Source: Photobacterium pectinilyticum
Lineage (GTDB): Bacteria; Pseudomonadota; Gammaproteobacteria; Enterobacterales; Vibrionaceae
Assembly (NCBI RefSeq): GCF_024357955.1
Contig: NZ_JANEYT010000007.1
Coordinates: 62,001-126,000 of the forward strand
Length of the DNA stretch: 64,000 nucleotides
Direction: 5' to 3'
The notes beneath the pieces were generated by a model. That model did not search any database, was not told where the DNA came from, and was given only the letters and a program-made list of their open reading frames with translations. Within the stretch, counting starts at the first letter, position 1. Every line of letters begins with the position of its first letter. The position numbers and the translations under genes are program-made. This document shows, piece by piece, positions 1 through 64,000 of this stretch.

Positions 1-1406
1 GATAAGTCGTAGAGCGGCTTGAAGTTAGCGGGTGTTTCACAGGCACGGGTCACGGCGTTAGCCAGTTCAACCGCACCTTCACCCCCTTTGCCAAAGGCTT
101 CGCTGATCGCGACATCAACGTGGGTTGTAAATTGCTCGGCTTCAACCATTTCTTTTAGTTGTGCCAATTCAGCATCCGTGTCTTGCGGGAAGCGGTTGAT
201 GGCTACCACGACAGGTACACCGTACTTGGCTGCATTGTTGATGTGCCATTTCAGGTTGTCGAACCCGGCAATCAGTGCTTTTTCGTCTTGTTCGAAGATG
301 GCTTGCGGCAGGGCTTGGCCCGGACGTAGGTCATATAGGCCTGAGTTAGCTTTAAGACCGCGCAGGGTCGCCACTACCACAGCACAGTCTGGCCCACGGC
401 CTGCTTGTTGTGCCTTGATGTTACAGGCTTTCTCAAAGCCCATGTCCGAGCCGAAACCGCCTTCGGTAATGGTGTAATCAGCAAGTTTAAGCGCGATACG
501 GTCAGCAATGATAGACGAGTTGCCGTGAGCGATGTTGGCAAAAGGACCGGCGTGGATCAGTGTCGGTACCCCTTCTAGGGTTTGCATCATGGTTGGCTCA
601 ATAGCTTCAATCATGGTCACTGCCATGGCCCCGGCAACCTGAAGATCTTCTGCCGTTACAGGCTTGCCATCAAGATCATAAGCCAATACGACACGGCCGA
701 TACGCTGACGCATGTCAGCCAAATCTTTTGACAGGGCAAGGATAGCCATAAGTTCAGAAGCCGCCGAGATATCAAAGCCATCTTCACGTTCAATACCGTT
801 GATGGTTTTACCCGGTTGGTTCTTACCCACAGTGATCATGCGAAGAGCACGGTCATTGTGATCCATCACCCGCCTCCAGACGATGCGCTCCCTATCAATG
901 CGAAGGGCTTGCATTCCGGTTTTTTCGCTAAAGCCTTCGTAACCGTGGCGCTCTTCGTGATAGACGCGGGCATCAATAGCAGCGGCAGCAAGGTTATGGG
1001 CTGCTGTTACGGCGTGGATATCACCGGTCAGGTGAAGGTTCAGTTTTTCCATCGGGGCGACTTGGCTGAAACCACCGCCGGCAGCGCCACCTTTAACACC
1101 AAACACTGGGCCCATGGAAGGCTGGCGGATACATGCCATTACCGACTGGTTGATTTTAGCCAGACCTTGGGCTAGACCGATTGTGGTAACGGTCTTACCT
1201 TCACCCAATGGGGTTGGCGTGATAGCGGTGACCACAACCAGTTTACCTTCTTCGTGATCGGCCAGACGTTTTAGGATTGAAGGCTTTACTTTGGCTTTCA
1301 ATGAGCCCTGCGGAGTCAGGTCTTCAGGTAGCAGGCCAGCCCGCTGAGCGATGTGATCAATCGGCGTAAGCGTTGTATCACGGCAAATTTCAATATCACT
1401 TTTCAT
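1..1406 (-). CDS. fhs: Formate-tetrahydrofolate ligase, 3' end cut by window edge
   Basis: The enzyme makes 10-formyl-THF from formate, ATP and THF, feeding one-carbon units to purine and initiator-tRNA synthesis. About 468 codons are visible, starting [10 protein letters not shown]; family members run to roughly 555-580 residues, so the C-terminus lies beyond base 1. The nucleotide-binding stretch [13 protein letters not shown] is about 60 residues in, followed by [18 protein letters not shown] and later [15 protein letters not shown], all typical of the family. The ATG at 1404-1406 is chosen because the protein begins there like known homologues. A PurR-like operator lies upstream. It borders the lateral flagellar cluster and shares its substrate, formate, with the pfl and FocA genes further on. 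Identification is secure. Confidence 0.96.
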
Positions 1407-1468
1407 GGGCGACCATAACCTCGCATTCGGTAACTTTATATATATCGCACAATCAGTTTATATGAGTT

Positions 1469-1484
1469 GCGCAATCGTTTGCGT
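1469..1484 (-). promoter_or_regulatory. PurR-like operator upstream of fhs
   Basis: GCGCAATCGTTTGCGT matches the enterobacterial PurR box ACGCAAACGTTTGCGT at 14 of 16 positions and is nearly palindromic. It lies 63 bp upstream of the fhs start codon, a usual promoter-region distance. PurR is known to control one-carbon genes such as glyA and gcv in E. coli, so control of fhs is plausible; binding here is inference. Confidence 0.6.
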
Positions 1485-1501
1485 TGGATTTATACCATAA
1501 T

Positions 1502-1524
1502 TTTATCATGGGTAAAGTGATAAA
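1502..1524. other. Inverted repeat upstream of fhs
   Basis: TTTATCA and TGATAAA form a perfect 7-bp inverted repeat with a 9-base spacer, just upstream of the PurR-like box on the fhs side. It could be an operator; no known regulator site was matched with confidence. Confidence 0.3.
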
Positions 1525-1722
1525 TGCGGATAGTTATGTCATGAGAATGGTTGTTCTTTATAGGGATGTTGCACACAGAATGTGTTGTTATGTTGAAGTG
1601 TTTGATGGATAAGAAAAAAACCGGTGTTATCTTTTTGTGTCAAGATCGTGGTTTCGTCGGATTTTTATTGACTTAATTTAGTGTCAGTTTGCGTAATTAC
1701 GCTTTTTGGGGAGCGAATGAAA

Positions 1723-1747
1723 GACCGGATACACAATGTATCCGGTC
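1723..1747 (-). terminator. Hairpin at the end of the fliM-flhA operon
   Basis: GACCGGATACA and TGTATCCGGTC form a perfect 11-bp stem with a CAA loop, 19 bp past the flhA stop codon. On the minus strand it is followed by only a short T stretch (TTTCATTC), so it may be a weak intrinsic terminator or an mRNA-stabilising hairpin. Confidence 0.5.
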
Positions 1748-1765
1748 CAGAGAGCATGGCGGTTT

Positions 1766-3862
1766 TTAGCCCAAGTGACCAAGCACATTGATATTTTTAT
1801 CTTCAGGGATCTCGTTGTACGAAAGCACGAACAGTCCTTTGGCGAAGGTGCGGGCGTAACGGGCCAGAAGTGGTCTTAGCTGCGGCGTGACCAGCAAGAT
1901 GGGTTTGAAGCCATTTTGCTTCAATTGCTCTTTGACTGCGGGCATATTCTGCTGCAGCTGGGCTAGCAGAGTTGGCTCGACAGGGAAGCTATCAAGTGCT
2001 GTTTGGCCGCCACTTTGTTGGGCTTTGCTCAACGATGTCAGTAGCATTTTCTCGAGGTTGTCACTCAGGGTATAGATATTGAAATCTTTGCTTGAACCAA
2101 CCAGGCTATTGGTCAGCGAACGCTTGAGTCCACAGCGCACATCGGCAGCGATCAGGATCGGGTCTTTGGTGATTTCACTACTTTCAACCATGATGGAAGC
2201 GATGTTAGCTATATCTTTGATAGGCATCTGATCGATAAGAAGTTGGCGGAAAACACGCATTTGCTGCTGGTGGTTTAGCTGGCTGGTGAGGGCTTCCATG
2301 AGTTTTGGAGCCGAGCCACCTAAGCGTTCCATCAAGCGTTCGACATCATCGTGACAAAAGAGCTCAGCGAGATGTTCCTTGATGATTTTGCTCAGATGGG
2401 TCGCCACCACCGTCGCGCCATCAACCACGGAATAGCCCTGATTAAGTGCTTGGGGTTTATTGGCTGGTTCAATCCATACCGCATCAAGGTTGTAGGCCGG
2501 ATCTTTACCGAGTACGCCATCGAGTTGGCCATACACTTCACCGACGGCAAGGGCCATTAGGCGCTCAGGGTCAATATCGCCTTGTGAGATAACCTCACCA
2601 TGGAGCAGTAATGAATATTGAGTTGGTTTGAGCTTGAGATTATCGCGAATAGCGATTTCTGGGATCAAAAAGCCCACCTGTTCGGTTATCGTTTTCCTTA
2701 CCCCGCGGATCCGCTGCGCGAGTGGTTCCCCTTGGTTTTTATCGACCAAGTTCACTAATCGATAACCCAGCTCGAGGGCAATAGGGTTAACCACCGGAAC
2801 GTCATTCCAGCCAAGGGTTGGGGCGTTGTCTTGGGCAATCGCTTCGGCAACAGCTTCAGCCTGTTCGAGCGGTTCGGGATCGTTTTCAATCCGTCTTTGT
2901 TTCCAGCCGGCATAGGCTAAGACGGCGGCAAAGATGAAGAACGCAAGGTGCGGCATACCCGGCACCAAGCCAATGATCAACATGATGGCCGAGGCGGTAA
3001 ACAAGGTTGTCGTGGAAGCCAGCATCTGGCGGTGGACATCAACAGAGATATCGCCGCTGTCGTTGACCCGGGTAACAATAATGGCGGCAGCGGTTGCCAG
3101 TAGCAAGGATGGGATCTGGGCAACCAAGCCATCACCAATGGTGAGCAGGGCGAAGCGCTGGAATGCCTCGCTGGCGGCTAAGTCATGTTGCACCATACCA
3201 ATGGTAATACCGCCCAAGATATTGATGACCAAGATCATCAAACCGGCAATGGCATCACCCCGGACGAATTTTGAGGCACCGTCCATCGAGCCGTAGAAAT
3301 CCGCTTCTCGGGCTACGTCATCACGGCGGGTTCGGGCTTGGTTTTGGTCTATCAGGCCGGCATTCAAGTCGGCATCAATTGCCATCTGTTTACCAGGCAG
3401 GGCATCAAGGGTAAAACGAGCCGATACTTCCGAGATACGTTCGCCACCTTTGGTGATCACCACAAAGTTGATGATCATCAGAATGACGAAAACGACAATA
3501 CCGACGAAGTAGTTACCACCGACAACCACATCACCAAAGGCCTGGATTACCTTACCGGCAGAGTCACCACCGAGGTGACCATTGAGCAATACCACCCGGG
3601 TAGAGGCGACATTGAGGGTCAGTCGCATCAAGGTAGCGACCAGCAAGATAGTCGGGAAGACCGAAAAATCTAGTGGTCGTTTGCTCGATACCGCAACCAG
3701 CAGCACAATGACGGCCAGTACGATATTGAAAATGAACAGGCCATCGAGCAGCCACGGCGGCAAGGGTAAGATGACCATGGCAAGGATTGCCAGCAGCATA
3801 ATGGGTATCCCAAAATAGCTGGTGGTCAGGTTCGGAAACAGTTGTTGCAGTTTCGCTTTCAT
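1766..3862 (-). CDS. flhA: Lateral flagellar export gate protein FlhA
   Basis: FlhA forms the nonameric ring of the flagellar type III export gate. At 698 residues it has normal family length. The N-terminal half has about eight membrane segments, starting at FGIPIMLLAILAMVIL, and holds the conserved FHIPEP-region stretches RLTLNVASTR and TKGGERISEVSARF, then DALPGKQMAIDADLNAG. The C-terminal half is the cytoplasmic chaperone- and substrate-docking domain. It is last in the minus-strand operon fliM-fliN-fliP-fliQ-fliR-flhB-flhA. The gene set, together with lafK and lafS nearby, marks this as the lateral rather than polar copy. No truncation is seen. Confidence 0.96.
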   Translation of the reverse strand: MKAKLQQLFPNLTTSYFGIPIMLLAILAMVILPLPPWLLDGLFIFNIVLAVIVLLVAVSSKRPLDFSVFPTILLVATLMRLTLNVASTRVVLLNGHLGGDSAGKVIQAFGDVVVGGNYFVGIVVFVILMIINFVVITKGGERISEVSARFTLDALPGKQMAIDADLNAGLIDQNQARTRRDDVAREADFYGSMDGASKFVRGDAIAGLMILVINILGGITIGMVQHDLAASEAFQRFALLTIGDGLVAQIPSLLLATAAAIIVTRVNDSGDISVDVHRQMLASTTTLFTASAIMLIIGLVPGMPHLAFFIFAAVLAYAGWKQRRIENDPEPLEQAEAVAEAIAQDNAPTLGWNDVPVVNPIALELGYRLVNLVDKNQGEPLAQRIRGVRKTITEQVGFLIPEIAIRDNLKLKPTQYSLLLHGEVISQGDIDPERLMALAVGEVYGQLDGVLGKDPAYNLDAVWIEPANKPQALNQGYSVVDGATVVATHLSKIIKEHLAELFCHDDVERLMERLGGSAPKLMEALTSQLNHQQQMRVFRQLLIDQMPIKDIANIASIMVESSEITKDPILIAADVRCGLKRSLTNSLVGSSKDFNIYTLSDNLEKMLLTSLSKAQQSGGQTALDSFPVEPTLLAQLQQNMPAVKEQLKQNGFKPILLVTPQLRPLLARYARTFAKGLFVLSYNEIPEDKNINVLGHLG

Positions 3863-3883
3863 AGGACTTCTAGCTCAAAGTTG

Positions 3884-3919
3884 ACGGTGCTTGTTGTAAT
3901 AACGGTGCTTGTTGTAATA
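3884..3919. repeat. Two tandem 18-bp copies between flhB and flhA
   Basis: The unit ACGGTGCTTGTTGTAATA occurs twice head to tail (3884-3901 and 3902-3919) without mismatch, in the 101-bp gap between flhB and flhA. It looks like a recent slippage duplication. No function is evident. Confidence 0.85.
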
Positions 3920-3963
3920 ATTGCTGGTTGAGAGTAATCAGTGGTGTTGCTGGTATCGGTTAG

Positions 3964-5100
3964 CTATTTTTTAGTTAATAAATGCTTGGGGATCGCAAAG
4001 CTTGGCAAAGGCTGAGGTTTCTCTTTATTGCCCTCTTTATAGGCCTTGAGCTGCATTACGTATGTTAATACGTGGGCCACGGCGACAAACAGCGGTCCTG
4101 GTATTTCCTGATCGACACGGGTATTGAAATAAATCGCCCGCGCCAGTGGCGGCAGGTTCATCACCTCAATGTTGTGTTTTTTGGCAATCGCCTTGATGTG
4201 GAAAGCCATTTCGTCTTCCCCTTTAGCAACGACGAAAGGAGCGCCAGCTCGGCTCAGATCATACTTGAGCGCGACAGCATAGTGAGTCGGGTTGGTCAGA
4301 ATGACATCGGCAGTCGGAACTGAATTATCAATTCGGCGGCGAGACATCTGTTGCTGAATTTGCCTGACCCGCTGCTTGACCTCTGGACGACCTTCGCTGT
4401 TCTTGTGCTCGTCCTTCACTTCCTGTTTGGTCATCTTCAGCTCTTTGGTGTGGCTCCATAGCTGGTAGGGCATATCAATCAAACCGATTAGCAGGACAAC
4501 GACACCGAAATAGATCAGCGCTTTGATGATATGGCTAAGGGTGATCCCCATACCTTGCTCGAAAGGTGCTCGCTGGGCGGCAATCAAGGTGGTGAGATTA
4601 TTATCGAGCAGCACATACAATACGGATGAAAGCAGAGCTATCTTAAGGATGGACTTGAGCAGTTCAACCAGTGACTTGATGGAAAAAAGCCGTTTTAGGC
4701 CAGCGAGCGGGCTGATTTTACTGAGTTTTGGCTGGATAGGTTTGAGCGACATAACCCAACCGCCTGGAACCATTGAAGCCAGGATGGTCATGATGATCAA
4801 CACCATGGCCATCGGGACAAAAATGCCGGCCAGCAAGCGTACACTCTCAGCGAGCTTGCGGGCCATGATATCGGGCTCTTTGAGCTCGGCGGCACTGAGC
4901 TGGTAGTTTATGGTAAACAGCTTCTCGGCTTGCTCGCCGAGGAAGTGGCCATAGGCCCAAAGGAACATTGCAATAGTGATAAACAGTACGCCGACCACGA
5001 ATTCCTTGGAGCGGGCGACTTGACCTTCACGCTTGGCTTTGCGCAGTTTCTGGGGGCTGGGTTTTTCGCTTTTATCTTGGCTGCTTTGCTGCTGAGACAT
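3964..5100 (-). CDS. flhB: Lateral flagellar export switch protein FlhB
   Basis: FlhB is the export-gate component that switches substrate class from hook to filament proteins. At 378 residues it has normal length. It has a basic cytoplasmic start (KLRKAKREGQVARSKEF), four predicted membrane segments between about residues 33 and 210, and a cytoplasmic C-domain with the autocleavage motif NPTHY at 270-274. It is followed by flhA after 101 bp and preceded by fliR with a 1-bp gap. The intact NPTHY indicates a functional specificity switch working with the lateral FliK encoded at 35950. Confidence 0.96.
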   Translation of the reverse strand: MSQQQSSQDKSEKPSPQKLRKAKREGQVARSKEFVVGVLFITIAMFLWAYGHFLGEQAEKLFTINYQLSAAELKEPDIMARKLAESVRLLAGIFVPMAMVLIIMTILASMVPGGWVMSLKPIQPKLSKISPLAGLKRLFSIKSLVELLKSILKIALLSSVLYVLLDNNLTTLIAAQRAPFEQGMGITLSHIIKALIYFGVVVLLIGLIDMPYQLWSHTKELKMTKQEVKDEHKNSEGRPEVKQRVRQIQQQMSRRRIDNSVPTADVILTNPTHYAVALKYDLSRAGAPFVVAKGEDEMAFHIKAIAKKHNIEVMNLPPLARAIYFNTRVDQEIPGPLFVAVAHVLTYVMQLKAYKEGNKEKPQPLPSFAIPKHLLTKK

Positions 5101-5101
5101 G

Positions 5102-5893
5102 TCAGTATCCTCCCATCAGTCGCATCTCGGTCAAAATTTGGTGGCAAAGCTCGGCATAGATCCCTGGCAAGCCAGAGGTTGATAATAAGACGGCACATAG
5201 CCCGAGCATCATCGACATCGGAAAGCCCAAGGCAAACACGTTCAATGACGGAGCTGCACGGTTCATTACCCCGAAAGTCAGGTTGACGGTGAGCATAGCG
5301 GCAATGGTTGGCAGAGCGATAGTGACTGCTGCGGTCATCATCCAGCTAAACAAGTCAATCAAGCGGGCAAAGGAGACTTCGTCGAAGCCACCGCCGACGG
5401 GGTAGCGACCAAAGCTCTGGATCACAATATCGACAGCCACAAGGTGACCATCCAAGGCAAGGAACAGCAAGGTGGTGAACATCAGAAAGTAGTTACCCAG
5501 CAGGGCAACGGTTACCCCGTTGGCGGGATCGTTCATCATCGCCATCCCCAAACCCATTTGCATCGACATGATTTGGCCGACCATGGCCATGGCCGCGAAC
5601 AGGAACTGCAAACACATACCGAGCAGGGCACCGATAATGATTTGCTCTCCGGCCAGTACCAACGCTTTGAGAGAGACGGGATCAACCGCTGGCATTGGCG
5701 GCAGTAACGGGGCGCAAACCAGTGAGATGGATAATGCTAACAGCAGCCGGGTGCGATTGTTGATATGCGCGTTGCCCAAAAAGGGCATGGTCATGAAGGC
5801 TGCCGAGATACGAAAAAATGGCCACCATAACTGGCCGGCCATCGCCGTGATCTCGGCAAAGGTGAGGTTGACCAGGCTATCAGCTAACGACAT
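5102..5893 (-). CDS. fliR: Lateral flagellar export gate protein FliR
   Basis: FliR is part of the FliP5-FliQ4-FliR1 export-gate core. The chosen ATG at 5891-5893 gives 263 residues beginning MSLADSLVNLTFAEI, which is normal length. A reading frame runs 22 codons further upstream but lies inside fliQ and is unlikely to be used. The protein is hydrophobic throughout with about six membrane segments and a conserved NRAAPSLNVFALGFP stretch near the C-terminus. It overlaps the end of fliQ by 14 bp and is 1 bp from flhB, so translation is probably coupled. Confidence 0.94.
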   Translation of the reverse strand: MSLADSLVNLTFAEITAMAGQLWWPFFRISAAFMTMPFLGNAHINNRTRLLLALSISLVCAPLLPPMPAVDPVSLKALVLAGEQIIIGALLGMCLQFLFAAMAMVGQIMSMQMGLGMAMMNDPANGVTVALLGNYFLMFTTLLFLALDGHLVAVDIVIQSFGRYPVGGGFDEVSFARLIDLFSWMMTAAVTIALPTIAAMLTVNLTFGVMNRAAPSLNVFALGFPMSMMLGLCAVLLSTSGLPGIYAELCHQILTEMRLMGGY

Positions 5894-6149
5894 TGGCAAT
5901 CGTATGGAACAGTGTGGTGAAAAAATCGCTAATGTTACGCAGCAACCAAGGACCGGCAAAAATCAACATCAACAGAGTTGTGAGTAGTCGGGGTAGAAAA
6001 CTCATCGTTTGTTCATTGATTTGGGTGGTGGCCTGGAATATCGCTACCAACAGGCCGACCAGCAGACTTGGACCAATCAAGATGACGACCATGGAGATAA
6101 TCATATAGATCGCATCAGCATAAAGACTCGCCGTCGCTTCAATGCCCAT
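5880..6149 (-). CDS. fliQ: Lateral flagellar export gate protein FliQ
   Basis: FliQ is a small hydrophobic subunit of the flagellar export gate. The ATG at 6147-6149 gives 89 residues, the usual FliQ length, with two membrane hairpin helices around residues 17-40 and 50-72. A GTG one codon upstream is also possible. The start overlaps the fliP stop (TGATG), which indicates translational coupling. The stretch QATTQINEQTMSFLPRLL is typical of the family. Confidence 0.95.
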   Translation of the reverse strand: MGIEATASLYADAIYMIISMVVILIGPSLLVGLLVAIFQATTQINEQTMSFLPRLLTTLLMLIFAGPWLLRNISDFFTTLFHTIANVVS

Positions 6150-6898
6150 CACAAGCCTCCAAAGCTGGCGGTTAGGCTACCGACCGTCATGGTCCAGCCA
6201 TCGACCATCACAAAGACCATCAGCTTAAACGGTAACGAGATGATCAGCGGTGACAGCATCATCATACCCATGGCCATCAATACACTGGCGACCACGATAT
6301 CGATGATCAGAAACGGAATGAATAGCATGAAGCCGATTTGAAAAGCGGTCCTGAGCTCACTGAGGACAAACGCAGGCATCAGCACAGCAAAGCTTATTTC
6401 TTCGGGTTCGAGATCGAGCGGATCGCCAGCAATGCGCAACATCTGCTCGAGGGAGTTTTCATAGGTTTGCGCCAGCATGAAGGCTCGTATTGGTTTCTCC
6501 GCAGTGGCGACTGCCTGCTGTAGAGTGATCTCCCCTGTCTCATAAGGCACGTAGGCATCGGTATAGATAGGATCCCAGACCGGCTTCATCAGTAGCATGG
6601 TCAAGGTAAGGCCAATACCGATCAGAATTCGGTTAGGTGGACTTTGCTGTAAGCCCATAGCTTGACGGAGAATTGCCAGCACCACGATGATCCGGGTGAA
6701 GCTGGTCATCATCAACAGCATCGACGGTAAAAAGCTCAGCGCCGTCATCAGCAGCAAAATCTGAACTTTAACCGAGTATTCCTGGTTACTATCACCGTCA
6801 AAGACCGACATAAATGCGATCCCCTGATCCGCTAATGCTTGGCCGGAAAAGCCAAGCATTAATGCCACGAGAGGAAGGAACTTCAGCCAGCTAGGCAT
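6149..6898 (-). CDS. fliP: Lateral flagellar export gate protein FliP
   Basis: FliP forms the pentameric core of the export gate. The start at 6898 gives 249 residues with a cleavable signal peptide (MPSWLKFLPLVALMLGFSGQ, cut after ALA), as in most FliP proteins. An ATG at 6922, inside the fliN 3' end, would add 8 residues and cannot be excluded, since neither start has a strong ribosome site. Family signatures include SFTRIIVVLAILRQAMG, SPPNRILIGIGLTLT and FVLSELRTAFQIGF. No fliO is seen between fliN and fliP. Confidence 0.94.
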   Translation of the reverse strand: MPSWLKFLPLVALMLGFSGQALADQGIAFMSVFDGDSNQEYSVKVQILLLMTALSFLPSMLLMMTSFTRIIVVLAILRQAMGLQQSPPNRILIGIGLTLTMLLMKPVWDPIYTDAYVPYETGEITLQQAVATAEKPIRAFMLAQTYENSLEQMLRIAGDPLDLEPEEISFAVLMPAFVLSELRTAFQIGFMLFIPFLIIDIVVASVLMAMGMMMLSPLIISLPFKLMVFVMVDGWTMTVGSLTASFGGL

Positions 6899-6905
6899 CG
6901 TTGTT

Positions 6906-7289
6906 TTATGCGGTAACGTCATGCAATGCATCTTCGGCAATGTCAGTAAGGCGCAGACCATACTTGTCGTTGATTACCACGACTTCAGCATGGCCAAGCA
7001 GGCGACCGTTGACTTTTACATCCAGCGGTTCGCCATTGAGCTTGTCCAGTTCAATCACTGAATTAGGGCCAATAGTTAACAGCTCACCCAAAGCAATATC
7101 CGTGCTGGCTACTTCTAAGGTAACGGTCACTGGAATTTGGCGGAAAAAGCCAAGGTCTCGTGATTTTTGTGCTGTGTTTGTCGCGTTGTCCAATGTGTCC
7201 GATGCCGTAGGGGTATCGAAAATATCTGCGACATCGGCGTCGATATTCAGATCGCCATCAAGAAGGTGTTGGATGTTTTGTTCGTTCAT
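6906..7289 (-). CDS. fliN: Lateral flagellar switch protein FliN
   Basis: FliN is a C-ring switch subunit. It has 127 residues, with an acidic variable N-terminus up to about residue 45 and a SpoA (surface presentation of antigens) domain in the C-terminal half (VTVTLEVASTDIALGELLTI, then NGRLLGHAEVVVINDKYGLR). It starts 2 bp after the fliM stop and is followed by fliP, the standard order. Confidence 0.94.
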   Translation of the reverse strand: MNEQNIQHLLDGDLNIDADVADIFDTPTASDTLDNATNTAQKSRDLGFFRQIPVTVTLEVASTDIALGELLTIGPNSVIELDKLNGEPLDVKVNGRLLGHAEVVVINDKYGLRLTDIAEDALHDVTA

Positions 7290-7291
7290 AA

Positions 7292-8245
7292 TCAGTGTCG
7301 CTCCTGAGGAGTAATGTTATCGATAACTTGCAATACAAGGTGACCGTTACGCTCTACAACATGGGCCTGATACAGCGGTAGCGTGCCTGCATTTACATCG
7401 ACAACTTCTTGGATTTCGGTAGAAATGATGTCACCAACGTTTAAGTTGATAACTTGGTCTAAGGTCAAGGTTTGGCGGCTCAACATCGCATTGAGGCGAA
7501 GTGGAACCTGTTTGAGGTGCATATCCCTCAAGCTATCGACTTTCGCAGGATCAATCTGGGTGACAACGTCCTGCGCAGTCAGTTGTAGCAACAGATCATC
7601 ATCGAGATGGAGGTGGATTTCGCCATGGCTATCTTCGATTTGGATCGCGAATTTTGCATGCAATACGCCATTCTTAAAAGCTGTGTGTTCGGTTGCCACT
7701 TGCCACTGGTGGCTGATCTGATTCAGCAAAGTCGCGGCAAGTCTGGCTTGAACGCGTTTTTCACTGGCGTTCATCAGCGGCATTTTATTTTCTGGGGCAG
7801 AGGTAGTATCGGGGTCCCCATCCGGACTCTCTTCTCCAGTAACGATACCTGTAACGTTTGCTGGCACGGTTGCGTTCTGGTGAGAAAAGTCCGGTGTACC
7901 GCCATAGAAAGCTTCGGCAATAAGGTGGGTCAATGGTTGTGAAATACTCACTAAGCATTGACCATTATATTGATTGTGGGTAAAACAAATTGGCTCTCTA
8001 TCTTTAATTTCTTGGTAACTGACCTCTAAGCCATAGCTGAGTAGTTTTACATGGCAATCTGTGCGGCGAGTCATATTGTTAAGCGTTTGTTCTAGTACTA
8101 TCACCGCTTGATAAATATAGGAGGATAAAGACTGCTGAGCAGCATTCAATGGTCTTCCTAATGAACGAATGTCGATAGGAAATACATTTTGTGAACTATG
8201 TATATTCCTCGGTTTGATTTTATTTTTGCTAATGCTCGGTTTCAT
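7292..8245 (-). CDS. fliM: Lateral flagellar switch protein FliM, divergent N-terminus
   Basis: FliM links FliG to FliN in the C-ring and in polar or E. coli motors binds phosphorylated CheY. It has 317 residues, first in the fliM-flhA operon. The C-terminus has a SpoA domain (VKVDSLRDMHLKQVPLRLNA and LNVGDIISTEI on the protein strand). The N-terminus MKPSISKNKIKPRNIHSSQN has no LSQxEIDALL-type CheY-binding motif, so a direct CheY-P response is doubtful. The first third is unusually AT-rich compared with its neighbours. A long AT-rich region separates it from the divergent motY-lafK operon. Assignment is by order and SpoA similarity. Confidence 0.88.
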   Translation of the reverse strand: MKPSISKNKIKPRNIHSSQNVFPIDIRSLGRPLNAAQQSLSSYIYQAVIVLEQTLNNMTRRTDCHVKLLSYGLEVSYQEIKDREPICFTHNQYNGQCLVSISQPLTHLIAEAFYGGTPDFSHQNATVPANVTGIVTGEESPDGDPDTTSAPENKMPLMNASEKRVQARLAATLLNQISHQWQVATEHTAFKNGVLHAKFAIQIEDSHGEIHLHLDDDLLLQLTAQDVVTQIDPAKVDSLRDMHLKQVPLRLNAMLSRQTLTLDQVINLNVGDIISTEIQEVVDVNAGTLPLYQAHVVERNGHLVLQVIDNITPQERH

Positions 8246-8868
8246 TATTAATCCCGAAGATATAAAAGTTAAACTGAATTGCCGAATAAGCTCAATTATT
8301 TGCTTGTATCTTTACGGCGACTATTTCTAACAGTATTAGTCGAATAGTTCAAATGCTTATAAATAGATGTCATATTTCTGCAAATTAAATTTTTTAAATG
8401 AAAATCCAGTTATTTGGTGAATCAAGATCACAAAATCATTCAAGAAGTTAATGCGAGCGAATTTCCCCTTGTCTTGAAAGTGTGCGTGAGTGCATGTTTT
8501 TTCTACCGATTTGTGTTGTTTTTGTTTCTATTTGGGGGTGAGCTTGTTTGGGGTGTTTGTTTTGTGTTAATTTTACCTGTTTGTAACTAAATCTAAAAAT
8601 GTGATCTTAAGTCAATTAAATTAAATGTTGTAAATTACTGCCTAGTAAATCAATTAAATGCTGCCTAATATCCAGCCGCAATGTCTTGCTTTATTGACAA
8701 ATATAATAATAGCCGTGTCTTGTTGCATATAAATATATTTAAAGTTATTACTTGTTGCATATGAATGTATTTGTCGCTAACAAAAATGTGCTTGCAGACG
8801 TTGTTATTCTCGTTATTTATTTATACGAGAGTGAAAATAATTATTACCAGTTAGGCAATTTGTTTAAT
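8246..8868. promoter_or_regulatory. AT-rich divergent control region, fliM / motY
   Basis: This 623-bp non-coding stretch is much more AT-rich than the flanking genes and must contain the promoters for two divergent lateral flagellar operons. The only clear internal structure is a 22-bp direct repeat near its motY end. I see no convincing sigma-54 or sigma-28 promoter on either strand. A short reading frame continuous with motY upstream of 8869 is probably not translated. Confidence 0.6.
8719..8772 (+). repeat. 22-bp direct repeats upstream of motY-lafK
   Basis: CTTGTTGCATATAAATATATTT (8719-8740) recurs as a copy differing at two positions at 8751-8772, with start points 32 bp apart, about three helical turns. 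They lie 97-150 bp upstream of the motY start and could be paired sites for the regulator that switches on lateral flagellar expression. No known motif was matched. Confidence 0.6.
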
Positions 8869-9735
8869 ATGAAAGCAATCAAATCAACCGCAGTGCTTTC
8901 TTTGTTAGTTTTTTTATCAACAAGCGCACAAGCAAAACCTATCTTAGCGCCTTTAGATAAAGTAGATTGGCAATTCTCAGGAGATCGCTTTTCTTGTAAA
9001 TTAACAAAGGATCTTAAGTTCGATGGCAGTGTTGCGTTTATTGTAAACTCGGCTCAGCCATATTTGTTTTCCTTTACTAGCAGCCAACGACCATATTTTG
9101 TCGACAATGTGTCGTTAAGCGTCAATTATTCGCCGTGGGAGCAAGATAAGCCCCTGCGCAAGCTGTTGCAAGGCCGAGAAAATGGTCAGCATGGGCTGAT
9201 TTTTGAAGGAACGGAATCGCTCCACTATCTACTTAATGAAATGGAAAAAGGGGCATGGGGACAAATCTCGGTCAGCTATAACCAGCATCAAGAAATAAAA
9301 AGCTGGGATATTCCTGCGGTTAGTTTTGCTCCGTCTTATCAGGCGTTCAAATCATGTTTGGCGCAAATGCTGCCAGTCGGGTATGAGCAAGCGAAAGACA
9401 ATACCTTCCTGTTTGCCAGCAGTGATAGCCGGATGAGCGCTGAACAAAGCCAAATGCTCAGTGATATTGCCCGTTATATCCGCTACGACCAAGGAATCAG
9501 TGCACTACTCATTGATGGTCATACCGATCTCACCGGGACATCGTTAGATAATCTATGGCTTTCGCGCCAACGTGCTCAAGCCGTTGCTGATGAACTGGTC
9601 GCTTTGGGCATTCGTCGTGATCTCATTCAACTTCGCGCTCATGGTCAGCGTTATCCCGTCCACCAGGGTACGAGCATAGATGCCAACCAGCAAAACCGCC
9701 GGGTACAGCTACGTTTGGTCAGGGAGGGAGCATGA
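8869..9735 (+). CDS. motY: Lateral MotY-type stator/T-ring protein, OmpA-like
   Basis: MotY-family periplasmic proteins anchor the stator around the basal body. The ATG at 8869 gives 288 residues with a clear signal peptide (MKAIKSTAVLSLLVFLSTSA, cut after QA). The C-terminal third is an OmpA-like peptidoglycan-binding domain (LLIDGHTDLTGTSLDNLWLS, later RAHGQRYPVHQG and NRRVQLRLV). It overlaps lafK by 4 bp (ATGA), the same motY-lafK arrangement known for lateral systems of Vibrio parahaemolyticus. The N-terminal domain (LDKVDWQFSGDRFSCKL) resembles MotY rather than a plain OmpA lipoprotein. Confidence 0.9.
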   Translation: MKAIKSTAVLSLLVFLSTSAQAKPILAPLDKVDWQFSGDRFSCKLTKDLKFDGSVAFIVNSAQPYLFSFTSSQRPYFVDNVSLSVNYSPWEQDKPLRKLLQGRENGQHGLIFEGTESLHYLLNEMEKGAWGQISVSYNQHQEIKSWDIPAVSFAPSYQAFKSCLAQMLPVGYEQAKDNTFLFASSDSRMSAEQSQMLSDIARYIRYDQGISALLIDGHTDLTGTSLDNLWLSRQRAQAVADELVALGIRRDLIQLRAHGQRYPVHQGTSIDANQQNRRVQLRLVREGA

Positions 9736-11099
9736 CATCCAGCGATGTGATTTTTGCTCACCGTTGCCTTATCCAAGCAGCGGCAGCTATCAAAACCTTG
9801 AGTGCTGAGGGATACACGGTTCGTAATGCCTCCACCGCTGCAGATGCCTTGATGAAATTGCGCCAGCAGCCGGATAGCTTATTGTTTGTGGCTGACAACC
9901 TGACAGATATGGACATGCTGTCGACTATTCGTCGGGCCAAGCAGATAGCCATAAAGGGGACGGTGGTCGCAATTGTTGATTATCAGCAAAGCAAACTGGC
10001 CAGCGATGCCATGCAAGCTGGCGCTGATGACTATTTATTACAGCCCTATCAGCCAGAACAAATTACTGCGCTAATGCAGCGTAACCAGACCGTACAATCG
10101 CCAAAACGTGAAGTCGTGGCTTCCAGCCGTCGTAGCCTGCAAGTGCTGCAAATGGCCCACCGTGCTGCTCAGACGGATGCAACCGTACTGATCACTGGTG
10201 AGTCTGGTACTGGCAAGGAAGTTCTAGCGCGATATGTTCACGATAACTCGCCACGCAGTGAAGAGCCATTTGTCGCGATTAACTGTGCCGCGATCCCTGA
10301 AAGCATGTTAGAAGCCGTGTTGTTTGGTCACAATAAAGGGGCATTTACCGGCGCAACCCAAAGTCAAGCCGGTAAGTTCGAAGAAGCTAACGGCGGCACC
10401 CTGTTGCTCGATGAAATTGGTGAGATGCCGCCGGCTCTGCAGGCTAAACTGTTGCGCGTGTTGCAGGAACGTCAGGTTGAACGCCTAGGTAGTCACCGTT
10501 CGATTGCCTTGGATATTCGTGTTATTGCTGCGACCAATGTTGATTTGCAGCAGGCTGTTGCGGAACGGCGTTTCCGCCAAGATCTTTATTACCGCTTGGA
10601 TGTTTTGCCACTACAGTGGCCACCGCTGCGTGATCGCAAAGAAGATATTTTGCCTCTGGCCAACCACTTTATTCGCAAACTCAATGCCGGTTGCACTGAC
10701 TCTTGCAGCCTATCGGAAGAAGCGCAACAGGTGCTGCTGCACTACAGCTGGCCGGGTAATATCCGTGAGTTGGAAAACACAATCCAGCGGGCGTTAGTGA
10801 TGCGCCATGGCCATTGGATCACGGTCCAGGATCTCATGCTCAACGATATGCTGAGTACCATGGTGGAAGGGGCAATCACCGAGGTGGTTGAAGATGCCAA
10901 GCAAGCCCTTAAGCAAAGCCGTATGAATGCCGAGCACCAATTTATTCTCGACACGTTAGCTCGCTTCAATGGCAAACGTAATCACACAGCAGAAGCCTTG
11001 GGGATGTCGACTCGCGCATTGCGCTACAAGATTGCCGCCATGCGTGAGCAGGGGATCAACATCGACTCTTATATTCACCAATCTGGCACTGCGGCATAA
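9732..11099 (+). CDS. lafK: Sigma-54-dependent lateral flagellar activator LafK
   Basis: LafK is the NtrC/FlrC-type enhancer-binding ATPase that activates sigma-54 promoters of lateral flagellar genes. It has 455 residues: a receiver-like N-domain (1-118), an AAA+ domain with Walker A GESGTGKE (156-163), the sigma-54 contact loop GAFTGA (203-208) and Walker [13 protein letters not shown] (221-232), then a Fis-type HTH at the C-terminus ([18 protein letters not shown]). The receiver looks degenerate: the acidic pair near the N-terminus is replaced by IFAH and the conserved lysine position reads LLQPY, so phosphorylation is unlikely. It is translationally coupled to motY and followed after 17 bp by fliE. 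Confidence 0.94.
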
Positions 11100-11116
11100 G
11101 GAAAAGGACGGACGTT

Positions 11117-11449
11117 ATGTCGAATCAAACCTCAATGATGCAGAACGAGATGTTACAGCGTATGGCCGTGATGCGCGAACAGGCGCAGAGTGGCACTCAA
11201 GTCGCGGTTAACCTCTCGCATCCCTCAACCGGTAACTTTCAGACTGCCATGCAACAAGCCGTGCGTCGGATTGATAACCAGCAGCATACAGCCCACCAAC
11301 TAACGGCTGATGTGGATGCCGGTCGTTCCGATGATTTGGTTGGCGCGATGGTCGCCAGCCAGAAAGCCAGTATTTCTTTTTCAGCATTGACACAGGTAAG
11401 GAACAAGCTCTTGGCCGCCTATGACGATGTACTGAAGATGCCTCTGTAG
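11117..11449 (+). CDS. fliE: Lateral hook-basal body protein FliE
   Basis: FliE joins the MS ring to the proximal rod. The gene encodes 110 residues, a normal length, with the conserved C-terminal segment MVASQKASISFSALTQVRNK followed by LLAAYDDVLKMPL. It is first of the structural genes fliE-fliJ downstream of lafK, with a GGACGG-type ribosome site before the ATG. Confidence 0.94.
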   Translation: MSNQTSMMQNEMLQRMAVMREQAQSGTQVAVNLSHPSTGNFQTAMQQAVRRIDNQQHTAHQLTADVDAGRSDDLVGAMVASQKASISFSALTQVRNKLLAAYDDVLKMPL

Positions 11450-11459
11450 TGAGAAGAAA

Positions 11460-13214
11460 ATGAGTACAACAGTAGCTGAAAACCCAGAACAGACAGCATC
11501 AAGCAAATGGCTGTCATACAAAAACAAAATCCAAACGCGATTAGATGGCAAGTACAAGAACGTAGCACTGATAACGGCGCTTGCTCTGCTGGTTTCGCTA
11601 TTTATCGTGGTGGTGATGTGGACCCAGACGAGCCCGTACAAGCCTCTTTATGGTACCCAGGAACGTTACGATAATAGTGAGATTTTATCGGTATTAGAGC
11701 AGGAAAAAATCCAGTTTCAGCTCGATAGCCAGTCAGGTCAGATCCTCGTTCCCGCCAACCGTTTGGCGGATGTAAGGATCGTCCTTGCTGCCCGTGGAGT
11801 GAAGGCGAAATTGCCAGAAGGACTAGAAATCCTTGACCGTAGTACGGGCCTTGGCACCAGCCAGTTCATTGAAAATGCCCGTTACCGTCAGGGGCTGGAA
11901 GGGGAGTTGGCTCGAACCATTCTGGCTATCCGTTCGGTGAACCATGCTCGGGTTCACCTGGCTATTCCGAACCGTACTTTGTTTGTTGGTATTAACGAAG
12001 AAAAGCCATCGGCAGCTGTGATGCTGGAGTTGGAGCCGGGCATGCAGCTCGACCAGTCTCAGGTGGAAGCCATTGTTAATTTGGTCAGTGGCAGTATTAC
12101 CGGTATGGCGGTCGATGCGATATCAGTGGTCGATCAGTACGGTAATCTGCTTAGCGCTGACTTGGCCATGGGGCAGCAATCTCAGGTCAATGTGCGTTTC
12201 CATGAGCTGCAACAGCGGGTGGAACGCGACATCGTACGCCGTGCTGGCGATATGCTGGCACCATTGTTGGGGGTTGGAAACTTCCGGGTTCAAGTCGCGG
12301 CGACGCTGAACTTCGACCAAATCGAAGAGACTCATGAATCTGTCGACAGTGATCCTGTGTTGCGTACTGAGTTTACTAAGCAGGATAACACCCAAGGTCA
12401 GTTGGCGATGGGGATCCCGGGCGCACTGAGCAACCAGCCGACTGGGGAAGAAGGGACCACCAACAATGAAACCCGCAATGAGCGCGCTGAGCTTAGCCGC
12501 CAATATGATGTGGGTCGTAAGGTTCGCCATACCCGCCACGCCCAAGGTGGGATCGAAATGTTATCTGTCTCAGTGTTGCTTAACGATGATGTTCATGAAC
12601 AAGGTTGGCAACAAGCACAATTGGAGCAAGTGGCTCAAATGGTTAAAGATTCTGTTGGATATGTCGCTGAGCGAGGAGATCAGTTCAGCCTGCATGCATT
12701 TAATTTTGCCCGTTCGATAGATGCTGCGCCGGTTGATACCCCGTGGTGGCACGATCAGCAACTGTTGTTGCTGGCAAAATACGGTGTTTACACCCTGCTG
12801 GGTTTGTCATTCATCATCTTTGTACTACGCCCATTAGTTAAGGCGTTGCAGCGCCAAGTACCAGTGACGACGGCACTGGCAACCGCACCTGCCGGGGCTG
12901 AAATAATGCCTAGCGATGAGATGCCTGCTGTCGATTCAGCCCGTGAATTCCAGTCATCAAGCATGAATACCCCTATCGGCAGCGAGCAGGACCTAGCCGA
13001 TGCATTACTCGACTCCATTGCCCAAGGCGGTATGGTGGATGAGGACAGTGCTCCGCAGTCTGCTGGAGAGAGCGAATTTGATTTATCGACATTGCCACCA
13101 CCGGGATCGGAGTTGGAGGTACAGGTGAAGCACTTGCAAAAGCTCACCGAAGTTGAACCAGAACGCGTCGCAGAAGTAATCAAGAAGTGGGTGAATAGCA
13201 ATGAGTCTAAGTAA
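11460..13214 (+). CDS. fliF: Lateral MS-ring protein FliF
   Basis: FliF builds the membrane MS ring on which the export gate and rod assemble. It has 584 residues: first membrane helix at about 34-54, ring-building periplasmic domains (PYKPLYGTQERYDNSEI; SRQYDVGRKVRHTRHAQGGI), second helix at about 433-455, and a cytoplasmic tail (LEVQVKHLQKLTEVEPERVA) that binds FliG. The stop overlaps the fliG start by 14 bp. The region before the second helix, with NETRNERAELSRQYDVG, is typical of the family. Confidence 0.96.
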   Translation: MSTTVAENPEQTASSKWLSYKNKIQTRLDGKYKNVALITALALLVSLFIVVVMWTQTSPYKPLYGTQERYDNSEILSVLEQEKIQFQLDSQSGQILVPANRLADVRIVLAARGVKAKLPEGLEILDRSTGLGTSQFIENARYRQGLEGELARTILAIRSVNHARVHLAIPNRTLFVGINEEKPSAAVMLELEPGMQLDQSQVEAIVNLVSGSITGMAVDAISVVDQYGNLLSADLAMGQQSQVNVRFHELQQRVERDIVRRAGDMLAPLLGVGNFRVQVAATLNFDQIEETHESVDSDPVLRTEFTKQDNTQGQLAMGIPGALSNQPTGEEGTTNNETRNERAELSRQYDVGRKVRHTRHAQGGIEMLSVSVLLNDDVHEQGWQQAQLEQVAQMVKDSVGYVAERGDQFSLHAFNFARSIDAAPVDTPWWHDQQLLLLAKYGVYTLLGLSFIIFVLRPLVKALQRQVPVTTALATAPAGAEIMPSDEMPAVDSAREFQSSSMNTPIGSEQDLADALLDSIAQGGMVDEDSAPQSAGESEFDLSTLPPPGSELEVQVKHLQKLTEVEPERVAEVIKKWVNSNESK

Positions 13215-14232
13215 TTTTAGCCATTTGGCAGACGGTGAAGTGCTGCTGGAACCGATGGAGCAAACCGCGATTTTGCTGCTCAGCATGGGTGAAGAATCTG
13301 CCTCACAGGTGATGCGGCATATGTCGCGGGATGAACTGCTTAAAGTCAGCCACGCGATGGCCCAGCAACCAGCGATCCGCAGTATTGAAGCGCGTTTTGT
13401 ATTACAAGGGTTCTTTGAAGAGTTCCGTGCCCAATCGGGGATCAGCGGGGCATCACGCCCGTTTTTGCAACGTACTTTGGATAAAGCATTGGGGGGACGC
13501 TTGGCCCGTAACCTGCTGGACACAATCTATGGTGATGAGATCCGCACCACGATGCAGCGGTTGCAGTGGATTGAGCCCAAGCAACTTGCCAAATTTTTGA
13601 TGAATGAACACATTCAGATGCAGGCCGTCTTTATTGCTTTTCTACCGCCGGATATTGCCTCTCAGGTGTTGGCCGAGCTATCGCAAGATGAGCAGAAAGA
13701 TGTTTTGCGCCGAATTGCGGTGTTAACAGAAGTCAGCCGTGACGTAGCGCTGGAACTGCAAGATTTGGTTGACCGCTGTATTGAATTCCTGGCTGAAAAT
13801 TCGGGAGCGGTGATTGAAGGTGAGAAGCAGGTTGCTGACATTATCAACCGTTTCACCGGTGATCAATTGAGCCTGATGACCGCCCTTGAAGAGCACGATA
13901 CAGAACTGGCCGAGCGCCTTAAGAACAAGATGTACGAGTTCTCTATCCTTATTCGTCAGCCAGAAGCGGTGCGTTTGCGTATTCTGGAAGAAATCCCAAC
14001 CGATTTGCTGGCAATGGCATTGAAAGGGGCTGAACCGGCAATGCGCAAGGCATTGCTAACTGTCTTGCCACGTCGTATGCAGCAATCGATGGAAAGTGAA
14101 ATATCCCAGTTGGGTAAAGTGTCATTACGTCAAGTACAAGAAGCTCGCTCGGAAATCATGGACTATGTTCGTGATCTGAATGAATCCAAAGTGATTAGCC
14201 TGCAGCTATATCAAGAAACCACGGTGGAATAG
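13201..14232 (+). CDS. fliG: Lateral flagellar motor switch protein FliG
   Basis: FliG is the torque-transmitting C-ring protein contacting the stator. It has 343 residues: an N-domain for FliF binding (EQTAILLLSMGEESASQVMR), a middle FliM-binding domain (FIAFLPPDIASQVLAELS) and a charged C-domain (VRLRILEEIPTDLLAMALKG, later MQQSMESEISQLGKVSLRQV). It starts inside the fliF 3' end, so the two are coupled. All three domains are complete. Confidence 0.96.
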   Translation: MSLSNFSHLADGEVLLEPMEQTAILLLSMGEESASQVMRHMSRDELLKVSHAMAQQPAIRSIEARFVLQGFFEEFRAQSGISGASRPFLQRTLDKALGGRLARNLLDTIYGDEIRTTMQRLQWIEPKQLAKFLMNEHIQMQAVFIAFLPPDIASQVLAELSQDEQKDVLRRIAVLTEVSRDVALELQDLVDRCIEFLAENSGAVIEGEKQVADIINRFTGDQLSLMTALEEHDTELAERLKNKMYEFSILIRQPEAVRLRILEEIPTDLLAMALKGAEPAMRKALLTVLPRRMQQSMESEISQLGKVSLRQVQEARSEIMDYVRDLNESKVISLQLYQETTVE

Positions 14233-14234
14233 AG

Positions 14235-15215
14235 ATGTTTAGACGAAATAAAATCATGCGCTTGCAAGCAAGCCAGTTTCGCAGCCATCGTTTCCCGCCG
14301 TTGGTTGACCCATCAAGCCTAGCACCGTCGACGAAAGCGCACTCTGCAGCATCAGCCCGTAACCATGCAGGCACGGCGTTTGGTGATGGGTTCGACAACA
14401 GTCTGGATGACGGACTTTTGATGGGTGATGAGCTTGGAGGGGATGACTTCGGTTTCGATAATTTGGCGCTGGATGACTTCGGGCTCGATGAGCTGAATGA
14501 GGATGCCCGCCTTATGACCGGTATTGAAGGAGATGCATTACTCGATGCCTCTGCCGAATTGGATCAGCAAGAAGACGTTCAAGCTCAGTTTAACCAAGGC
14601 TTTCAACAGGGTATGACCCGTGGCCACGAGGAAGGATTGCAGCAGGGGATTGAACAGGGCCAGCAGCAAGGCTTCGATCAAGGTGTGCAGCAAGGCCGGG
14701 ATCAAGGGATCGCTCAGGGGATCAAAGAGGGTAAGGCACAGTTTGTCAAAGCAACCCAGCCCTTTGCCCAAATGCACCAGCAGATGGCTGAGTTGTTTTC
14801 TGAGCACGAGCGTCGCCAGCGAGAGCAGATGTGCGAACTGGTGCAGAAAGTCGCTCAACAAGTGATCCGTTGTGAGCTGGCTCTCCAGCCTCAACAAATC
14901 TTGGCTTTGGTTGAAGAAACACTTGAAAGCCTGCCTGGTGAGCCTGTCGGCCTGAAAGTCAAAATGGCCAGTGAGGAATTTACTCACCTCGAAAATGTGG
15001 CCAGCGATAAAATTGATGAATGGAACATTGTCTGTGACGACACCCTACGCCAAGGCGAATGTCGGGTTGTAACTAAAAATGCCGAAGCGGATGCTGGCTG
15101 CGAACAACGCCTTGATGCTTGTATGTCTGCGGTAAAAGGTCATCTGCTTGATGAGCAAGTCGTACTAGAAGTTAATGCTGAAGAACATGATGGGGCGATC
15201 AAGCAGGCATCATGA
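14235..15215 (+). CDS. fliH: Lateral export ATPase regulator FliH with GxxxG repeats
   Basis: FliH dimerises along a coil, binds FliI and docks it at the C-ring. At 326 residues it is longer than many FliH proteins because of an acidic, low-complexity N-terminal part with repeats such as DDFGFDN and DDFGLDE (about residues 70-88). Residues 122-166 form a run of GxxxG/QQG repeats, a hallmark of FliH. The C-domain (VQKVAQQVIRCELALQPQQI) binds the ATPase. It begins 2 bp after fliG and overlaps fliI by 4 bp. The N-terminus is variable, but order and GxxxG repeats make the call firm. Confidence 0.9.
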   Translation: MFRRNKIMRLQASQFRSHRFPPLVDPSSLAPSTKAHSAASARNHAGTAFGDGFDNSLDDGLLMGDELGGDDFGFDNLALDDFGLDELNEDARLMTGIEGDALLDASAELDQQEDVQAQFNQGFQQGMTRGHEEGLQQGIEQGQQQGFDQGVQQGRDQGIAQGIKEGKAQFVKATQPFAQMHQQMAELFSEHERRQREQMCELVQKVAQQVIRCELALQPQQILALVEETLESLPGEPVGLKVKMASEEFTHLENVASDKIDEWNIVCDDTLRQGECRVVTKNAEADAGCEQRLDACMSAVKGHLLDEQVVLEVNAEEHDGAIKQAS

Positions 15216-16552
15216 GTAACATAATCGATTACCGGCTAGAGCAAGCACTGGCCTCTCTCGACTCAGTCCCGGTGGCGAAAGTCACCGGGCGGTTGGTGAA
15301 AGTCACTGGATTGATGTTAGAAGCCGTCGGTTGCAGGCTGCTTACTGGACAGCGATGTCTGGTTGAAACGGGGAATGGCACCAAGATTGAAGCACAGACC
15401 GTGGGTTTTAATCGTGAGGTTGCTTATTTGATGCCTGTCAGTAATGCGTCGGGTCTATTCTCTGGAGCCAAAGTTTGGCCACTCGAAGGCGAGAGCCTGA
15501 TCCGTATTGGTCCACAATGGCTTGGTCGGGTGCTCAATGGCCTCGGTGAGCCTTTAGACCGCTTGGGTCCGGTGCTAGGTCAGGATGATATCAGCCTTGA
15601 GAGTGAAAACATCAACCCGATGGCAAGGCGGCCGATTGATGGGGCGCTGGATGTCGGGATAAGGGCTATCAACAGCTTATTGACCCTAGGTAAAGGCCAG
15701 CGAATTGGCCTTTTTGCCGGTAGTGGCGTGGGTAAAAGTGTTTTGCTTGGTATGATCACCCGTCAAACCAGTGCCGATGTCGTGGTGGTGGGCTTGATTG
15801 GTGAGCGTGGCCGCGAAGTGAAGGAGTTTATTGAACACTCCTTGGGACCTGAGGGTTTGGCACGGGCGGTCGTGATAGCGGCCCCAGCTGATGAATCGCC
15901 CCTGATGCGCCTGCGTGCTTCTCAGCTTTGCCATCGGGTGGCGGAATATTACCGTGACCAAGGCAAGGATGTGCTGTTGTTGATGGACTCCCTAACCCGT
16001 TTTGCCATGGCGCAGCGGGAGATCGCTCTGGCACTGGGTGAGCCACCTGCGACCAAAGGTTATCCGCCCTCGGTATTTAGTATGTTACCGCAACTGGTTG
16101 AGCGGGCAGGTAACAGTGCCTCGGAGCAGGGTAGTATGAGTGCCATTTATACGGTGTTAACGGAAGGCGACGATCAGCAAGATCCCATTGCTGACAGTGC
16201 ACGGGCTATTCTCGATGGTCACGTGGTTTTGAATCGCCAACTGGCAGAAGCCGGCCATTATCCAGCCATTGATATTTCCCAATCCATTTCACGTACCATG
16301 CCGCAGGTGGTCACGAAAGATCAGTTACGTCATGCCATGCGCTTTAAGCAACTGTATAGTCGTTATCAGGAGGTTCGCGAATTGATCCCACTGGGTGGTT
16401 ATCAGCCGGGTAATGATCCGGAAATGGATCAAGCGGTACTTGCTCACCCTAAACTGGTGGCTTTCCTGCAACAAGAAATGGATGAGCAAGCGGATTGGGG
16501 AACAGTTGATCGACAAATGAGCCAATTGATACAGGAGCTAAACCTTGGCTAA
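15212..16552 (+). CDS. fliI: Lateral flagellum-specific export ATPase FliI
   Basis: FliI energises unloading of export substrates. It has 446 residues, resembling F1-beta. Walker A is GSGVGKS (170-176), followed by VVVGLIGERGREVKEFIE and the Walker B strand VLLLMDSLTRFAMAQREI, then GEPPATKGYPPSVFSMLP. The ATGA overlap with fliH and the 8-bp overlap with fliJ indicate a coupled unit. Length and motifs are complete. Confidence 0.97.
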   Translation: MSNIIDYRLEQALASLDSVPVAKVTGRLVKVTGLMLEAVGCRLLTGQRCLVETGNGTKIEAQTVGFNREVAYLMPVSNASGLFSGAKVWPLEGESLIRIGPQWLGRVLNGLGEPLDRLGPVLGQDDISLESENINPMARRPIDGALDVGIRAINSLLTLGKGQRIGLFAGSGVGKSVLLGMITRQTSADVVVVGLIGERGREVKEFIEHSLGPEGLARAVVIAAPADESPLMRLRASQLCHRVAEYYRDQGKDVLLLMDSLTRFAMAQREIALALGEPPATKGYPPSVFSMLPQLVERAGNSASEQGSMSAIYTVLTEGDDQQDPIADSARAILDGHVVLNRQLAEAGHYPAIDISQSISRTMPQVVTKDQLRHAMRFKQLYSRYQEVRELIPLGGYQPGNDPEMDQAVLAHPKLVAFLQQEMDEQADWGTVDRQMSQLIQELNLG

Positions 16553-16973
16553 GCAATCAAAGGCATTAGATCGGTTTCGCCAAATCAGACAGGGAGAGCT
16601 GGAAAAGTTGGGACAGCAGTTCCAAAAGAAACAGCAAGATTGCGCCAATCATCTCGAAAAACTAGAACAGTTGGATGCACTTTACGATTCTTGCCAAGTG
16701 GTCGCTGGTGAAACGGCATTGGCGTGGACTAACCGCTTTGCTATTCGTGATCACCTCAAGCACTTAACTGAAATCCAAACACAAACGCTCGCATTGTCCC
16801 AGGCTGAGCAGGTAAGCCTTAAGCAGCATGTTGTCCAGCAGCATGTGAAGGTTAAAAGCTTGGAGAGTGTAATAGAGAAACGTCGCCAGCATCATGACAG
16901 GCTTGCTGCCAAGAGCGAGCAAAAGCTGATGGATGAAATGGCCATGCAACGGTTTATCCGGCCCACTTTCTAA
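16545..16973 (+). CDS. fliJ: Lateral export chaperone escort FliJ
   Basis: FliJ is a small coiled-coil protein that sits in the FliI ring and recycles export chaperones. It has 142 residues, almost entirely helical and rich in Gln, Lys and Glu (LEKLGQQFQKKQQDCANHLE). It is last in the motY-lafK-fliEFGHIJ operon, overlaps fliI by 8 bp and is followed by a strong terminator. Assignment rests on position, size and coiled-coil nature. Confidence 0.85.
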   Translation: MAKQSKALDRFRQIRQGELEKLGQQFQKKQQDCANHLEKLEQLDALYDSCQVVAGETALAWTNRFAIRDHLKHLTEIQTQTLALSQAEQVSLKQHVVQQHVKVKSLESVIEKRRQHHDRLAAKSEQKLMDEMAMQRFIRPTF

Positions 16974-16993
16974 TTTTTATTGGCAAAGCAAAC

Positions 16994-17025
16994 AAAAACG
17001 CCGCAGTACTCACTGCGGCGTTTTC
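16994..17025. terminator. Terminator after fliJ
   Basis: AACGCCGCAGT and ACTGCGGCGTT form an 11-bp stem with an ACTC loop, preceded by As and followed by TTTT, 23 bp past the fliJ stop. The A and T tracts on both sides allow it to work in both directions. Confidence 0.9.
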
Positions 17026-17067
17026 TATTGGGCTTAAGTGACAGAATAGTCGATGGTTTGAGAGTTA

Positions 17068-17227
17068 TACCAATCTGGATAAGTCGTTGATCAAGTATTT
17101 GCACTGGAAAAATCGTTGTTATCAAGGCAGATATTGCAGTAATTAGTGGCTCTAATTACAAAATATCTAACGCAGAGAACAGCGATTTTAACCTGCAAGA
17201 CTGATCAAATATTTATGTAGGTTGGTA
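17068..17227 (+). repeat. 160-bp MITE-like palindromic repeat, copy 1
   Basis: The element starts TACCAATCTGGATAAGT and ends ATTTATGTAGGTTGGTA; the ends form imperfect inverted repeats of about 27 bp including TTGATCA, and the interior is also self-complementary (ATCGTTGTT with AACAGCGAT; CTAATTACA with its partner). TTA flanks both sides, as a short target duplication would. It carries no coding capacity. Its right end touches the flgN stop codon (17228-17230). Related copies of identical length lie at 31386, 40204 and 61948. Confidence 0.85.
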
Positions 17228-17662
17228 TTACGCTGGCTGGTAGGTGGCATCATTGTCTTGATGCAGTACCTGAGTGAGGATGTCTTGCTGCATCATTAAC
17301 AAGCGGCTGTTGCGCTCGTTTTGTGCCATGCAGGTATGAACCAGGCTCTTGAGCAGTGTCCATTTTTGGTCGACAGGCTGGCGATACTGGGCTGGAAGGG
17401 CGGAGATCAGGCGATTGACACTGTCGGGGGAGTTATCCATACCAAGTTGGTTGAGTGTCCACGTCCGTTGATCAGCGCGTTGCTGTAATTGTTGTAGTAA
17501 ATGCTGATGGGACTCCGCCATCGCGGTGAGTTTTTCGCCATTGCGATGCAGCATATTATGATGCTGCACCTTCAATAGTTGATGAAGCTGCTGGTAATCA
17601 GCCAGATCACGCTGGATATCTTGAATGAAGCTCTTGATGACTGACGCTGATTTTTGGTTCAT
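17228..17662 (-). CDS. flgN: Lateral flagellar chaperone FlgN
   Basis: FlgN protects the hook-filament junction proteins FlgK and FlgL before export. It has 144 residues, helical and Gln-rich, beginning MNQKSASVIKSFIQDIQRDL, with the FlgN-like stretch LLKVQHHNMLHRNGEKLTAM. It is last in the minus-strand flgA-flgM-flgN unit. The stop codon directly abuts a 160-bp MITE-like repeat, so the native 3' UTR has been replaced by the element. Assignment is by position and weak family features. Confidence 0.82.
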   Translation of the reverse strand: MNQKSASVIKSFIQDIQRDLADYQQLHQLLKVQHHNMLHRNGEKLTAMAESHQHLLQQLQQRADQRTWTLNQLGMDNSPDSVNRLISALPAQYRQPVDQKWTLLKSLVHTCMAQNERNSRLLMMQQDILTQVLHQDNDATYQPA

Positions 17663-17715
17663 GGTATTTAACTTCCGGGGGTGTTAAACGTGATGTTAAA
17701 TGTGGTCTTAAACAA

Positions 17716-18024
17716 TCAGTCGCGGTTGTGGGCACCGCGGATGCTGGCAGCCAGTCCATCAAGATCAACTTCGTAATTGCCGCTGGCTAGTAAGGTACGG
17801 ATTTCATTGACCTTAACCATATCGACATCAGGGATACGCTTAAGCTCCTGCTGTAAGGTATCCATGCTTTGTGCTTGCGGGCTGACATCAGCACTGGGCT
17901 TTTTCACTGAAGAGATCGGCGCTGGTGAAGTTGATACTTCATTACTGGCCGCTTCAGGTGTTTTCTTCGGTTGGTTTTGGATTGCAGTGGCTAACTGCAA
18001 ACTTGCTTTGGTTGACTCGATCAT
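17716..18024 (-). CDS. flgM: Lateral anti-sigma-28 factor FlgM
   Basis: FlgM binds sigma-28 and is exported once the hook is complete, releasing late gene expression. It has 102 residues with a disordered Pro/Ser/Ala-rich N-half and the conserved sigma-binding C-half (VDMVKVNEIRTLLASGNYEV, then DLDGLAASI). It sits between flgA and flgN, the usual order. Its partner should be the lateral sigma factor encoded at 37533. Confidence 0.92.
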   Translation of the reverse strand: MIESTKASLQLATAIQNQPKKTPEAASNEVSTSPAPISSVKKPSADVSPQAQSMDTLQQELKRIPDVDMVKVNEIRTLLASGNYEVDLDGLAASIRGAHNRD

Positions 18025-18093
18025 GGCATATCTCCTGACTTCTTCTCCGATACTAAGGTTAAACGACCAACCAAGCCGCTTGATTAAATCAAT

Positions 18094-18858
18094 TTAAAAA
18101 AGCGTGGTAACCAGTCCGGGCTTAGCGATAGCGGCTTTGATCACCTTGCCTGAGCTGGTGTTTCTTACCCGTATTTGCTGTCCGGAATACCCGCCTTCTA
18201 GCGCAATGCCTGACATATTGGCGCTAAAGTGTCCATTGTCGGCTTGAATGATCACCTTGTCACCAGCTGAAACCAGGTAGGCTGGGCTCAGGTGAGAAGG
18301 GGAGAGTTGCTGATCGCGGCGGATCTGCCTGAGGGCGCGCAGGCCGATAAAATCTTGCGAGGTGGCAAAGAATTCTCGGTTGATAGACGCGATGTCAGTT
18401 GGTTTTAAGACGATATCATCGGCGGTGACGATTTCGTCTTTACGCAACGTACGTACCGCGAATGCAACAGGGACGGTAATACTGACATCGGCTTGTACCG
18501 TCAGTTGCCATGTTGTTGGCTGATGACAACTGACAGTAAACCGTAATCGTCCTGCTGGGTAACGGCGTCTGTCTGTCCGTTCAATTTTCAGAGGAGAGGC
18601 ACATTTCTCCATCCGGTGGCTGCCGCTAGGCAATCGGAGTAACATTTCAGCTTGTTCGGTTGGCCACTGGTGCTGTTTCGCTGCCCGGCTGACTTCTCCT
18701 CTTATTGCATCTGACACTTGATTTTCTATCTGAGCTTCAACCGTTGCAACGGCTGGTTCCGAGACGGCTTGGGCCAACACCGAGGAGCCTGAAACTGTAC
18801 AAAATAGCAGCAGGGCAATCGCGGAGGTTGTTGCTGAGTTGCGGGTCAATGTCGCCAT
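18094..18858 (-). CDS. flgA: Lateral P-ring assembly chaperone FlgA
   Basis: FlgA is a periplasmic chaperone for P-ring (FlgI) assembly. The ATG at 18856-18858 has a GGA 9 nt upstream and gives 254 residues with a signal peptide (ATTSAIALLLFCTVSGSSVL, then AQA). The frame stays open to 19092, so a longer start such as 18879 is possible but gives no better signal sequence. The SAF domain lies in the C-half (FAVRTLRKDEIVTADDIVLK), ending with the typical VIIQADNGHFSANMSGIALE and GYSGQQIRVRNTSSGKVI. It is divergent from flgB. Confidence 0.9.
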   Translation of the reverse strand: MATLTRNSATTSAIALLLFCTVSGSSVLAQAVSEPAVATVEAQIENQVSDAIRGEVSRAAKQHQWPTEQAEMLLRLPSGSHRMEKCASPLKIERTDRRRYPAGRLRFTVSCHQPTTWQLTVQADVSITVPVAFAVRTLRKDEIVTADDIVLKPTDIASINREFFATSQDFIGLRALRQIRRDQQLSPSHLSPAYLVSAGDKVIIQADNGHFSANMSGIALEGGYSGQQIRVRNTSSGKVIKAAIAKPGLVTTLF

Positions 18859-18889
18859 TTCAATTATTCCATTCTTCATTTTCCGGTGT

Positions 18890-18951
18890 GCGGAATCGTT
18901 TCCGCCTTGGTATTTCCGCTTGCTTTTCCGTATCGGAAGTGCCGCTTCCGC
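18890..18951. promoter_or_regulatory. Cluster of GCGGAA/TTCCGC half-sites, candidate LafK enhancer
   Basis: Six copies of GCGGAA, TTCCGC or the core CGGAA/TTCCG occur in 62 bp: 18890-18895, 18900-18905, 18914-18919, 18926-18930, 18934-18938 and 18946-18951. They form palindromes such as GCGGAATCGTTTCCGC (18890-18905). The cluster ends 61 bp upstream of a sigma-54-like promoter for flgB. A second cluster of the same motif precedes fliD. This arrangement fits an upstream activating sequence for LafK; the factor is inferred. Confidence 0.5.
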
Positions 18952-19012
18952 TTTTGACTTCCCCTTGAGTGTCATAGTGTTTTTATTGTTATTAATCAGG
19001 CGTTTGAAAAGT

Positions 19013-19028
19013 TGGCATGCATTTTGTT
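19013..19028 (+). promoter_or_regulatory. Sigma-54-like promoter for flgB operon
   Basis: TGGCAT-N5-TTGTT resembles the consensus TGGCAC-N5-TTGCW, with the -24 GG and correct spacing; the -12 GC reads GT. It lies 45 bp before the flgB ATG, and an enhancer-like motif cluster lies upstream. Confidence 0.55.
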
Positions 19029-19072
19029 TGTACTTGGCAAGTTTATGATTTCTTGCACTTAAAGGACACCAA

Positions 19073-19444
19073 ATGGGAATCAACTTTGACAAAGCCCTCG
19101 GGATTCACCCGCACACTTTAAACCTTCGTACCGAGCGTGCCAAGGTGTTGGCCGGTAACTTGGCAAATGTCGATACACCGGGGTTCAAAGCGCGAGATTT
19201 TGATTTTCAGGCTGCAATCGCTTCTGTCGAGGCGCAACAGCAAAGCCGCAGTGGCCAGGTAGCGGCGCAAACAGCGCCAGCGTTGCAATACCGTAACCCT
19301 TATAACAACACGATGGATGGCAACACTGTAGAACTTGGGGTTGAGCAGGCGCAGTACGCTCAAAATGCCATGGACTTCGAAACCAGCCTGACTTTTTTGA
19401 ACATGAAATTTCAAGGGCTGGCGACAGCTATTCAAGGACAGTAA
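19073..19444 (+). CDS. flgB: Lateral flagellar rod protein FlgB
   Basis: FlgB is a proximal rod subunit. It has 123 residues, starting MGINFDKALGIHPHTLNLRT, with the rod/hook signature LAGNLANVDTPGFKARDFDF near residue 30 and the C-terminal helix FETSLTFLNMKFQGLATAI. First in the flgB-flgL operon behind a sigma-54-like promoter; AAAGGA serves as ribosome site. Confidence 0.96.
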   Translation: MGINFDKALGIHPHTLNLRTERAKVLAGNLANVDTPGFKARDFDFQAAIASVEAQQQSRSGQVAAQTAPALQYRNPYNNTMDGNTVELGVEQAQYAQNAMDFETSLTFLNMKFQGLATAIQGQ

Positions 19445-19450
19445 TCCAGT

Positions 19451-19873
19451 ATGTCATTTAGTGAAATTTACCAAATTGCCGGCTCTTCAATGACTGCGCA
19501 AACCCTGCGTCTCAATACTATTGCCAGTAATTTGGCCAATGCCGACGCGGGATCAACCACCGAGGCGGGAACATACCGAAGCCGTAAGCCGGTGTTCTCG
19601 ACGGTGTATGAAAATAGCCAGTTTCAGACTAACCAGAGTGCTGGTGCCCGGGTGCAAGTTCTGGATGTGGTGCCCGTTGAAGGTGAGCTGGCTCGTCGAT
19701 ATGAACCGGGCAACCCAATTGCTGATGCTGATGGCTATGTGTTTTATCCCAATGTGGATGTGGTATCGGAAATGGCCGACATGATGTCAGCATCACGCAG
19801 TTTTGAAACCAGTGTTGATGTCCTTGGGCGTGCGCGCAGCATGCAGCAAGGCCTGTTGAAATTAGGTCAGTAA
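19451..19873 (+). CDS. flgC: Lateral flagellar rod protein FlgC
   Basis: FlgC is a proximal rod subunit of 140 residues, with the N-terminal signature TLRLNTIASNLANADAGSTT and the C-terminal helix ASRSFETSVDVLGRARSMQQ that pack together in the rod. It follows flgB by 6 bp and precedes flgD by 10 bp. No anomalies. Confidence 0.96.
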   Translation: MSFSEIYQIAGSSMTAQTLRLNTIASNLANADAGSTTEAGTYRSRKPVFSTVYENSQFQTNQSAGARVQVLDVVPVEGELARRYEPGNPIADADGYVFYPNVDVVSEMADMMSASRSFETSVDVLGRARSMQQGLLKLGQ

Positions 19874-19883
19874 GGATATCCCG

Positions 19884-20600
19884 ATGAGCACTCCCTACGT
19901 TACTAGTAGCAATGGCACTACAACCACCAGTGGTCAGGATCCAATCGCTAGCAATGGTGAGCAGGATAATACCTTCCTCACTTTGATGATTGCGCAGATC
20001 CAAAACCAGACACCGCTTGACCCATTGGATACAACCCAGTTCATGAGCCAGTTGGCGCAAATGACCCAGGTGGAAACCATGCAGAACATGAACAGCACCG
20101 TCGTCAACCAGATGGTGCTGCTCGACAACATTCAGGTGCTGACCACTGCCGGTATGGTGGGTCAGGATGTGCGTGTGACGACCGATACCTTGGATCTTGA
20201 AGGCGAGTCTTTGAGTGCGGTGATTGATCTCGATAGTGCCGTTGACGATCTCAAGGTCGAAATCCGCAACGATGCCGGTGAATTGGTAGAAACGATTGAA
20301 CTTGGGGCTAACAGTGAAGGTGAAGTGGCCTTTGTTATCGACCCAGAAACACTGGGCCTTAAAAATGGCCAATACGATCTTACTGTGGTGACCAATGACA
20401 GCGACTACAAGCCGGATGTCATGATTGCAGGCACCATCGAGAAAATGCGTATTCCACCGGGCGGCGGTTCACCAGAGTTCTTGATCTCTGGCGTGGGCTA
20501 TGTGCCGTTTTACAATGTTAACCAGTACGGCGATACACAAGGTTCTGATTCTCAGTCTCCGGAACCGACCCCTTTATTTACGTTGGCAGGCCGCCGATAG
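19884..20600 (+). CDS. flgD: Lateral hook cap protein FlgD
   Basis: FlgD is the scaffold that caps the growing hook. It has 238 residues: the conserved N-region DNTFLTLMIAQIQNQTPLDP and DTTQFMSQLAQMTQVETMQN, then the FlgD Ig/tudor-type domain (DDLKVEIRNDAGELVETIEL). Standard position between flgC and flgE. Confidence 0.95.
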   Translation: MSTPYVTSSNGTTTTSGQDPIASNGEQDNTFLTLMIAQIQNQTPLDPLDTTQFMSQLAQMTQVETMQNMNSTVVNQMVLLDNIQVLTTAGMVGQDVRVTTDTLDLEGESLSAVIDLDSAVDDLKVEIRNDAGELVETIELGANSEGEVAFVIDPETLGLKNGQYDLTVVTNDSDYKPDVMIAGTIEKMRIPPGGGSPEFLISGVGYVPFYNVNQYGDTQGSDSQSPEPTPLFTLAGRR

Positions 20601-20638
20601 AGCGGTTTTCAAATATCTAGGTTAGAAGAGAAATAATA

Positions 20639-21841
20639 ATGAGCTTTAACATTGCAATGAGTGGTTTGAATACCACCTCTCAGGAATTGAACACGATCAG
20701 TAACAACATCGCTAACGTATCCACCGTTGGCTTTAAATCATCTCGCGCGGAATTCTCGGCACTGATGAACGGTGGCATGGGTGGTGGTGTTGAACTGGCG
20801 AGCCTGTCTCAGTCATTCAACGATGGTGCCTTCAATATGACGGGACGCACCACCGATTTGGCGATTGGCGGCAATGGCATGTTTGTTCTGCAGGGCGAAG
20901 ATGGTGCCTACACCTATAGCCGTGCTGGCATGTTTCAGCAAGATAAAGACAACTTCCTAGTTAACAGTGCCGGTTTACGTTTGCAAGGCTACACCACAGA
21001 CAGCAGCGGTAACCTTCAAACCGGTTCTGTTGGCGATATTCAGGTCTCGACAGGTTCGGTTGCGGCTAAGGCCACGGATCGTGTTGATTTTGCCGCAAAC
21101 TTGGATGCTGGCGCCTCAGAGATTGTTGATGAAAACGGTGATCGTATTCCGTTTGATCCGGAAGACAGCGATAGCTTCAACTCTTCGTACACGACAACGG
21201 TTTATGACTCATTGGGTAATGAGCACACCTTGACCCAATACTTTGTTAAAACTGGCGATAACGAGTGGGAAGTGCATTACGCCATGAATGGCGAAGTGAT
21301 GGAAGACGAAAGTGGTCAGGCATTGGAATTCGATGATAACGGTAAGTTGGTTGAGCCAACGGGCAACATTAGCCTTTCGTTTGCCCCGGAAGGTGCGGCA
21401 GAGATGAATATTGCTCTTTCCATGTCAGGTACTACCCAGTATGGCAGTGAGTTCGCGGTATCGACTAACCGTAGCAATGGCTATACCGCCGGTGAACTGA
21501 CCGGTATCACTATCGATGACAGCGGTATGGTATTTGCCAACTACAGCAACGGTGAGCAGATGATGCAGGGGCAAATCGTATTGGCAGACTTCCCCAATAC
21601 CGGCGGTTTGATGCAGGTGGGCAATACCGGTTGGTCGGCGACACAAGCTTCGGGCCAGCCACTGATCGGCGTACCGGGTACGGGCACTTTAGGCGGGTTG
21701 TACTCAGGTTACATTGAGGAATCAAACGTTGACCTAACCGGTGAGCTAGTGGGCCTAATGACGGCGCAGCGTAACTATCAGGCCAATGCCCAGTCACTAT
21801 CAACCCAGCAGCAGCTTGCCCAAGTGCTGTTCAACATGTAA
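20639..21841 (+). CDS. flgE: Lateral hook protein FlgE
   Basis: FlgE is the subunit of the universal joint between rod and filament. It has 400 residues with D0 helices at both ends: MSFNIAMSGLNTTSQELNTI with SNNIANVSTVGFKSSRAEF, and NVDLTGELVGLMTAQRNYQA at the C-terminus. The central part (about 150-330) is the variable surface domain with DSLGNEHTLTQYFVKTGDNE. Length is usual for lateral hooks. Confidence 0.96.
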   Translation: MSFNIAMSGLNTTSQELNTISNNIANVSTVGFKSSRAEFSALMNGGMGGGVELASLSQSFNDGAFNMTGRTTDLAIGGNGMFVLQGEDGAYTYSRAGMFQQDKDNFLVNSAGLRLQGYTTDSSGNLQTGSVGDIQVSTGSVAAKATDRVDFAANLDAGASEIVDENGDRIPFDPEDSDSFNSSYTTTVYDSLGNEHTLTQYFVKTGDNEWEVHYAMNGEVMEDESGQALEFDDNGKLVEPTGNISLSFAPEGAAEMNIALSMSGTTQYGSEFAVSTNRSNGYTAGELTGITIDDSGMVFANYSNGEQMMQGQIVLADFPNTGGLMQVGNTGWSATQASGQPLIGVPGTGTLGGLYSGYIEESNVDLTGELVGLMTAQRNYQANAQSLSTQQQLAQVLFNM

Positions 21842-21851
21842 GGACGGTAGT

Positions 21852-22583
21852 GTGGATCGTTTGATTTATACCGCGGCAAGCGGGGCTGGGCGGATATTTA
21901 ACGCCCAGCAGGTTCGGGCCAACAATCTAGCTAACATCAATACCCATGGTTTCCGTGCCGATATGGAGCGAGCGCAGGCGTTTGCCGTACAGGGCAGCGG
22001 CTTTGACAGCCGTACGCTGGTTGAAGCCCAGTCGGCGGGGACTCGTTTTGATGCCGCGGAGCTACAAACCACCGGACGTGAACTGGATTTGGCTATCCGT
22101 GGTGACGGCTTTTTTACCGTTCAGTTGCCAGAAGGCGATGAAGCTTATACCCGTTCAGGGGCGATTGAGCGCACCGAAAACGGTGATCTTATGATTGGTG
22201 GTTTGCCTGTACTGGCTGACGGTGGCGATGTGATGAACGTCCCGCTCTACAGCAGCATCGAATTTGGTGACAACGGACTGATCAATATCGTGCCGGAAGG
22301 TGAGGTGTTGGCGGTTGAAGTAGGACGCCTGAAGTTGGTGACCCCGCCGGTGCAGGACTTGGGTAAGCTGGAAAACGGCTTATTTACGACCAATGATCGC
22401 CAGCCGCTTAACGATGACGAAACCGTAATGATGGTATCGGGCTTTCTCGAGCAAAGTAACGTTGTGGCCGTAGAAGAAATGGTGGCATCGATGCAACTGA
22501 GCCGTAACTTTGAAATGCAGCTAAAGATGATGCAAACCGCAGAAAAAATTGCAGAAGCAGGCAACCGCCTGATCAGAGCGTAA
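21852..22583 (+). CDS. flgF: Lateral rod protein FlgF, GTG start
   Basis: FlgF is a distal/proximal rod subunit. The GTG at 21852 is taken as start: it follows AGGACGG at a good distance and gives 243 residues beginning (M)DRLIYTAASGAGRI as in homologues. An in-frame ATG at 21786 lies within flgE and is unlikely. Signatures are QVRANNLANINTHGFRADME and the C-terminal VEEMVASMQLSRNFEMQLKM. Confidence 0.94.
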   Translation: MDRLIYTAASGAGRIFNAQQVRANNLANINTHGFRADMERAQAFAVQGSGFDSRTLVEAQSAGTRFDAAELQTTGRELDLAIRGDGFFTVQLPEGDEAYTRSGAIERTENGDLMIGGLPVLADGGDVMNVPLYSSIEFGDNGLINIVPEGEVLAVEVGRLKLVTPPVQDLGKLENGLFTTNDRQPLNDDETVMMVSGFLEQSNVVAVEEMVASMQLSRNFEMQLKMMQTAEKIAEAGNRLIRA

Positions 22584-22593
22584 AGGATAAGAG

Positions 22594-23379
22594 ATGAACG
22601 CAGCACTATGGATCAGTAAAACTGGCTTAGCCGCACAAGATACGAAAATGGCGACCATTTCCAACAACCTTGCCAACGTCAATACCGTCGGTTACAAGCG
22701 CGACCGCGTGGCGTTTGAAGATCTGTTCTATCAAATTCAGCGCCAGCCGGGTGCCATGGCGGATGAAGTCAATGAATTGCCGACCGGCATTCAACTTGGT
22801 TCGGGTGTGCGTGTTGTTGGTACTCAAAAGGTCTTTACCGAAGGGATGTACCAAACTACCAGCCAAAGTTTGGATGTGGCTATTGATGGTCAAGGCTTCT
22901 TTGAGCTCGAAACGCCGGATGGTGAGCAGGCATTTACTCGCAATGGTCAGTTTCACATGAACTCTGATGGTTTGCTGGTCAATACTCAGGGCTTGCCGCT
23001 GGCTCAGCAAATCCAAGTTCCTGAAGATGCTGAAACTCTTACCATTGGTACTGACGGTATTGTCACGGCCAAGATTGCCAATGACGATATGCCACAGGAA
23101 ATTGGCCAGATTACCTTGGCTAACTTCATCAATCCAGCTGGCCTTGAGGCACTTGGCGGTAACCTGTTCCGCGCCACGGCATCAAGCGGTGATGTGATTG
23201 ACGGTATTGCCGGCGAAGGGGCATTCGGGCAGCTAAAGCAAGGGGTGTTGGAAGGCTCGAATGTTCAGGTGGTCGAGGAGATGGTTGACATGATCACGAC
23301 CCAGCGCGGCTACGAGATGAATGCCAAGGCACTGTCTTCATCGGATGAGATGTTGCAGTACATTTCTCAGGTACTGTAA
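22594..23379 (+). CDS. flgG: Lateral distal rod protein FlgG
   Basis: FlgG forms the distal rod. It has 261 residues, the canonical length, starting MNAALWISKTGLAAQDTKMA with ISNNLANVNTVGYKRDRVAF and the rod-type insertion FEDLFYQIQRQPGA that keeps the rod straight; C-terminus EEMVDMITTQRGYEMNAKAL. Standard position. Confidence 0.97.
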   Translation: MNAALWISKTGLAAQDTKMATISNNLANVNTVGYKRDRVAFEDLFYQIQRQPGAMADEVNELPTGIQLGSGVRVVGTQKVFTEGMYQTTSQSLDVAIDGQGFFELETPDGEQAFTRNGQFHMNSDGLLVNTQGLPLAQQIQVPEDAETLTIGTDGIVTAKIANDDMPQEIGQITLANFINPAGLEALGGNLFRATASSGDVIDGIAGEGAFGQLKQGVLEGSNVQVVEEMVDMITTQRGYEMNAKALSSSDEMLQYISQVL

Positions 23380-23382
23380 GCC

Positions 23383-24081
23383 ATGGCAAGACTGACGAAG
23401 GTTAAAACCGTGAGACGCTTGGGAGCATGGCTTGCCGCCATGCTTCTGGCTGGTTGTTCATCCACTCCCTCGTTGATGGATGAGCGTCCAGCTCCGGATG
23501 ATTTGGATTACGCCCCCCCGATGCTGGATTACTCGCTGCCGGATGCCCGTAGTGGCTCGGTCTACCGTGATGGGTATATGTGGACCCTGTTTCAGGATCG
23601 CCGTGCCTACCGTGTTGGCGATATGTTGACGGTATCGCTGGATGAAGATACCCGCTCGAGCAAGCAGGCCAATACCAACTTTGGCAAAAATGCCAGCGGT
23701 GGCTTGGTGGGTAGTTTTGCGACCGGCTCTAGCAGCGGCAGTGCCAGTGGTGATCTTTCCGGTAATCGGGATTTTCGCGGCAGTTCAGCCAGCTCGCAGC
23801 GTAACTCTTTGAGTGGCTCCATTACGGTGATGGTGCACGAAGTGCTGCCTAACGGAGTGCTGCGGATTAAAGGGGAGAAGTGGATCCGCCTTAACCAAGG
23901 CGACGAGTTTATCCGCCTTGATGGCTTGGTGCGGGGGGATGATATCGACAACGGAAACCAAATTTCCTCTCAGCGCGTGGGTGATGCACGTATTACCTAT
24001 TCCCAAAGCGGTGTATTGGCCGATGCCAATGACGCAGGCTGGTTGACCAAGCTGTTTGTTAATCCGTTGTTCCCAATCTAA
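23383..24081 (+). CDS. flgH: Lateral L-ring lipoprotein FlgH
   Basis: FlgH makes the outer-membrane L ring. It has 232 residues with a lipobox LLAGCSS; the lipid-modified Cys is residue 25. The middle holds a Gly/Ser-rich stretch (about 105-145), followed by the family core [20 protein letters not shown]-like sequence (here [16 protein letters not shown]) and [19 protein letters not shown]. The C-terminus [13 protein letters not shown] is typical. Confidence 0.96.
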
Positions 24082-24089
24082 GAGGCATT

Positions 24090-25211
24090 ATGTTTAAGCA
24101 ACTTATCATTTTATTGACTGTGCTGGTCGTGCCTTTCCTGTTTGTTGATGCCGCCAATGCTGCAACCAACGAGCGCCATTTGATTGATTTGGTGGATATC
24201 CAAGGGCTGCGAGAAAATCAGTTGATTGGCTATGGCCTAGTGGTCGGTCTTGATGGGACAGGCGATCGTAATCAGGTAAAATTCACCAGTCAGTCGGTCA
24301 CGAATATGTTGCGCCAGTTTGGTTTGCAACTACCTGAAAAAATTGACCCTAAGCTGCGTAACGTGGCAGCGGTCAGTGTTCACGCTTCTATTCCACCATT
24401 GGCCGGACCGGGGCAAACCATTGATGTAACGGTATCGTCTATCGGTGATGCCAAAAGCCTGCGCGGCGGCAGCTTGGTGATGACACCACTGCGTGCGATT
24501 GATGGCCAGATCTATGCGGTTGCCCAAGGGAGCTTGGTGGTGGCGGGGGTCAAAGCCGAGGGCCGCTCCGGTTCAAGCATTACGGTTAACGTGCCAACCA
24601 CTGGTCGCATTCCAGGTGGGGCGATAATCGAAGAGGAAATCCCATCCGATTTCACTTCCCAGCCTAAAGTCACATTGAATTTGCTACGTCCTAACTTCAC
24701 GACCGCGCGTAATATCTCTCGTCAAATTGACGAGGTCTTTGGTCCGGATACAGCGATGGCATTGAGCAATGCTCGGGTCGAAGTTTCTGCGCCGCAGGAC
24801 TTTGAACAGCGGGTGATCTTCATGTCGATGTTGGAAGATATGACCGTTGATATTGGCCGCCAGCGAGCGCGAGTAGTCTTTAACAGTCGCACTGGCACTG
24901 TCGTGGTCGGTAATGGTGTGCGTATTGGCCGGGCAGCCGTGAGTCACGGTAGTTTGACGGTGACCATTGCCGAGTCGTTCAATGTTAGCCAACCCAATGC
25001 GTTTGGCAGTGGCAACACGGTCGTGACCCCGGATAGCGAAATTGATATCAACCACGAACGTAATCCAATGTTCATCTGGCCGGAGGGCGTAGAGCTGGAA
25101 ACCATCGTTTCAGCCGTCAATAGCCTCGGTGCTTCTCCCGATGACTTGATCGCCATCCTTCAGGCGCTGCACTCTTCGGGTGCATTGGATGCTGAACTGG
25201 TTGTGATTTAA
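24090..25211 (+). CDS. flgI: Lateral P-ring protein FlgI
   Basis: FlgI makes the peptidoglycan P ring. It has 373 residues with a signal peptide ([20 protein letters not shown], cut after ANA) and the conserved start of the mature protein, [20 protein letters not shown] followed by [21 protein letters not shown]-terminus [20 protein letters not shown] is standard. Its chaperone FlgA is encoded divergently at 18094. Confidence 0.97.
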
Positions 25212-25220
25212 GGACAGAGA

Positions 25221-25718
25221 ATGACAGTAACTGTTTTACCGGTAAATACCATGGCGTTGCAGCCAATGGCGACCAGCCGCATTGCGGCAAACTCTTCGAT
25301 GGGAACGATAACCACATTCGACAGTCGTCAGTTGGCTGATCTGAAAAGCACGGATGACTCGCAGCAGGCGATTCAAACGGTCGCGGAGCAATTTGAATCG
25401 CTGTTTTTACAGATGGTGCTCAAGCAGATGCGTAAAGCGAGCGAGGCACTCAATACCGATGATGACAATGCTTTGTTCGGAAGCCGTGAGCACAAGACCT
25501 ATCAGGAGTTTTTTGATGGTCAGGTGGCTATCGAGATGTCAAAAAGCCAGCTTGGTTTGGCGGAAGTGATTGTCCGTCAACTGGGCGGTGAGTCGGCGTT
25601 TAAGGAAGCTAACGATGAGGTCGCTTTAACGTCAAGTAAGGCAGAGCAAGGTCCGATCGCGGGCAGCGCATTTAGCCAGTCTTTGCTGCATTTTAACCGT
25701 GAGGGCTCTAACGTATGA
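25221..25718 (+). CDS. flgJ: Lateral rod cap FlgJ without muramidase domain
   Basis: FlgJ caps the growing rod. It has 165 residues and contains only the rod-cap domain (AEQFESLFLQMVLKQMRKAS; FFDGQVAIEMSKSQLGLAEV). The C-terminal glucosaminidase domain, which brings polar or E. coli FlgJ to about 310 residues, is absent; this is usual for lateral systems. A peptidoglycan hydrolase must come from elsewhere. The stop overlaps the flgK start by 4 bp. Confidence 0.93.
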   Translation: MTVTVLPVNTMALQPMATSRIAANSSMGTITTFDSRQLADLKSTDDSQQAIQTVAEQFESLFLQMVLKQMRKASEALNTDDDNALFGSREHKTYQEFFDGQVAIEMSKSQLGLAEVIVRQLGGESAFKEANDEVALTSSKAEQGPIAGSAFSQSLLHFNREGSNV

Positions 25719-27091
25719 GTTTGATGAATATCGGCTTGTCTGGACTACAGGCAAGCCAAGTGGGCATGAATGTGACGGCCCAGAACGTTGCTAACATCAA
25801 CACCCCGGGCTACAGTCGCCAGCAAGTAAACCTGTCGGCGATTGGCTCAACCAGCATGAGTATGAAAGATGCGGGTAACGGTGTGTCGGTCAGTGCCATT
25901 CGTCGAGTGACCGACCAGTACCAAACCAACCAGATCTTCCGTGCAGGTTCTATGCTGGGTGAAACGTCGACATCAGCCCAGCAGCTTAAGCGCTTGGAAA
26001 CCTTGCTGTCTGGCGATTCGATGGACTTGAGCCAAGGCTTTGACAGCTTTTTCTCGGCACTAAACGGTGCCAGTGCCTCGCCTTACGGTTCGGCTCACCG
26101 CTCGTTGATCATCAGTGAGGCGGAAGCCTTGGGTAACCGCTTTAATCAATTGAGCAGCTCGCTGGATGGTCAGTACAGTGATCTATCACAGCAGCGCAGC
26201 AGCGGGGTCTCGCAAGCGAACAGTTTGCTTTCTAATATTAGCAAGCTCAACGACGAGATCCGCAAAGGTGATGCCACGGGTGCCAATACCTCTGCGCTTC
26301 AGGATGAGCGTGATGTGTTGATTGCCGAGCTGTCGGAAATTGTGGATGTCCGTATTACCGATGCCGGTGACGGCACGCTGAATATTGCACTGCCTAACGG
26401 CCAGCCATTGGTGATGGGGAGTCAGGTTGCTCAGTTTAGCTTGGAATCGGATCCGGATAATCCGCGCAGTGATGTGCTGTCGTTATCGCTCAATGGCCAA
26501 AGCTTCCCGCTAGATGACGACATCGGGGGCAAGCTGGGGGCACTGTCGGCATATGAAAAAGATGTGCTGATCCCAACTCAGGAAGCGATCAATGATATCG
26601 CCTTTGAGTTTGCCCAAGCCTTTAACGACCAACTGGCCGAAGGTTTTGACTTAAACGGTGAGCCGGGTAAGCCCTTGTTTGTTTTTGATCCGGAAAACCC
26701 AGCGTCAACGCTGTCTATCAATCCGGATTTCAAACCAGAAGACTTGGCTCTGTCGGGTGACGGCACCCCAGGTAATACCGACAATCTGCTGAAATTGATC
26801 GAGATTAAAGACCAAGAGTTTGAGATTGGTGATCTGGGCTCGCAAACCTTAGGCAGCGCGTTTAATTCTCTGCTGGGTGATATCGCAGTGAAAAGCCGTC
26901 AGGCGCAATCGGATCACGATGCGGCCAGTAATATTTATCTCCAGGCAACGATTGAGAAATCGGCAACCAGCGGGGTTAACCTTGATGAAGAAGCCGTCAG
27001 TCTGATGATGTACCAGCAAGCTTACCAAGCCAACATGCAGGTGATTAGCGCATCGAATCAGATGTTTGCGTCAATCATGCAGCTATTCTAA
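25715..27091 (+). CDS. flgK: Lateral hook-filament junction protein FlgK
   Basis: FlgK (HAP1) joins hook and filament. It has 458 residues: MSLMNIGLSGLQASQVGMNV with TAQNVANINTPGYSRQQVNL at the N-terminus, and SGVNLDEEAVSLMMYQQAYQ with MQVISASNQMFASIMQLF at the C-terminus. Overlaps flgJ by 4 bp; flgL follows 10 bp later. No anomaly. Confidence 0.96.
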   Translation: MSLMNIGLSGLQASQVGMNVTAQNVANINTPGYSRQQVNLSAIGSTSMSMKDAGNGVSVSAIRRVTDQYQTNQIFRAGSMLGETSTSAQQLKRLETLLSGDSMDLSQGFDSFFSALNGASASPYGSAHRSLIISEAEALGNRFNQLSSSLDGQYSDLSQQRSSGVSQANSLLSNISKLNDEIRKGDATGANTSALQDERDVLIAELSEIVDVRITDAGDGTLNIALPNGQPLVMGSQVAQFSLESDPDNPRSDVLSLSLNGQSFPLDDDIGGKLGALSAYEKDVLIPTQEAINDIAFEFAQAFNDQLAEGFDLNGEPGKPLFVFDPENPASTLSINPDFKPEDLALSGDGTPGNTDNLLKLIEIKDQEFEIGDLGSQTLGSAFNSLLGDIAVKSRQAQSDHDAASNIYLQATIEKSATSGVNLDEEAVSLMMYQQAYQANMQVISASNQMFASIMQLF

Positions 27092-27101
27092 GGACACCGC
27101 C

Positions 27102-28007
27102 ATGCGTGTAAGTACTAATCAATATAGCCAGATGATGTCTGGTAGCCTGAGCCAGAACTCCTTGGGCATCAATAAGATCATGCAGCAAATGGCAACCGGT
27201 AAGCGGTTGCTGGTTCCATCTGATGATCCAATGGCCTCGACGCGGGTGATGAACCTTAAGCGTGAGCAGGCAGCGATCGGCCAATATCAGGGCAATATCG
27301 AGCAGGCTGATGTGGCTTTGAAGAAACAAGAAACGTATTTGAGCAGTGCAACCGATGTCTTGCATCAAGTCCGTGATTTGATGCTATGGGCCGGTAACGG
27401 AGCTAACGGCCCTGATGAACTGGCCGCGATGGCTAACGAACTTGAGCACTTGCAAGACAGCTTGGTGAGTTTGGTTAATTCGAAAGATGAAAACGGTAAG
27501 TACATCTTCTCGGGTAATGAGGTGAATACCCAGCCTTTGGTGAAAGATGAAGAAGGCAACTGGACTTACCAAGGTGACACCGGCATCCGTGAAGTGGTGG
27601 TTGGCGATGGCGTAACGATTCAGCTTAACGTCAATGCTGGGGATATGTTCTTCTCGGGCGGGGTGGATATCTTTAATCAGTTAGATGAGCTGGTTGATGC
27701 GTTGCGCGACCCTGATTTTGACTTTGAAGGCAGTGAGATTATTGGCCGTAGCATCGATGTGCTTGATGATACCTTGCTGTCAGTGTCGGGTACGGTGACC
27801 AGTTTAGGTAGCCGCCAGAATGCCTTGACCACGATGCAAGATGGTCACAGTGAAGTTGAGCTATTTAACAATGACTTGATCGGGCAATTGGAAGATCTCG
27901 ATTACGCCGATGCCATGGTGCAATATAACAACTACTTGTTGGCACTGCAGGCAACCCAGTCGACCTATGCCAAAACAGCCAGCTTGTCTTTGTTTAGTAT
28001 TATGTAA
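27102..28007 (+). CDS. flgL: Lateral hook-filament junction protein FlgL
   Basis: FlgL (HAP3) is the second junction protein. The ATG at 27102, after TAAGGACACC, gives 301 residues starting MRVSTNQYSQMMSGSLSQNS; an upstream in-frame start lies within flgK. Flagellin-like N-terminus with INKIMQQMATGKRLLVPSDD and a C-terminal helix YADAMVQYNNYLLALQATQS. Followed by a strong terminator that ends the flgB-flgL operon. Confidence 0.95.
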   Translation: MRVSTNQYSQMMSGSLSQNSLGINKIMQQMATGKRLLVPSDDPMASTRVMNLKREQAAIGQYQGNIEQADVALKKQETYLSSATDVLHQVRDLMLWAGNGANGPDELAAMANELEHLQDSLVSLVNSKDENGKYIFSGNEVNTQPLVKDEEGNWTYQGDTGIREVVVGDGVTIQLNVNAGDMFFSGGVDIFNQLDELVDALRDPDFDFEGSEIIGRSIDVLDDTLLSVSGTVTSLGSRQNALTTMQDGHSEVELFNNDLIGQLEDLDYADAMVQYNNYLLALQATQSTYAKTASLSLFSIM

Positions 28008-28011
28008 TAGT

Positions 28012-28044
28012 TGCCCTGCCGGTGATCTCGGCAGGGCATTTTTT
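28012..28044 (+). terminator. Terminator after flgL
   Basis: TGCCCTGCCG and CGGCAGGGCA form a 10-bp stem with a 7-base loop, followed directly by six Ts, starting 5 bp after the flgL stop. It ends 17 bp before the next gene, so that gene depends on readthrough or on a promoter overlapping the hairpin. Confidence 0.92.
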
Positions 28045-28060
28045 GATTGATGGAAAACAC

Positions 28061-29116
28061 ATGGTTTATCAGGTAAATGATCTTCGCTCGGCAGCGGCCG
28101 GTGCCAGTCGCCAGCAACAGGTAATTGCAAGGCCAGCTACTAAAACGGCTGCAGTACCTGATAACAAGCAGCCGGATCCATTGCGCCTGTCGCAAACCCT
28201 TACCCCCGAACATACCCGCCAGCACAGCTTGATCCAGCGAGCTCAGCATAAAGTCGCCGCTTCTCGTGTGGCGGAGTCTAGCCTCAATGACATTGGTCAA
28301 AACCTAGCCCAACTGGGTAAGCGGGTAGAGTTTGCCATGCGAGCCGGTAGTGCTTCGCCAAAAATCACCGCTGACATTGAGCAGCTAGCCAGTCGGATGG
28401 AACAGCGCCTGCAGCAGGCGACGTATAAAGATCAGCCTGTGCTAAGCCGTCAGCTCAAGCCCGTGTTCCATGGTGAGCCGCGTACGTCCTTCCAAATCAA
28501 AGGACTGGATACCAAACGCAGCAGCCCGCGTGATGAAACGGTCATTTTCAACCTTGCCAAAGGCGGTGCCAATGCGGTGCCGGTTAAATTGGCGGCCAAT
28601 GCGACGCCAGAGCAGCAGGCCATGCAGTTTCGCCAAGCACTTAACGAGCATGGGATCGGGGTATCACTCAACAAGCAGCGCCAATTGGTGTTCTCGGCCA
28701 ATGAAGCGGACTGGCAGCATTTGTCGCAAAAAATGCGGGTAGTCGGTCAGGGCGACCGCTTCCCGGCAGGCCAGCCAAATCGAGTCAAACTGGAAACCAC
28801 CGAAGCTCGATTTGAGCCGCAAACCTGGCAGACCGATAAAGATCAGCTGCGTCAGACGTTGGTACAAACCCAGCAGATGATGAAGCAGATCAAATCCAGT
28901 ATTCAAGAGCTTCGCACTCATAACCAAGATGTCATGCAGCGGATTGATACGATCAACCAGCGCAACCGCTATTTAAGTGACAAGGTATTGGACAGCGCAG
29001 AAGCGGATTTATCCCGCATACTGCCAAGCGGGGATAACTTTAGTTCGGCCTTTCAAAACTTGAAGGTCCAAGCCAATGTCCACCGTCAAACCGTGGTATC
29101 TTTGCTAAGCCGGTAA
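28061..29116 (+). CDS. Unrecognised protein between flgL and lafA, possible filament-associated factor
   Basis: Not recognised. The ATG at 28061 (MVYQVNDLRSAAAGASRQQQ) gives 351 residues. No signal peptide or membrane segment is seen, as for flagellar export substrates. Residues about 145-240 (FQIKGLDTKR, then IGVSLNKQRQLVFSANEADW) recall the flagellin/FliD hook-IN type module, which is a weak impression. The C-terminal part is a Gln-rich coiled coil (QTQQMMKQIKSSIQELRTHN) with further helices to the end. It follows the flgL terminator directly and shares base composition with the flagellar genes, so a role in the lateral filament or its regulation is inferred. Confidence 0.75.
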   Translation: MVYQVNDLRSAAAGASRQQQVIARPATKTAAVPDNKQPDPLRLSQTLTPEHTRQHSLIQRAQHKVAASRVAESSLNDIGQNLAQLGKRVEFAMRAGSASPKITADIEQLASRMEQRLQQATYKDQPVLSRQLKPVFHGEPRTSFQIKGLDTKRSSPRDETVIFNLAKGGANAVPVKLAANATPEQQAMQFRQALNEHGIGVSLNKQRQLVFSANEADWQHLSQKMRVVGQGDRFPAGQPNRVKLETTEARFEPQTWQTDKDQLRQTLVQTQQMMKQIKSSIQELRTHNQDVMQRIDTINQRNRYLSDKVLDSAEADLSRILPSGDNFSSAFQNLKVQANVHRQTVVSLLSR

Positions 29117-29209
29117 AATAGCTAAGCGATTAATCCTTAGCCAGTAAAATTAAATGTTGCCACTCGTTACCAACAACAACGCGTGGCAAGCTGATATCGA
29201 GGGTTCACC

Positions 29210-29806
29210 ATGCTGTCACCTATCTCTGCGGCGATTAATAAATTACTGCGAATTGAGCCCCAGCAGTTAAAAACGGAACAATTCACGCCGCCGCCGCAAG
29301 GCGCCAAGCTAGGTGCCAGCACTGCCAATACCCACTCTTCGACACCTCAACCTTTACCACAAGCCCAGTGGCAGGTTGTCCGTATGCTGGCCAACTTATC
29401 AGGCATGTCACTGGGGCAACCCCAAGCTTATAGCGCGCAAACATTGCAATCGCCGAGTTTCCGCTTAGCCGGTGGGGAAGGTGAGCTACAATTACGTTTG
29501 CAGCTAGAAGGCCAAACCCACACTATTCGCTGGCAAGTTGGCGGTAATCAAACAGAACCGCAACTGCTTAACTCCACTTTGCCGCCAGCGTTATCATTGG
29601 CGTTGTTGCCAACCGTTGACCAAGGTTGGCGCATGGTTGCCAAAGGTTTTTTGCAAAATGAACCGCTGCAATTGTTGTGGACCCCCTATGGCAATAACGG
29701 CAAAGGCGGTTCTGCCGCGGGCTCAGCTATATCACTCAAAGTGTGGCTGCGCACCGGCTTCATTATCTCGGTTATGGTATTTTCTTTTTGCTACTGGCTG
29801 TTTTAA
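29210..29806 (+). CDS. Unrecognised tail-anchored membrane protein upstream of lafA
   Basis: Not recognised. It has 198 residues: a short N-terminal helix (MLSPISAAINKLLRIEP), a Pro/Gln/Thr-rich linker to about residue 55, a compact middle part (GGEGELQLRLQLEGQTHTIR), then one membrane helix at the very C-terminus (FIISVMVFSFCYWLF) preceded by Lys and Arg. That predicts a cytoplasmic protein anchored in the inner membrane by its tail. The stop codon is 4 bp before an 11-unit heptamer repeat. Position between flgL and lafA suggests a lateral flagellar accessory role; nothing in the sequence says which. Confidence 0.72.
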   Translation: MLSPISAAINKLLRIEPQQLKTEQFTPPPQGAKLGASTANTHSSTPQPLPQAQWQVVRMLANLSGMSLGQPQAYSAQTLQSPSFRLAGGEGELQLRLQLEGQTHTIRWQVGGNQTEPQLLNSTLPPALSLALLPTVDQGWRMVAKGFLQNEPLQLLWTPYGNNGKGGSAAGSAISLKVWLRTGFIISVMVFSFCYWLF

Positions 29807-29810
29807 TCTT

Positions 29811-29887
29811 TCTTACTTCTTACTTCTTACTTCTTACTTCTTACTTCTTACTTCTTACTTCTTACTTCTTACTTCTTACTTCTTACT
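29811..29887. repeat. Heptanucleotide tandem repeat (TCTTACT)11
   Basis: Eleven perfect head-to-tail copies of TCTTACT begin 4 bp after the stop of the preceding gene and end 230 bp before the lafA ATG. Perfect long microsatellites like this are prone to slippage. Being heptameric and intergenic, it cannot shift a known gene's reading frame, but it could change spacing of upstream sites for lafA. Confidence 0.95.
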
Positions 29888-29940
29888 TTTCTTTATCTCG
29901 TTACTCTCTGTAATTCCCCCATAAGAAAGTTAATTCATTC

Positions 29941-29968
29941 TAGCCAATAGCCAATAGCCAATAGCCAA
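29941..29968. repeat. Second heptamer repeat (TAGCCAA)4
   Basis: Four perfect copies of TAGCCAA lie 150 bp upstream of lafA and 53 bp after the first heptamer array. It is unrelated in sequence to the first array but has the same period of seven. Confidence 0.9.
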
Positions 29969-30043
29969 TTTTAAAATTTATATTTAAGAAAAAATTATTA
30001 TTGTCGTTGGCGAAAAAAATAAAAAAAATTGGCAAAGATAGGT

Positions 30044-30070
30044 TTAAGGGGCAGAGATAGGTGTCGTTTT
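30044..30070 (+). promoter_or_regulatory. Possible sigma-28 promoter of lafA
   Basis: TTAA-N15-GTCGTTTT resembles the sigma-28 consensus TAAA-N15-GCCGATAA (3 of 4 and 4 of 8 positions) with exact spacing, 47 bp upstream of the lafA ATG. Flagellin genes are normally transcribed by sigma-28, here LafS. The match is partial. Confidence 0.4.
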
Positions 30071-30117
30071 ATAGAGGTGTAGACACTAATACAGAATATT
30101 AAACAGAGGGCAATAAC

Positions 30118-31047
30118 ATGCTATCGATTCATACTAATTACACATCTCTAATCACTCAGAACAACCTAAACAAAACGTCTGGCGCGATGGATAACGCGAT
30201 GCAACGCATCTCGACTGGCTTACGTATCAACTCTGCATCTGACGATGCTGCGGGCCTACAAATTGCCACTCGCCTTCAATCACAAGTAAATGGCTTAGGT
30301 GTTGCACAGCGTAATGCACAAGATGCGACATCTATGATGCAAACCGCTGAAGGTGCATTTGATGAGATGACTAACATCAGTCACCGCATGAAAGATCTAG
30401 CGACTCAAGCAGCAAACGGCACTAACTCTGCTGATGAGCACGATGCAATGCAGGCTGAGTGGGATCAACTGGCAGCTGAACTAGATAGTGTTATTGAAAA
30501 TACCCAATTTGGCTCTGGTAACAACTTGTTTGCAGCGGGTGGCCAATTTGATGGCGCTGTTACCTTCCAAATCGGCTCTTCAACAAGCGAAACACTGACG
30601 GTTGATATTTCTGACGGCCTAGGTGATATCCGTGATGCGATTGGTGCTCTAGCTTCTGCCGATCTTTCTGCTGCAGGAGATGAAGACCCAGCAGGTGACG
30701 GTTCACAACCAGCTATTCCAAGTGGTGCCGCTCTAGCGATGGACGCTGTTGACGCACTGCTAAATGGTAATGCTGATCCAGCAGGTGACGGTTCACAACC
30801 AGCAACTGTCGGTATCGGTTCAGTTCGCTCTGAGCTAGGTGCTAATATCAACCGTCTAGACCACACGATCACTAACCTTGGCAACATGGCGGAAAACACT
30901 GAAATGGCGAAAGGCCGTATCATGGATACTGACTACGCGGTTGAATCTTCAAACATGATGAAGAACCAGATGCTAACGCAGATGAGCATGTCTATGCTTT
31001 CTCAGGCGAACGGCATGTCTGGCATGGTAATGAGCCTAGTAGGCTAA
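30118..31047 (+). CDS. lafA: Lateral flagellin LafA
   Basis: LafA is the filament subunit. It has 309 residues: N-terminal D0/D1 ([40 protein letters not shown]) and C-terminal D1/D0 ([20 protein letters not shown], ending [11 protein letters not shown]) are complete. The central variable domain is short and contains the decapeptide [10 protein letters not shown] twice, about residues 190 and 220, from a 26-bp DNA repeat. Codon use is biased towards that of highly expressed genes such as pflB. GAGGG precedes the ATG. It is the only flagellin gene here and is followed by a terminator. Confidence 0.95.
30688..30803 (+). repeat. 26-bp direct repeat inside lafA
   Basis: Identical 26-bp segments at 30688-30713 and 30778-30803, 90 bp apart start to start, encode PAGDGSQPA in the same frame. 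The spacing is exactly 30 codons, so recombination between them would delete or duplicate 30 residues of the surface-exposed flagellin domain without breaking the frame. Confidence 0.9.
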
Positions 31048-31104
31048 TAAGCCCTCGCCTCAATACCAGATATATAAAGCGCAATCAAACCACTCCAATT
31101 AATC

Positions 31105-31134
31105 AAAAGCCGCAGCCCCCGCTGCGGTTTTTTT
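31105..31134 (+). terminator. Terminator after lafA
   Basis: CCGCAGC and GCTGCGG form a stem with a CCCC loop, preceded by AAAAG and followed by seven Ts, 58 bp after the lafA stop. Confidence 0.9.
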
Positions 31135-31385
31135 GTACTCAGAATATGGAAGTTACATTTGTTACCGATACACACCCATACGGTATCGTTAATAAATGGC
31201 AATAATGCTACCCGTCAATATTCTTGAATATTACCAGTCATAGAGTGCCGGGTTGGATAAACGGTTATTGAATTTAATTCTGTGGCAGTGCAAAGACATT
31301 GTGTGGTGTGTATGGCCAAGTCGACTCGCCCGTTGGGTGTTCACCAATAGACCCATTACGGGGTTAAATAACCTCATCATAGGTA

Positions 31386-31545
31386 TATCAACCTACATAA
31401 ATAATTGACCAGTCTTGCAGGTTAAAATCGCTGTTTTCTGCGTTAGATATTTTGTAATTAGAGCCACTAGTTACTGCGATATCTGCCTTGATAACAACGA
31501 TTTTTCCAGTGCAAATACTTGATCAACTACTTATTCAGATTGGTA
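31386..31545 (-). repeat. 160-bp MITE-like palindromic repeat, copy 2 (reverse)
   Basis: Reverse-oriented copy of the element at 17068: it starts TATCAACCTACATAAAT and ends TTATTCAGATTGGTA, 160 bp. The first end has one changed base (TATCAA for TACCAA), and the flanks (GTA and TTA) are not identical. It lies between the lafA terminator and the terminator of the FocA-like gene, in inverted orientation relative to copy 1. Confidence 0.85.
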
Positions 31546-31558
31546 TTATTCCAGCTAA

Positions 31559-31587
31559 TAAAAAACCGCAGCCTTGACTGCGGTTTT
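31559..31587 (-). terminator. Terminator of the FocA-CBS gene
   Basis: AAAACCGCAG and CTGCGGTTTT form a 10-bp stem with a CCTTGA loop, ending 36 bp before the stop codon side of the minus-strand FocA-like gene; A and T tracts on both sides allow bidirectional function. Confidence 0.85.
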
Positions 31588-31622
31588 CTCATTGGGAGAG
31601 TGTTATATTGGTAAGAAGCCGA

Positions 31623-33071
31623 TTAAACAACTTCTAAACGCGACACCGTTTGTGTTTTGGCATCTTGATAGATGTTGCGTAGCTCAGCCATTACACCCTC
31701 ACGGGTGACCGTGCCAACAAACTGGCCGTTATCCAGCACAGGCAGGATACGAGGCTTGCTCACTTGCAGCGCTTTTACCCGATCTTCCAATGAAAGGGCT
31801 GTGGTGCTGGTGGCGATCCCCATTGCCGAGGTGGGGTAAAGCTGCTCTTTATCGATACACAGAAACTCGACCACATCGACCAGGCGGTCTTTGGTATTAA
31901 CAGCAATAACATCTTGCTTCATCAAGTCGACCACCTTGGTCTCTTGGTTTGGCTGGTAGTCGCGGTACCACAACTCTTTCATTACATCGTACATCGACAA
32001 GAACCCGACTAAACGGCCTTGGATATCACAAACCGGTGCGCCTGAGACATTGGCGGTGGTCATCATGTCGATAGCGGTAGGGATCAGCATATCGGCCGAT
32101 AGGGTAAGAGGTTGTGGGTCGGTGATATCTTTAATGGTTAGGTGTGACAGCATATCGGCCTCCTTGACTGATGCGATGTCTAAGCTCTGGGTAATAGCAC
32201 GGATGTTTGCAGCCTTGAGCTCTGGGCGGCGGAAAATACACCAGTTAGTCAGGCCCACCAATACCGCACCGCCGACAATATTGCCCAGTGTCACCGGCAG
32301 CAAATTGGCCATTAGGAAGGTTGGGATATTCAGATCGCTGTACTGCTCTGGGCTGGCAGAGATCATTTGCCAGAATTGCTCGGGCGCAAAGTTCTGGATG
32401 GTGATACCCAGCGGCACCATAAACATATTGGCGACTGAGTGCTCGAAGCCGCTTGAGACGAACATAGAAACCGGCAGCACCATGATCATGGCTTTGCTTA
32501 AGGCGTTGGCTGAGCTGAAGGTCATCCAAATAGCCAAGCAAACAAGCAGGTTACACAGCACGCCTAATGAGAAAGCCTGTATTGGGGTGTGATGGAGTTT
32601 ATGCTGGGCGATATTGAGGGCATTCATGCCCCACTGGCCGTTGTTGAGCATGAACATACCGGCAGCGCTGATCAGCAGCAGCATAAACATGGCACCGATG
32701 AAGTTGCCGATATACACCTTGGCCCACAGGGAGAGCATCTTTCTTAGTGTGATCTGGCGGTTAGCCCAAGAAATACTGGACAGTACCGAACTGGTAAACA
32801 GCTCACCACCACATAGGACAATCAATATCAGCCCCATGCTGAACACCATACCACCGACTAAGCGGCTGAGACCCCATCCGGTCGTCGCGCTGCCAGTAGT
32901 AACCGTGATATAAAAAACAAAAGCAAGGCCAATAAACGCCCCCGCCATAATAGCCAACCCCAGTGTCATACCGCTGGTTTTCTTTGCTTTGCTTAGCGCG
33001 AACTTTTCCGCTTCCGCCATCATTTCCTTCGGCGAAAACAGTTGGTTATTGCTGGAATCTACGTTATTCAT
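31623..33071 (-). CDS. FocA-type formate channel fused to C-terminal CBS domains
   Basis: Residues 1 to about 290 are a formate/nitrite transporter (FNT) domain with six membrane segments; the pore histidine motif GFEHSVANMFMVP places His at 211, as in FocA. Residues about 312-475 form a CBS (Bateman) pair (VSGAPVCDIQGRLVGFLSMY; CIDKEQLYPTSAMGIATSTT; RILPVLDNGQFVGTVTREGV). Ordinary FocA is about 285 residues with no CBS tail, so this is a channel with a built-in nucleotide-sensing module. It lies between lafA and fliD, opposite in strand to both. Formate as substrate follows from similarity to FocA and from pfl and fhs nearby. Its tail is paralogous to the protein encoded at 42165. Confidence 0.9.
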   Translation of the reverse strand: MNNVDSSNNQLFSPKEMMAEAEKFALSKAKKTSGMTLGLAIMAGAFIGLAFVFYITVTTGSATTGWGLSRLVGGMVFSMGLILIVLCGGELFTSSVLSSISWANRQITLRKMLSLWAKVYIGNFIGAMFMLLLISAAGMFMLNNGQWGMNALNIAQHKLHHTPIQAFSLGVLCNLLVCLAIWMTFSSANALSKAMIMVLPVSMFVSSGFEHSVANMFMVPLGITIQNFAPEQFWQMISASPEQYSDLNIPTFLMANLLPVTLGNIVGGAVLVGLTNWCIFRRPELKAANIRAITQSLDIASVKEADMLSHLTIKDITDPQPLTLSADMLIPTAIDMMTTANVSGAPVCDIQGRLVGFLSMYDVMKELWYRDYQPNQETKVVDLMKQDVIAVNTKDRLVDVVEFLCIDKEQLYPTSAMGIATSTTALSLEDRVKALQVSKPRILPVLDNGQFVGTVTREGVMAELRNIYQDAKTQTVSRLEVV

Positions 33072-33639
33072 GCTTACCCCAAGTGCTACACATCCTTTCC
33101 GTCGGCGTTAACCGCTTCTAACTTGAATGTCCCTATCAAGCCATATGCCTAAAGTGCAGGCATTGCCATGATAAGAAAAACTGATAGCCATAGAAAGCTG
33201 AATCATCTTTTATTATGTGAAATATATGATTACATTTTCGTATATTGCGACATAGGTAGAAATAGTGGGTGTGCAACATGGCGCAAAGCAGGTGTGAAGC
33301 GGGGTGCCTATCTTCGTTGCCATCCCTGCCTGCTTTTGTTCTGTTTTTTAAAGCGTGTGTAGCGATAAAACTTTGAAATTGCTCACTGATATTTCTGTTA
33401 TTAAATATTTCTGTTGTGGTGGTGTGTGCGGGCGGATTTGTGCGTTTAATCGGGCGTGTTGGCAGCCTGGCAGAGCCGCAGGACGCACTCTAAAAGTGGG
33501 CTTTTTTGGGGGGGTATTTTGTCTTCGATTTTTTGACCTTTTCCCCGCTCCTTGCTTAGCACGGTTAAATGCCGTTTAAGTCATTAAGACATTCCATTGT
33601 TTTGTCGCCTTATATTGATAGCAACTTCAACTTTATTAA
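33072..33639. other. Intergenic region, FocA-CBS / fliD
   Basis: About 570 bp with no supported gene. It must contain the FocA-CBS promoter on the minus strand. Two short open frames on the plus strand (33168-33362, 33355-33579) lack ribosome sites and recognisable products. I saw no FNR box matching TTGAT-N4-ATCAA. Confidence 0.5.
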
Positions 33640-33681
33640 GCGGAATAAATATATTTCCGCAGGCGGAAATAAAGCTTCCGC
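33640..33681. promoter_or_regulatory. Cluster of GCGGAA/TTCCGC half-sites upstream of fliD
   Basis: Four half-sites in 42 bp form two palindromes: GCGGAA-N9-TTCCGC (33640-33660) and GCGGAA-N7-TTCCGC (33663-33681). They lie 103 bp upstream of a good sigma-54-like promoter, matching the cluster upstream of flgB. Candidate binding region for LafK. Confidence 0.55.
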
Positions 33682-33783
33682 TTATTCATAAAGAATGAAA
33701 TTACATATTTATTCGTTTGGCTAAATAGATTTAAAAATAATCAAATTCGGCCGTAAATAGCATGATTTTACTTAATTTAAAGT

Positions 33784-33799
33784 TGGAATGGTTCTTGCT
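33784..33799 (+). promoter_or_regulatory. Sigma-54-like promoter for fliD operon
   Basis: TGGAAT-N5-TTGCT matches the consensus TGGCAC-N5-TTGCW, with intact -24 GG and -12 GC and correct spacing. It is 67 bp upstream of the fliD ATG and downstream of the half-site cluster. Confidence 0.7.
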
Positions 33800-33865
33800 T
33801 TAAGGCTTCTGATTTAGATGTTTTTAGTGAAATTAGCGACTTCTGGCTGAGTGAGGAGAAACGCA

Positions 33866-35242
33866 ATGTCAATGATGGACCCAGCTTCAATGGCGATGCA
33901 AATGGTGATGATCCAGCGTCAGCCATTTGATATCCAATATGCTAACCAGCAGAAAACGTATCAGTCACAATTAGATGCGTGGAAAGATATCGATTCTGCT
34001 TTCAGTAGTTTTTCATCAGCGTTAGAACGTATGAACAAAGCAGATAATAGCTTTGTTAAAAATAGCGCGACGACAAGTGAAGATGGTTATATCGATGCTT
34101 CGGCGAGTAATTTTGCCCGTAATGGCAGTTACGACTTGTTCGTTAAGCAATTGGCTACCGCTCAACAAGAAGCCTTCACCTTAAAAGGGGAAGACTTGCC
34201 TACTGACGGCGTGATCACTATTGAAGTACCTGGTGGTGAAGCTATTGAAGTCGATTTTTCGACCTTCAACCCAGATGGCGACAAAGATATCCATGATTTG
34301 GCTGATTACATCAACGAGTTTGATGAAGGAGTCTCTGCCTCTGTAGTGCGTTCCGGCGATGATGTTAGCCTGGTTCTGAGTAGCACTGAAACCGGTGAAG
34401 AGAATGCATTCAAGGTGTCATTTGATCAGGGTATGGGTGATTACTTTGAGCCGCCACAGGTTCTGAGTAAGGCACAAGATGCCATTGTGATGATGGGCGG
34501 TGAAGATGGCCTTGAGATCCGTGATAGCTCAAACACTATCGATGGTGCTATTTACGGTGTGACGCTTGAACTAACCAAAGCGCATGAGCCGGGCGATAAG
34601 CCGCTAACCCTTGTTGTTGGTAGTGATGAGTCAGCATCGAAAGAGGCGGTTCAGGAATTCGTCGATGCTTACAACGATCTGGTTAACACCGTCCTTAAAC
34701 ACACTATGACTGATTACCAGCTCGAACAAGATGAAGATGACAGTAGCAGTGGTGATGACGATGATAGTAGTGACAACAGTATTACTATTACGGAAGCGGG
34801 TGCATTAGCCGGTGATTCAACCGCCCGCGGCCTCAAAAATATGCTCAATAATGTTACACGAGGCCAGTTTGATGAAGGCACGTTGTACAGCATTGGAATA
34901 GAAGCCAACCGTGACGGCACACTGAAAATTGATAGTGCTCGGTTTGAAAAAGCGCTCACTGAAACCCCTGAAAAAATCGATGCTATTTTCTTCGGTGACA
35001 ACGGTGCGTTAACCGCATTGGAAAAGGCTATTGAGCCTTACACCGGATCGTCTAACTCAGGCAGTAACTTGCTGAAAAGCCGTCAAGATACCCTGCAAGG
35101 CAATATTGACCGAGTTGACGATAAAAAAGAGCAACTCGATTACCGCATGGAAAAAACCTACAACCGCTACTTGCGTCAATACACCGCAATGCAGCAAACC
35201 ATGACGCAGATGGAATCGACCGGTTCCATGTTTATGTTTTAG
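33866..35242 (+). CDS. fliD: Lateral filament cap protein FliD (LafB)
   Basis: FliD caps the filament and promotes flagellin folding at its tip. The ATG at 33866, after GAGGAGAAACGCA, gives 458 residues; an in-frame ATG at 33851 has no ribosome site. The N-terminus MSMMDPASMAMQMVMIQRQP carries the FliD_N domain (QLDAWKDIDSAFSSFSSALE). Residues about 286-304 form an acidic, Ser-rich low-complexity run. The C-terminal FliD_C part ends RMEKTYNRYLRQYTAMQQTM, TQMESTGSMF. First gene of the late operon. Confidence 0.95.
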   Translation: MSMMDPASMAMQMVMIQRQPFDIQYANQQKTYQSQLDAWKDIDSAFSSFSSALERMNKADNSFVKNSATTSEDGYIDASASNFARNGSYDLFVKQLATAQQEAFTLKGEDLPTDGVITIEVPGGEAIEVDFSTFNPDGDKDIHDLADYINEFDEGVSASVVRSGDDVSLVLSSTETGEENAFKVSFDQGMGDYFEPPQVLSKAQDAIVMMGGEDGLEIRDSSNTIDGAIYGVTLELTKAHEPGDKPLTLVVGSDESASKEAVQEFVDAYNDLVNTVLKHTMTDYQLEQDEDDSSSGDDDDSSDNSITITEAGALAGDSTARGLKNMLNNVTRGQFDEGTLYSIGIEANRDGTLKIDSARFEKALTETPEKIDAIFFGDNGALTALEKAIEPYTGSSNSGSNLLKSRQDTLQGNIDRVDDKKEQLDYRMEKTYNRYLRQYTAMQQTMTQMESTGSMFMF

Positions 35243-35253
35243 AGGAACAACAA

Positions 35254-35649
35254 ATGTTAATGGATGACTCTGGCTTCGATGCGTACCAGCAAGTCGATGT
35301 AGAAGCACAAGCAGCGGCAGCGAGCCCTTATCAACTGGTACTGATGTTGGTTGACGGTTTTATGGATAATTTAACCCGCGCCGAAGGCCATATGGCGGCT
35401 AACCGCCTGAAGGAAAAAGGGGAATCTATCGGTAAGTGTATCGACATTATCGGTGGCCTTAATAGTGCGTTGGATATGCGCCAAGGTGGCGAACTCGCTC
35501 AGCAGATGAACCAGCTTTACGATTTTTGCAGCATGAAATTATTTGAAGCCAGCGTCCATAACGATGTGGTTAAACTGGCGGAAGTGCGTTCTGTGATGGG
35601 GAATATTCAAGAGGGGTGGCATAACTTCGGGGTAACCCATGAAGGTTAA
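35254..35649 (+). CDS. fliS: Lateral flagellin chaperone FliS (LafC)
   Basis: FliS binds flagellin before export. It has 131 residues with AYQQVDVEAQAAAASPYQLV and LMLVDGFMDNLTRAEGHMAA, the usual FliS signature, and the pattern GKCIDIIGGLNSALDMRQGG. It follows fliD by 11 bp; the stop overlaps the next gene by 11 bp. Confidence 0.94.
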   Translation: MLMDDSGFDAYQQVDVEAQAAAASPYQLVLMLVDGFMDNLTRAEGHMAANRLKEKGESIGKCIDIIGGLNSALDMRQGGELAQQMNQLYDFCSMKLFEASVHNDVVKLAEVRSVMGNIQEGWHNFGVTHEG

Positions 35650-35953
35650 CATTACTCAGATCAGACAACTCACTGTGCAGCTTAACCAGAGCTACAAGCG
35701 CAAAGAGTGGCAGTCAGTGCGTAAAATAGACAAAGAAATCTACAGCATGCTGGCTGATTTAAAAGCCCAGCCAGCGGTTGCCGAGTCACTTCGCCGCGAC
35801 ATCCTTCAGCTTAAAAAGGTGCATTTAGCCGCCATGACGGCGTGCGAAATGGAAAAAGAACACCTCGGACAGATGTTGGCAAAGTTCCAGAATCAGCGTG
35901 AAGGGGTATCGGAATACCAGCAGGTCGAGATGGCTGGAGGCTTTATTCGATGA
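35639..35953 (+). CDS. FliT-like chaperone (LafD)
   Basis: A 104-residue helical, Lys/Gln-rich protein (MKVNITQIRQLTVQLNQSYK) located directly after fliS, where the small FliT-type chaperone for FliD is usually encoded; the lateral version is called LafD in Vibrio. Sequence similarity to FliT is too low to see by eye, so the call rests on order, size and helicity. It overlaps both neighbours (11 bp with fliS, 4 bp with fliK). Confidence 0.7.
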   Translation: MKVNITQIRQLTVQLNQSYKRKEWQSVRKIDKEIYSMLADLKAQPAVAESLRRDILQLKKVHLAAMTACEMEKEHLGQMLAKFQNQREGVSEYQQVEMAGGFIR

Positions 35954-37041
35954 GCCATATTTCGATGTCACAGCCACATGGGAACGCGCAAGCCACAACG
36001 GCACGTCCATCACAGGTACAAACCGGTGACGGTGGCTCTTGGTTTGACAGTTTTGCAGCATTGCTTGGTCTAGATACTGGGGCTGAACTGGCCACGGCTG
36101 AGGTGTCCGGCGAGTCGGAGAATAACCCATATTGGTTCGATCTCTATGAGCAGCTTAAAGGGCTGGCAGAGGGTGAAGATTGGGTGTTCAGCAGCGCCCA
36201 TCCGTTTATGGAACAGCTGCCGCCAGAAGGGCAGTTCCGCCTGATCAATATTACCAATGAACTCAATAGCGATGTTCGTGAGCAATTGCTAGGCATGATG
36301 CGCAGTGCTGACGGCCTGCAAAGTGTATCGGTGCAGTTGGGGCAGACGCAGCCTGGGATCCCACATTACCTAGCGGCTAATGGCAGTGCTCAGGGCGAGT
36401 CTTTGTCGTTCGACCAAGCGATTGAGCGGGTGATTTCCAATGCGATGACGCCAGTCAGGCAGGAAACCACCAACCCAGTGTTACTTCAACAACTCGCGCA
36501 GGCAAGCAGTTTTACGACCTTATCATTGCAAGACTCACCGAATGCAGCCCCACTGCCTGCAGATGCCCAATCCAACAACGTAACGGCTTCTCGTGCTGAA
36601 TGGGCGCCTGTCAAAATGGCGGAAAACCAGCAGCAATGGGGACAGCAACTGGTGTCGGTACTTAAAGATCGGGTGCAGATGCATCTTAACCAAGATGTCC
36701 AGCATGCTCGTATCCGCCTCGACCCGCCTCATCTTGGCAGCTTAGAGCTGTCGGTCAAGGTGGAAAACAACAAGGTTCAGGTACATATCGCTGCCACAGA
36801 CCCTGCATTGCGCGAGGCCGCGCAGCAGGGCGCCGAGCGTTTGCGCGCCGAGCTTGAAGGCAAGCAACTCGCGGGCGCGATGGTCGATGTTGATGTGAGC
36901 GATCAATCACAGCAGCAAGCGTTTGAACAACAGCAAGATATGTCTTTGGCAATTCAGCCCGTGGTTGAAGAATCAGACTGGCATGAATCAACCGATCTCT
37001 TATTAAAGACGGATCAATATCGTCTCACTCGTATGGTGTAA
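35950..37041 (+). CDS. fliK: Lateral hook-length control protein FliK (LafE)
   Basis: FliK measures hook length and triggers the FlhB switch. It has 363 residues: a variable Gln/Ala-rich N-terminal two-thirds and a C-terminal Flg_hook domain (VQHARIRLDPPHLGSLELSV; KVENNKVQVHIAATDPALRE; RAELEGKQLAGAMVDVDVSD). Starts with an ATGA overlap with the preceding gene. In lateral systems this gene is named lafE. Confidence 0.92.
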   Translation: MSHISMSQPHGNAQATTARPSQVQTGDGGSWFDSFAALLGLDTGAELATAEVSGESENNPYWFDLYEQLKGLAEGEDWVFSSAHPFMEQLPPEGQFRLINITNELNSDVREQLLGMMRSADGLQSVSVQLGQTQPGIPHYLAANGSAQGESLSFDQAIERVISNAMTPVRQETTNPVLLQQLAQASSFTTLSLQDSPNAAPLPADAQSNNVTASRAEWAPVKMAENQQQWGQQLVSVLKDRVQMHLNQDVQHARIRLDPPHLGSLELSVKVENNKVQVHIAATDPALREAAQQGAERLRAELEGKQLAGAMVDVDVSDQSQQQAFEQQQDMSLAIQPVVEESDWHESTDLLLKTDQYRLTRMV

Positions 37042-37052
37042 GGAAAATAATA

Positions 37053-37520
37053 ATGGCTAGAACAAACGTAATGAGCACGAAAGTTATTCTGGCGGCACTT
37101 GCTGCCTCGGTGCTTATTGCCCTCTCATCGATTGCAACGTACGCGTTTATCGTCAATGACAGCTCGGCAGAGTTCAGCATTTTTGCTCGAAATGACGCGG
37201 ATAGCCGTGCTCATTTCATGAATCTCGATAAGTTTGTCATCACCATTGATGGTGAAGAGCGCACTCACTATCTGATGCTGGAGTTGGCGCTGAAGACGAA
37301 CTCGGCAAAGGCGCATGATCAGCTGGTTGAGTTCAAGCCGCTGGCGCGTAATGTCCTGCTGAAAATGTTTAGCCAAAGTACCTTCGAAGAGTTGCGTCAA
37401 ATGAATGAAATCGAACGGTTGCAAACAGAGGTACTGGGGCAGCTTCGCCAGGCAATGGCAGTAAATGGATATGCCTACCAGATTGAAGAAGCGTTGTTTA
37501 CCAAGCTCGTGCTGCAGTAA
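37053..37520 (+). CDS. fliL: Lateral FliL-type basal body protein (LafF)
   Basis: FliL surrounds the stator and supports torque on surfaces. It has 155 residues: one membrane helix (VILAALAASVLIALSSIATY, about residues 11-30) and a periplasmic domain with HFMNLDKFVITIDGEERTHY and QLVEFKPLARNVLLKMFSQS, the FliL pattern. 11 bp after fliK, 12 bp before the sigma factor gene. Confidence 0.9.
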   Translation: MARTNVMSTKVILAALAASVLIALSSIATYAFIVNDSSAEFSIFARNDADSRAHFMNLDKFVITIDGEERTHYLMLELALKTNSAKAHDQLVEFKPLARNVLLKMFSQSTFEELRQMNEIERLQTEVLGQLRQAMAVNGYAYQIEEALFTKLVLQ

Positions 37521-37532
37521 AGGAAGGGAATC

Positions 37533-38267
37533 ATGTTAGAAGCACAGCAATTACCGTTTGAGGATGAGTATGCCCAGTGGCAAACGAAGCCCTCACAGAA
37601 TAATGAAGAGCAGGTCTTGCGCCAGCACTTGAAGTTGGTGAAGCGTATTGTTCAACAGCTCCATCACCATGCATCGGGCTGTATGGGGCTGGATGATATG
37701 GAGCAAATTGGTTTGCTTGGCTTGCTTGAGGCAACTCGCCGTTATGGTGAAATGGATGAGAATTTCCGCTTCTTTGCTGCCCGCCGTGTACGCGGAGCCA
37801 TTTTAGATGAGTTACGCCGTCGCGACTGGCGCCCGCGTCAGCTGCGCCAACAAGTCCATGAACTTAATAAAGTATCCAAGTTGTTGACCAAGCAGTTGAA
37901 GCGCCATCCGAACGAACATGAATTGGCGAAAGCAATGCAAATCAGCTTGGAGGAGTGCCACCGTCTGCTCTACGCCGCTCAGGCGGAGGAGCTGTATAGC
38001 TTAGAGCAGTTATTTGAATCAGACAGCTCCAGTGTCGATTTTGGTCAGAGTGACAGTAATCTTCAGCACTTGATCAACGATGATCTGCTTAAGCATGTGT
38101 TGTCTCAATTGCCGAAGCGTGAACAGCTCATCTTGGATTTTTACTACCAGAAGGAGCTTAGCTTGAAGGAAATCGCCATTGTGGTTGGCCTGAGCGAAGC
38201 GAGGATCTGCCAGCTTCATAAGCAGGCCATTAAACAAATGAACGCCATGATTAAGAGCGTGATGTAG
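37533..38267 (+). CDS. lafS: Lateral sigma-28 factor FliA (LafS)
   Basis: LafS directs RNA polymerase to late lateral flagellar genes. It has 244 residues: region 2 with DDMEQIGLLGLLEATRRYGE and FRFFAARRVRGAILDELRRR, region 3 (LTKQLKRHPNEHELAKAMQI), and region 4 (LPKREQLILDFYYQKELSLK, EIAIVVGLSEARICQLHKQA). It presumably transcribes lafA and is held by the FlgM encoded at 17716. It lies inside the fliD-motB operon, so its own expression depends on the sigma-54 promoter at 33784 or an internal one. Confidence 0.95.
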   Translation: MLEAQQLPFEDEYAQWQTKPSQNNEEQVLRQHLKLVKRIVQQLHHHASGCMGLDDMEQIGLLGLLEATRRYGEMDENFRFFAARRVRGAILDELRRRDWRPRQLRQQVHELNKVSKLLTKQLKRHPNEHELAKAMQISLEECHRLLYAAQAEELYSLEQLFESDSSSVDFGQSDSNLQHLINDDLLKHVLSQLPKREQLILDFYYQKELSLKEIAIVVGLSEARICQLHKQAIKQMNAMIKSVM

Positions 38268-38277
38268 GAGAAAGGTT

Positions 38278-39135
38278 ATGCAAAAAATTATTGGTATCTT
38301 AATCATTATTATCTGTGTGTTCGGTGGCTTTGTGTTTGCGGGGGGATACCTCGGTACCATGTGGCAACCTGCAGAGCTGATGATCATTTTGGGCGCTGGT
38401 GCCGGTGCTCTGGCTATCGGTAACCCGCACCATGTGATCGTTGAAATGTGGCATCAGACCCGTGGCATCATGACCAAGCGCGATGAGCGCAAACTTTATC
38501 GCGAGCTACTTTCATTGATGTATCACTTGCTGGAGCAGGTACGTCAAAACGGTATGCGGGTGCTTGATGAACATATTGAAGAGCCGCACCAGAGCAGCTT
38601 GTTCCTGATCTACCCGGAAGTATTGGAGTACCCGAAGCTGGTCACTTTTATAACCGATAACTTCCGCTTGATGGCGATGGGTAAAATTACCGCCCATGAG
38701 CTGGAAAGCATGTTGGAGCTGGAACTCGAAGCTATCGAAGAAGATCTGATGGAGCCGTCGCACTCAATGCACCGGGTTGCCGAAGCAATGCCAGGTTTTG
38801 GTATTTTGGCGGCAGTGATGGGGATTGTGATCACCATGACCAATATCGATGGGGATATGGCGCAAATCGGCATCAGCGTCGCCCATGCTTTGGTGGGTAC
38901 CTTCCTCGGTATTTTCTTCTGTTACTGTGTGTTTGACCCGATTAGTACTGCCATGGCCAATCAGGTAAAGCGTGAGCTGTCTGCATTTGAGTGTGTAAAA
39001 GCCATGATGGTGAGTTACACCGCCGGTAAGCCGACGTTGGTTGCTGCGGACTCGGGCCGTAAGTTGATGTTACTCGATGTGAAACCGACCTTTGCTGAAA
39101 TGGAAGGCTGGGTAACGCAGCAGGTATTCCAATGA
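38278..39135 (+). CDS. lafT: Lateral stator protein MotA (LafT)
   Basis: LafT is the MotA-type subunit of the proton-driven lateral stator. It has 285 residues with four membrane segments (MQKIIGILIIIICVFGGFVF; MWQPAELMIILGAGAGALAI; about 170-190 with PGFGILAAVMGIVITM; about 200-220 HALVGTFLGIFFCYCVFDPI) and a cytoplasmic loop with the charged segment that contacts FliG. Overlaps lafU by 4 bp. Ion type is inferred from lateral homologues. Confidence 0.95.
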   Translation: MQKIIGILIIIICVFGGFVFAGGYLGTMWQPAELMIILGAGAGALAIGNPHHVIVEMWHQTRGIMTKRDERKLYRELLSLMYHLLEQVRQNGMRVLDEHIEEPHQSSLFLIYPEVLEYPKLVTFITDNFRLMAMGKITAHELESMLELELEAIEEDLMEPSHSMHRVAEAMPGFGILAAVMGIVITMTNIDGDMAQIGISVAHALVGTFLGIFFCYCVFDPISTAMANQVKRELSAFECVKAMMVSYTAGKPTLVAADSGRKLMLLDVKPTFAEMEGWVTQQVFQ

Positions 39136-40103
39136 TGAAGGGCAATACTGCAGATACAGTTATCATAAAAAAGCGCCGTAGCCGTGGTCATGCGGCTCGC
39201 CATGGCGGGGCGTGGAAAGTCGCCTTTGCCGACTTCACCTTGGCGATGATGGCATTTTTTATGGTGATGTGGGTGTTGCAGGTGACCACGGAAGATGAAA
39301 AGCAGCGCATTGTTGGTCGCCTCAGTGGCCAGCAACAGCTGCTGGCGCATGATGGCTTGTTTGTGGAGAACAGTCCGTTTGCGGTTGATTTTGGTGGAAA
39401 GGCATTGCCAGGCTTGCAGAGCCAGCAACCGAGTAATCCTCAGAATCTGGGTAACTCACTGACTATCAATGTGGTTGATGGCGATGGTGATAATTTTGGT
39501 GGGCTGGGAGAAGACGGGCCTTCACTTGTCCCTGGGCGCTATGAAAGCCATGAGCAGATGGTTGTACTGGGCGAGTACTTGAAAGATGTCAGTGAATTCC
39601 TTTCTGCTAGTAACCAACTATCGGTGGAAGTGGTACCGCAAGGGCTTCGGGTCCTGGTCAATGACGATAATGAAAAGCCGATGTTCAAACTGGGTGGGGC
39701 AGAGCTCACACCGTTTTTTGAGGATCTTCTGCTAGCGATTGCACCAACGTTTGCCACCATTGAAAACCCGATTATGATTTCTGGCCATGCTGATGCCAGT
39801 GGTTTTAGCCGTCGTTCAAGAGGTAATAACTGGGCCTTGTCTGGTGAGCGCGCACAAAAAGCGAGGGAAGTGCTGGAGTATGGCGGTATGCCAAGCGAGC
39901 GAGTCGCCCAAGTCACCGCAATGTCCGATACTATGCTGCTTGATGAAGATGCACCCTATAGCCATTTGAATCGTCGTATCGAGATCTTAGTGTTAACCTC
40001 GGATACAGAAGAGCAGCTACAGCAGTTGTTTGGCCGAGACAATGGTGAGTCATCACTGGAAGCGGCTAAGCAAGCCGCGTATGCCAACCAGCCAGTGAGC
40101 TGA
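39132..40103 (+). CDS. lafU: Lateral stator protein MotB (LafU)
   Basis: LafU is the MotB-type subunit that anchors the stator. It has 323 residues: basic cytoplasmic start (IIKKRRSRGHAARHGGAWKV), one membrane helix with the essential ion-carrying aspartate at Asp34 (VAFADFTLAMMAFFMVMWVL), plug region, and an OmpA-like peptidoglycan-binding domain (NPIMISGHADASGFSRRSRG; WALSGERAQKAREVLEYGGM; NRRIEILVLT). Last gene of the operon, followed by a strong terminator. Confidence 0.95.
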   Translation: MMKGNTADTVIIKKRRSRGHAARHGGAWKVAFADFTLAMMAFFMVMWVLQVTTEDEKQRIVGRLSGQQQLLAHDGLFVENSPFAVDFGGKALPGLQSQQPSNPQNLGNSLTINVVDGDGDNFGGLGEDGPSLVPGRYESHEQMVVLGEYLKDVSEFLSASNQLSVEVVPQGLRVLVNDDNEKPMFKLGGAELTPFFEDLLLAIAPTFATIENPIMISGHADASGFSRRSRGNNWALSGERAQKAREVLEYGGMPSERVAQVTAMSDTMLLDEDAPYSHLNRRIEILVLTSDTEEQLQQLFGRDNGESSLEAAKQAAYANQPVS

Positions 40104-40144
40104 CCTTTAAATCAGGTTCCAACGTCAGCGTGCTAGGTGACGAT

Positions 40145-40181
40145 AAAAGCCTGCCCATAATATTATGGGCAGGCTTTTTTT
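40145..40181 (+). terminator. Terminator after lafU
   Basis: A perfect 34-bp palindrome, AAAAGCCTGCCCATAAT against ATTATGGGCAGGCTTTT, continues into seven Ts; it starts 42 bp after the lafU stop. Confidence 0.92.
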
Positions 40182-40203
40182 ATAGATGCCCTGCTTTAAG
40201 TAA

Positions 40204-40363
40204 TACCAATTTGGATAAGCCGTTGATCAAGTATTTGCACTGGAAAAATCGTTGTTATCAAGGCAGATATTGCAGTAACTAGTGGCTCTAATTACAAAAT
40301 CTCTAACATAGATAGCAGCGATTTTAACCAGTAAAACTGATCAAATATTTATGTAGGTTGGTA
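40204..40363 (+). repeat. 160-bp MITE-like palindromic repeat, copy 3
   Basis: Forward copy starting TACCAATTTGGATAAGC and ending ATTTATGTAGGTTGGTA, 160 bp, flanked by TAA on both sides (40201-40203 and 40364-40366). Very close in sequence to copy 1. Lies between the lafU terminator and the terminator of the next, convergent gene. Confidence 0.85.
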
Positions 40364-40430
40364 TAAGGCTGTTGAGTGCCCTTGGATACGATACATAGAC
40401 TGATGAGTCTGCAGAGATGTTATATCACTT

Positions 40431-40464
40431 AAAAAGAAAGGGGGCTGATATGAAATCAGCCCCC
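40431..40464 (-). terminator. Terminator of the 40518-42050 gene
   Basis: GGGGGCTGAT and ATCAGCCCCC form a 10-bp stem with a five-base loop; on the minus strand it runs into TTTCTTTTT. It lies 54 bp beyond the stop codon. Confidence 0.85.
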
Positions 40465-40517
40465 TCTATGTTTCATTGAATCCGTTAAGCTAAACTCGCC
40501 AGACTCATAGACCCATG

Positions 40518-42050
40518 TTAAATCATTAAGGTCGAAGAAATAACGCCGATCAAGCCAGCACTTGCCAGTACCGTCACTGCTTTCTCTGCCATTTTACCGT
40601 TGCTTTCAGCAGCTTTGCCGAACATAGCGAACACAAATGGGTGTACCAGGAAGGTCATTGCAAAAGTAAAGGTGATAAGGCTTGCCGCTGTCGCGCCAAA
40701 CATACCTTCTTGTACTGCGGCAAACAGACCGAAGTGAGAAAGACCGGAAGCGGCAGACATCGATGCATGCTCAAGTGACATACCGGCTACGCTTAGCAGC
40801 GTGAAGCTACCGAAGACAGCCATGATCTGCCAACCAAGTGAGAATAACATTAGGCCTTTAACTTCTGTTTTTTCACAACCGTTGGCCGAACGTAGGCTTT
40901 TCAGTGCGAGGATAACAAACGCTGCGCCAGCTAGAATCAGTGGTAACGTCCAGCCAACCATTAGCGCTCCGCGCTCGGCACTTGCCGCCAAAATCGTAAA
41001 TACGAAGATGTGACCGGCAAACGGAATGTTGATCATAATCGGAGCACGAGAAGCCGCTGTGCGACCGAAGTCACCCGCAGTACATGCGCCAGTTAGACCT
41101 GAGTGAGACAAGCCTCCTGCCAGACCCGGTGCCAGATTACGTAAATGGTTAGATTTGCCGACAAAGATTAGCAGCGCAAGGCCACCGAACATCCAGAAAA
41201 TCTGACCGGAGAAACCGTACACGATAACACTCTGAAGACCAGGGATACCGAAGGCTTCAACCATGTGAGAGCCACCAACTAGGAAGCTACCAGATAGCAC
41301 CAGTGGGATACCCGCAAATAGTAGTGCGTTCATTGCCGGGCCATGCTTCCATTTTGGAAGTGCCGCACCCAAGCCTGAAGACAGAATCATGGCAAAGAAG
41401 ATCTGCGGTAGACCAATAATTGACGAAATCGTAGTAGCTAGCCATAGCGAGACGTTCAACACCACAATAATCGCAATAACTTCCAGTAGGCCTTTACGGA
41501 TGTATTGTGCTTTGTTGGAGATCACTGCTTTACGATCAACAAGGATAAACGCCAGTGCCAAACAGATGTAAGAAAGAAGTAAGAACGAGTCTCCCATTGC
41601 AAAATCTGCGGTACGGCCTGAAATCAGAACATCTGCAGTTTGAATACCAATGAGCAATAGGAAAGCACGAATAATGTACGTTAATTGCGTACTGCTTGTA
41701 CCCAATACCACTTCCTGAGCGGAAGGGGCAAAAAAGTCACACTCTTCATTAAAGTCTTGTTTTGAAAGCAGGCGTCTAATTTCCTGTCCACCAACGAAGA
41801 ATGAGGCGATCAATGCAATTACGGTTGTCTGGCCAATCAATGCAACAACAGGGAACTGTTCTAGTCCCGGTGTCGCCATACCGCTGTGTACCAATAGTGA
41901 GCCTAAAGCTAGACCGAACACAACGATAACTAACAATGATGAATACTTCGTACCAGCAACGATGGTACGGGCAACCAATACCATAATTGTTAAAGCGGCT
42001 ATCGCGATAACAAAATGGTTAAAAGCAAAAAGGTGGGAAACTTGTTCCAT
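40518..42050 (-). CDS. Unrecognised polytopic membrane protein, putative transporter
   Basis: Family not recognised. The ATG at 42048-42050, after TGGAGTTAAA, gives 510 residues; the frame extends 15 codons further upstream without a ribosome site. About 12 hydrophobic segments are visible, beginning HFVIAIAALTIMVLVARTIV, with a charged cytoplasmic loop near residues 90-115 (RRLLSKQDFNEECDFFAPSA). Gly/Ser-rich stretches such as GLAGGLSHSGLTGACTAGDF, LVGGSHMVEAFGIPG and SMSAASGLSHFGLF in the C-half could form re-entrant substrate loops. The CBS protein gene lies 114 bp upstream on the same strand, suggesting an operon and nucleotide-sensed transport. Proximity to pfl genes hints at an organic acid; this is inference. 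Confidence 0.85.
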   Translation of the reverse strand: MEQVSHLFAFNHFVIAIAALTIMVLVARTIVAGTKYSSLLVIVVFGLALGSLLVHSGMATPGLEQFPVVALIGQTTVIALIASFFVGGQEIRRLLSKQDFNEECDFFAPSAQEVVLGTSSTQLTYIIRAFLLLIGIQTADVLISGRTADFAMGDSFLLLSYICLALAFILVDRKAVISNKAQYIRKGLLEVIAIIVVLNVSLWLATTISSIIGLPQIFFAMILSSGLGAALPKWKHGPAMNALLFAGIPLVLSGSFLVGGSHMVEAFGIPGLQSVIVYGFSGQIFWMFGGLALLIFVGKSNHLRNLAPGLAGGLSHSGLTGACTAGDFGRTAASRAPIMINIPFAGHIFVFTILAASAERGALMVGWTLPLILAGAAFVILALKSLRSANGCEKTEVKGLMLFSLGWQIMAVFGSFTLLSVAGMSLEHASMSAASGLSHFGLFAAVQEGMFGATAASLITFTFAMTFLVHPFVFAMFGKAAESNGKMAEKAVTVLASAGLIGVISSTLMI

Positions 42051-42164
42051 TTTAACTCCAATAACTCTTACGATCAGCTCACAGGGGCGCCTCATGCATT
42101 AGATACATGATGTTCCAATAATGGTGTTAGGCAGGCTGTGGGCGAGTGACTTGTTTGTTACTAA

Positions 42165-42710
42165 TTAGGTAACAACCTGTGGGGCAACATTTCCAGCGAC
42201 TGGCGCTGGTGTCGTCGCATCATTAAATAGGGCGCGCAGGGCTTTTAATACTTCCTGGCGAGATACCACACCGACATATTTACCGTCTTCTAAAACAGGT
42301 AGAATTTGTGGCTTGTTAACCTTGATTGATTTAGCACGCTCTTCAAGCGACAAGGTTGTCATTTGCGTTGCATAGCCCATCGCGGTTGTTGGGTATAGCT
42401 GCTCTTTGTCCAGAGCCAGGAACTCAAGTGCATCAGTCAAGCGATCTTCGATATCCATGGTAACCAAATCTGTCTTCATTAGGTTTCCGACCGTTACATC
42501 CTCATCAGGAATGTAGTCTTGGCACCACATTTCTACCATGATGTCGTGGGCAGATAGGAAACCAACTAGGTTGCCGTTTGCGTCACAAACTGGTGCACCG
42601 TTAATGCGGTTTTTAGACAACACATCGATAGCTGAAGGTAAACTTGTTTCAATACTCAACGTCGGGGCTTGCGTATCTACAATGTCTTTCACTGTAAGTA
42701 AAGCGCTCAT
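42165..42710 (-). CDS. Stand-alone CBS-pair protein, paralogue of the FocA tail
   Basis: A 181-residue soluble protein made of one CBS (Bateman) pair. It aligns along its whole length with residues about 310-475 of the FocA fusion encoded at 31623: LTVKDIVDTQAPTLSIETSL, NGAPVCDANGNLVGFLSAHD, LALDKEQLYPTTAMGYATQM, LSLEERAKSIKVNKPQILPV, LEDGKYVGVVSRQEV. The CBS modules typically bind adenine nucleotides. The LDKEQLYPT-AMG-AT insert is shared only by these two here. Probably expressed with the membrane protein downstream; it may act as a detachable regulatory domain for it. Function is inferred. Confidence 0.85.
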   Translation of the reverse strand: MSALLTVKDIVDTQAPTLSIETSLPSAIDVLSKNRINGAPVCDANGNLVGFLSAHDIMVEMWCQDYIPDEDVTVGNLMKTDLVTMDIEDRLTDALEFLALDKEQLYPTTAMGYATQMTTLSLEERAKSIKVNKPQILPVLEDGKYVGVVSRQEVLKALRALFNDATTPAPVAGNVAPQVVT

Positions 42711-42818
42711 AACAATCTCCTAAAATCAAAATCAACACTGCTGCAGTAACTCGCTAAGAGTCATTGCACAATGGCCCATTAATCTGTTGACGGGAATGTT
42801 ACCCAGCACCGGCGCATT

Positions 42819-42836
42819 AGTAAAATTGATTTTACT
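42819..42836. promoter_or_regulatory. Palindrome upstream of CBS gene
   Basis: AGTAAAA-TTGA-TTTTACT is an 18-bp perfect palindrome with a four-base centre, 109 bp upstream of the CBS gene start. Candidate operator, perhaps for the LysR protein encoded divergently at 43326. Confidence 0.4.
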
Positions 42837-42954
42837 GAGGTTGTCATTCAGTTTTTCTGATACTTTGTTTGAAAATGTTTCAGGGAATGTTTTGAGATAG
42901 GCCGCATAAATTTAGGTGATAAAGGAATAGGAAGGGGAAATTTTCAATTTTATT

Positions 42955-42975
42955 AACCACCTAGCGGAGGTGGTT
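42955..42975. other. Isolated hairpin in CBS/LysR gap
   Basis: AACCACCT and AGGTGGTT form an 8-bp stem with a five-base loop followed by GTTTTGG, in a 615-bp region without genes. It could end an unannotated short transcript on the plus strand; no promoter was recognised. The rest of 42711-43325 shows nothing further. Confidence 0.3.
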
Positions 42976-43325
42976 GTTTTGGTCTATTTTGTTTTAAGCG
43001 TATAAGCATTGTTGATGTGGTTTTGAATACTGATAAATTTAAATGATTTAGAATATTATCCTTAAATGAAGGGGGAGTGGAAATACTGCGCGAACAGGCA
43101 TTTGCTTACAGTTTTTCGAGTATTTACTGGGATGTAGTCGCTGATGTGCATACGACATACATTACCCAACTGTTAAAACTTGATACAATATTGACTGAGT
43201 TTATATAGTAATCAAATTAATTGATTTGCAGAAACACCCAAGAGCTAGGTACATAGAGCAGTCATTTGGGTATAGAAGTTACTTTACCGGCGCTGAGCCC
43301 ACCCGTTGTAAATCTAGGAGTATAA

Positions 43326-44234
43326 GTGCGCTATTCGTTGAAACAGTTATCAGTGTTTGATGCGGTTGCTGAATTGGGCAGTGTAAGCCAAGCTGCTGAA
43401 AGGTTGGGCGTTACCCAGTCTGCTGCCAGTATGTCACTCAGTCAATTAGAAAAACTACTAGGACGCGATCTTTTCGTACGCCAGGGTAAGGATATGCGCT
43501 TGAGCCATTGGGGCAACTGGTTGCGACCAAAGGCGCGGCGATTATTGCAAGATGCCGAGCAGATTGAAGCGGGCTTTTACGATCAACACCTTTTCAGCGG
43601 CAGTATCAGTATTGGTGCCAGCCAAACACCGGCAGAGCACTTGGTTCCAGAGCTTATCAGTATTCTTGATACTGATTTTCCAGAAGTCAGGACGGGGATG
43701 GATGTCAAAAGTAGTCAGGGTGTCATTGAAGGGGTTCTGAACTACAAATACGACATCGGCATTATCGAAGGCCGTTGTGATGACAACCGTACCCACCAGG
43801 AAGAGTGGTGTCGTGACCACCTCGTTGTTGTCAGTGCCTCTCATCACCCTTTTGCTAAGAACTCTCGAGTTAGCCTGGCACAATTGGAGCAAGCACAGTG
43901 GGTACTGCGTGAGGGGGGGGCCGGTACACGGGCGATTTTTGAAAGCGCGATGGTACCATTGATCCCTGATTTGGATGTGTGGCGTGAATACTCCCATGTA
44001 CCCGTGATCCGGACTATGGTCGCGAACGGTCATTACCTAACCTGCTTGCCTTATTTGGATGTTGCTCCGTATATTGAACGTGGAGAATTGGTCGCCTTGA
44101 ATGTCCCTGAATTAAAAATGGATCGGGCGATTTCGTTTATTTGGCGCAAGGAAATGGGTGATCACCCGTTACTGGAGTGTATTAAACGTGAAGGGCACCG
44201 AATGATGAAAAACCATAAACTTAAGATTTCTTAA
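43326..44234 (+). CDS. LysR-family transcriptional regulator
   Basis: A 302-residue LysR regulator with N-terminal winged HTH (LKQLSVFDAVAELGSVSQAA; ERLGVTQSAASMSLSQLEKL) and a C-terminal periplasmic-binding-like effector domain (GSISIGASQTPAEHLVPELI onwards). GTG start with AGGAG 5 nt upstream. It is divergent from the CBS/membrane-protein pair, a typical position for the regulator of that pair, and upstream of the convergent pflA. Effector unknown; a small anion is usual for the family. Confidence 0.92.
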   Translation: MRYSLKQLSVFDAVAELGSVSQAAERLGVTQSAASMSLSQLEKLLGRDLFVRQGKDMRLSHWGNWLRPKARRLLQDAEQIEAGFYDQHLFSGSISIGASQTPAEHLVPELISILDTDFPEVRTGMDVKSSQGVIEGVLNYKYDIGIIEGRCDDNRTHQEEWCRDHLVVVSASHHPFAKNSRVSLAQLEQAQWVLREGGAGTRAIFESAMVPLIPDLDVWREYSHVPVIRTMVANGHYLTCLPYLDVAPYIERGELVALNVPELKMDRAISFIWRKEMGDHPLLECIKREGHRMMKNHKLKIS

Positions 44235-44266
44235 GACGTGCTTTTGCCGAGTTAGGAAGAGGTATG

Positions 44267-44305
44267 AAGGTGGTATTGCTTATAAGGTAGTGATACCACC
44301 TTTTT
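44267..44305 (+). terminator. Terminator after lysR gene
   Basis: AAGGTGGTAT pairs with ATACCACCTT across a 16-base loop, followed by further Ts, 33 bp past the stop. Confidence 0.75.
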
Positions 44306-44460
44306 ATTTATATGCCACTTGGTTCATTTTTATTGATAATATGCATCTAATTAACTCATCGGTTAATTGCAGCCATAATCAAATCTTTTTCTTTGCCGAA
44401 ATAAACTATCAGTATTTCTGATGATTGTTCTATTTTATTCACTAATAGTGATAGGTTAAT

Positions 44461-44486
44461 AAAAAAGGAGAACTGAGGTTCTCCTT
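44461..44486 (-). terminator. Terminator after pflA
   Basis: AAGGAGAAC and GTTCTCCTT form a 9-bp stem with a TGAG loop; on the minus strand the stem leads into a run of Ts. It lies 26 bp beyond the pflA stop. Confidence 0.85.
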
Positions 44487-44511
44487 AATCACTTTGTTGA
44501 AAAAAACGATA

Positions 44512-45255
44512 TTAATAAATCACTCTAGCCGCTGTGTAGCTGCTGATGATCTCTTTGACTTTTTCCATCACTTCTTTTGATGGTGGCTTAACACCTGTCA
44601 GTTGGTAATCAAAGCCCATTGCTTCCCATTTGTGCTCACCGAGTTGGTGGTAAGGAAGAAGCTCGACTTTTTCGATGTTGTCCATATCTTTGATGAAGTC
44701 ACCCAGTAGGTGAGCAGAGCGTTCATCGTCAGTATATCCAGGTACAACAACATAACGGATCCAGGTTTTTTGGCCGCGTTGGTGCAGGTAACGGGCAAAG
44801 TCCAATACACGCTTGTTGGGCACGCCAACCAGGTTTTGGTGGATGCTGTCATCCAATTGCTTAAGGTCAAGCATCACTAAGTCAGAAGCGTCGAGCACTT
44901 CATCAACCACGTCTGTGTGTTTGCGGATATAGCCGTTGGTATCTAGGCAGGTGTGAATACCTTCGGCTTGTGCTGCGCGGAAGAAGTCACGAACAAACTC
45001 TGGCTGCAACATGGCTTCGCCACCAGAAGCGGTGACACCACCACCGGATGATTTCATGAAGAAGCGGTATGACTTAGCTTCATTGATCAGCTCTTCAACA
45101 GTGATTTCCTTGCCGTCATGGAGATCCCAGGTATCACGGTTATGGCAATATTGGCAGCGCATAAGGCAGCCTTGCATGAACACGATGAAACGAATTCCGG
45201 GACCGTCGACAGTACCGCAGGACTCAAAAGAGTGGATTCGACCTTTTACTGACAT
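44512..45255 (-). CDS. pflA: Pyruvate formate-lyase activating enzyme
   Basis: PflA is a radical-SAM enzyme that installs the glycyl radical on PflB under anaerobic conditions. It has 247 residues with the [4Fe-4S] motif CxxxCxxC at Cys30, Cys34, Cys37 ([11 protein letters not shown]) and the glycine-rich SAM motif [14 protein letters not shown]. It lies 248 bp downstream of pflB on the same strand, with a strong hairpin between them, so pflA may be partly uncoupled from pflB. Confidence 0.97.
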
Positions 45256-45433
45256 TACTTAGCTTCTCCGCTTGGGGGCGTGTTTTACCTGTCATTTTAT
45301 TACAAAAAAGGCGTTCAAAATAGCGAAAAAGCATCTAAAAGGTAAGGGTACTATTCGTTGTGTTATAAAGGCGTGGTTGTTTGGTTGGTGTTTTGTACGA
45401 AGAAGGGTAAGGGGCATCGCGGGAAAAAGGTAT

Positions 45434-45463
45434 AAAAAAGCCGATCTTTGCAGATCGGCTTTT
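45434..45463 (-). terminator. Hairpin between pflB and pflA
   Basis: AAGCCGATCT and AGATCGGCTT with a TTGC loop, flanked by A and T tracts, 41 bp after the pflB stop. Read on the minus strand it is a good intrinsic terminator, which would reduce readthrough from abundant pflB mRNA into pflA. Confidence 0.88.
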
Positions 45464-45503
45464 CTTCTCATTGCCTATGACAGCAATGGTCTAAGGCTCT
45501 AGA

Positions 45504-47780
<2,277 letters not shown>

Positions 47781-47818
47781 GACATACCTACCTTTTTAGT
47801 AGAAAAAACACGTACTGC

Positions 47819-47836
47819 GCTGGCTGTTGAGCCAGC
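47819..47836 (-). other. Hairpin in the pflB leader
   Basis: GCTGGCT and AGCCAGC form a 7-bp stem with a GTTG loop, 39 bp upstream of the pflB start, within the probable 5' leader. Ten bases further on the minus strand comes a T6 run, so it could act as an attenuator or simply stabilise the mRNA. Confidence 0.45.
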
Positions 47837-47953
47837 CATCACCAAATGGTGAACAGCACACTTTATATATACAATAATACGGATAACCAAAAAGCGTGTC
47901 AGGATAGTGACCGTTTGATTATTCGTATTAGTGCTATCGACACTAATGGAGTA

Positions 47954-47973
47954 GGGCAGTGCATGCACTGCCC
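47954..47973. other. Perfect 20-bp palindrome after DUF3360 gene
   Basis: GGGCAGTGCATGCACTGCCC is a perfect palindrome 13 bp beyond the DUF3360 stop codon. It lacks a T run on the minus strand, so it is either a weak terminator and processing hairpin, or a symmetric protein site upstream of pflB. Confidence 0.55.
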
Positions 47974-47985
47974 TGTATACCTTTC

Positions 47986-49500
47986 TTACAGTAGCGCTGG
48001 AATACCGTATTGGCCTTCAAGCATACCTACTGCCAGCATCGCAACCAAACAAATGATTAGCGCGCCTGCTGGAATGATGATTTTATCGACAATTGACAGC
48101 TTAGCTGCACGTTCTTTGTTACCGATAAGACCATTGTTGTCTAGCAGCATGGTTAGTGCCCATGCTAGAACAGGGTTAGCAACGATTGCTGCGAACACAC
48201 AGATACCAGCAGCCTGTGAGTCTTTGGTGTCTTTCACCATCTGAACACCGGCTTCAAGAAGCGGCAGGAATACACCTACAAGCAGTGCGATACGCATTAC
48301 TGGTGGCCATACTGCTACATCCATTGGGAAACCAAGGATCGCGACGATGATACACATCACACCCAGTAGAATCGCACCTGCTGGAATTGGACGCTTCGCA
48401 ATACCAGCTGGGATAATATACGTACCCCAAGATGACGTGATGTTACAACCACCGACCGCTGTACCTACCATCTGGCGTAGTGAACAAGTTGTCATGGTGT
48501 CATCAACGTCCATCAGAACGCGATCAGTGCCTTTCGGGTAGTTCAGCTCTTGGAAGATACGGTGACCCAAGAAATCTGGTGACCACATAGCTACAGCAAG
48601 AATCGCAAACGGCAGAGAGGCAATGAATTGCTCAAGACCTGGCAGGCCAAGCATCCAACCCTGCTCTGTGCTACCCCACCAGTACACTGGGTTTAGGTTA
48701 GGCAAACCTGTTTCGGTTTCGAATACTAGGTCAAAGCCCGCACCAAGTGCAAGGGAAACCAGCAATCCGGTTATTGCACAGGCTGGGATCGCCAGCCAAC
48801 GCTTGTTTACTTTGGCTAGGTAGGCGTAAAGAATAATGTTTACAGCCAGTACCACCAAGCCGATATACCCGAGGCTACCTTGTGCAACATCCGCACTCTG
48901 CAGGCCAACAGCCCAAGACTGGATATCGCTGATCTGGCTCATCGCACCGGTAAAACCGAGGAAGATGAGTAGGCCACCGGCAACCCCCTCACTGGTGAGG
49001 TTAACCAGCTTCGAGCCACCCTTGAAGTAACTCAGCAATAGGCCGAAGACACCAATAAGGATAGCGAGCGCAAGTGGGTGGGCACCAGCCAAAGCAATGG
49101 TACCGATCAACGGGATCATTGGGCCGTGGTTACCCGCCAAGTTGGCGCGTGGGTTAAAAAATCCCGAGGCAAGGATACAAAAAAGAAGGGCCGGGATTAG
49201 CATTTCAACACGGGCGACTTCGATAGCAAATGTTTTGCCAAGCTCCACGTGATCCCAAGCTGCAGTCAGGCCATCAGCCCAAGACATCGCAACTGATGAG
49301 TACATCGCGATAATTGCAATCGTACCCGCTAGCGCAGGAACCAGATCTTCAAGCTCAAAACGGAAGTCACGGCCAGGAAGGTTTAGCTTCCAGCGGCGCG
49401 GTTTCATGATTTTCAGCTCATGATCAAGATAGTCGGAACGACTAGCGAAGTCAGATGCAGGGCGGTGTAGCTCCTGATAACTTCTTTCTTGTGATGACAT
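47986..49500 (-). CDS. DUF3360-type inner-membrane protein, putative transporter
   Basis: A 504-residue protein with a hydrophilic N-terminus (about 50 residues) and about 12 membrane segments (VPALAGTIAIIAMYSSVAMS; PMIPLIGTIALAGAHPLALA; SEGVAGGLLIFLGFTGAMSQ). It matches my recollection of the DUF3360 family, found in vibrios and distantly like uracil/xanthine or SulP permeases. It lies directly upstream of pflB on the same strand and downstream of ycaO, exactly where E. coli has focA. An FNR-like box lies upstream. A role in moving a fermentation substrate or product is inferred; the substrate is unknown. Confidence 0.85.
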   Translation of the reverse strand: MSSQERSYQELHRPASDFASRSDYLDHELKIMKPRRWKLNLPGRDFRFELEDLVPALAGTIAIIAMYSSVAMSWADGLTAAWDHVELGKTFAIEVARVEMLIPALLFCILASGFFNPRANLAGNHGPMIPLIGTIALAGAHPLALAILIGVFGLLLSYFKGGSKLVNLTSEGVAGGLLIFLGFTGAMSQISDIQSWAVGLQSADVAQGSLGYIGLVVLAVNIILYAYLAKVNKRWLAIPACAITGLLVSLALGAGFDLVFETETGLPNLNPVYWWGSTEQGWMLGLPGLEQFIASLPFAILAVAMWSPDFLGHRIFQELNYPKGTDRVLMDVDDTMTTCSLRQMVGTAVGGCNITSSWGTYIIPAGIAKRPIPAGAILLGVMCIIVAILGFPMDVAVWPPVMRIALLVGVFLPLLEAGVQMVKDTKDSQAAGICVFAAIVANPVLAWALTMLLDNNGLIGNKERAAKLSIVDKIIIPAGALIICLVAMLAVGMLEGQYGIPALL

Positions 49501-49662
49501 AAGTGCCTCGTTCTACATTAAAAAATAATTATTATTTATATTGTTGGTTGAAACTTCCCCAACAAATCTGCCTATTGTTTGTATCTAAGCCAAGCAGTTG
49601 TTAAGTGTAATTTAATTTCACCAAATTTGGCTGCAGTGTACCGCTTGTCCAGTTAAATGGAA

Positions 49663-49676
49663 TTGATCTCGATCAC
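49663..49676 (-). promoter_or_regulatory. FNR-like box upstream of the DUF3360-pfl unit
   Basis: TTGAT-CTCG-ATCAC matches the FNR consensus TTGAT-N4-ATCAA at 9 of 10 positions. It is 163 bp upstream of the DUF3360 start. Anaerobic activation of a unit ending in pflB-pflA would make sense; binding is not shown. The rest of 49501-49956 shows no gene or other clear signal. Confidence 0.55.
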
Positions 49677-49968
49677 TCTCGCTAAAATTTTGTAAGTAAA
49701 TCACCAAAAAAAATTGAGTGAAAAGAAAGTTTGTTGCGAACCATGAAAGAACATTTATAACAAAAGTAAAGTTATGTAATGCCGTTCTGGCCGTGTTTTT
49801 TGTTGTATAATATTGTTTTTATTGTGGTTATTGGCCTGCGCGGTGTTTTGTGCGGGCTACATAGATGTTACCTAAAAAGTAGCAGCTAAGTAAAAGCATT
49901 TTGTATAATGCATTCAACTTTTTTTGAATGAAATGAATAGGCGAAAGTGTAATCAAAGTACAAAATGA

Positions 49969-49997
49969 GCCCAGACTGATAGGGCATCAGTCTGGGC
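49969..49997 (-). terminator. Terminator after ycaO
   Basis: GCCCAGACTGAT and ATCAGTCTGGGC form a perfect 12-bp stem with an AGGGC loop; on the minus strand it runs into TCATTTTG. It lies 19 bp past the ycaO stop. Confidence 0.85.
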
Positions 49998-50016
49998 GCA
50001 ATGCTACCATTTTAGC

Positions 50017-51774
50017 TTAGTTCTGCTTTTTTGCTGCTTGCAGCTTATGGTAAGACTGCAGTAGCTGTTGGTGAGTCGGGAACTGCCTCATGGTCAAATC
50101 GCCAGCCGTTAGGCCATGGAAGCGCACGCTACCTTCTATGGAGCCCCAAGCGGCTGCAACAACCTCTGCGCCGAACGTACGCTCGAAATCAGCTTTTAAC
50201 GTGGCGGGATCATGCTCTTCGTCCAAAGCTAGCTTCAAACTGTCGACTAGGCAGCGAAAGAAATTGGTACGATCAGCGCTGTATGTCGAGGCATTGAACC
50301 CAATGCTCCACTCAGCGTATTCCAGCGCCAACTCAAGATCGCCGCCAGCCAGGGCGATTAAACATTTCAGTTCGCCGACTCGCAGGGTTTGCCACGCACT
50401 ACCGGTATCGGTCGCCATACCAAGCATTGTCGGTAGCAATGTGTTGTCGTCGAACTCTTCTTCGGCAATATGGAACATTTCGGCATATTGCTCAGCATCC
50501 CATTCGATACTCGGTAATGCCAATAGCACCTCACGTAGCTCCAAGGCCACATTGTTGTTGGCTTCAATCAGATCTTCTACTGGGGATACCTCAGACCAGC
50601 CCGGTACGATGATACGGCAGCAATCAACACCGAGGTGGTCGTAATCAGCGATGTAGATATCGGCACCTTCAGCGTGCAATAAGCCTACCAAATGAGTGAA
50701 GTGCTCTTCAGAGGTACCCTTGATGTTCCAGTCGGCGAAATCAAAGTCTGGTTCAGGTTGGAACAATAGCGGTGAAACTAAGTTTGCTGATTCCGCTAAC
50801 GGGTTTTCCGGAGAATAATCAGTATTGGTTGCTGATGCTTCGGCACAAGGTGCAAGGAGTGCATGAAGTTCATCAAGGCTTCTGCCTTGCAAGAGCTCGG
50901 TCATTGCACGCTCGACAGCGACCTCGAAACAAGGGTGAGCACCGAAAGATGCAAAACTCGCGCTATTGTCGGGGTTGGAGAGAACAACACAGACCACCGG
51001 GTACTTACCACCAAGGGAGGCATCGTAGCTGTTGACTCGGAACCCTTTCGCCTTGAGTGCGTCAATTGATTGCTGGATTTTGGCAAAACGGCTAATTACA
51101 GGTTCTGGGATTTCTGGCAGGCTGATTTGCTTATCAATTACGCGGCTTTTGATTTTACGTTCGATGATCTCGGATAGGGCCTGAGTACGGGCTTCGAACT
51201 GAGTATTACCCGCGGAAATACCACTGGATGCATACAAGTTGCCGATGATATTGACCGGCATGTAGATTGTTTGCTTGTCGCTTTGGCGTTCGAGAGGCAG
51301 AGTACAGATCCCTCGTTCCATGTTGCTTGACTGTAGATCGATCAGATCGGTGCCCAATAGTTCAAGGGTGGGATCGTAAAACTGGGTCAGGCGCTCGTCT
51401 AAGATCGCTTCCGGAGGCAAGTTTTCCTCAAGATCGATGGGGAACCACTTTTCGTTCGGGTAATGAACGAACTCGTTATTGGCAATCGCTTCGCCCAAAT
51501 AGTAATCGTTGTAGAAGTCGTTGGTTGCCAGACGCGTGAGGTAGTCGCCAAGAGCTGACGCCAGAGCTGACTTTTGACTTGTTCCCTTACCGTGGCTGAC
51601 ATTCATCGGTGCATCTATATCGCGGATCTGTACAGACCAGATATTGGGGAGCGGGTTGTGCCACGAGGCACTTTCAATGCTGTCAATATTGAAGCCAAGC
51701 GCTTGGAGTTGAGTTTGGAAACGCTCAATGGTTTCTTCTAGCGTGGCGTCTTTACCGGTTATAAATGTTGTCAT
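50017..51774 (-). CDS. ycaO: YcaO protein, S12 methylthiotransferase accessory factor
   Basis: YcaO-domain proteins bind ATP and activate amide backbones; the E. coli member supports RimO in beta-methylthiolation of ribosomal protein S12. The ATG at 51772-51774 gives 584 residues, almost the E. coli length (586). The N-terminal part starts MTTFITGKDATLEETIERFQ; the YcaO core has SSGISAGNTQFEARTQALSE followed by IIERKIKSRVIDK, and the C-terminal tetratricopeptide-like part ends QQLLQSYHKLQAAKKQN without a proline-rich tail. No thiazole/oxazole peptide-modification genes are nearby, so a toxin pathway is unlikely. It lies next to the DUF3360-pflB-pflA genes, as in E. coli ycaO-focA-pflB-pflA. 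Confidence 0.93.
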   Translation of the reverse strand: MTTFITGKDATLEETIERFQTQLQALGFNIDSIESASWHNPLPNIWSVQIRDIDAPMNVSHGKGTSQKSALASALGDYLTRLATNDFYNDYYLGEAIANNEFVHYPNEKWFPIDLEENLPPEAILDERLTQFYDPTLELLGTDLIDLQSSNMERGICTLPLERQSDKQTIYMPVNIIGNLYASSGISAGNTQFEARTQALSEIIERKIKSRVIDKQISLPEIPEPVISRFAKIQQSIDALKAKGFRVNSYDASLGGKYPVVCVVLSNPDNSASFASFGAHPCFEVAVERAMTELLQGRSLDELHALLAPCAEASATNTDYSPENPLAESANLVSPLLFQPEPDFDFADWNIKGTSEEHFTHLVGLLHAEGADIYIADYDHLGVDCCRIIVPGWSEVSPVEDLIEANNNVALELREVLLALPSIEWDAEQYAEMFHIAEEEFDDNTLLPTMLGMATDTGSAWQTLRVGELKCLIALAGGDLELALEYAEWSIGFNASTYSADRTNFFRCLVDSLKLALDEEHDPATLKADFERTFGAEVVAAAWGSIEGSVRFHGLTAGDLTMRQFPTHQQLLQSYHKLQAAKKQN

Positions 51775-52153
51775 TATCGATCTCGTCACAAGACAGGAGG
51801 TTGAATGGCGCGAAGTATAACTAATTATGAACAAGTTGCCTAAATGTGGCCGGATTAGGCACGCGGTTCAATTCCGTACCTGCCCTAAACGAACATATTG
51901 ATGAAAGGCCAAATAGTGCTAATTGAAGTCACTGGGGGATGGAAACATTTTGTCGATATTTTGACCGCAGTCCCATATTGTGCGGGCGACCAGTGAAAGT
52001 AGTCACAGATATTCCCTATTGCTTGTAGCAGAATGAATTGGTCAGACGAGTTCTAACTAACTAATAATTCTGATTTAAAATAGATATTCACTACTTATGT
52101 CGGTGGGCGTTCACCTATGCAGACAAAAGTAGATGGAATCAAAGAGGGATACG
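51775..52153. other. Intergenic region ycaO / M20 peptidase
   Basis: A 379-bp divergent promoter region. I see no gene, no strong hairpin and no confidently matched operator in it. Confidence 0.4.
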
Positions 52154-53509
52154 ATGAAAGCAACAATAGCATCAAATATCGACGCGCTGCGTGATGACTA
52201 TATTGCCGCAGTGACGCGATTGGTGGCGATACCCAGTGTGTATCAGGAGGATGATAGTGGTAAGCCGTTTGGCAAGCCTATTGACGACTGCCTGGATGAA
52301 ACACTGAAGTTATGCCATGACCTTGGGTTTGCCATCTATAAGGATCACAAAGGATATTACGGCTATGCCGAGATCGGTGATGGCGAGCAAATGATAGGGG
52401 TGTTGGGCCATTTGGATGTGGTACCAACCGGTGATATGTCGGCTTGGCATTCTGATCCGTTTAGCCCGGAAATCCGCGACGGTCGTTTATATGGCCGCGG
52501 AACCCAAGACGACAAAGGGCCAGCGCTGGCTGCTATTTATGCAGTAAAAGCCCTGATTGATAGCGGTGTGGTGTTGAATAAACGCATCCGCTTCATTTTT
52601 GGCACCGATGAAGAAACCTTGTGGCGCTGTATCGACCGCTATTTAGCAAAAGAAGAAGTGCCAAGCTGCGGCTTCACGCCAGACTCTGCCTTCCCGCTAA
52701 TTCATGCTGAAAAAATGCTGATCCAATCTTGGCTTCATGGCCCGGGCGATGATCTGCTGTCGCTTGATTGTGGTGGTGCCCTGAATGCAGTGCCGGAACT
52801 GGCCAAATATGAAGGTCCGTTATGGGATGAATTAGCCGCCAAGCTTGATGAGCTGGGCTATGACTTTACCGCAGAAGATGCTGAAGTCACGGTGTTTGGC
52901 AAGGCCGCGCACTCTGCTGCCAGCGATACCAAAGGGGTCAACGCGATTGCTCGCCTGTGTTTGGCACTAAGCCGTATTGGGGTGACGCACCCTGTGATCA
53001 AATTTGTTGCCGAGCAGGTAGGTGAAGATGCCAATGCCAAAGAGATTTTCGGCCCGCTCGAGGATGTCAGTGGCCGCTTGACCTTCAACGTTGCCCAGCT
53101 TGAACTCAGCGAGCAGGCAAGCAAGCTCGGGATTGATATCCGAGTGCCGGTTTCATTCGAAAAAAACGACTTCGATAATGATATTCAGGCGGTGGCTGAG
53201 CAGTATGGTTTGCGCTACGAGGAATTTGATGTGCTACCTTCCTTGTATATGCCTGCAGAAAGCCCGGTGATCCAAACGCTGATGAAGGCTTACCAAGAAA
53301 TCAGCGGAGATATGGACAGCGAGCCGATGACATCCGGTGGGGCAACGTATGCCCGTGCGATACCAAATTGTGTGGCCTATGGGGCGATTTTCCCTGGCCG
53401 CGACAAAGTAGAGCACATGCCGAATGAATATTTGATTATTGATGACATGCTCAAAGCCATGAATGTGTATGCCAACGCGATTTATCAGCTGCAGGGAGTA
53501 GAGCTATGA
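52154..53509 (+). CDS. M20-family dipeptidase (PepV/Sapep type)
   Basis: A zinc-dependent M20 peptidase, probably a cytoplasmic dipeptidase. The ATG at 52154 follows GAGGGATACG and gives 451 residues; an upstream in-frame ATG at 52133 has no ribosome site. Metal ligands and catalytic residues are His86 (GHLDVVPTG), Asp119 (GRGTQDDKGP), the Glu pair at 153-154 (GTDEET), Asp in FTPDSAFPLIHAE and the C-terminal His in DKVEHMPNEY. A lid/dimerisation domain lies in the middle. It overlaps the following carrier gene by 4 bp, so peptide cleavage and amino-acid exchange are probably linked. Confidence 0.92.
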   Translation: MKATIASNIDALRDDYIAAVTRLVAIPSVYQEDDSGKPFGKPIDDCLDETLKLCHDLGFAIYKDHKGYYGYAEIGDGEQMIGVLGHLDVVPTGDMSAWHSDPFSPEIRDGRLYGRGTQDDKGPALAAIYAVKALIDSGVVLNKRIRFIFGTDEETLWRCIDRYLAKEEVPSCGFTPDSAFPLIHAEKMLIQSWLHGPGDDLLSLDCGGALNAVPELAKYEGPLWDELAAKLDELGYDFTAEDAEVTVFGKAAHSAASDTKGVNAIARLCLALSRIGVTHPVIKFVAEQVGEDANAKEIFGPLEDVSGRLTFNVAQLELSEQASKLGIDIRVPVSFEKNDFDNDIQAVAEQYGLRYEEFDVLPSLYMPAESPVIQTLMKAYQEISGDMDSEPMTSGGATYARAIPNCVAYGAIFPGRDKVEHMPNEYLIIDDMLKAMNVYANAIYQLQGVEL

Positions 53510-54987
53510 CCACGACTACAGAGGCTGGCAAAATGAAACGTTCTTTCAAAATGCCGACTGTTTATACCATCCTTTTTTCCATTATTGCCCTTGTTGCCTT
53601 GCTGACATGGATCATGCCAGCGGGTAAGTATGATTACATCGTCAATGGGACCGATGTGGTGATCCCGGCGGCTGAAGTGCTGGATTACGACGGCGGTGAG
53701 CGGTTACTTCCTATTCCCGGTACCTACCAAGAACTGGAGTCATCGCCACAGGGATTCATTGATATCCTGATGGCCCCGATAAAGGGCTTCCACAAGGCGG
53801 TTGATGTTGCGCTGTTTGTATTGGTGATCGGTGGTTTCCTTGCCGTGACCATGCGCACCGGTGCGATGGACTCCGGTGTGGCTGCGATTGTCCGTAAGTT
53901 CCGTGGCCGTGAACAGGTGATGATCCCGGTATTGATCACCTTGTTTGCACTCGGTGGTTCTACCTACGGGATGGCGGAAGAAACCGTGGCCTTCTGGGCG
54001 GTGATCCTGCCTGTCATGGCAGTGGCGGGCTACGACCGCATGGTAGCTGCTGGGATCATCCTGTTGGGCTCCGGGGTCGGGGTCTTGGCTTCGACGGTGA
54101 ACCCATTTGCGACCGGTATTGCTTCAGGTTTCGCTGGCTTGCCAATCGGTGACGGTATCGTACTTCGTGTGGTGCAACTCGCCATTTTGATTGTGTTGGC
54201 ATCCTGGTACGTAATGCGTTATGCCTCGAAGGTTAAAGCGGATAAAGCCAACTCGGTGCTGGCGGATATTGAGTTTAACGACGAATTTTCCCATGTGAGT
54301 GAAGATACCGGCGAGTTCACCACTAAGCAGAAGTGGACCATGGGGATCTTCTTCGGTGCTTTCTTGGTGATGATCTACGGTGTTATTCCATGGGAAGACA
54401 TGGGGATTACCGCGATTCCAACCCTGTGGTGGTGGTTCGATGAGCTGTCGACCCTGTTTTTGGCGTCAGCAATCTTGATTGCGATCATCAACCGTATGCC
54501 TGAAGGGGACTTCATCAGGACCTTTATCGAAGGGGCTAAAGATCTGATCGGTGTTGCACTCGTGGTCGCTGTTGCCCGTGGTATCTATGTGGTGATGGAT
54601 AACGGTGTGATCATCGATACTATTCTTAACTGGGCGGAAGGTGTGGTGACCGGCCTGTCATCCGGTGTCTTTGTGGTCGTGACTTACTTCGTCCATATTG
54701 TCCTGAGCTTCTTCATTCCATCGACCTCAGGCTTGGCGACAGTATCTATGCCGCTAATGGCACCGCTGGCAGACTTCTCGGGTATCGGCCGTGATTTGAT
54801 TATCACAGCTTACCAGTCTGCGAGTGGTTGGATTAACATCTTCGCGCCAACGGCTGGTCACTTGGTTGCTGGTTTGGCGTTGGCGAAAATCCCTTACGAG
54901 CGCTTCCTTAAATGGGTGATGCCGTTTGTCGTTATGGTGTTGGTTGTTACTGTTGTGCTGCTGTTTGCAGGTGCTGCAATGGTGTAA
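53506..54987 (+). CDS. YfcC-family carrier, putative basic amino-acid antiporter
   Basis: A 493-residue membrane protein of the YfcC/C4-dicarboxylate carrier-like family with about 11-12 segments. It starts with a short cytoplasmic part and the first helix VYTILFSIIALVALLTWIMP. Family stretches are GGFLAVTMRTGAMDSGVAAI, GGSTYGMAEETVAFWAVILP, STVNPFATGIASGFAGLPIG and SFFIPSTSGLATVSMPLMAP. It overlaps the M20 peptidase gene (ATGA). Some members exchange arginine and ornithine; the substrate here is not determined by sequence. Confidence 0.88.
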   Translation: MTTTTEAGKMKRSFKMPTVYTILFSIIALVALLTWIMPAGKYDYIVNGTDVVIPAAEVLDYDGGERLLPIPGTYQELESSPQGFIDILMAPIKGFHKAVDVALFVLVIGGFLAVTMRTGAMDSGVAAIVRKFRGREQVMIPVLITLFALGGSTYGMAEETVAFWAVILPVMAVAGYDRMVAAGIILLGSGVGVLASTVNPFATGIASGFAGLPIGDGIVLRVVQLAILIVLASWYVMRYASKVKADKANSVLADIEFNDEFSHVSEDTGEFTTKQKWTMGIFFGAFLVMIYGVIPWEDMGITAIPTLWWWFDELSTLFLASAILIAIINRMPEGDFIRTFIEGAKDLIGVALVVAVARGIYVVMDNGVIIDTILNWAEGVVTGLSSGVFVVVTYFVHIVLSFFIPSTSGLATVSMPLMAPLADFSGIGRDLIITAYQSASGWINIFAPTAGHLVAGLALAKIPYERFLKWVMPFVVMVLVVTVVLLFAGAAMV

Positions 54988-55005
54988 GGGTGCATCCCAC
55001 CGAAG

Positions 55006-55033
55006 AAAAGCGAGCCTTCTGGCTCGCTTTTTT
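55006..55033 (+). terminator. Terminator after yfcC-like gene
   Basis: AAGCGAGCC and GGCTCGCTT with a TTCT loop, flanked by As and followed by a T run, 19 bp after the stop. Also positioned to serve the convergent gene at 55060. Confidence 0.92.
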
Positions 55034-55059
55034 GATGCGGCTTTTTAATCAAACTTGTA

Positions 55060-56790
55060 TTACTCAGGCTCGGACACCTGTTTTTTAGGTCTCAAGGAGA
55101 GTACATGCAGCAGGCGCTCGGGCGCTTGTGGCCAGATCAACGGACTGGCAACTGGGTTCTCCTTGGTAAACCAGCCTTCGAAACGACGGGTATTGTACTG
55201 GTAGAACTCAACAGTGTTGTAAAGCGGAACAGTGACTTGCTGGTTGGCAATGATCTGGTTGAGTTCACGGATGATTTGGTGACGTTGCTGGTTGGTTGTC
55301 GCGATCGGAAATTGTGTCAGTAGCTTATCGACCCGTGGGTTTTGATAATAGTGCATTGCATAGCGCGGGTAGTGAGGGGCCTGATAGTTGCTGTTGAACG
55401 CCATATCAAAGTATTTGAATGGGGTCGGTCCCTGCGGATAGTTAGTGATCGCCAACTGGTAGTCTGCACGGGCGAGTCGGTCGTTGAACTCTAGGAAGTC
55501 AGCCTGAACAGAAGCTACCCTGATCCCGGCTTGGCGTAACATTTCACTGATCAACTGAGCGGTCGTATTAAAATCAGACCAACCCTTTGGCGTAATGATA
55601 GTCAGTGCCAATGGCTTGCCTCCCGGTAGTTCACGCCACCCGTCGCCATTGCTGTCGATTAGGTTGACTCGATCAAATAAATCTTTTGCCAGCATTGGAT
55701 TATAGGAGACGTATGGTCGGTATTTTTCGGCGATGATAGGGTCTGCCCAGGAGCTGAAGCGTTCACTCATCCCTGAGGCATATCGGGGTGGCTCACCCTG
55801 TCCGAAGGCGGCAATGTCGATCAATAGCTGGCGCTGCAAAGTCATTGAGATAGCACGGCGAAATTCAACGCGGCTGAACAGATCACGCACATCAGGATCG
55901 GCAACCTTGAAGTTAAACATCAAGTTGACGTTGCTCGCGGGTGGTAGCCAGTACTTAAAGTCTGGTGAGTAGGACGCGTAGTGGCGCTCAATATCGGGAA
56001 TGAAGCTGCCCGTCCAGTCGAATTCGCCCTTAGAAATTCTGGAAATGAAATCATCGTTGGTGGTGACTTTAGGGTAGCGTAAACAGTCGATGTTGAGTCT
56101 ATCTGCTTGCCAATAGGCGGGATTAGCACATTGTAAGTAGCCGTTTTCATCCAGTGCCTGTATATCGGTAAAAGGGCCAGAGCCGACTGGGTCTGAATTG
56201 GTGAATTGGGCAAAATTGTCCACCAATTGCCACTGGTGCTTTGGCACGATAGGAAAAAGAACAAGGGTATAGGCGACGAGGGCATTAGGCTTTTTTAGTC
56301 GGAAATGTACCTCGTGTTCGCTGCGCTTTTCGATGGATTTCACCCACTGCCTAATGCCGTGTGAGTCAAGTTCTGGATATTTAAGCGCAATGGAAAACGA
56401 AAAAATGACGTCATCAGCACTGAATGGTTTTCCATCTGACCAGGTCACCCCTTCACGAAGGGAAAAACTGATCCCCATTAAATCCTTGTCAAGTTGGTAT
56501 CCTGTTGCCAGACGGTACTCAGGCTTGTTGTTTTGCAGTGTGTTGAAGATAACCAAGGGCTCAAATATGAATTCATGCGTCGTAGGCATGCTTGCTTTGG
56601 AGAAGGGATTAAAGTTGGCAGTTATCGAATCTTTATACTCGGGCACTATGGTCAGAATTGTTACAGATTGTGGCTGGGATGCATGTGAATAGTTAAACGG
56701 AAAAAATGTGCTAAAAACAAGCAGTAACAGGCTGTATACGTAGCACGTCGACTGTGTTGGATTTGCTGTAATTATTGATTTATCAAACAT
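55060..56790 (-). CDS. Orphan family-5 solute-binding protein, chitobiose-binding-protein-like
   Basis: A periplasmic SBP_bac_5 protein. The ATG at 56788-56790 gives 576 residues with a signal sequence (YVYSLLLLVFSTFFPFNYSH, cut after ASA-like HAS). The frame extends 9 codons further to a GTG. The mature part (SVTILTIVPEYKDSITANFN; MPTTHEFIFEPLVIFN; NSDPVGSGPFTD; near the end PERLLHVLSL) resembles the Vibrio chitobiose/cello-oligosaccharide-binding protein more than dipeptide-binding DppA, from memory of that family. No permease or ATPase for family-5 substrates is adjacent: the transporter at 57077 is of the amino-acid type. It may be a sensor, or share permeases encoded elsewhere. Confidence 0.85.
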   Translation of the reverse strand: MFDKSIITANPTQSTCYVYSLLLLVFSTFFPFNYSHASQPQSVTILTIVPEYKDSITANFNPFSKASMPTTHEFIFEPLVIFNTLQNNKPEYRLATGYQLDKDLMGISFSLREGVTWSDGKPFSADDVIFSFSIALKYPELDSHGIRQWVKSIEKRSEHEVHFRLKKPNALVAYTLVLFPIVPKHQWQLVDNFAQFTNSDPVGSGPFTDIQALDENGYLQCANPAYWQADRLNIDCLRYPKVTTNDDFISRISKGEFDWTGSFIPDIERHYASYSPDFKYWLPPASNVNLMFNFKVADPDVRDLFSRVEFRRAISMTLQRQLLIDIAAFGQGEPPRYASGMSERFSSWADPIIAEKYRPYVSYNPMLAKDLFDRVNLIDSNGDGWRELPGGKPLALTIITPKGWSDFNTTAQLISEMLRQAGIRVASVQADFLEFNDRLARADYQLAITNYPQGPTPFKYFDMAFNSNYQAPHYPRYAMHYYQNPRVDKLLTQFPIATTNQQRHQIIRELNQIIANQQVTVPLYNTVEFYQYNTRRFEGWFTKENPVASPLIWPQAPERLLHVLSLRPKKQVSEPE

Positions 56791-57076
56791 ATTTAGCCCG
56801 GCTATGTATTTTCCCACTTAAATTACCGCATGCTGATAAATAGTTCAATGTCGGTGAAATATACGTTAGTCGCTGTTTTATTCTTAAAATGTGACTGGTT
56901 ATTCTTTCTTTGTGCTGGTTAATGAAATGTTGCCAAACTTTATTTCTAGTGATACCGTCGATGAAAGTGTTCGCAAAGCAGGTAATGTTTTGCCTTTTTT
57001 AGGCAGCGAGATCCCACTCATTAACAGATACAGTGAAGGGATATGGTAATTCACGGAGTAACAGGAGTTGGCGCAC

Positions 57077-57847
57077 ATGGCAGGTGAAGTGGCGCTTGAT
57101 GTAAGGGATTTGCATAAGTCTTTTGGTCAGAACGAAGTCCTGAAAGGAATATCGTTAACGGCCCACCGTGGTGATGTAATTTCGATTATTGGCTCTTCCG
57201 GTTCGGGGAAGAGTACTTTTCTGCGTTGTATCAATCTACTCGAAACACCGACTCAGGGCGAGATCTGGGTTAACGGTGAACTGATTAAAATGAAAAATAA
57301 TCGACAGGGAGAATTTCTTCCCGTTGATGAAAAACAAGTACAACGCATTCGATCTCGCCTTGCGATGGTCTTCCAAGGCTTTAACCTCTGGTCACACATG
57401 ACTGTGCTGGGCAATGTTATCGAGGCCCCAGTGCATGTGTTGGGGGTGCCTAAAGCCGAGGCGATTGAGCGTGGTGAAGCTTTATTGAAAAAGGTTGGCC
57501 TTTATGAGCGCCGTAATTATTACCCAGGTCATTTATCGGGTGGACAGCAGCAACGTGCTGCGATTGCACGGGCACTGGCGGTAGACCCTGAGGTCATGCT
57601 ATTCGATGAACCGACATCAGCCCTTGACCCTGAGTTGGTGGGTGAAGTGTTGGGGGTAATGCAAGACTTAGCACAAGAAGGCCGAACCATGCTGGTGGTT
57701 ACCCACGAGATGGCCTTCGCTCGTGATGTATCTAATCAGGTGATGTTCCTGCATCAGGGGAAAGTGGAGGAGCAGGGCGATCCAGAAAAGCTATTTTCGA
57801 ACCCTGAGTCGGAACGTCTCCAGCAGTTTATTTCATCGATTTATTAA
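57077..57847 (+). CDS. Amino-acid ABC transporter ATPase, HisP/AotP type
   Basis: ATP-binding subunit of a polar amino-acid importer. The ATG at 57077, 9 nt after AGGAG, gives 256 residues; the upstream TTG in frame is too close to that site. Walker A GSSGSGKST, signature LSGGQQQRAAIARAL, Walker B VMLFDEPTSALDPE, and the HisP-type insertion NRQGEFLPVDEKQVQRIRSR after the first strand pair. Together with the three genes that follow it makes a complete HisJQMP-like system for lysine/arginine/ornithine or histidine. Confidence 0.94.
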   Translation: MAGEVALDVRDLHKSFGQNEVLKGISLTAHRGDVISIIGSSGSGKSTFLRCINLLETPTQGEIWVNGELIKMKNNRQGEFLPVDEKQVQRIRSRLAMVFQGFNLWSHMTVLGNVIEAPVHVLGVPKAEAIERGEALLKKVGLYERRNYYPGHLSGGQQQRAAIARALAVDPEVMLFDEPTSALDPELVGEVLGVMQDLAQEGRTMLVVTHEMAFARDVSNQVMFLHQGKVEEQGDPEKLFSNPESERLQQFISSIY

Positions 57848-57981
57848 GCAAGTATGCAACATGTAACTCATATAGCATCGAGTGACCCAAGGGGACCTGT
57901 TTGGGGATAGGAAACCATCGAGACTAAGGGCCACAAGTGAAGTGCAATACAACAAGACTAAAAGTACAGCAGGAGTAAATA

Positions 57982-58758
57982 ATGAAAAAATGGATTTTGG
58001 CAGCAGCCGTAGTGACAGCATTGGGTACCACAGCGGTACAGGCAAAGGAGTGGAAAACGGTGCGTTTCGGCATTGAAGGTGCTTACCCTCCGTTTAGCTG
58101 GACCGAGCCAAATGGCGAGCTACGTGGTTTCGATGTGGATATGGCCAACGCGCTGTGTAAAGAGTTGGAAGCCGAATGTAAAATCGTAGCCCAAGACTGG
58201 GATGGCATTATTCCATCACTGCTGGCGCGTAAGTACGATGCCATTATCGCGGCTATGTCTATTACCGAAGAGCGTAAGAAGCGTATCGACTTTACTGGCA
58301 AGTATGCCCTTATTCCTAACAAGTTTGTTGCCAAGAAAGGGACTGATATCGACTTCACCAAAGAAGGCCTTAAAGGCGTTAAAGTGGGTGTCCAGCGGGC
58401 AACAACTCATGACAAATACCTAAGCGATAATTTTGATGGTTCAGTTGAGATTGTTCGCTACGGCTCATTTGACGACGCATACCTTGACCTGAAAGCTGGC
58501 CGTATTGCCACTGTGCTGGGTGATGCCTCTGCACTTGAAGAAGGCTTGTTAAACAAGCCGGGTGGTGACGGTTATGAGTTTATCGGTCCGTCTCTGACTG
58601 ATCCTAAATGGTTCGGTGATGGTTTTGGTATTGCCGTTCGCAAGCAAGATAAAGATCTGACCAAGCAGCTTGATGAAGCTATCAAGTCACTCCGTGAGAA
58701 AGGAATTTATCAGCAGATCGCATCGAAGTACTTTGCTTACGATGTTTACGGTGAGTAA
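57982..58758 (+). CDS. Periplasmic amino-acid-binding protein, LAO/HisJ type
   Basis: Substrate-binding protein of 258 residues with a signal peptide (MKKWILAAAVVTALGTTAVQ, cut at AKE). The family-3 pattern is clear: VRFGIEGAYPPFSWTEPNGE, LRGFDVDMANALCKELEAEC, DWDGIIPSLLARKYDAIIAA, MSITEERKKRIDFTGKYALI. The residues around RGFDVD and the conserved MSIT-x-R suggest a basic amino acid such as arginine or ornithine. Linked to the ATPase gene upstream by a 134-bp gap. Confidence 0.94.
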   Translation: MKKWILAAAVVTALGTTAVQAKEWKTVRFGIEGAYPPFSWTEPNGELRGFDVDMANALCKELEAECKIVAQDWDGIIPSLLARKYDAIIAAMSITEERKKRIDFTGKYALIPNKFVAKKGTDIDFTKEGLKGVKVGVQRATTHDKYLSDNFDGSVEIVRYGSFDDAYLDLKAGRIATVLGDASALEEGLLNKPGGDGYEFIGPSLTDPKWFGDGFGIAVRKQDKDLTKQLDEAIKSLREKGIYQQIASKYFAYDVYGE

Positions 58759-58775
58759 TCAGTAGAAATTGTGCT

Positions 58776-58807
58776 GTGATCCTGATGGCAAGCCCCTTCA
58801 GGATCAC
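58776..58807 (+). other. Intercistronic hairpin after binding-protein gene
   Basis: GTGATCCTGA and TCAGGATCAC form a perfect 10-bp stem around a 12-base loop, between the binding-protein and permease genes, without a T run. In this type of operon such hairpins protect the upstream message and lower permease expression, which fits the usual excess of binding protein. Confidence 0.75.
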
Positions 58808-58836
58808 TCTCCTAAGCTGTAAGAAGGAGCTTCCTT

Positions 58837-59577
58837 TTGATTGATTTGAAAGGTTATGAATGGTCACTGGTGGAAGGGGCATGGCTTACCCTGCAAGTCG
58901 CTTTGTTATCACTGGTGTTGGCGATGGTTCTGGGCATGCTGGGCGCGTTGGCAAAGATATCGCCTTATCGCTGGGTGCGGGCCATTGCCACATTCTATAC
59001 CACAGTGATCCGTGGCATTCCCGATCTGGTATTGATGATGCTGATCTTCTTTGGTGGCCAGATGTTGCTTAACGATAGCCTCTACCGGATCAATGAATTT
59101 ATCAATGGTTATTTTACGTCTTCGGATCCAAACCATGAGTGGACCGCTTATCTACCCGATTATATTGAGATCAGCCCGTTTATAGCAGGGATCTTAACGA
59201 TTGGTTTTATCTTCGGTGCTTACATGGCAGAGACTTTCCGTGGCGCGATTATGGCTGTCGATAAAGGGGAGCTCGAGGCCGGTAAAGCCTACGGTATGAG
59301 TGGTTTCCTTTCTTTTCGTCGTATCCTGTTACCGCAGATGGTTCGCCATGCCTTGCCGGGGTTTGGCAACAACTGGCTGGTACTTCTGAAAACTACGGCT
59401 CTTGTATCCGTAATTGGGCTTGATGATATGGTGCGCAAAGGCGCGCTGGCGGCAGGGACAACCCAGATGCCATTTACATTTTATATGTCAGTGGCGGTTA
59501 TTTTCCTTCTCTTTACTTCGCTCTCGACCACTGGCCTAAAGTGGGCTGAGCGTCGATTTAGTATTCACACGAGGTAG
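58837..59577 (+). CDS. Amino-acid ABC permease, HisQ type, TTG start
   Basis: First permease subunit. The start is TTG at 58837, 7 nt after AAGGAG, giving 246 residues; an in-frame ATG lies at 58858 but has no ribosome site. Membrane segments begin LTLQVALLSLVLAMVLGMLG; the ATPase-contacting EAA loop is AGKAYGMSGFLSFRRILLPQ. It is 2 bp from the next permease gene. TTG as start would give weak translation. Confidence 0.92.
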   Translation: MIDLKGYEWSLVEGAWLTLQVALLSLVLAMVLGMLGALAKISPYRWVRAIATFYTTVIRGIPDLVLMMLIFFGGQMLLNDSLYRINEFINGYFTSSDPNHEWTAYLPDYIEISPFIAGILTIGFIFGAYMAETFRGAIMAVDKGELEAGKAYGMSGFLSFRRILLPQMVRHALPGFGNNWLVLLKTTALVSVIGLDDMVRKGALAAGTTQMPFTFYMSVAVIFLLFTSLSTTGLKWAERRFSIHTR

Positions 59578-59579
59578 GT

Positions 59580-60257
59580 ATGGACTTTAGTATTCTGACT
59601 GACTCGTGGCCGATTTATTTGCAAGGGTTGTATACCACGGTATGGTTAGTGGCCGCTGCCTTGGTGATTGGCTTGGTGATTGCGATTCCGGTAGGGATCG
59701 CTCGTAACAGCAAGATGCCATTGATTTATCTTCCGGCCTGGGCATTTATCTATTTTTTCCGTGGCACCCCGTTGCTGATCCAGCTGTATTTGATTTACTA
59801 CGGCTTGAGTCAATTGATCAATGTGCAAGGCACGATGTGGCAGGAGGCGTGGTTCTGTGCGCTGGTGGCTTTTGTGCTCAATACCGCAGCCTATACTGCA
59901 GAGATTGTCCGTGGTTCGATTAACAGTATGCCGAAAGGCGAAATTGAAGCCGCCAAGGCGTATGGTATGAGTCCCGCTCAGGCTTTCCGCCGGATCATTT
60001 TGCCAAGCTCGCTGCGACGTGCTTTGCCAGCTTACAGTAACGAAGTTATTTTCATGCTCCATGGCTCGGCTGTGGCTGGTATCGTGACGATTGTCGATCT
60101 CACTGGGGCGGCAAAAATTGTCAACTCCCGCTACTACGCACCGTTTGAGTCTTACCTGTTCGCCGGTATGTTTTATATGATACTGACGTTTATCATCCTA
60201 TGGGGGTTCCGCAAGCTAGAGGGACGTTGGATGAGACATATGCGGCCATTGTCGTAG
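59580..60257 (+). CDS. Amino-acid ABC permease, HisM type
   Basis: Second permease subunit, 225 residues, with about five membrane segments (YTTVWLVAAALVIGLVIAIP; FYFRGTPLLIQ-like stretch reading IYFFRGTPLLIQLYLIYYGL) and the EAA loop EIEAAKAYGMSPAQAFRRII. The ATG is preceded by GAGGTAGGT and follows the HisQ-type stop by 2 bp. Last gene of the transporter, followed by a strong terminator. Confidence 0.94.
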   Translation: MDFSILTDSWPIYLQGLYTTVWLVAAALVIGLVIAIPVGIARNSKMPLIYLPAWAFIYFFRGTPLLIQLYLIYYGLSQLINVQGTMWQEAWFCALVAFVLNTAAYTAEIVRGSINSMPKGEIEAAKAYGMSPAQAFRRIILPSSLRRALPAYSNEVIFMLHGSAVAGIVTIVDLTGAAKIVNSRYYAPFESYLFAGMFYMILTFIILWGFRKLEGRWMRHMRPLS

Positions 60258-60277
60258 TGGTAGTCGATTGTGAAAAG

Positions 60278-60313
60278 AAAAGCCCAGCCAATATCAATTG
60301 GCTGGGCTTTTTT
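60278..60313. terminator. Shared terminator, permease / grxB
   Basis: AGCCCAGCCAAT and ATTGGCTGGGCT form a 12-bp stem with an ATCA loop, As before and Ts after, between convergent genes; it should work in both directions. Confidence 0.93.
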
Positions 60314-60323
60314 AAGACAGGTA

Positions 60324-60974
60324 TTACACTGCAATATCGTCGTATAGCGTTATAGCGGTCAGCGCTGCTACCTCATCGATGTACTGGCGGATGCGGTTGG
60401 GGAACTGAATGCCTTTGACTACCGTCAGGTTGCGCAGTGACGGGAACAGGTTGACGTCGTCATAGCTCAGGACATTGTTGCGCTCAGACGGTAACAGCAG
60501 CCATGATAGCAGCGCGAAGGAGTCATTGAGCTCGGCCAAATACGCTTCAGTCTTGCTAAAGGCATCATCAAAATCTTGCTCAATCATTGCTGCCTTGTTT
60601 TTGGTGAACCATGCCTTGGCTTCTTCACATTGAAATTCCGGCAGTTCGACTTTCATCCAGCGCGGGTATAGTAAGCGGCTGCTGAATGGACGGGCAACAT
60701 TCGACCAAGTGCTGATGTTGTCGTCGTTGCTGCCGGTTGCCAATATCGGGTTGCCATCAAGGGCGTCGATATAAGCAGCGATATCCAAGCTTTCGGCCAT
60801 GTAGCTGCCGTCTTCTTTTTGCAATATAGGTACGAGGTTAGCACCGACTTTGTCGATACGTGCATCTACGTCATGGTTCTGCAGGTAGACCAGTTCAATA
60901 TCAGCCCTCTTCAGGCCCGCCACCATCATGGCTTTGATACAGAAAGGGCAGTGATCAAATACAAATAGTTTCAT
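60324..60974 (-). CDS. grxB: Glutaredoxin 2
   Basis: A 216-residue glutaredoxin 2, longer than classical glutaredoxins because of a GST-like C-terminal helical domain. The active site is CPFC (Cys9-Cys12) in MKLFVFDHCPFCIKAMMVAG; the cis-proline loop is ANLVPILQKEDGSYMAESLD. The C-domain (FPNRIRQYIDEVA) matches the family. Reduces protein disulfides and glutathione adducts. Confidence 0.95.
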   Translation of the reverse strand: MKLFVFDHCPFCIKAMMVAGLKRADIELVYLQNHDVDARIDKVGANLVPILQKEDGSYMAESLDIAAYIDALDGNPILATGSNDDNISTWSNVARPFSSRLLYPRWMKVELPEFQCEEAKAWFTKNKAAMIEQDFDDAFSKTEAYLAELNDSFALLSWLLLPSERNNVLSYDDVNLFPSLRNLTVVKGIQFPNRIRQYIDEVAALTAITLYDDIAV

Positions 60975-61062
60975 CTTCTTTCCTTGTGAGTCAACTTGTG
61001 CATTGGAATTGCCAGTGAGGAAAAATCATTTCACTCACTGATTTTATGTGTATGACTTAGCC

Positions 61063-61869
61063 TTACTGGAAGGTTGACCAAATAGGCGCGTGGTCAGATG
61101 GTTTTTCGATACCACGAAGTTCGTAGTCGATACCCGCTGCAATGCAGCGCTCAGCCAGTGTAGGCGTTGCCAGAATAACGTCGATGCGTAGGCCCCGGTT
61201 ATCCACGAAGCCTTTTGAGCGATAGTCGAACCACGAGAACTGGTCGTCAACATCTGGATGAAGTTGGCGGAAGGTGTCAACAAAACCCCAGTCGAGCAAG
61301 GTTTTAAGCCATTCGCGCTCAATAGGCAGGAACGAACACTTGCCGGTTTTTAGCCAGCGCTTGGCGTTGGCTGGGCCGATACCTATATCTAGGTCAATTG
61401 AGCTGATGTTGATATCACCCATTACAATCACTTCTTCATCGTTGTTGTGGTGATCGTTGAGGTACGTCATCAGGTCGGCGTAGAATTTCTCTTTGGCCGG
61501 GAACTTGGTTTCGTGGCTGATGTTGTCGCCCTGTGGGAAGTAGCCGTTCAATACCGTTACCTTGCGGCCATCTTCCTGCTCGAATGTTGCCATGATCATG
61601 CGGCGCTGGGCGTCTTCATCATCGGTCGGGAAGCCTTTGCGTACTTCAATGGGCGTTTGCTTGCACAGCATTGCCACGCCGTAGTGGGCTTTCTGGCCGT
61701 GGTGGTAGACCTTATAACCCATGGCCTCGACATCTTCGATCGGGAAAGCTTCGTCATGGACCTTGATTTCTTGCAAGCCGATCACATCTGGCTGGTGTTT
61801 GTCGATCAAAGCTTGCAGTTGGTGAAGGCGGGCACGAAGGCCGTTGATATTGAAGGAAATGACTTTCAT
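61063..61869 (-). CDS. xthA: Exodeoxyribonuclease III
   Basis: The enzyme cuts abasic sites and removes 3' blocks in base excision repair. The ATG at 61867-61869 gives 268 residues, the E. coli length; the frame extends 13 codons further upstream with no family similarity. Motifs are [20 protein letters not shown] (metal Glu), [41 protein letters not shown] and the terminal SDHAPIW with catalytic His. Confidence 0.97.
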
Positions 61870-61947
61870 TGATTTTGATGTCCTTGATTGTATTGGTTGC
61901 TGATGCAAACGCTACATCTGGCTGATTTTGCTCAGATCCAAGAGTTA

Positions 61948-62107
61948 TACCAATCTGGATAAGTAGTTGATCTATAGATTGCACAGGAAAAATTGTTGTT
62001 ATCAAGGTGGAGGTTGTAGTAACTAGTGGCTCTAATTACAAAACCTCTAACGCAGCTAACAGCGATTTTAGCCAGCAAGATTGATCAAATACTTATGTCG
62101 GTTGGTA
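61948..62107 (+). repeat. 160-bp MITE-like palindromic repeat, copy 4
   Basis: Forward copy, starting TACCAATCTGGATAAGTAG and ending ACTTATGTCGGTTGGTA, 160 bp, flanked by TTA on both sides. It is the most diverged copy (for example ATCTATAGATTGCACAGG where the others read ATCAAGTATTTGCACTGG). Located 78 bp upstream of the xthA start, so it may sit within or near its promoter region. Confidence 0.82.
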
Positions 62108-62428
62108 TTATAGTAATGGGTTGATATTACCATCATTTCTCGTCAATTGGCTGCTCTATGCGCGATAAAGTACAGCTACTACTCGTACTGAGAGCAACAG
62201 CTGACATAAAATTAATGGCTCATAATAACCGGCGATAAAGGGCTAGGAGAATATGGAGGCAAGCATGCTTCCCAAAGGTCGAATCAATTTGCTCAACCTT
62301 CGGGAGTGTGAACCCAAGAGGGCGGTGCCAGAGCTTTACCTTGTGGGTTGTTTAAGGTAAATGACCATTGGAAATAGCCCGCCTACTTTGCTGGAGGTGT
62401 ACACATGTAAAGAGTATTCGGTCAAGGA
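62108..62428. other. Intergenic region without visible gene
   Basis: About 320 bp between the repeat and the lipoprotein gene. No open frame with a ribosome site, tRNA, or strong hairpin was seen. Confidence 0.4.
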
Positions 62429-62662
62429 TTAGTAATCGTCATCTTCTGAGTTTTCAATCTCTTGCTCCTCAGGCATGTCGGAATCGTCATGCTCTTCCGT
62501 TTCCTCCATCGTTTCCGCTTCTTCATTGTCATGCATTTCTTCCATACCGCTCTCAGCTTCTGTTGCGGCTTCAGGAGAGGAGGCCGGTGGTGTGGGCTCA
62601 CCGCAGCCAGTGAGTAGTGATGCCAAGAGTATAAAAAAGCCAATAGTCAGTTTGTTCAACAT
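62429..62662 (-). CDS. Small acidic lipoprotein
   Basis: Not recognised as a family. The ATG at 62660-62662, 8 nt after GAGGA, gives 77 residues; further upstream ATGs at 62668 and 62677 are possible. A lipoprotein signal (LNKLTIGFFILLASLLTGC) puts the lipid-modified Cys at 20, followed by GEPTPPASSPE and then a disordered, strongly acidic tail rich in Glu, Asp and Met to the end (ENSEDDDY). Probably exported and membrane-anchored; the acidic tail might bind cations, which is speculation. Confidence 0.7.
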   Translation of the reverse strand: MLNKLTIGFFILLASLLTGCGEPTPPASSPEAATEAESGMEEMHDNEEAETMEETEEHDDSDMPEEQEIENSEDDDY

Positions 62663-62891
62663 ATACATCGTCCTCATGCTGGGAAGGCTTTAGATGAATA
62701 AGCCGTATGGCTCTTAAGGTTAGTGCAATAAGGTGCGATCTGCTGCACTTTATCCGCAATCAATGATGTGCTCGAGAAAGGTGAAGCATTCAAACAACTC
62801 CCCGATTTATGGTGGAGGATATATCGATATTAAACGACCTTGTCTAAGCTCAATTAGGTACCATTCAAACAACTGATAGCGAGGGTAAAGT

Positions 62892-63143
62892 ATGGGATTT
62901 ATTTCGTGGATCATCTTGGGTTTGATTGCTGGCGCATTGGCGAAGTGGTTAATGCCGGGTGATGATGGTGGTGGTTGGTTGGCAACTATTGGGCTGGGGA
63001 TTGCGGGGGCTTTTGTCGGAGGCTGGGTTGGTTCATTTATCGGCCTTGGCGCGGCAACTGGGGTGAATATCGGTAGCTTGATCACGGCAACGTTCGGGGC
63101 ATTAATCTTATTGTTTGCCTATAACAAGTTTTTACGCAAGTAA
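62892..63143 (+). CDS. GlsB/YeaQ/YmgE stress-response membrane protein
   Basis: An 83-residue inner-membrane protein of the transglycosylase-associated (GlsB/YeaQ/YmgE) family with three hydrophobic segments and the family pattern WIILGLIAGALAKWLMPGDD, GIAGAFVGGWVGSFIGLG, SLITATFGALILLFAYNKFL. Monocistronic; preceded by a GAGGG ribosome site. Members are general-stress proteins of unclear biochemical role. Confidence 0.93.
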   Translation: MGFISWIILGLIAGALAKWLMPGDDGGGWLATIGLGIAGAFVGGWVGSFIGLGAATGVNIGSLITATFGALILLFAYNKFLRK

Positions 63144-63300
63144 TTTTCCCGGCTAAAGGGTGAAGTTGTTCAAGGAAATTGATGATCTTGTTCAGTTTCA
63201 GCCTCCGGACATCTTGTAACCCGCTCCTTATAATCGAGACATAGTTGATAGCTATGCGTGATTGAAAAAAGACATAGACGATTAAAGCGAGGAGTGGCTG

Positions 63301-64000
63301 ATGGGCAAGTTGGTAAAAGGTGTTTGGCACGATGTTTGGTATGACACCGAACAGAGCAAGGGCGAGTTTATCCGCGAGGATGCGGGATTTCGCAATTGGT
63401 TGACTGTCGACGGCGGTGCTGGACCCAATGGGGAAATCGGATTTAAGGCTGAATCTGGCCGCTACCACCTTTTTATTTCGCTTGCTTGCCCGTGGGCGCA
63501 CCGCACCCTGATTTTCCGTGCGCTGAAAGGGTTGGCACCGCACATTGGCGTCACGGTTGTTAGTCCAGATATGCAAACCAAAGGTTGGGAGTTTTCCCAG
63601 CCTGATCCCCTGTATGGCTTTGACTATATGCATCAAATTTATACCCAGGCTAAGAGTGATTATACAGGTAGGGTTACAGTACCTGTGCTTTGGGATAAGA
63701 AAACAGAAACCATTGTCAGCAATGAGTCGTCTGAGATTATCCGGATGTTCAATGATGCTTTCAATGACATCACGGGCAATCAGCAGGACTTCTATCCTCA
63801 TGCTTTGCGTCAGGAAATTGAGCAGTGGAACGAATTTATTTACCCCAACATCAATAACGGGGTATATCGCTGCGGTTTTGCAACCACCCAAGAGGCGTAC
63901 GAAGAGGCCTTTGATAACCTGTTCAGTGCACTAGATAGACTTGAGAGCCATTTGGCGGCAAGCCGATATTTGGTAGGAAACACACTGACTGAAGCAGACT
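63301..64000 (+). CDS. yqjG: Glutathionyl-hydroquinone reductase, 3' end cut by window edge
   Basis: About 233 codons of a YqjG/Ecm4-type Xi-class glutathione transferase, which reduces glutathionyl-hydroquinones. The ATG at 63301 follows GAGGAGTGGCTG. The catalytic cysteine is Cys63 in ISLACPWAHRTLIFRALKGL, followed by TVVSPDMQTKGWEFSQPDPL, YTGRVTVPVLWDKKTETIVS and the GST C-domain start (PNINNGVYRCGFATTQEAYE). Family length is about 320-330, so the last quarter is missing here. Confidence 0.94.
   Translation, partial: MGKLVKGVWHDVWYDTEQSKGEFIREDAGFRNWLTVDGGAGPNGEIGFKAESGRYHLFISLACPWAHRTLIFRALKGLAPHIGVTVVSPDMQTKGWEFSQPDPLYGFDYMHQIYTQAKSDYTGRVTVPVLWDKKTETIVSNESSEIIRMFNDAFNDITGNQQDFYPHALRQEIEQWNEFIYPNINNGVYRCGFATTQEAYEEAFDNLFSALDRLESHLAASRYLVGNTLTEAD

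Follow-up and report, generated by a model that had tools for sequence, protein, structure and literature searches.

How can one and the same CBS pair be the tail of a formate channel and also a free protein beside a different membrane protein? This question is raised by the window analysed here, a stretch of 64,000 nucleotides from Photobacterium pectinilyticum. The sequence-only reading had described a FocA-like protein with an extra CBS pair, a 181-residue protein aligning with this tail, and beside the latter an unrecognised 510-residue membrane protein, which we call T510. It had suggested a single nucleotide-sensing module that gates two transporters, one of them in cis and the other in trans.

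The CBS pair in its fused and free forms

The two CBS-bearing ORFs lie where the sequence-only reading had placed them, and both carry the domains it had assigned. FocA-CBS (31623..33071, minus strand) is a formate-type FNT channel of 482 aa with a C-terminal CBS pair, its FNT region spanning residues of about 16-281. Pfam places Form_Nir_trans with 246.6 bits (cut-off 34.6) in residues 16-277 and CBS with 56.2 bits (cut-off 24) in residues 313-367. The protein satisfies the NCBIfam model formate_focA TIGR04060 with 383.6 bits (cut-off 290.1) and falls short of the E. coli FocA model PRK10805 (340 vs 440 bits). The pore residues T93 and H211 are unchanged across 26 aligned FocA-CBS proteins; they correspond to T91 and H209 of E. 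coli by an offset of 2 taken from phmmer ranges, and the roles of this Thr and His are taken from PMC9380403. The monomer model of FocA-CBS has a pTM of 0.49 and is too poor for positioning the CBS tail. The idea that FocA-CBS is confined to Vibrionaceae was dropped after wider searches, and the long frames considered as FNT fusions in G963 and G435 were FNT genes of ordinary domain content, as judged by eye from ORF lists. Frame-split parts of FocA occur in genomes with T510 (L235, L236) as well as in others for which T510 gave no match (L190, L208).

The free CBS-pair protein of 181 aa (42165..42710, minus strand) has two CBS stretches in Pfam (72 bits, cut-off 24). Its residues 1-167 align without any gap to residues 307-473 of FocA-CBS, the CBS tail (31653..32153, minus strand), with 51% identity, 76% positives and an E value of 1e-62. 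Homology together with gene linkage bears out, at the level of sequence, that one module is used in both ways.

The tail shows only one Pfam CBS stretch, its second half being diverged. This second half, unseen by Pfam in the fused copy and degenerate in its motif, would fit CBS pairs that have become assembly or stability domains and lost ligand binding; in the free proteins the second half is diverged as well, its motif Asp being replaced by Glu in 12/12 copies. However, the first-half motif is kept, as GxxSxxD in all twelve free CBS proteins and as G..[ST]..[DN] in 36 of 37 fused ones, and the two sets share 23 conserved positions, so that we regard a loss of ligand binding as improbable. 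Instead, the CBS pair may bind an adenine nucleotide or a related ligand at the conserved first-half site.

T510 and its linkage to the free CBS protein

The start of T510 is located 114 bp downstream of the free CBS gene, on the same strand. The T510 ORF comprises 525 aa (40518-42095), of which 510 residues with a start at 42050 are conserved (40518..42050, minus strand), which refines the length given before; the protein has no named family, neither Pfam nor NCBIfam giving a match up to an E value of 0.1. A Pfam search with 49 relatives yielded scattered weak matches only (best E 0.034), and no PDB chain was found by sequence at E 1. The structure model of T510 (pLDDT 85, pTM 0.85) had no Foldseek match at E 0.001; in a fold comparison (VIA), which bears on an elevator fold of the CPA / CitS / OadB type, it reached a Z score of 9.6 with OadB and of about 8 to 9 with SLC9C1, SOS1, NHA2 and CitS. 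With alignments as shallow as Neff about 2 to 3, profile comparisons linked T510 neither to OAD_beta and GltS relatives nor its N-terminal half to its C-terminal half. The T510 family is distributed across several phyla, and outside the CBS clade the neighbours of its genes are not constant. Therefore, gene context yields no substrate. Further along the window the genes for the pyruvate formate-lyase activating enzyme (pflA, 44512..45255, minus strand) and for pyruvate formate-lyase (pflB, 45504..47780, minus strand) are located, and T510 might carry an anion linked to mixed-acid fermentation.

Among the Vibrionaceae copies of T510, drawn from 329 genomes, the free CBS gene is directly upstream in 17/17 copies with at least 73.9% identity and in 0/13 copies with at most 67.7% identity. 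In the named genomes it is present in 13 of 80 T510 loci, which are exactly those with at least 71% identity. The sequence-only reading had made itself dependent on a co-occurrence of the two genes across genomes, and this co-occurrence is present in the 17 close copies and the 13 closest of the 80 loci. No CBS gene was found in the other 67 of these 80 loci, and therefore CBS is not a general need of T510.

Does the free CBS protein then act on its neighbour T510? It could also act on FocA or FocA-CBS, by mixed assemblies or by titration of the ligand, the adjacency to T510 being an operon convenience. The free CBS protein is kin to the FocA tails, and in G966 FocA and CBS are separate genes that overlap (TAATG), the ATG being preceded by AAGGG at a distance of five bases. 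P. sanctipauli (L081) has FocA-CBS on the same strand as CBS-T510 and downstream of it, separated by a single ORF, and in G919 a LysR|free CBS pair, whose CBS gene lacks both T510 and a transporter of its own, is found beside LysR|FocA-CBS, the two LysRs being sisters and the two CBSs being sisters. However, the constant position upstream of the close T510 copies speaks against FocA as the target, as does FocA-CBS lying far from CBS-T510 or on another contig in several genomes (G118, G300, G121, G133, G146), and in G130, which contains CBS-T510, no match to FocA-CBS was found. We consider an action on FocA to be rather unlikely, although it is the strongest of the alternatives.

LysR, the palindrome and the origin of the free form

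A LysR gene and an operator-like palindrome accompany both forms of the CBS pair, and both had been missed by the sequence-only reading. The LysR-type regulator of the window (43326..44234, plus strand) is divergent from the CBS-T510 pair and related to YeiE, scoring 212.3 bits against the YeiE model NF040889 of NCBIfam, under its cut-off of 480. Beside the window's own FocA-CBS there is no LysR gene. Elsewhere, a LysR gene adjoins FocA-CBS in 18/20 regions examined, in 17 of these 18 divergently. In V. maerlii (L087) and in Aliagarivorans the two units occur together, and each of them is accompanied by a separate LysR.

The intergenic region of free CBS and LysR contains the palindrome ATCA-N7-TGAT at 43211..43225, some 100 bp ahead of where LysR starts. 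A copy with one mismatch (ATCAGTTTTTCTTAT; 33171..33185, minus strand) precedes the start codon of FocA-CBS by 100-114 bp, and comparable one-mismatch sites are present ahead of FocA-CBS in L079, L081 and L189. After removal of duplicates and addition of regions L280-L282, ATCA-N7-TGAT was found in 24/28 divergent LysR|CBS or LysR|FocA regions compared to 9/82 divergent regions of other kinds in these loci; a first count of 25/29 versus 7/82 had included three duplicate regions (L091, L233, L234). In five shuffles, palindromes of this form appeared in at most 5/29 regions. The palindrome is absent from 4/17 FocA-type regions.

As LysR is the most constant partner of the CBS module, accompanying it at FocA, at T510 and also in the G919 unit that lacks a transporter, the module might be a partner of LysR or serve the transcription circuit rather than gate a transporter. 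However, in its common form the CBS pair belongs to a channel protein of the membrane, no LysR adjoins FocA-CBS in L189, L193, L237 and L238, and the 8.7 kb of G966 that cover FocA and CBS contain no LysR. We give this possibility the least credence of all.

Which of the two forms came first was addressed with trees that were midpoint-rooted, except for one LysR tree with E. coli YeiE as outgroup, whose branch is very long. In the CBS trees the twelve free CBS proteins form one clade (100/99 and 99/99) among the fused ones. Since a single clade of all fused CBS together with the free CBS of G110 is not rejected (p 0.117), the CBS tree alone is silent on the direction. In the LysR trees the ten T510-linked LysRs of Vibrionaceae form a clade (100/100) within the FocA-CBS-linked LysRs. 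With the YeiE outgroup they are still inside (17-row branch 98/90), and a first branching of the T510-linked LysRs is weakly rejected (AU p 0.027). A single clade of T510-linked units including Aliagarivorans is rejected for LysR (AU p 0.004) and not rejected for CBS (p 0.139 and 0.063), and the T510 tree gives no resolution of where Aliagarivorans belongs; judged by these trees, Aliagarivorans does not cleanly fit a single origin of LysR-CBS-T510.

Since the free CBS proteins and their LysRs nest among their FocA-CBS counterparts, LysR and CBS were probably duplicated jointly, with an exchange of the transporter. The common form has the CBS pair as C-terminal tail of a FocA formate channel; in a branch of the Vibrionaceae, the CBS part of a FocA-CBS unit would have been duplicated together with its LysR gene, the channel part would then have been lost, and the CBS gene would now head a two-gene unit with T510. 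What the comparisons document is homology and linkage, a palindrome common to both units, separate detachments elsewhere and, within the limits of the trees, the nesting of free CBS and LysR. That they amount to a two-tier transport control cassette at the pfl locus, in which a LysR, together with the operator presumed for it, and a CBS-pair module are exchangeable between transporters, appears to us about evenly balanced. Because both CBS forms usually adjoin sister LysR copies in related bacteria, the data suggest a ready-made control unit that bacteria can swap between unrelated transporters.

For such a cassette the following mode of action can be imagined. LysR would bind the palindrome and drive both units, and the CBS pair, located on the cytoplasmic face, would open or close FocA in cis and act likewise on T510 in trans. 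The likely benefit would be a flux of formate or another acid that tracks the energy state after the genes have been turned on by the LysR signal. A fuller version still, with LysR, operator and a CBS energy sensor passed on between unrelated transporters and one signal and one ligand setting both fluxes, is a tentative proposal that we hold to be possible rather than probable.

Comparison with known systems

The free CBS protein resembles the c-di-AMP-related free CBS proteins of the CbpB type in being a small soluble CBS pair and in a weak profile match of 43.6 bits. It differs from them in that this score stays under the cut-off of 125 bits of the CbpB model NF041630 (NCBIfam). A LysR gene divergent from a transporter gene is also known from YeiE/YeiH of E. 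coli and Salmonella (PMC12880088, in part), but YeiH is a PF03601 protein according to its E. coli record, whereas T510 has no Pfam match, and the parts of PMC12880088 consulted contain no mention of a CBS partner for YeiE/YeiH.

Compared to FocA of the FNT family (structures 3kcu, 3q7k, 3kly), the FocA-CBS protein is alike in its FNT region, in passing the formate_focA cut-off and in the pore Thr and His, but it differs by the CBS pair beyond the last membrane helix. According to parts of PMC5572259, FocA of E. coli and V. cholerae stops within few residues of the Y-L-R/K motif, and according to parts of PMC11841067 the gating of E. coli FocA is tied to PflB. CBS pairs on transporters are already known, as from MgtE, CorB/CNNM, an ABC importer and some MFS proteins, and have been termed plug and play in a review (PMC10710835); in this review neither FocA nor formate was matched, and the parts consulted give no description of a same-module CBS paralogue beside another transporter. 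FocA gains a possible energy sensor, and the multi-phylum membrane protein family of T510, which is without a Pfam or NCBIfam model, gains a first functional handle. Moreover, the module occurs in a natural series, fused to the channel, split from it and re-used beside another transporter, usually with a LysR of the same family, which allows the direct question whether CBS control is portable.

Two forms of one CBS module and their distribution

The formate-type FNT channel with a CBS tail (FocA-CBS; 31623-33071, minus strand), recognized in the sequence-only reading, is indeed encoded there: residues 16-277 of 482 match Form_Nir_trans and are followed by the CBS region. The second protein of that reading, a separate 181-residue CBS-pair protein (free CBS; 42165-42710, minus strand), had been regarded as a paralogue of this tail, which was confirmed by a gap-free alignment with residues 307-473 (51% identity over 167 residues, E 1e-62). 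The kinship is far too close for chance or for a general CBS resemblance, the best NCBIfam match of the free CBS having 43.6 bits. Within its own genome, the free CBS as query covers the entire module at these two loci only; a further CBS protein is 29% identical to it over residues 5-99, and two further FNT genes have no room for a CBS tail, since their open frames comprise 301 and 299 aa. CBS motifs of the GxxSxxD type hold ribose or phosphate, and in the first CBS half this pattern (G..[ST]..D) is kept in 12 of 12 free copies, as is G..[ST]..[DN] in 36 of 37 fused ones. In the second half the motif Asp is replaced by Glu in all 12 free copies, and the fused copies are mixed, with Asp in 16 of 37. 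Thirteen positions tell free from fused copies, which may reflect either a fit to a changed partner surface or drift.

Among 150 Vibrionaceae genomes, 99 have a long-frame match to the CBS query of the window (open frame of at least 288 aa, E 4.1e-32 or better; counted from match rows), in two more the CBS match (4e-18) falls in open frames of 501 and 505 aa, and eight carry free CBS genes at 72% identity or more. The FocA part shares the CBS frame in all 20 fetched regions, except that it lies in the next frame in the frame-split L190 and L208. Such a frame change breaks the FocA part in four genomes (L190, L208, L235, L236), owing to either pseudogenes or assembly errors. In a phylum-wide draw, at least 10 of 349 genomes, among the matches listed, have FocA-CBS over nearly the whole profile, and these comprise eight of the nine Vibrionaceae as well as G919 and G844 from two other families of the same order. 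One genus of this order has a CBS match in frames of at least 491 aa in 9 of 24 genomes, judged by CBS match and frame length alone, and four of these nine entered the 59-row CBS tree as fused on frame length alone. Aliagarivorans likewise carries FocA-CBS. We found no description of an FNT-CBS fusion among the open-access PMC papers listed, and the main text of a 2017 FNT survey does not mention CBS (PMC5525234); as this search covered open-access papers only, the fusion may well already be listed somewhere as a domain architecture.

Linkage of the free CBS to the membrane protein T510

The free CBS gene lies upstream of a gene for a 510-residue membrane protein (T510; 40518-42050, minus strand), and the suspected co-occurrence of both genes across genomes was borne out for the closer relatives: CBS is directly upstream in 17 of 17 T510 copies with 73.9-100% identity to that of the window, and is absent within the stretch examined around 13 of 13 copies with 64.2-67.7% identity. 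This count covers the 30 T510 copies with loci from 23 Vibrionaceae genomes, leaving out one broken copy without a locus (G153:C129). A scan of named genomes gave 165 T510 relatives, of which the best 80, all with at least 51% identity, were retained; they belong to Vibrionaceae, Aliagarivorans, Psychromonas, Fusobacteriaceae, Clostridia, Bacillaceae, Bacteroidales, Balneolaceae and others. Among these best 80 of 165, 13 loci have a CBS gene, namely L079-L091, which are exactly the loci at 71% identity or above. None was found at the other 67, of which five (L097, L099, L113, L115, L145) have under 655 bp of upstream sequence, not enough for CBS to show. Outside the CBS clade no constant neighbour of T510 was seen among the loci compared. 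Five Vibrio T510 loci (L092, L094, L096, L098, L089) share a membrane-type protein of about 247 aa, which in the first four is encoded directly downstream of a CBS-less T510.

T510 is present in 23 of 329 Vibrionaceae genomes, and in a class-wide draw of 369 genomes in the own genome only. All but one of the 23 (G130, without a FocA-CBS match) have a FocA-CBS-like match with E 2.6e-40 or better; in G153, G201, G228, G283 and G323 a match of this kind sits in a frame of 186-406 aa, and in the two inspected of these, G201 and G323, the FocA part is divided over two frames. The protein of the window and its relatives at L092-L158 keep at least 51% identity across phyla among the best 80 of 165 loci and have no Pfam or NCBIfam model; judged by sequence, T510 stands for a strongly conserved, unnamed family of membrane proteins. 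Many of its carriers are, by their names, presumably fermenters or from soda-lake samples. A structure model from 49 sequences is helical (pLDDT 85, pTM 0.85); the stretches around 303-341 and 426-447 are broken helices. Foldseek gave no match at E 0.001, the top rows being of MFS type at E 0.009 and above, and VIA-align ranked OadB at Z 9.6 and SLC9C1, SOS1, NHA2 and CitS at Z of about 8 to 9, the top 20 rows having an rmsd of 4.5-6.4 Å across 212-264 residues. Because such Z values lie within the background of helical models according to the tool, an elevator-type fold of T510 is a lead only.

The LysR regulator, a shared palindrome and a probable joint duplication

A LysR-type regulator (43326-44234, plus strand) is divergent from CBS-T510 in the window. 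The same arrangement is present at 11 of the 13 named CBS-T510 loci; of the remaining two, L085 is truncated by the end of its contig, and in L088 a different ORF occupies the place. LysR also adjoins FocA-CBS in 18 of the 20 fetched regions, 17 times divergently and once convergently (L206); no adjacent LysR was seen at FocA-CBS of L189 and L193 among these regions, of L237 and L238, or of the window. Both units, with one LysR each, are present in V. maerlii (L087) and in Aliagarivorans, where the LysR of FocA-CBS is convergent. We searched 29 intergenic regions between LysR and CBS or FocA for every palindrome made of two four-base halves 1-11 bases apart. ATCA-N7-TGAT, which contains T-N11-A, the usual form of a LysR site, occurs in 23 of the 29 (T510 type 11/11, FocA type 12/18); the runner-up occurs in 10, and in five shuffles no palindrome occurred in more than five. 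When regions were chosen by rule and duplicates dropped, ATCA-N7-TGAT was present in 24 of 28 (11/11 before free CBS, 13/17 before FocA). Of the other divergent regions in these loci, 9 of 82 contain it (Fisher p 5e-13, uncorrected for kinship). By sequence match, the window has it at 43211-43225 between free CBS and LysR, and contains six matches in total against 1.36 expected, a number reached in one of 100 shuffles. In Aliagarivorans the palindrome precedes FocA-CBS and also the LysR of this unit, the genes not being divergent. Where FocA-CBS has no adjacent LysR, two of seven upstream stretches (L237, L238) have the exact palindrome and the other five a one-mismatch form at best, which lies about 114-117 bp before the start codon in the window (33171-33185), L079, L081 and L189.

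The free CBS proteins of the Vibrionaceae T510 loci form a single clade (100/99 and 99/99 in two CBS trees), as do their LysR proteins (100/100). In midpoint-rooted trees starred branches nest this LysR clade inside the FocA-CBS-linked LysR, and the placement is kept with E. coli YeiE, a LysR, as outgroup (17-row branch 98/90). A basal position of the T510-linked LysR was rejected in the YeiE-rooted tree (AU p 0.027), the likelihoods differing by only 3; as the YeiE branch is very long, this is modest evidence. In the CBS tree, all fused copies together with the free one of G110 as one clade were not rejected (p 0.117). The most economical interpretation of these trees is a joint duplication of LysR and CBS out of a FocA-CBS unit; the reverse direction seems less likely. 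A single clade of all T510-linked LysR including Aliagarivorans was rejected (p 0.004), and the corresponding CBS clade was not (p 0.139 and p 0.063 in two trees); as the Aliagarivorans branches are long, its unit possibly goes back to a second recruitment or an exchange. The earlier idea of one CBS module used in cis and in trans, putatively to gate two transporters, is partly supported, with regard to homology and linkage, and is widened here to a putative LysR plus CBS control cassette.

CBS also became separate elsewhere, and in a quick 59-row CBS tree the starred branches require at least four switches from free to fused or back. FocA of G966 (329-aa frame) stops at a TAA overlapping the ATG of a CBS gene, with AAGGG five bases ahead of this ATG, which looks like translational coupling and not like a reading error; G966 is the only one among 24 congeners with a close CBS match in a short frame. 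In G919 a unit of LysR and free CBS adjoins one of LysR and FocA-CBS, the two LysRs being sisters (93/74; 89/69 in the YeiE-rooted tree) like the two CBSs (SH-aLRT 96, quick tree), one of which is on a very long branch. In G110 an additional free CBS lies downstream of FocA-CBS and groups as sister with the tail of the latter (98/77). At L207:7260-8352, FocA-CBS and a free CBS gene are separated by about 1.1 kb in which no ORF reaches 80 aa, perhaps the remnant of a lost gene.

Gene order around pflB

According to ORF and profile searches, ycaO (50017-51834), a DUF3360 permease (47986-49500), pflB and pflA follow each other on the minus strand of the window. After pflA come LysR on the plus strand, free CBS and T510 on the minus strand, a plus-strand block with FliD and MotB by Pfam names (33851-40103), FocA-CBS on the minus strand and flagellin (30118-31047, plus strand). 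FocA-CBS lies on the opposite strand within a flagellar gene cluster (30118-40103), with flagellin on one side and fliD on the other; ORFs similar in size and order are present in P. lutimaris (L079) and not in P. sanctipauli (L081). The DUF3360 permease, for which no mention was found in the open-access PMC literature, may take part in the acid transport presumed for this locus. By eye, an apparent DUF3360 relative was recognized in a Clostridia MAG (L101), 43 bp upstream of T510. In P. sanctipauli the order is ycaO, DUF3360, pflB, pflA, LysR, CBS, T510, one ORF and FocA-CBS. Because this is the same order without the FliD/MotB block, the flagellar block of the window may be an interruption. 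In E. coli the order is ycaO-focA-pflB-pflA.
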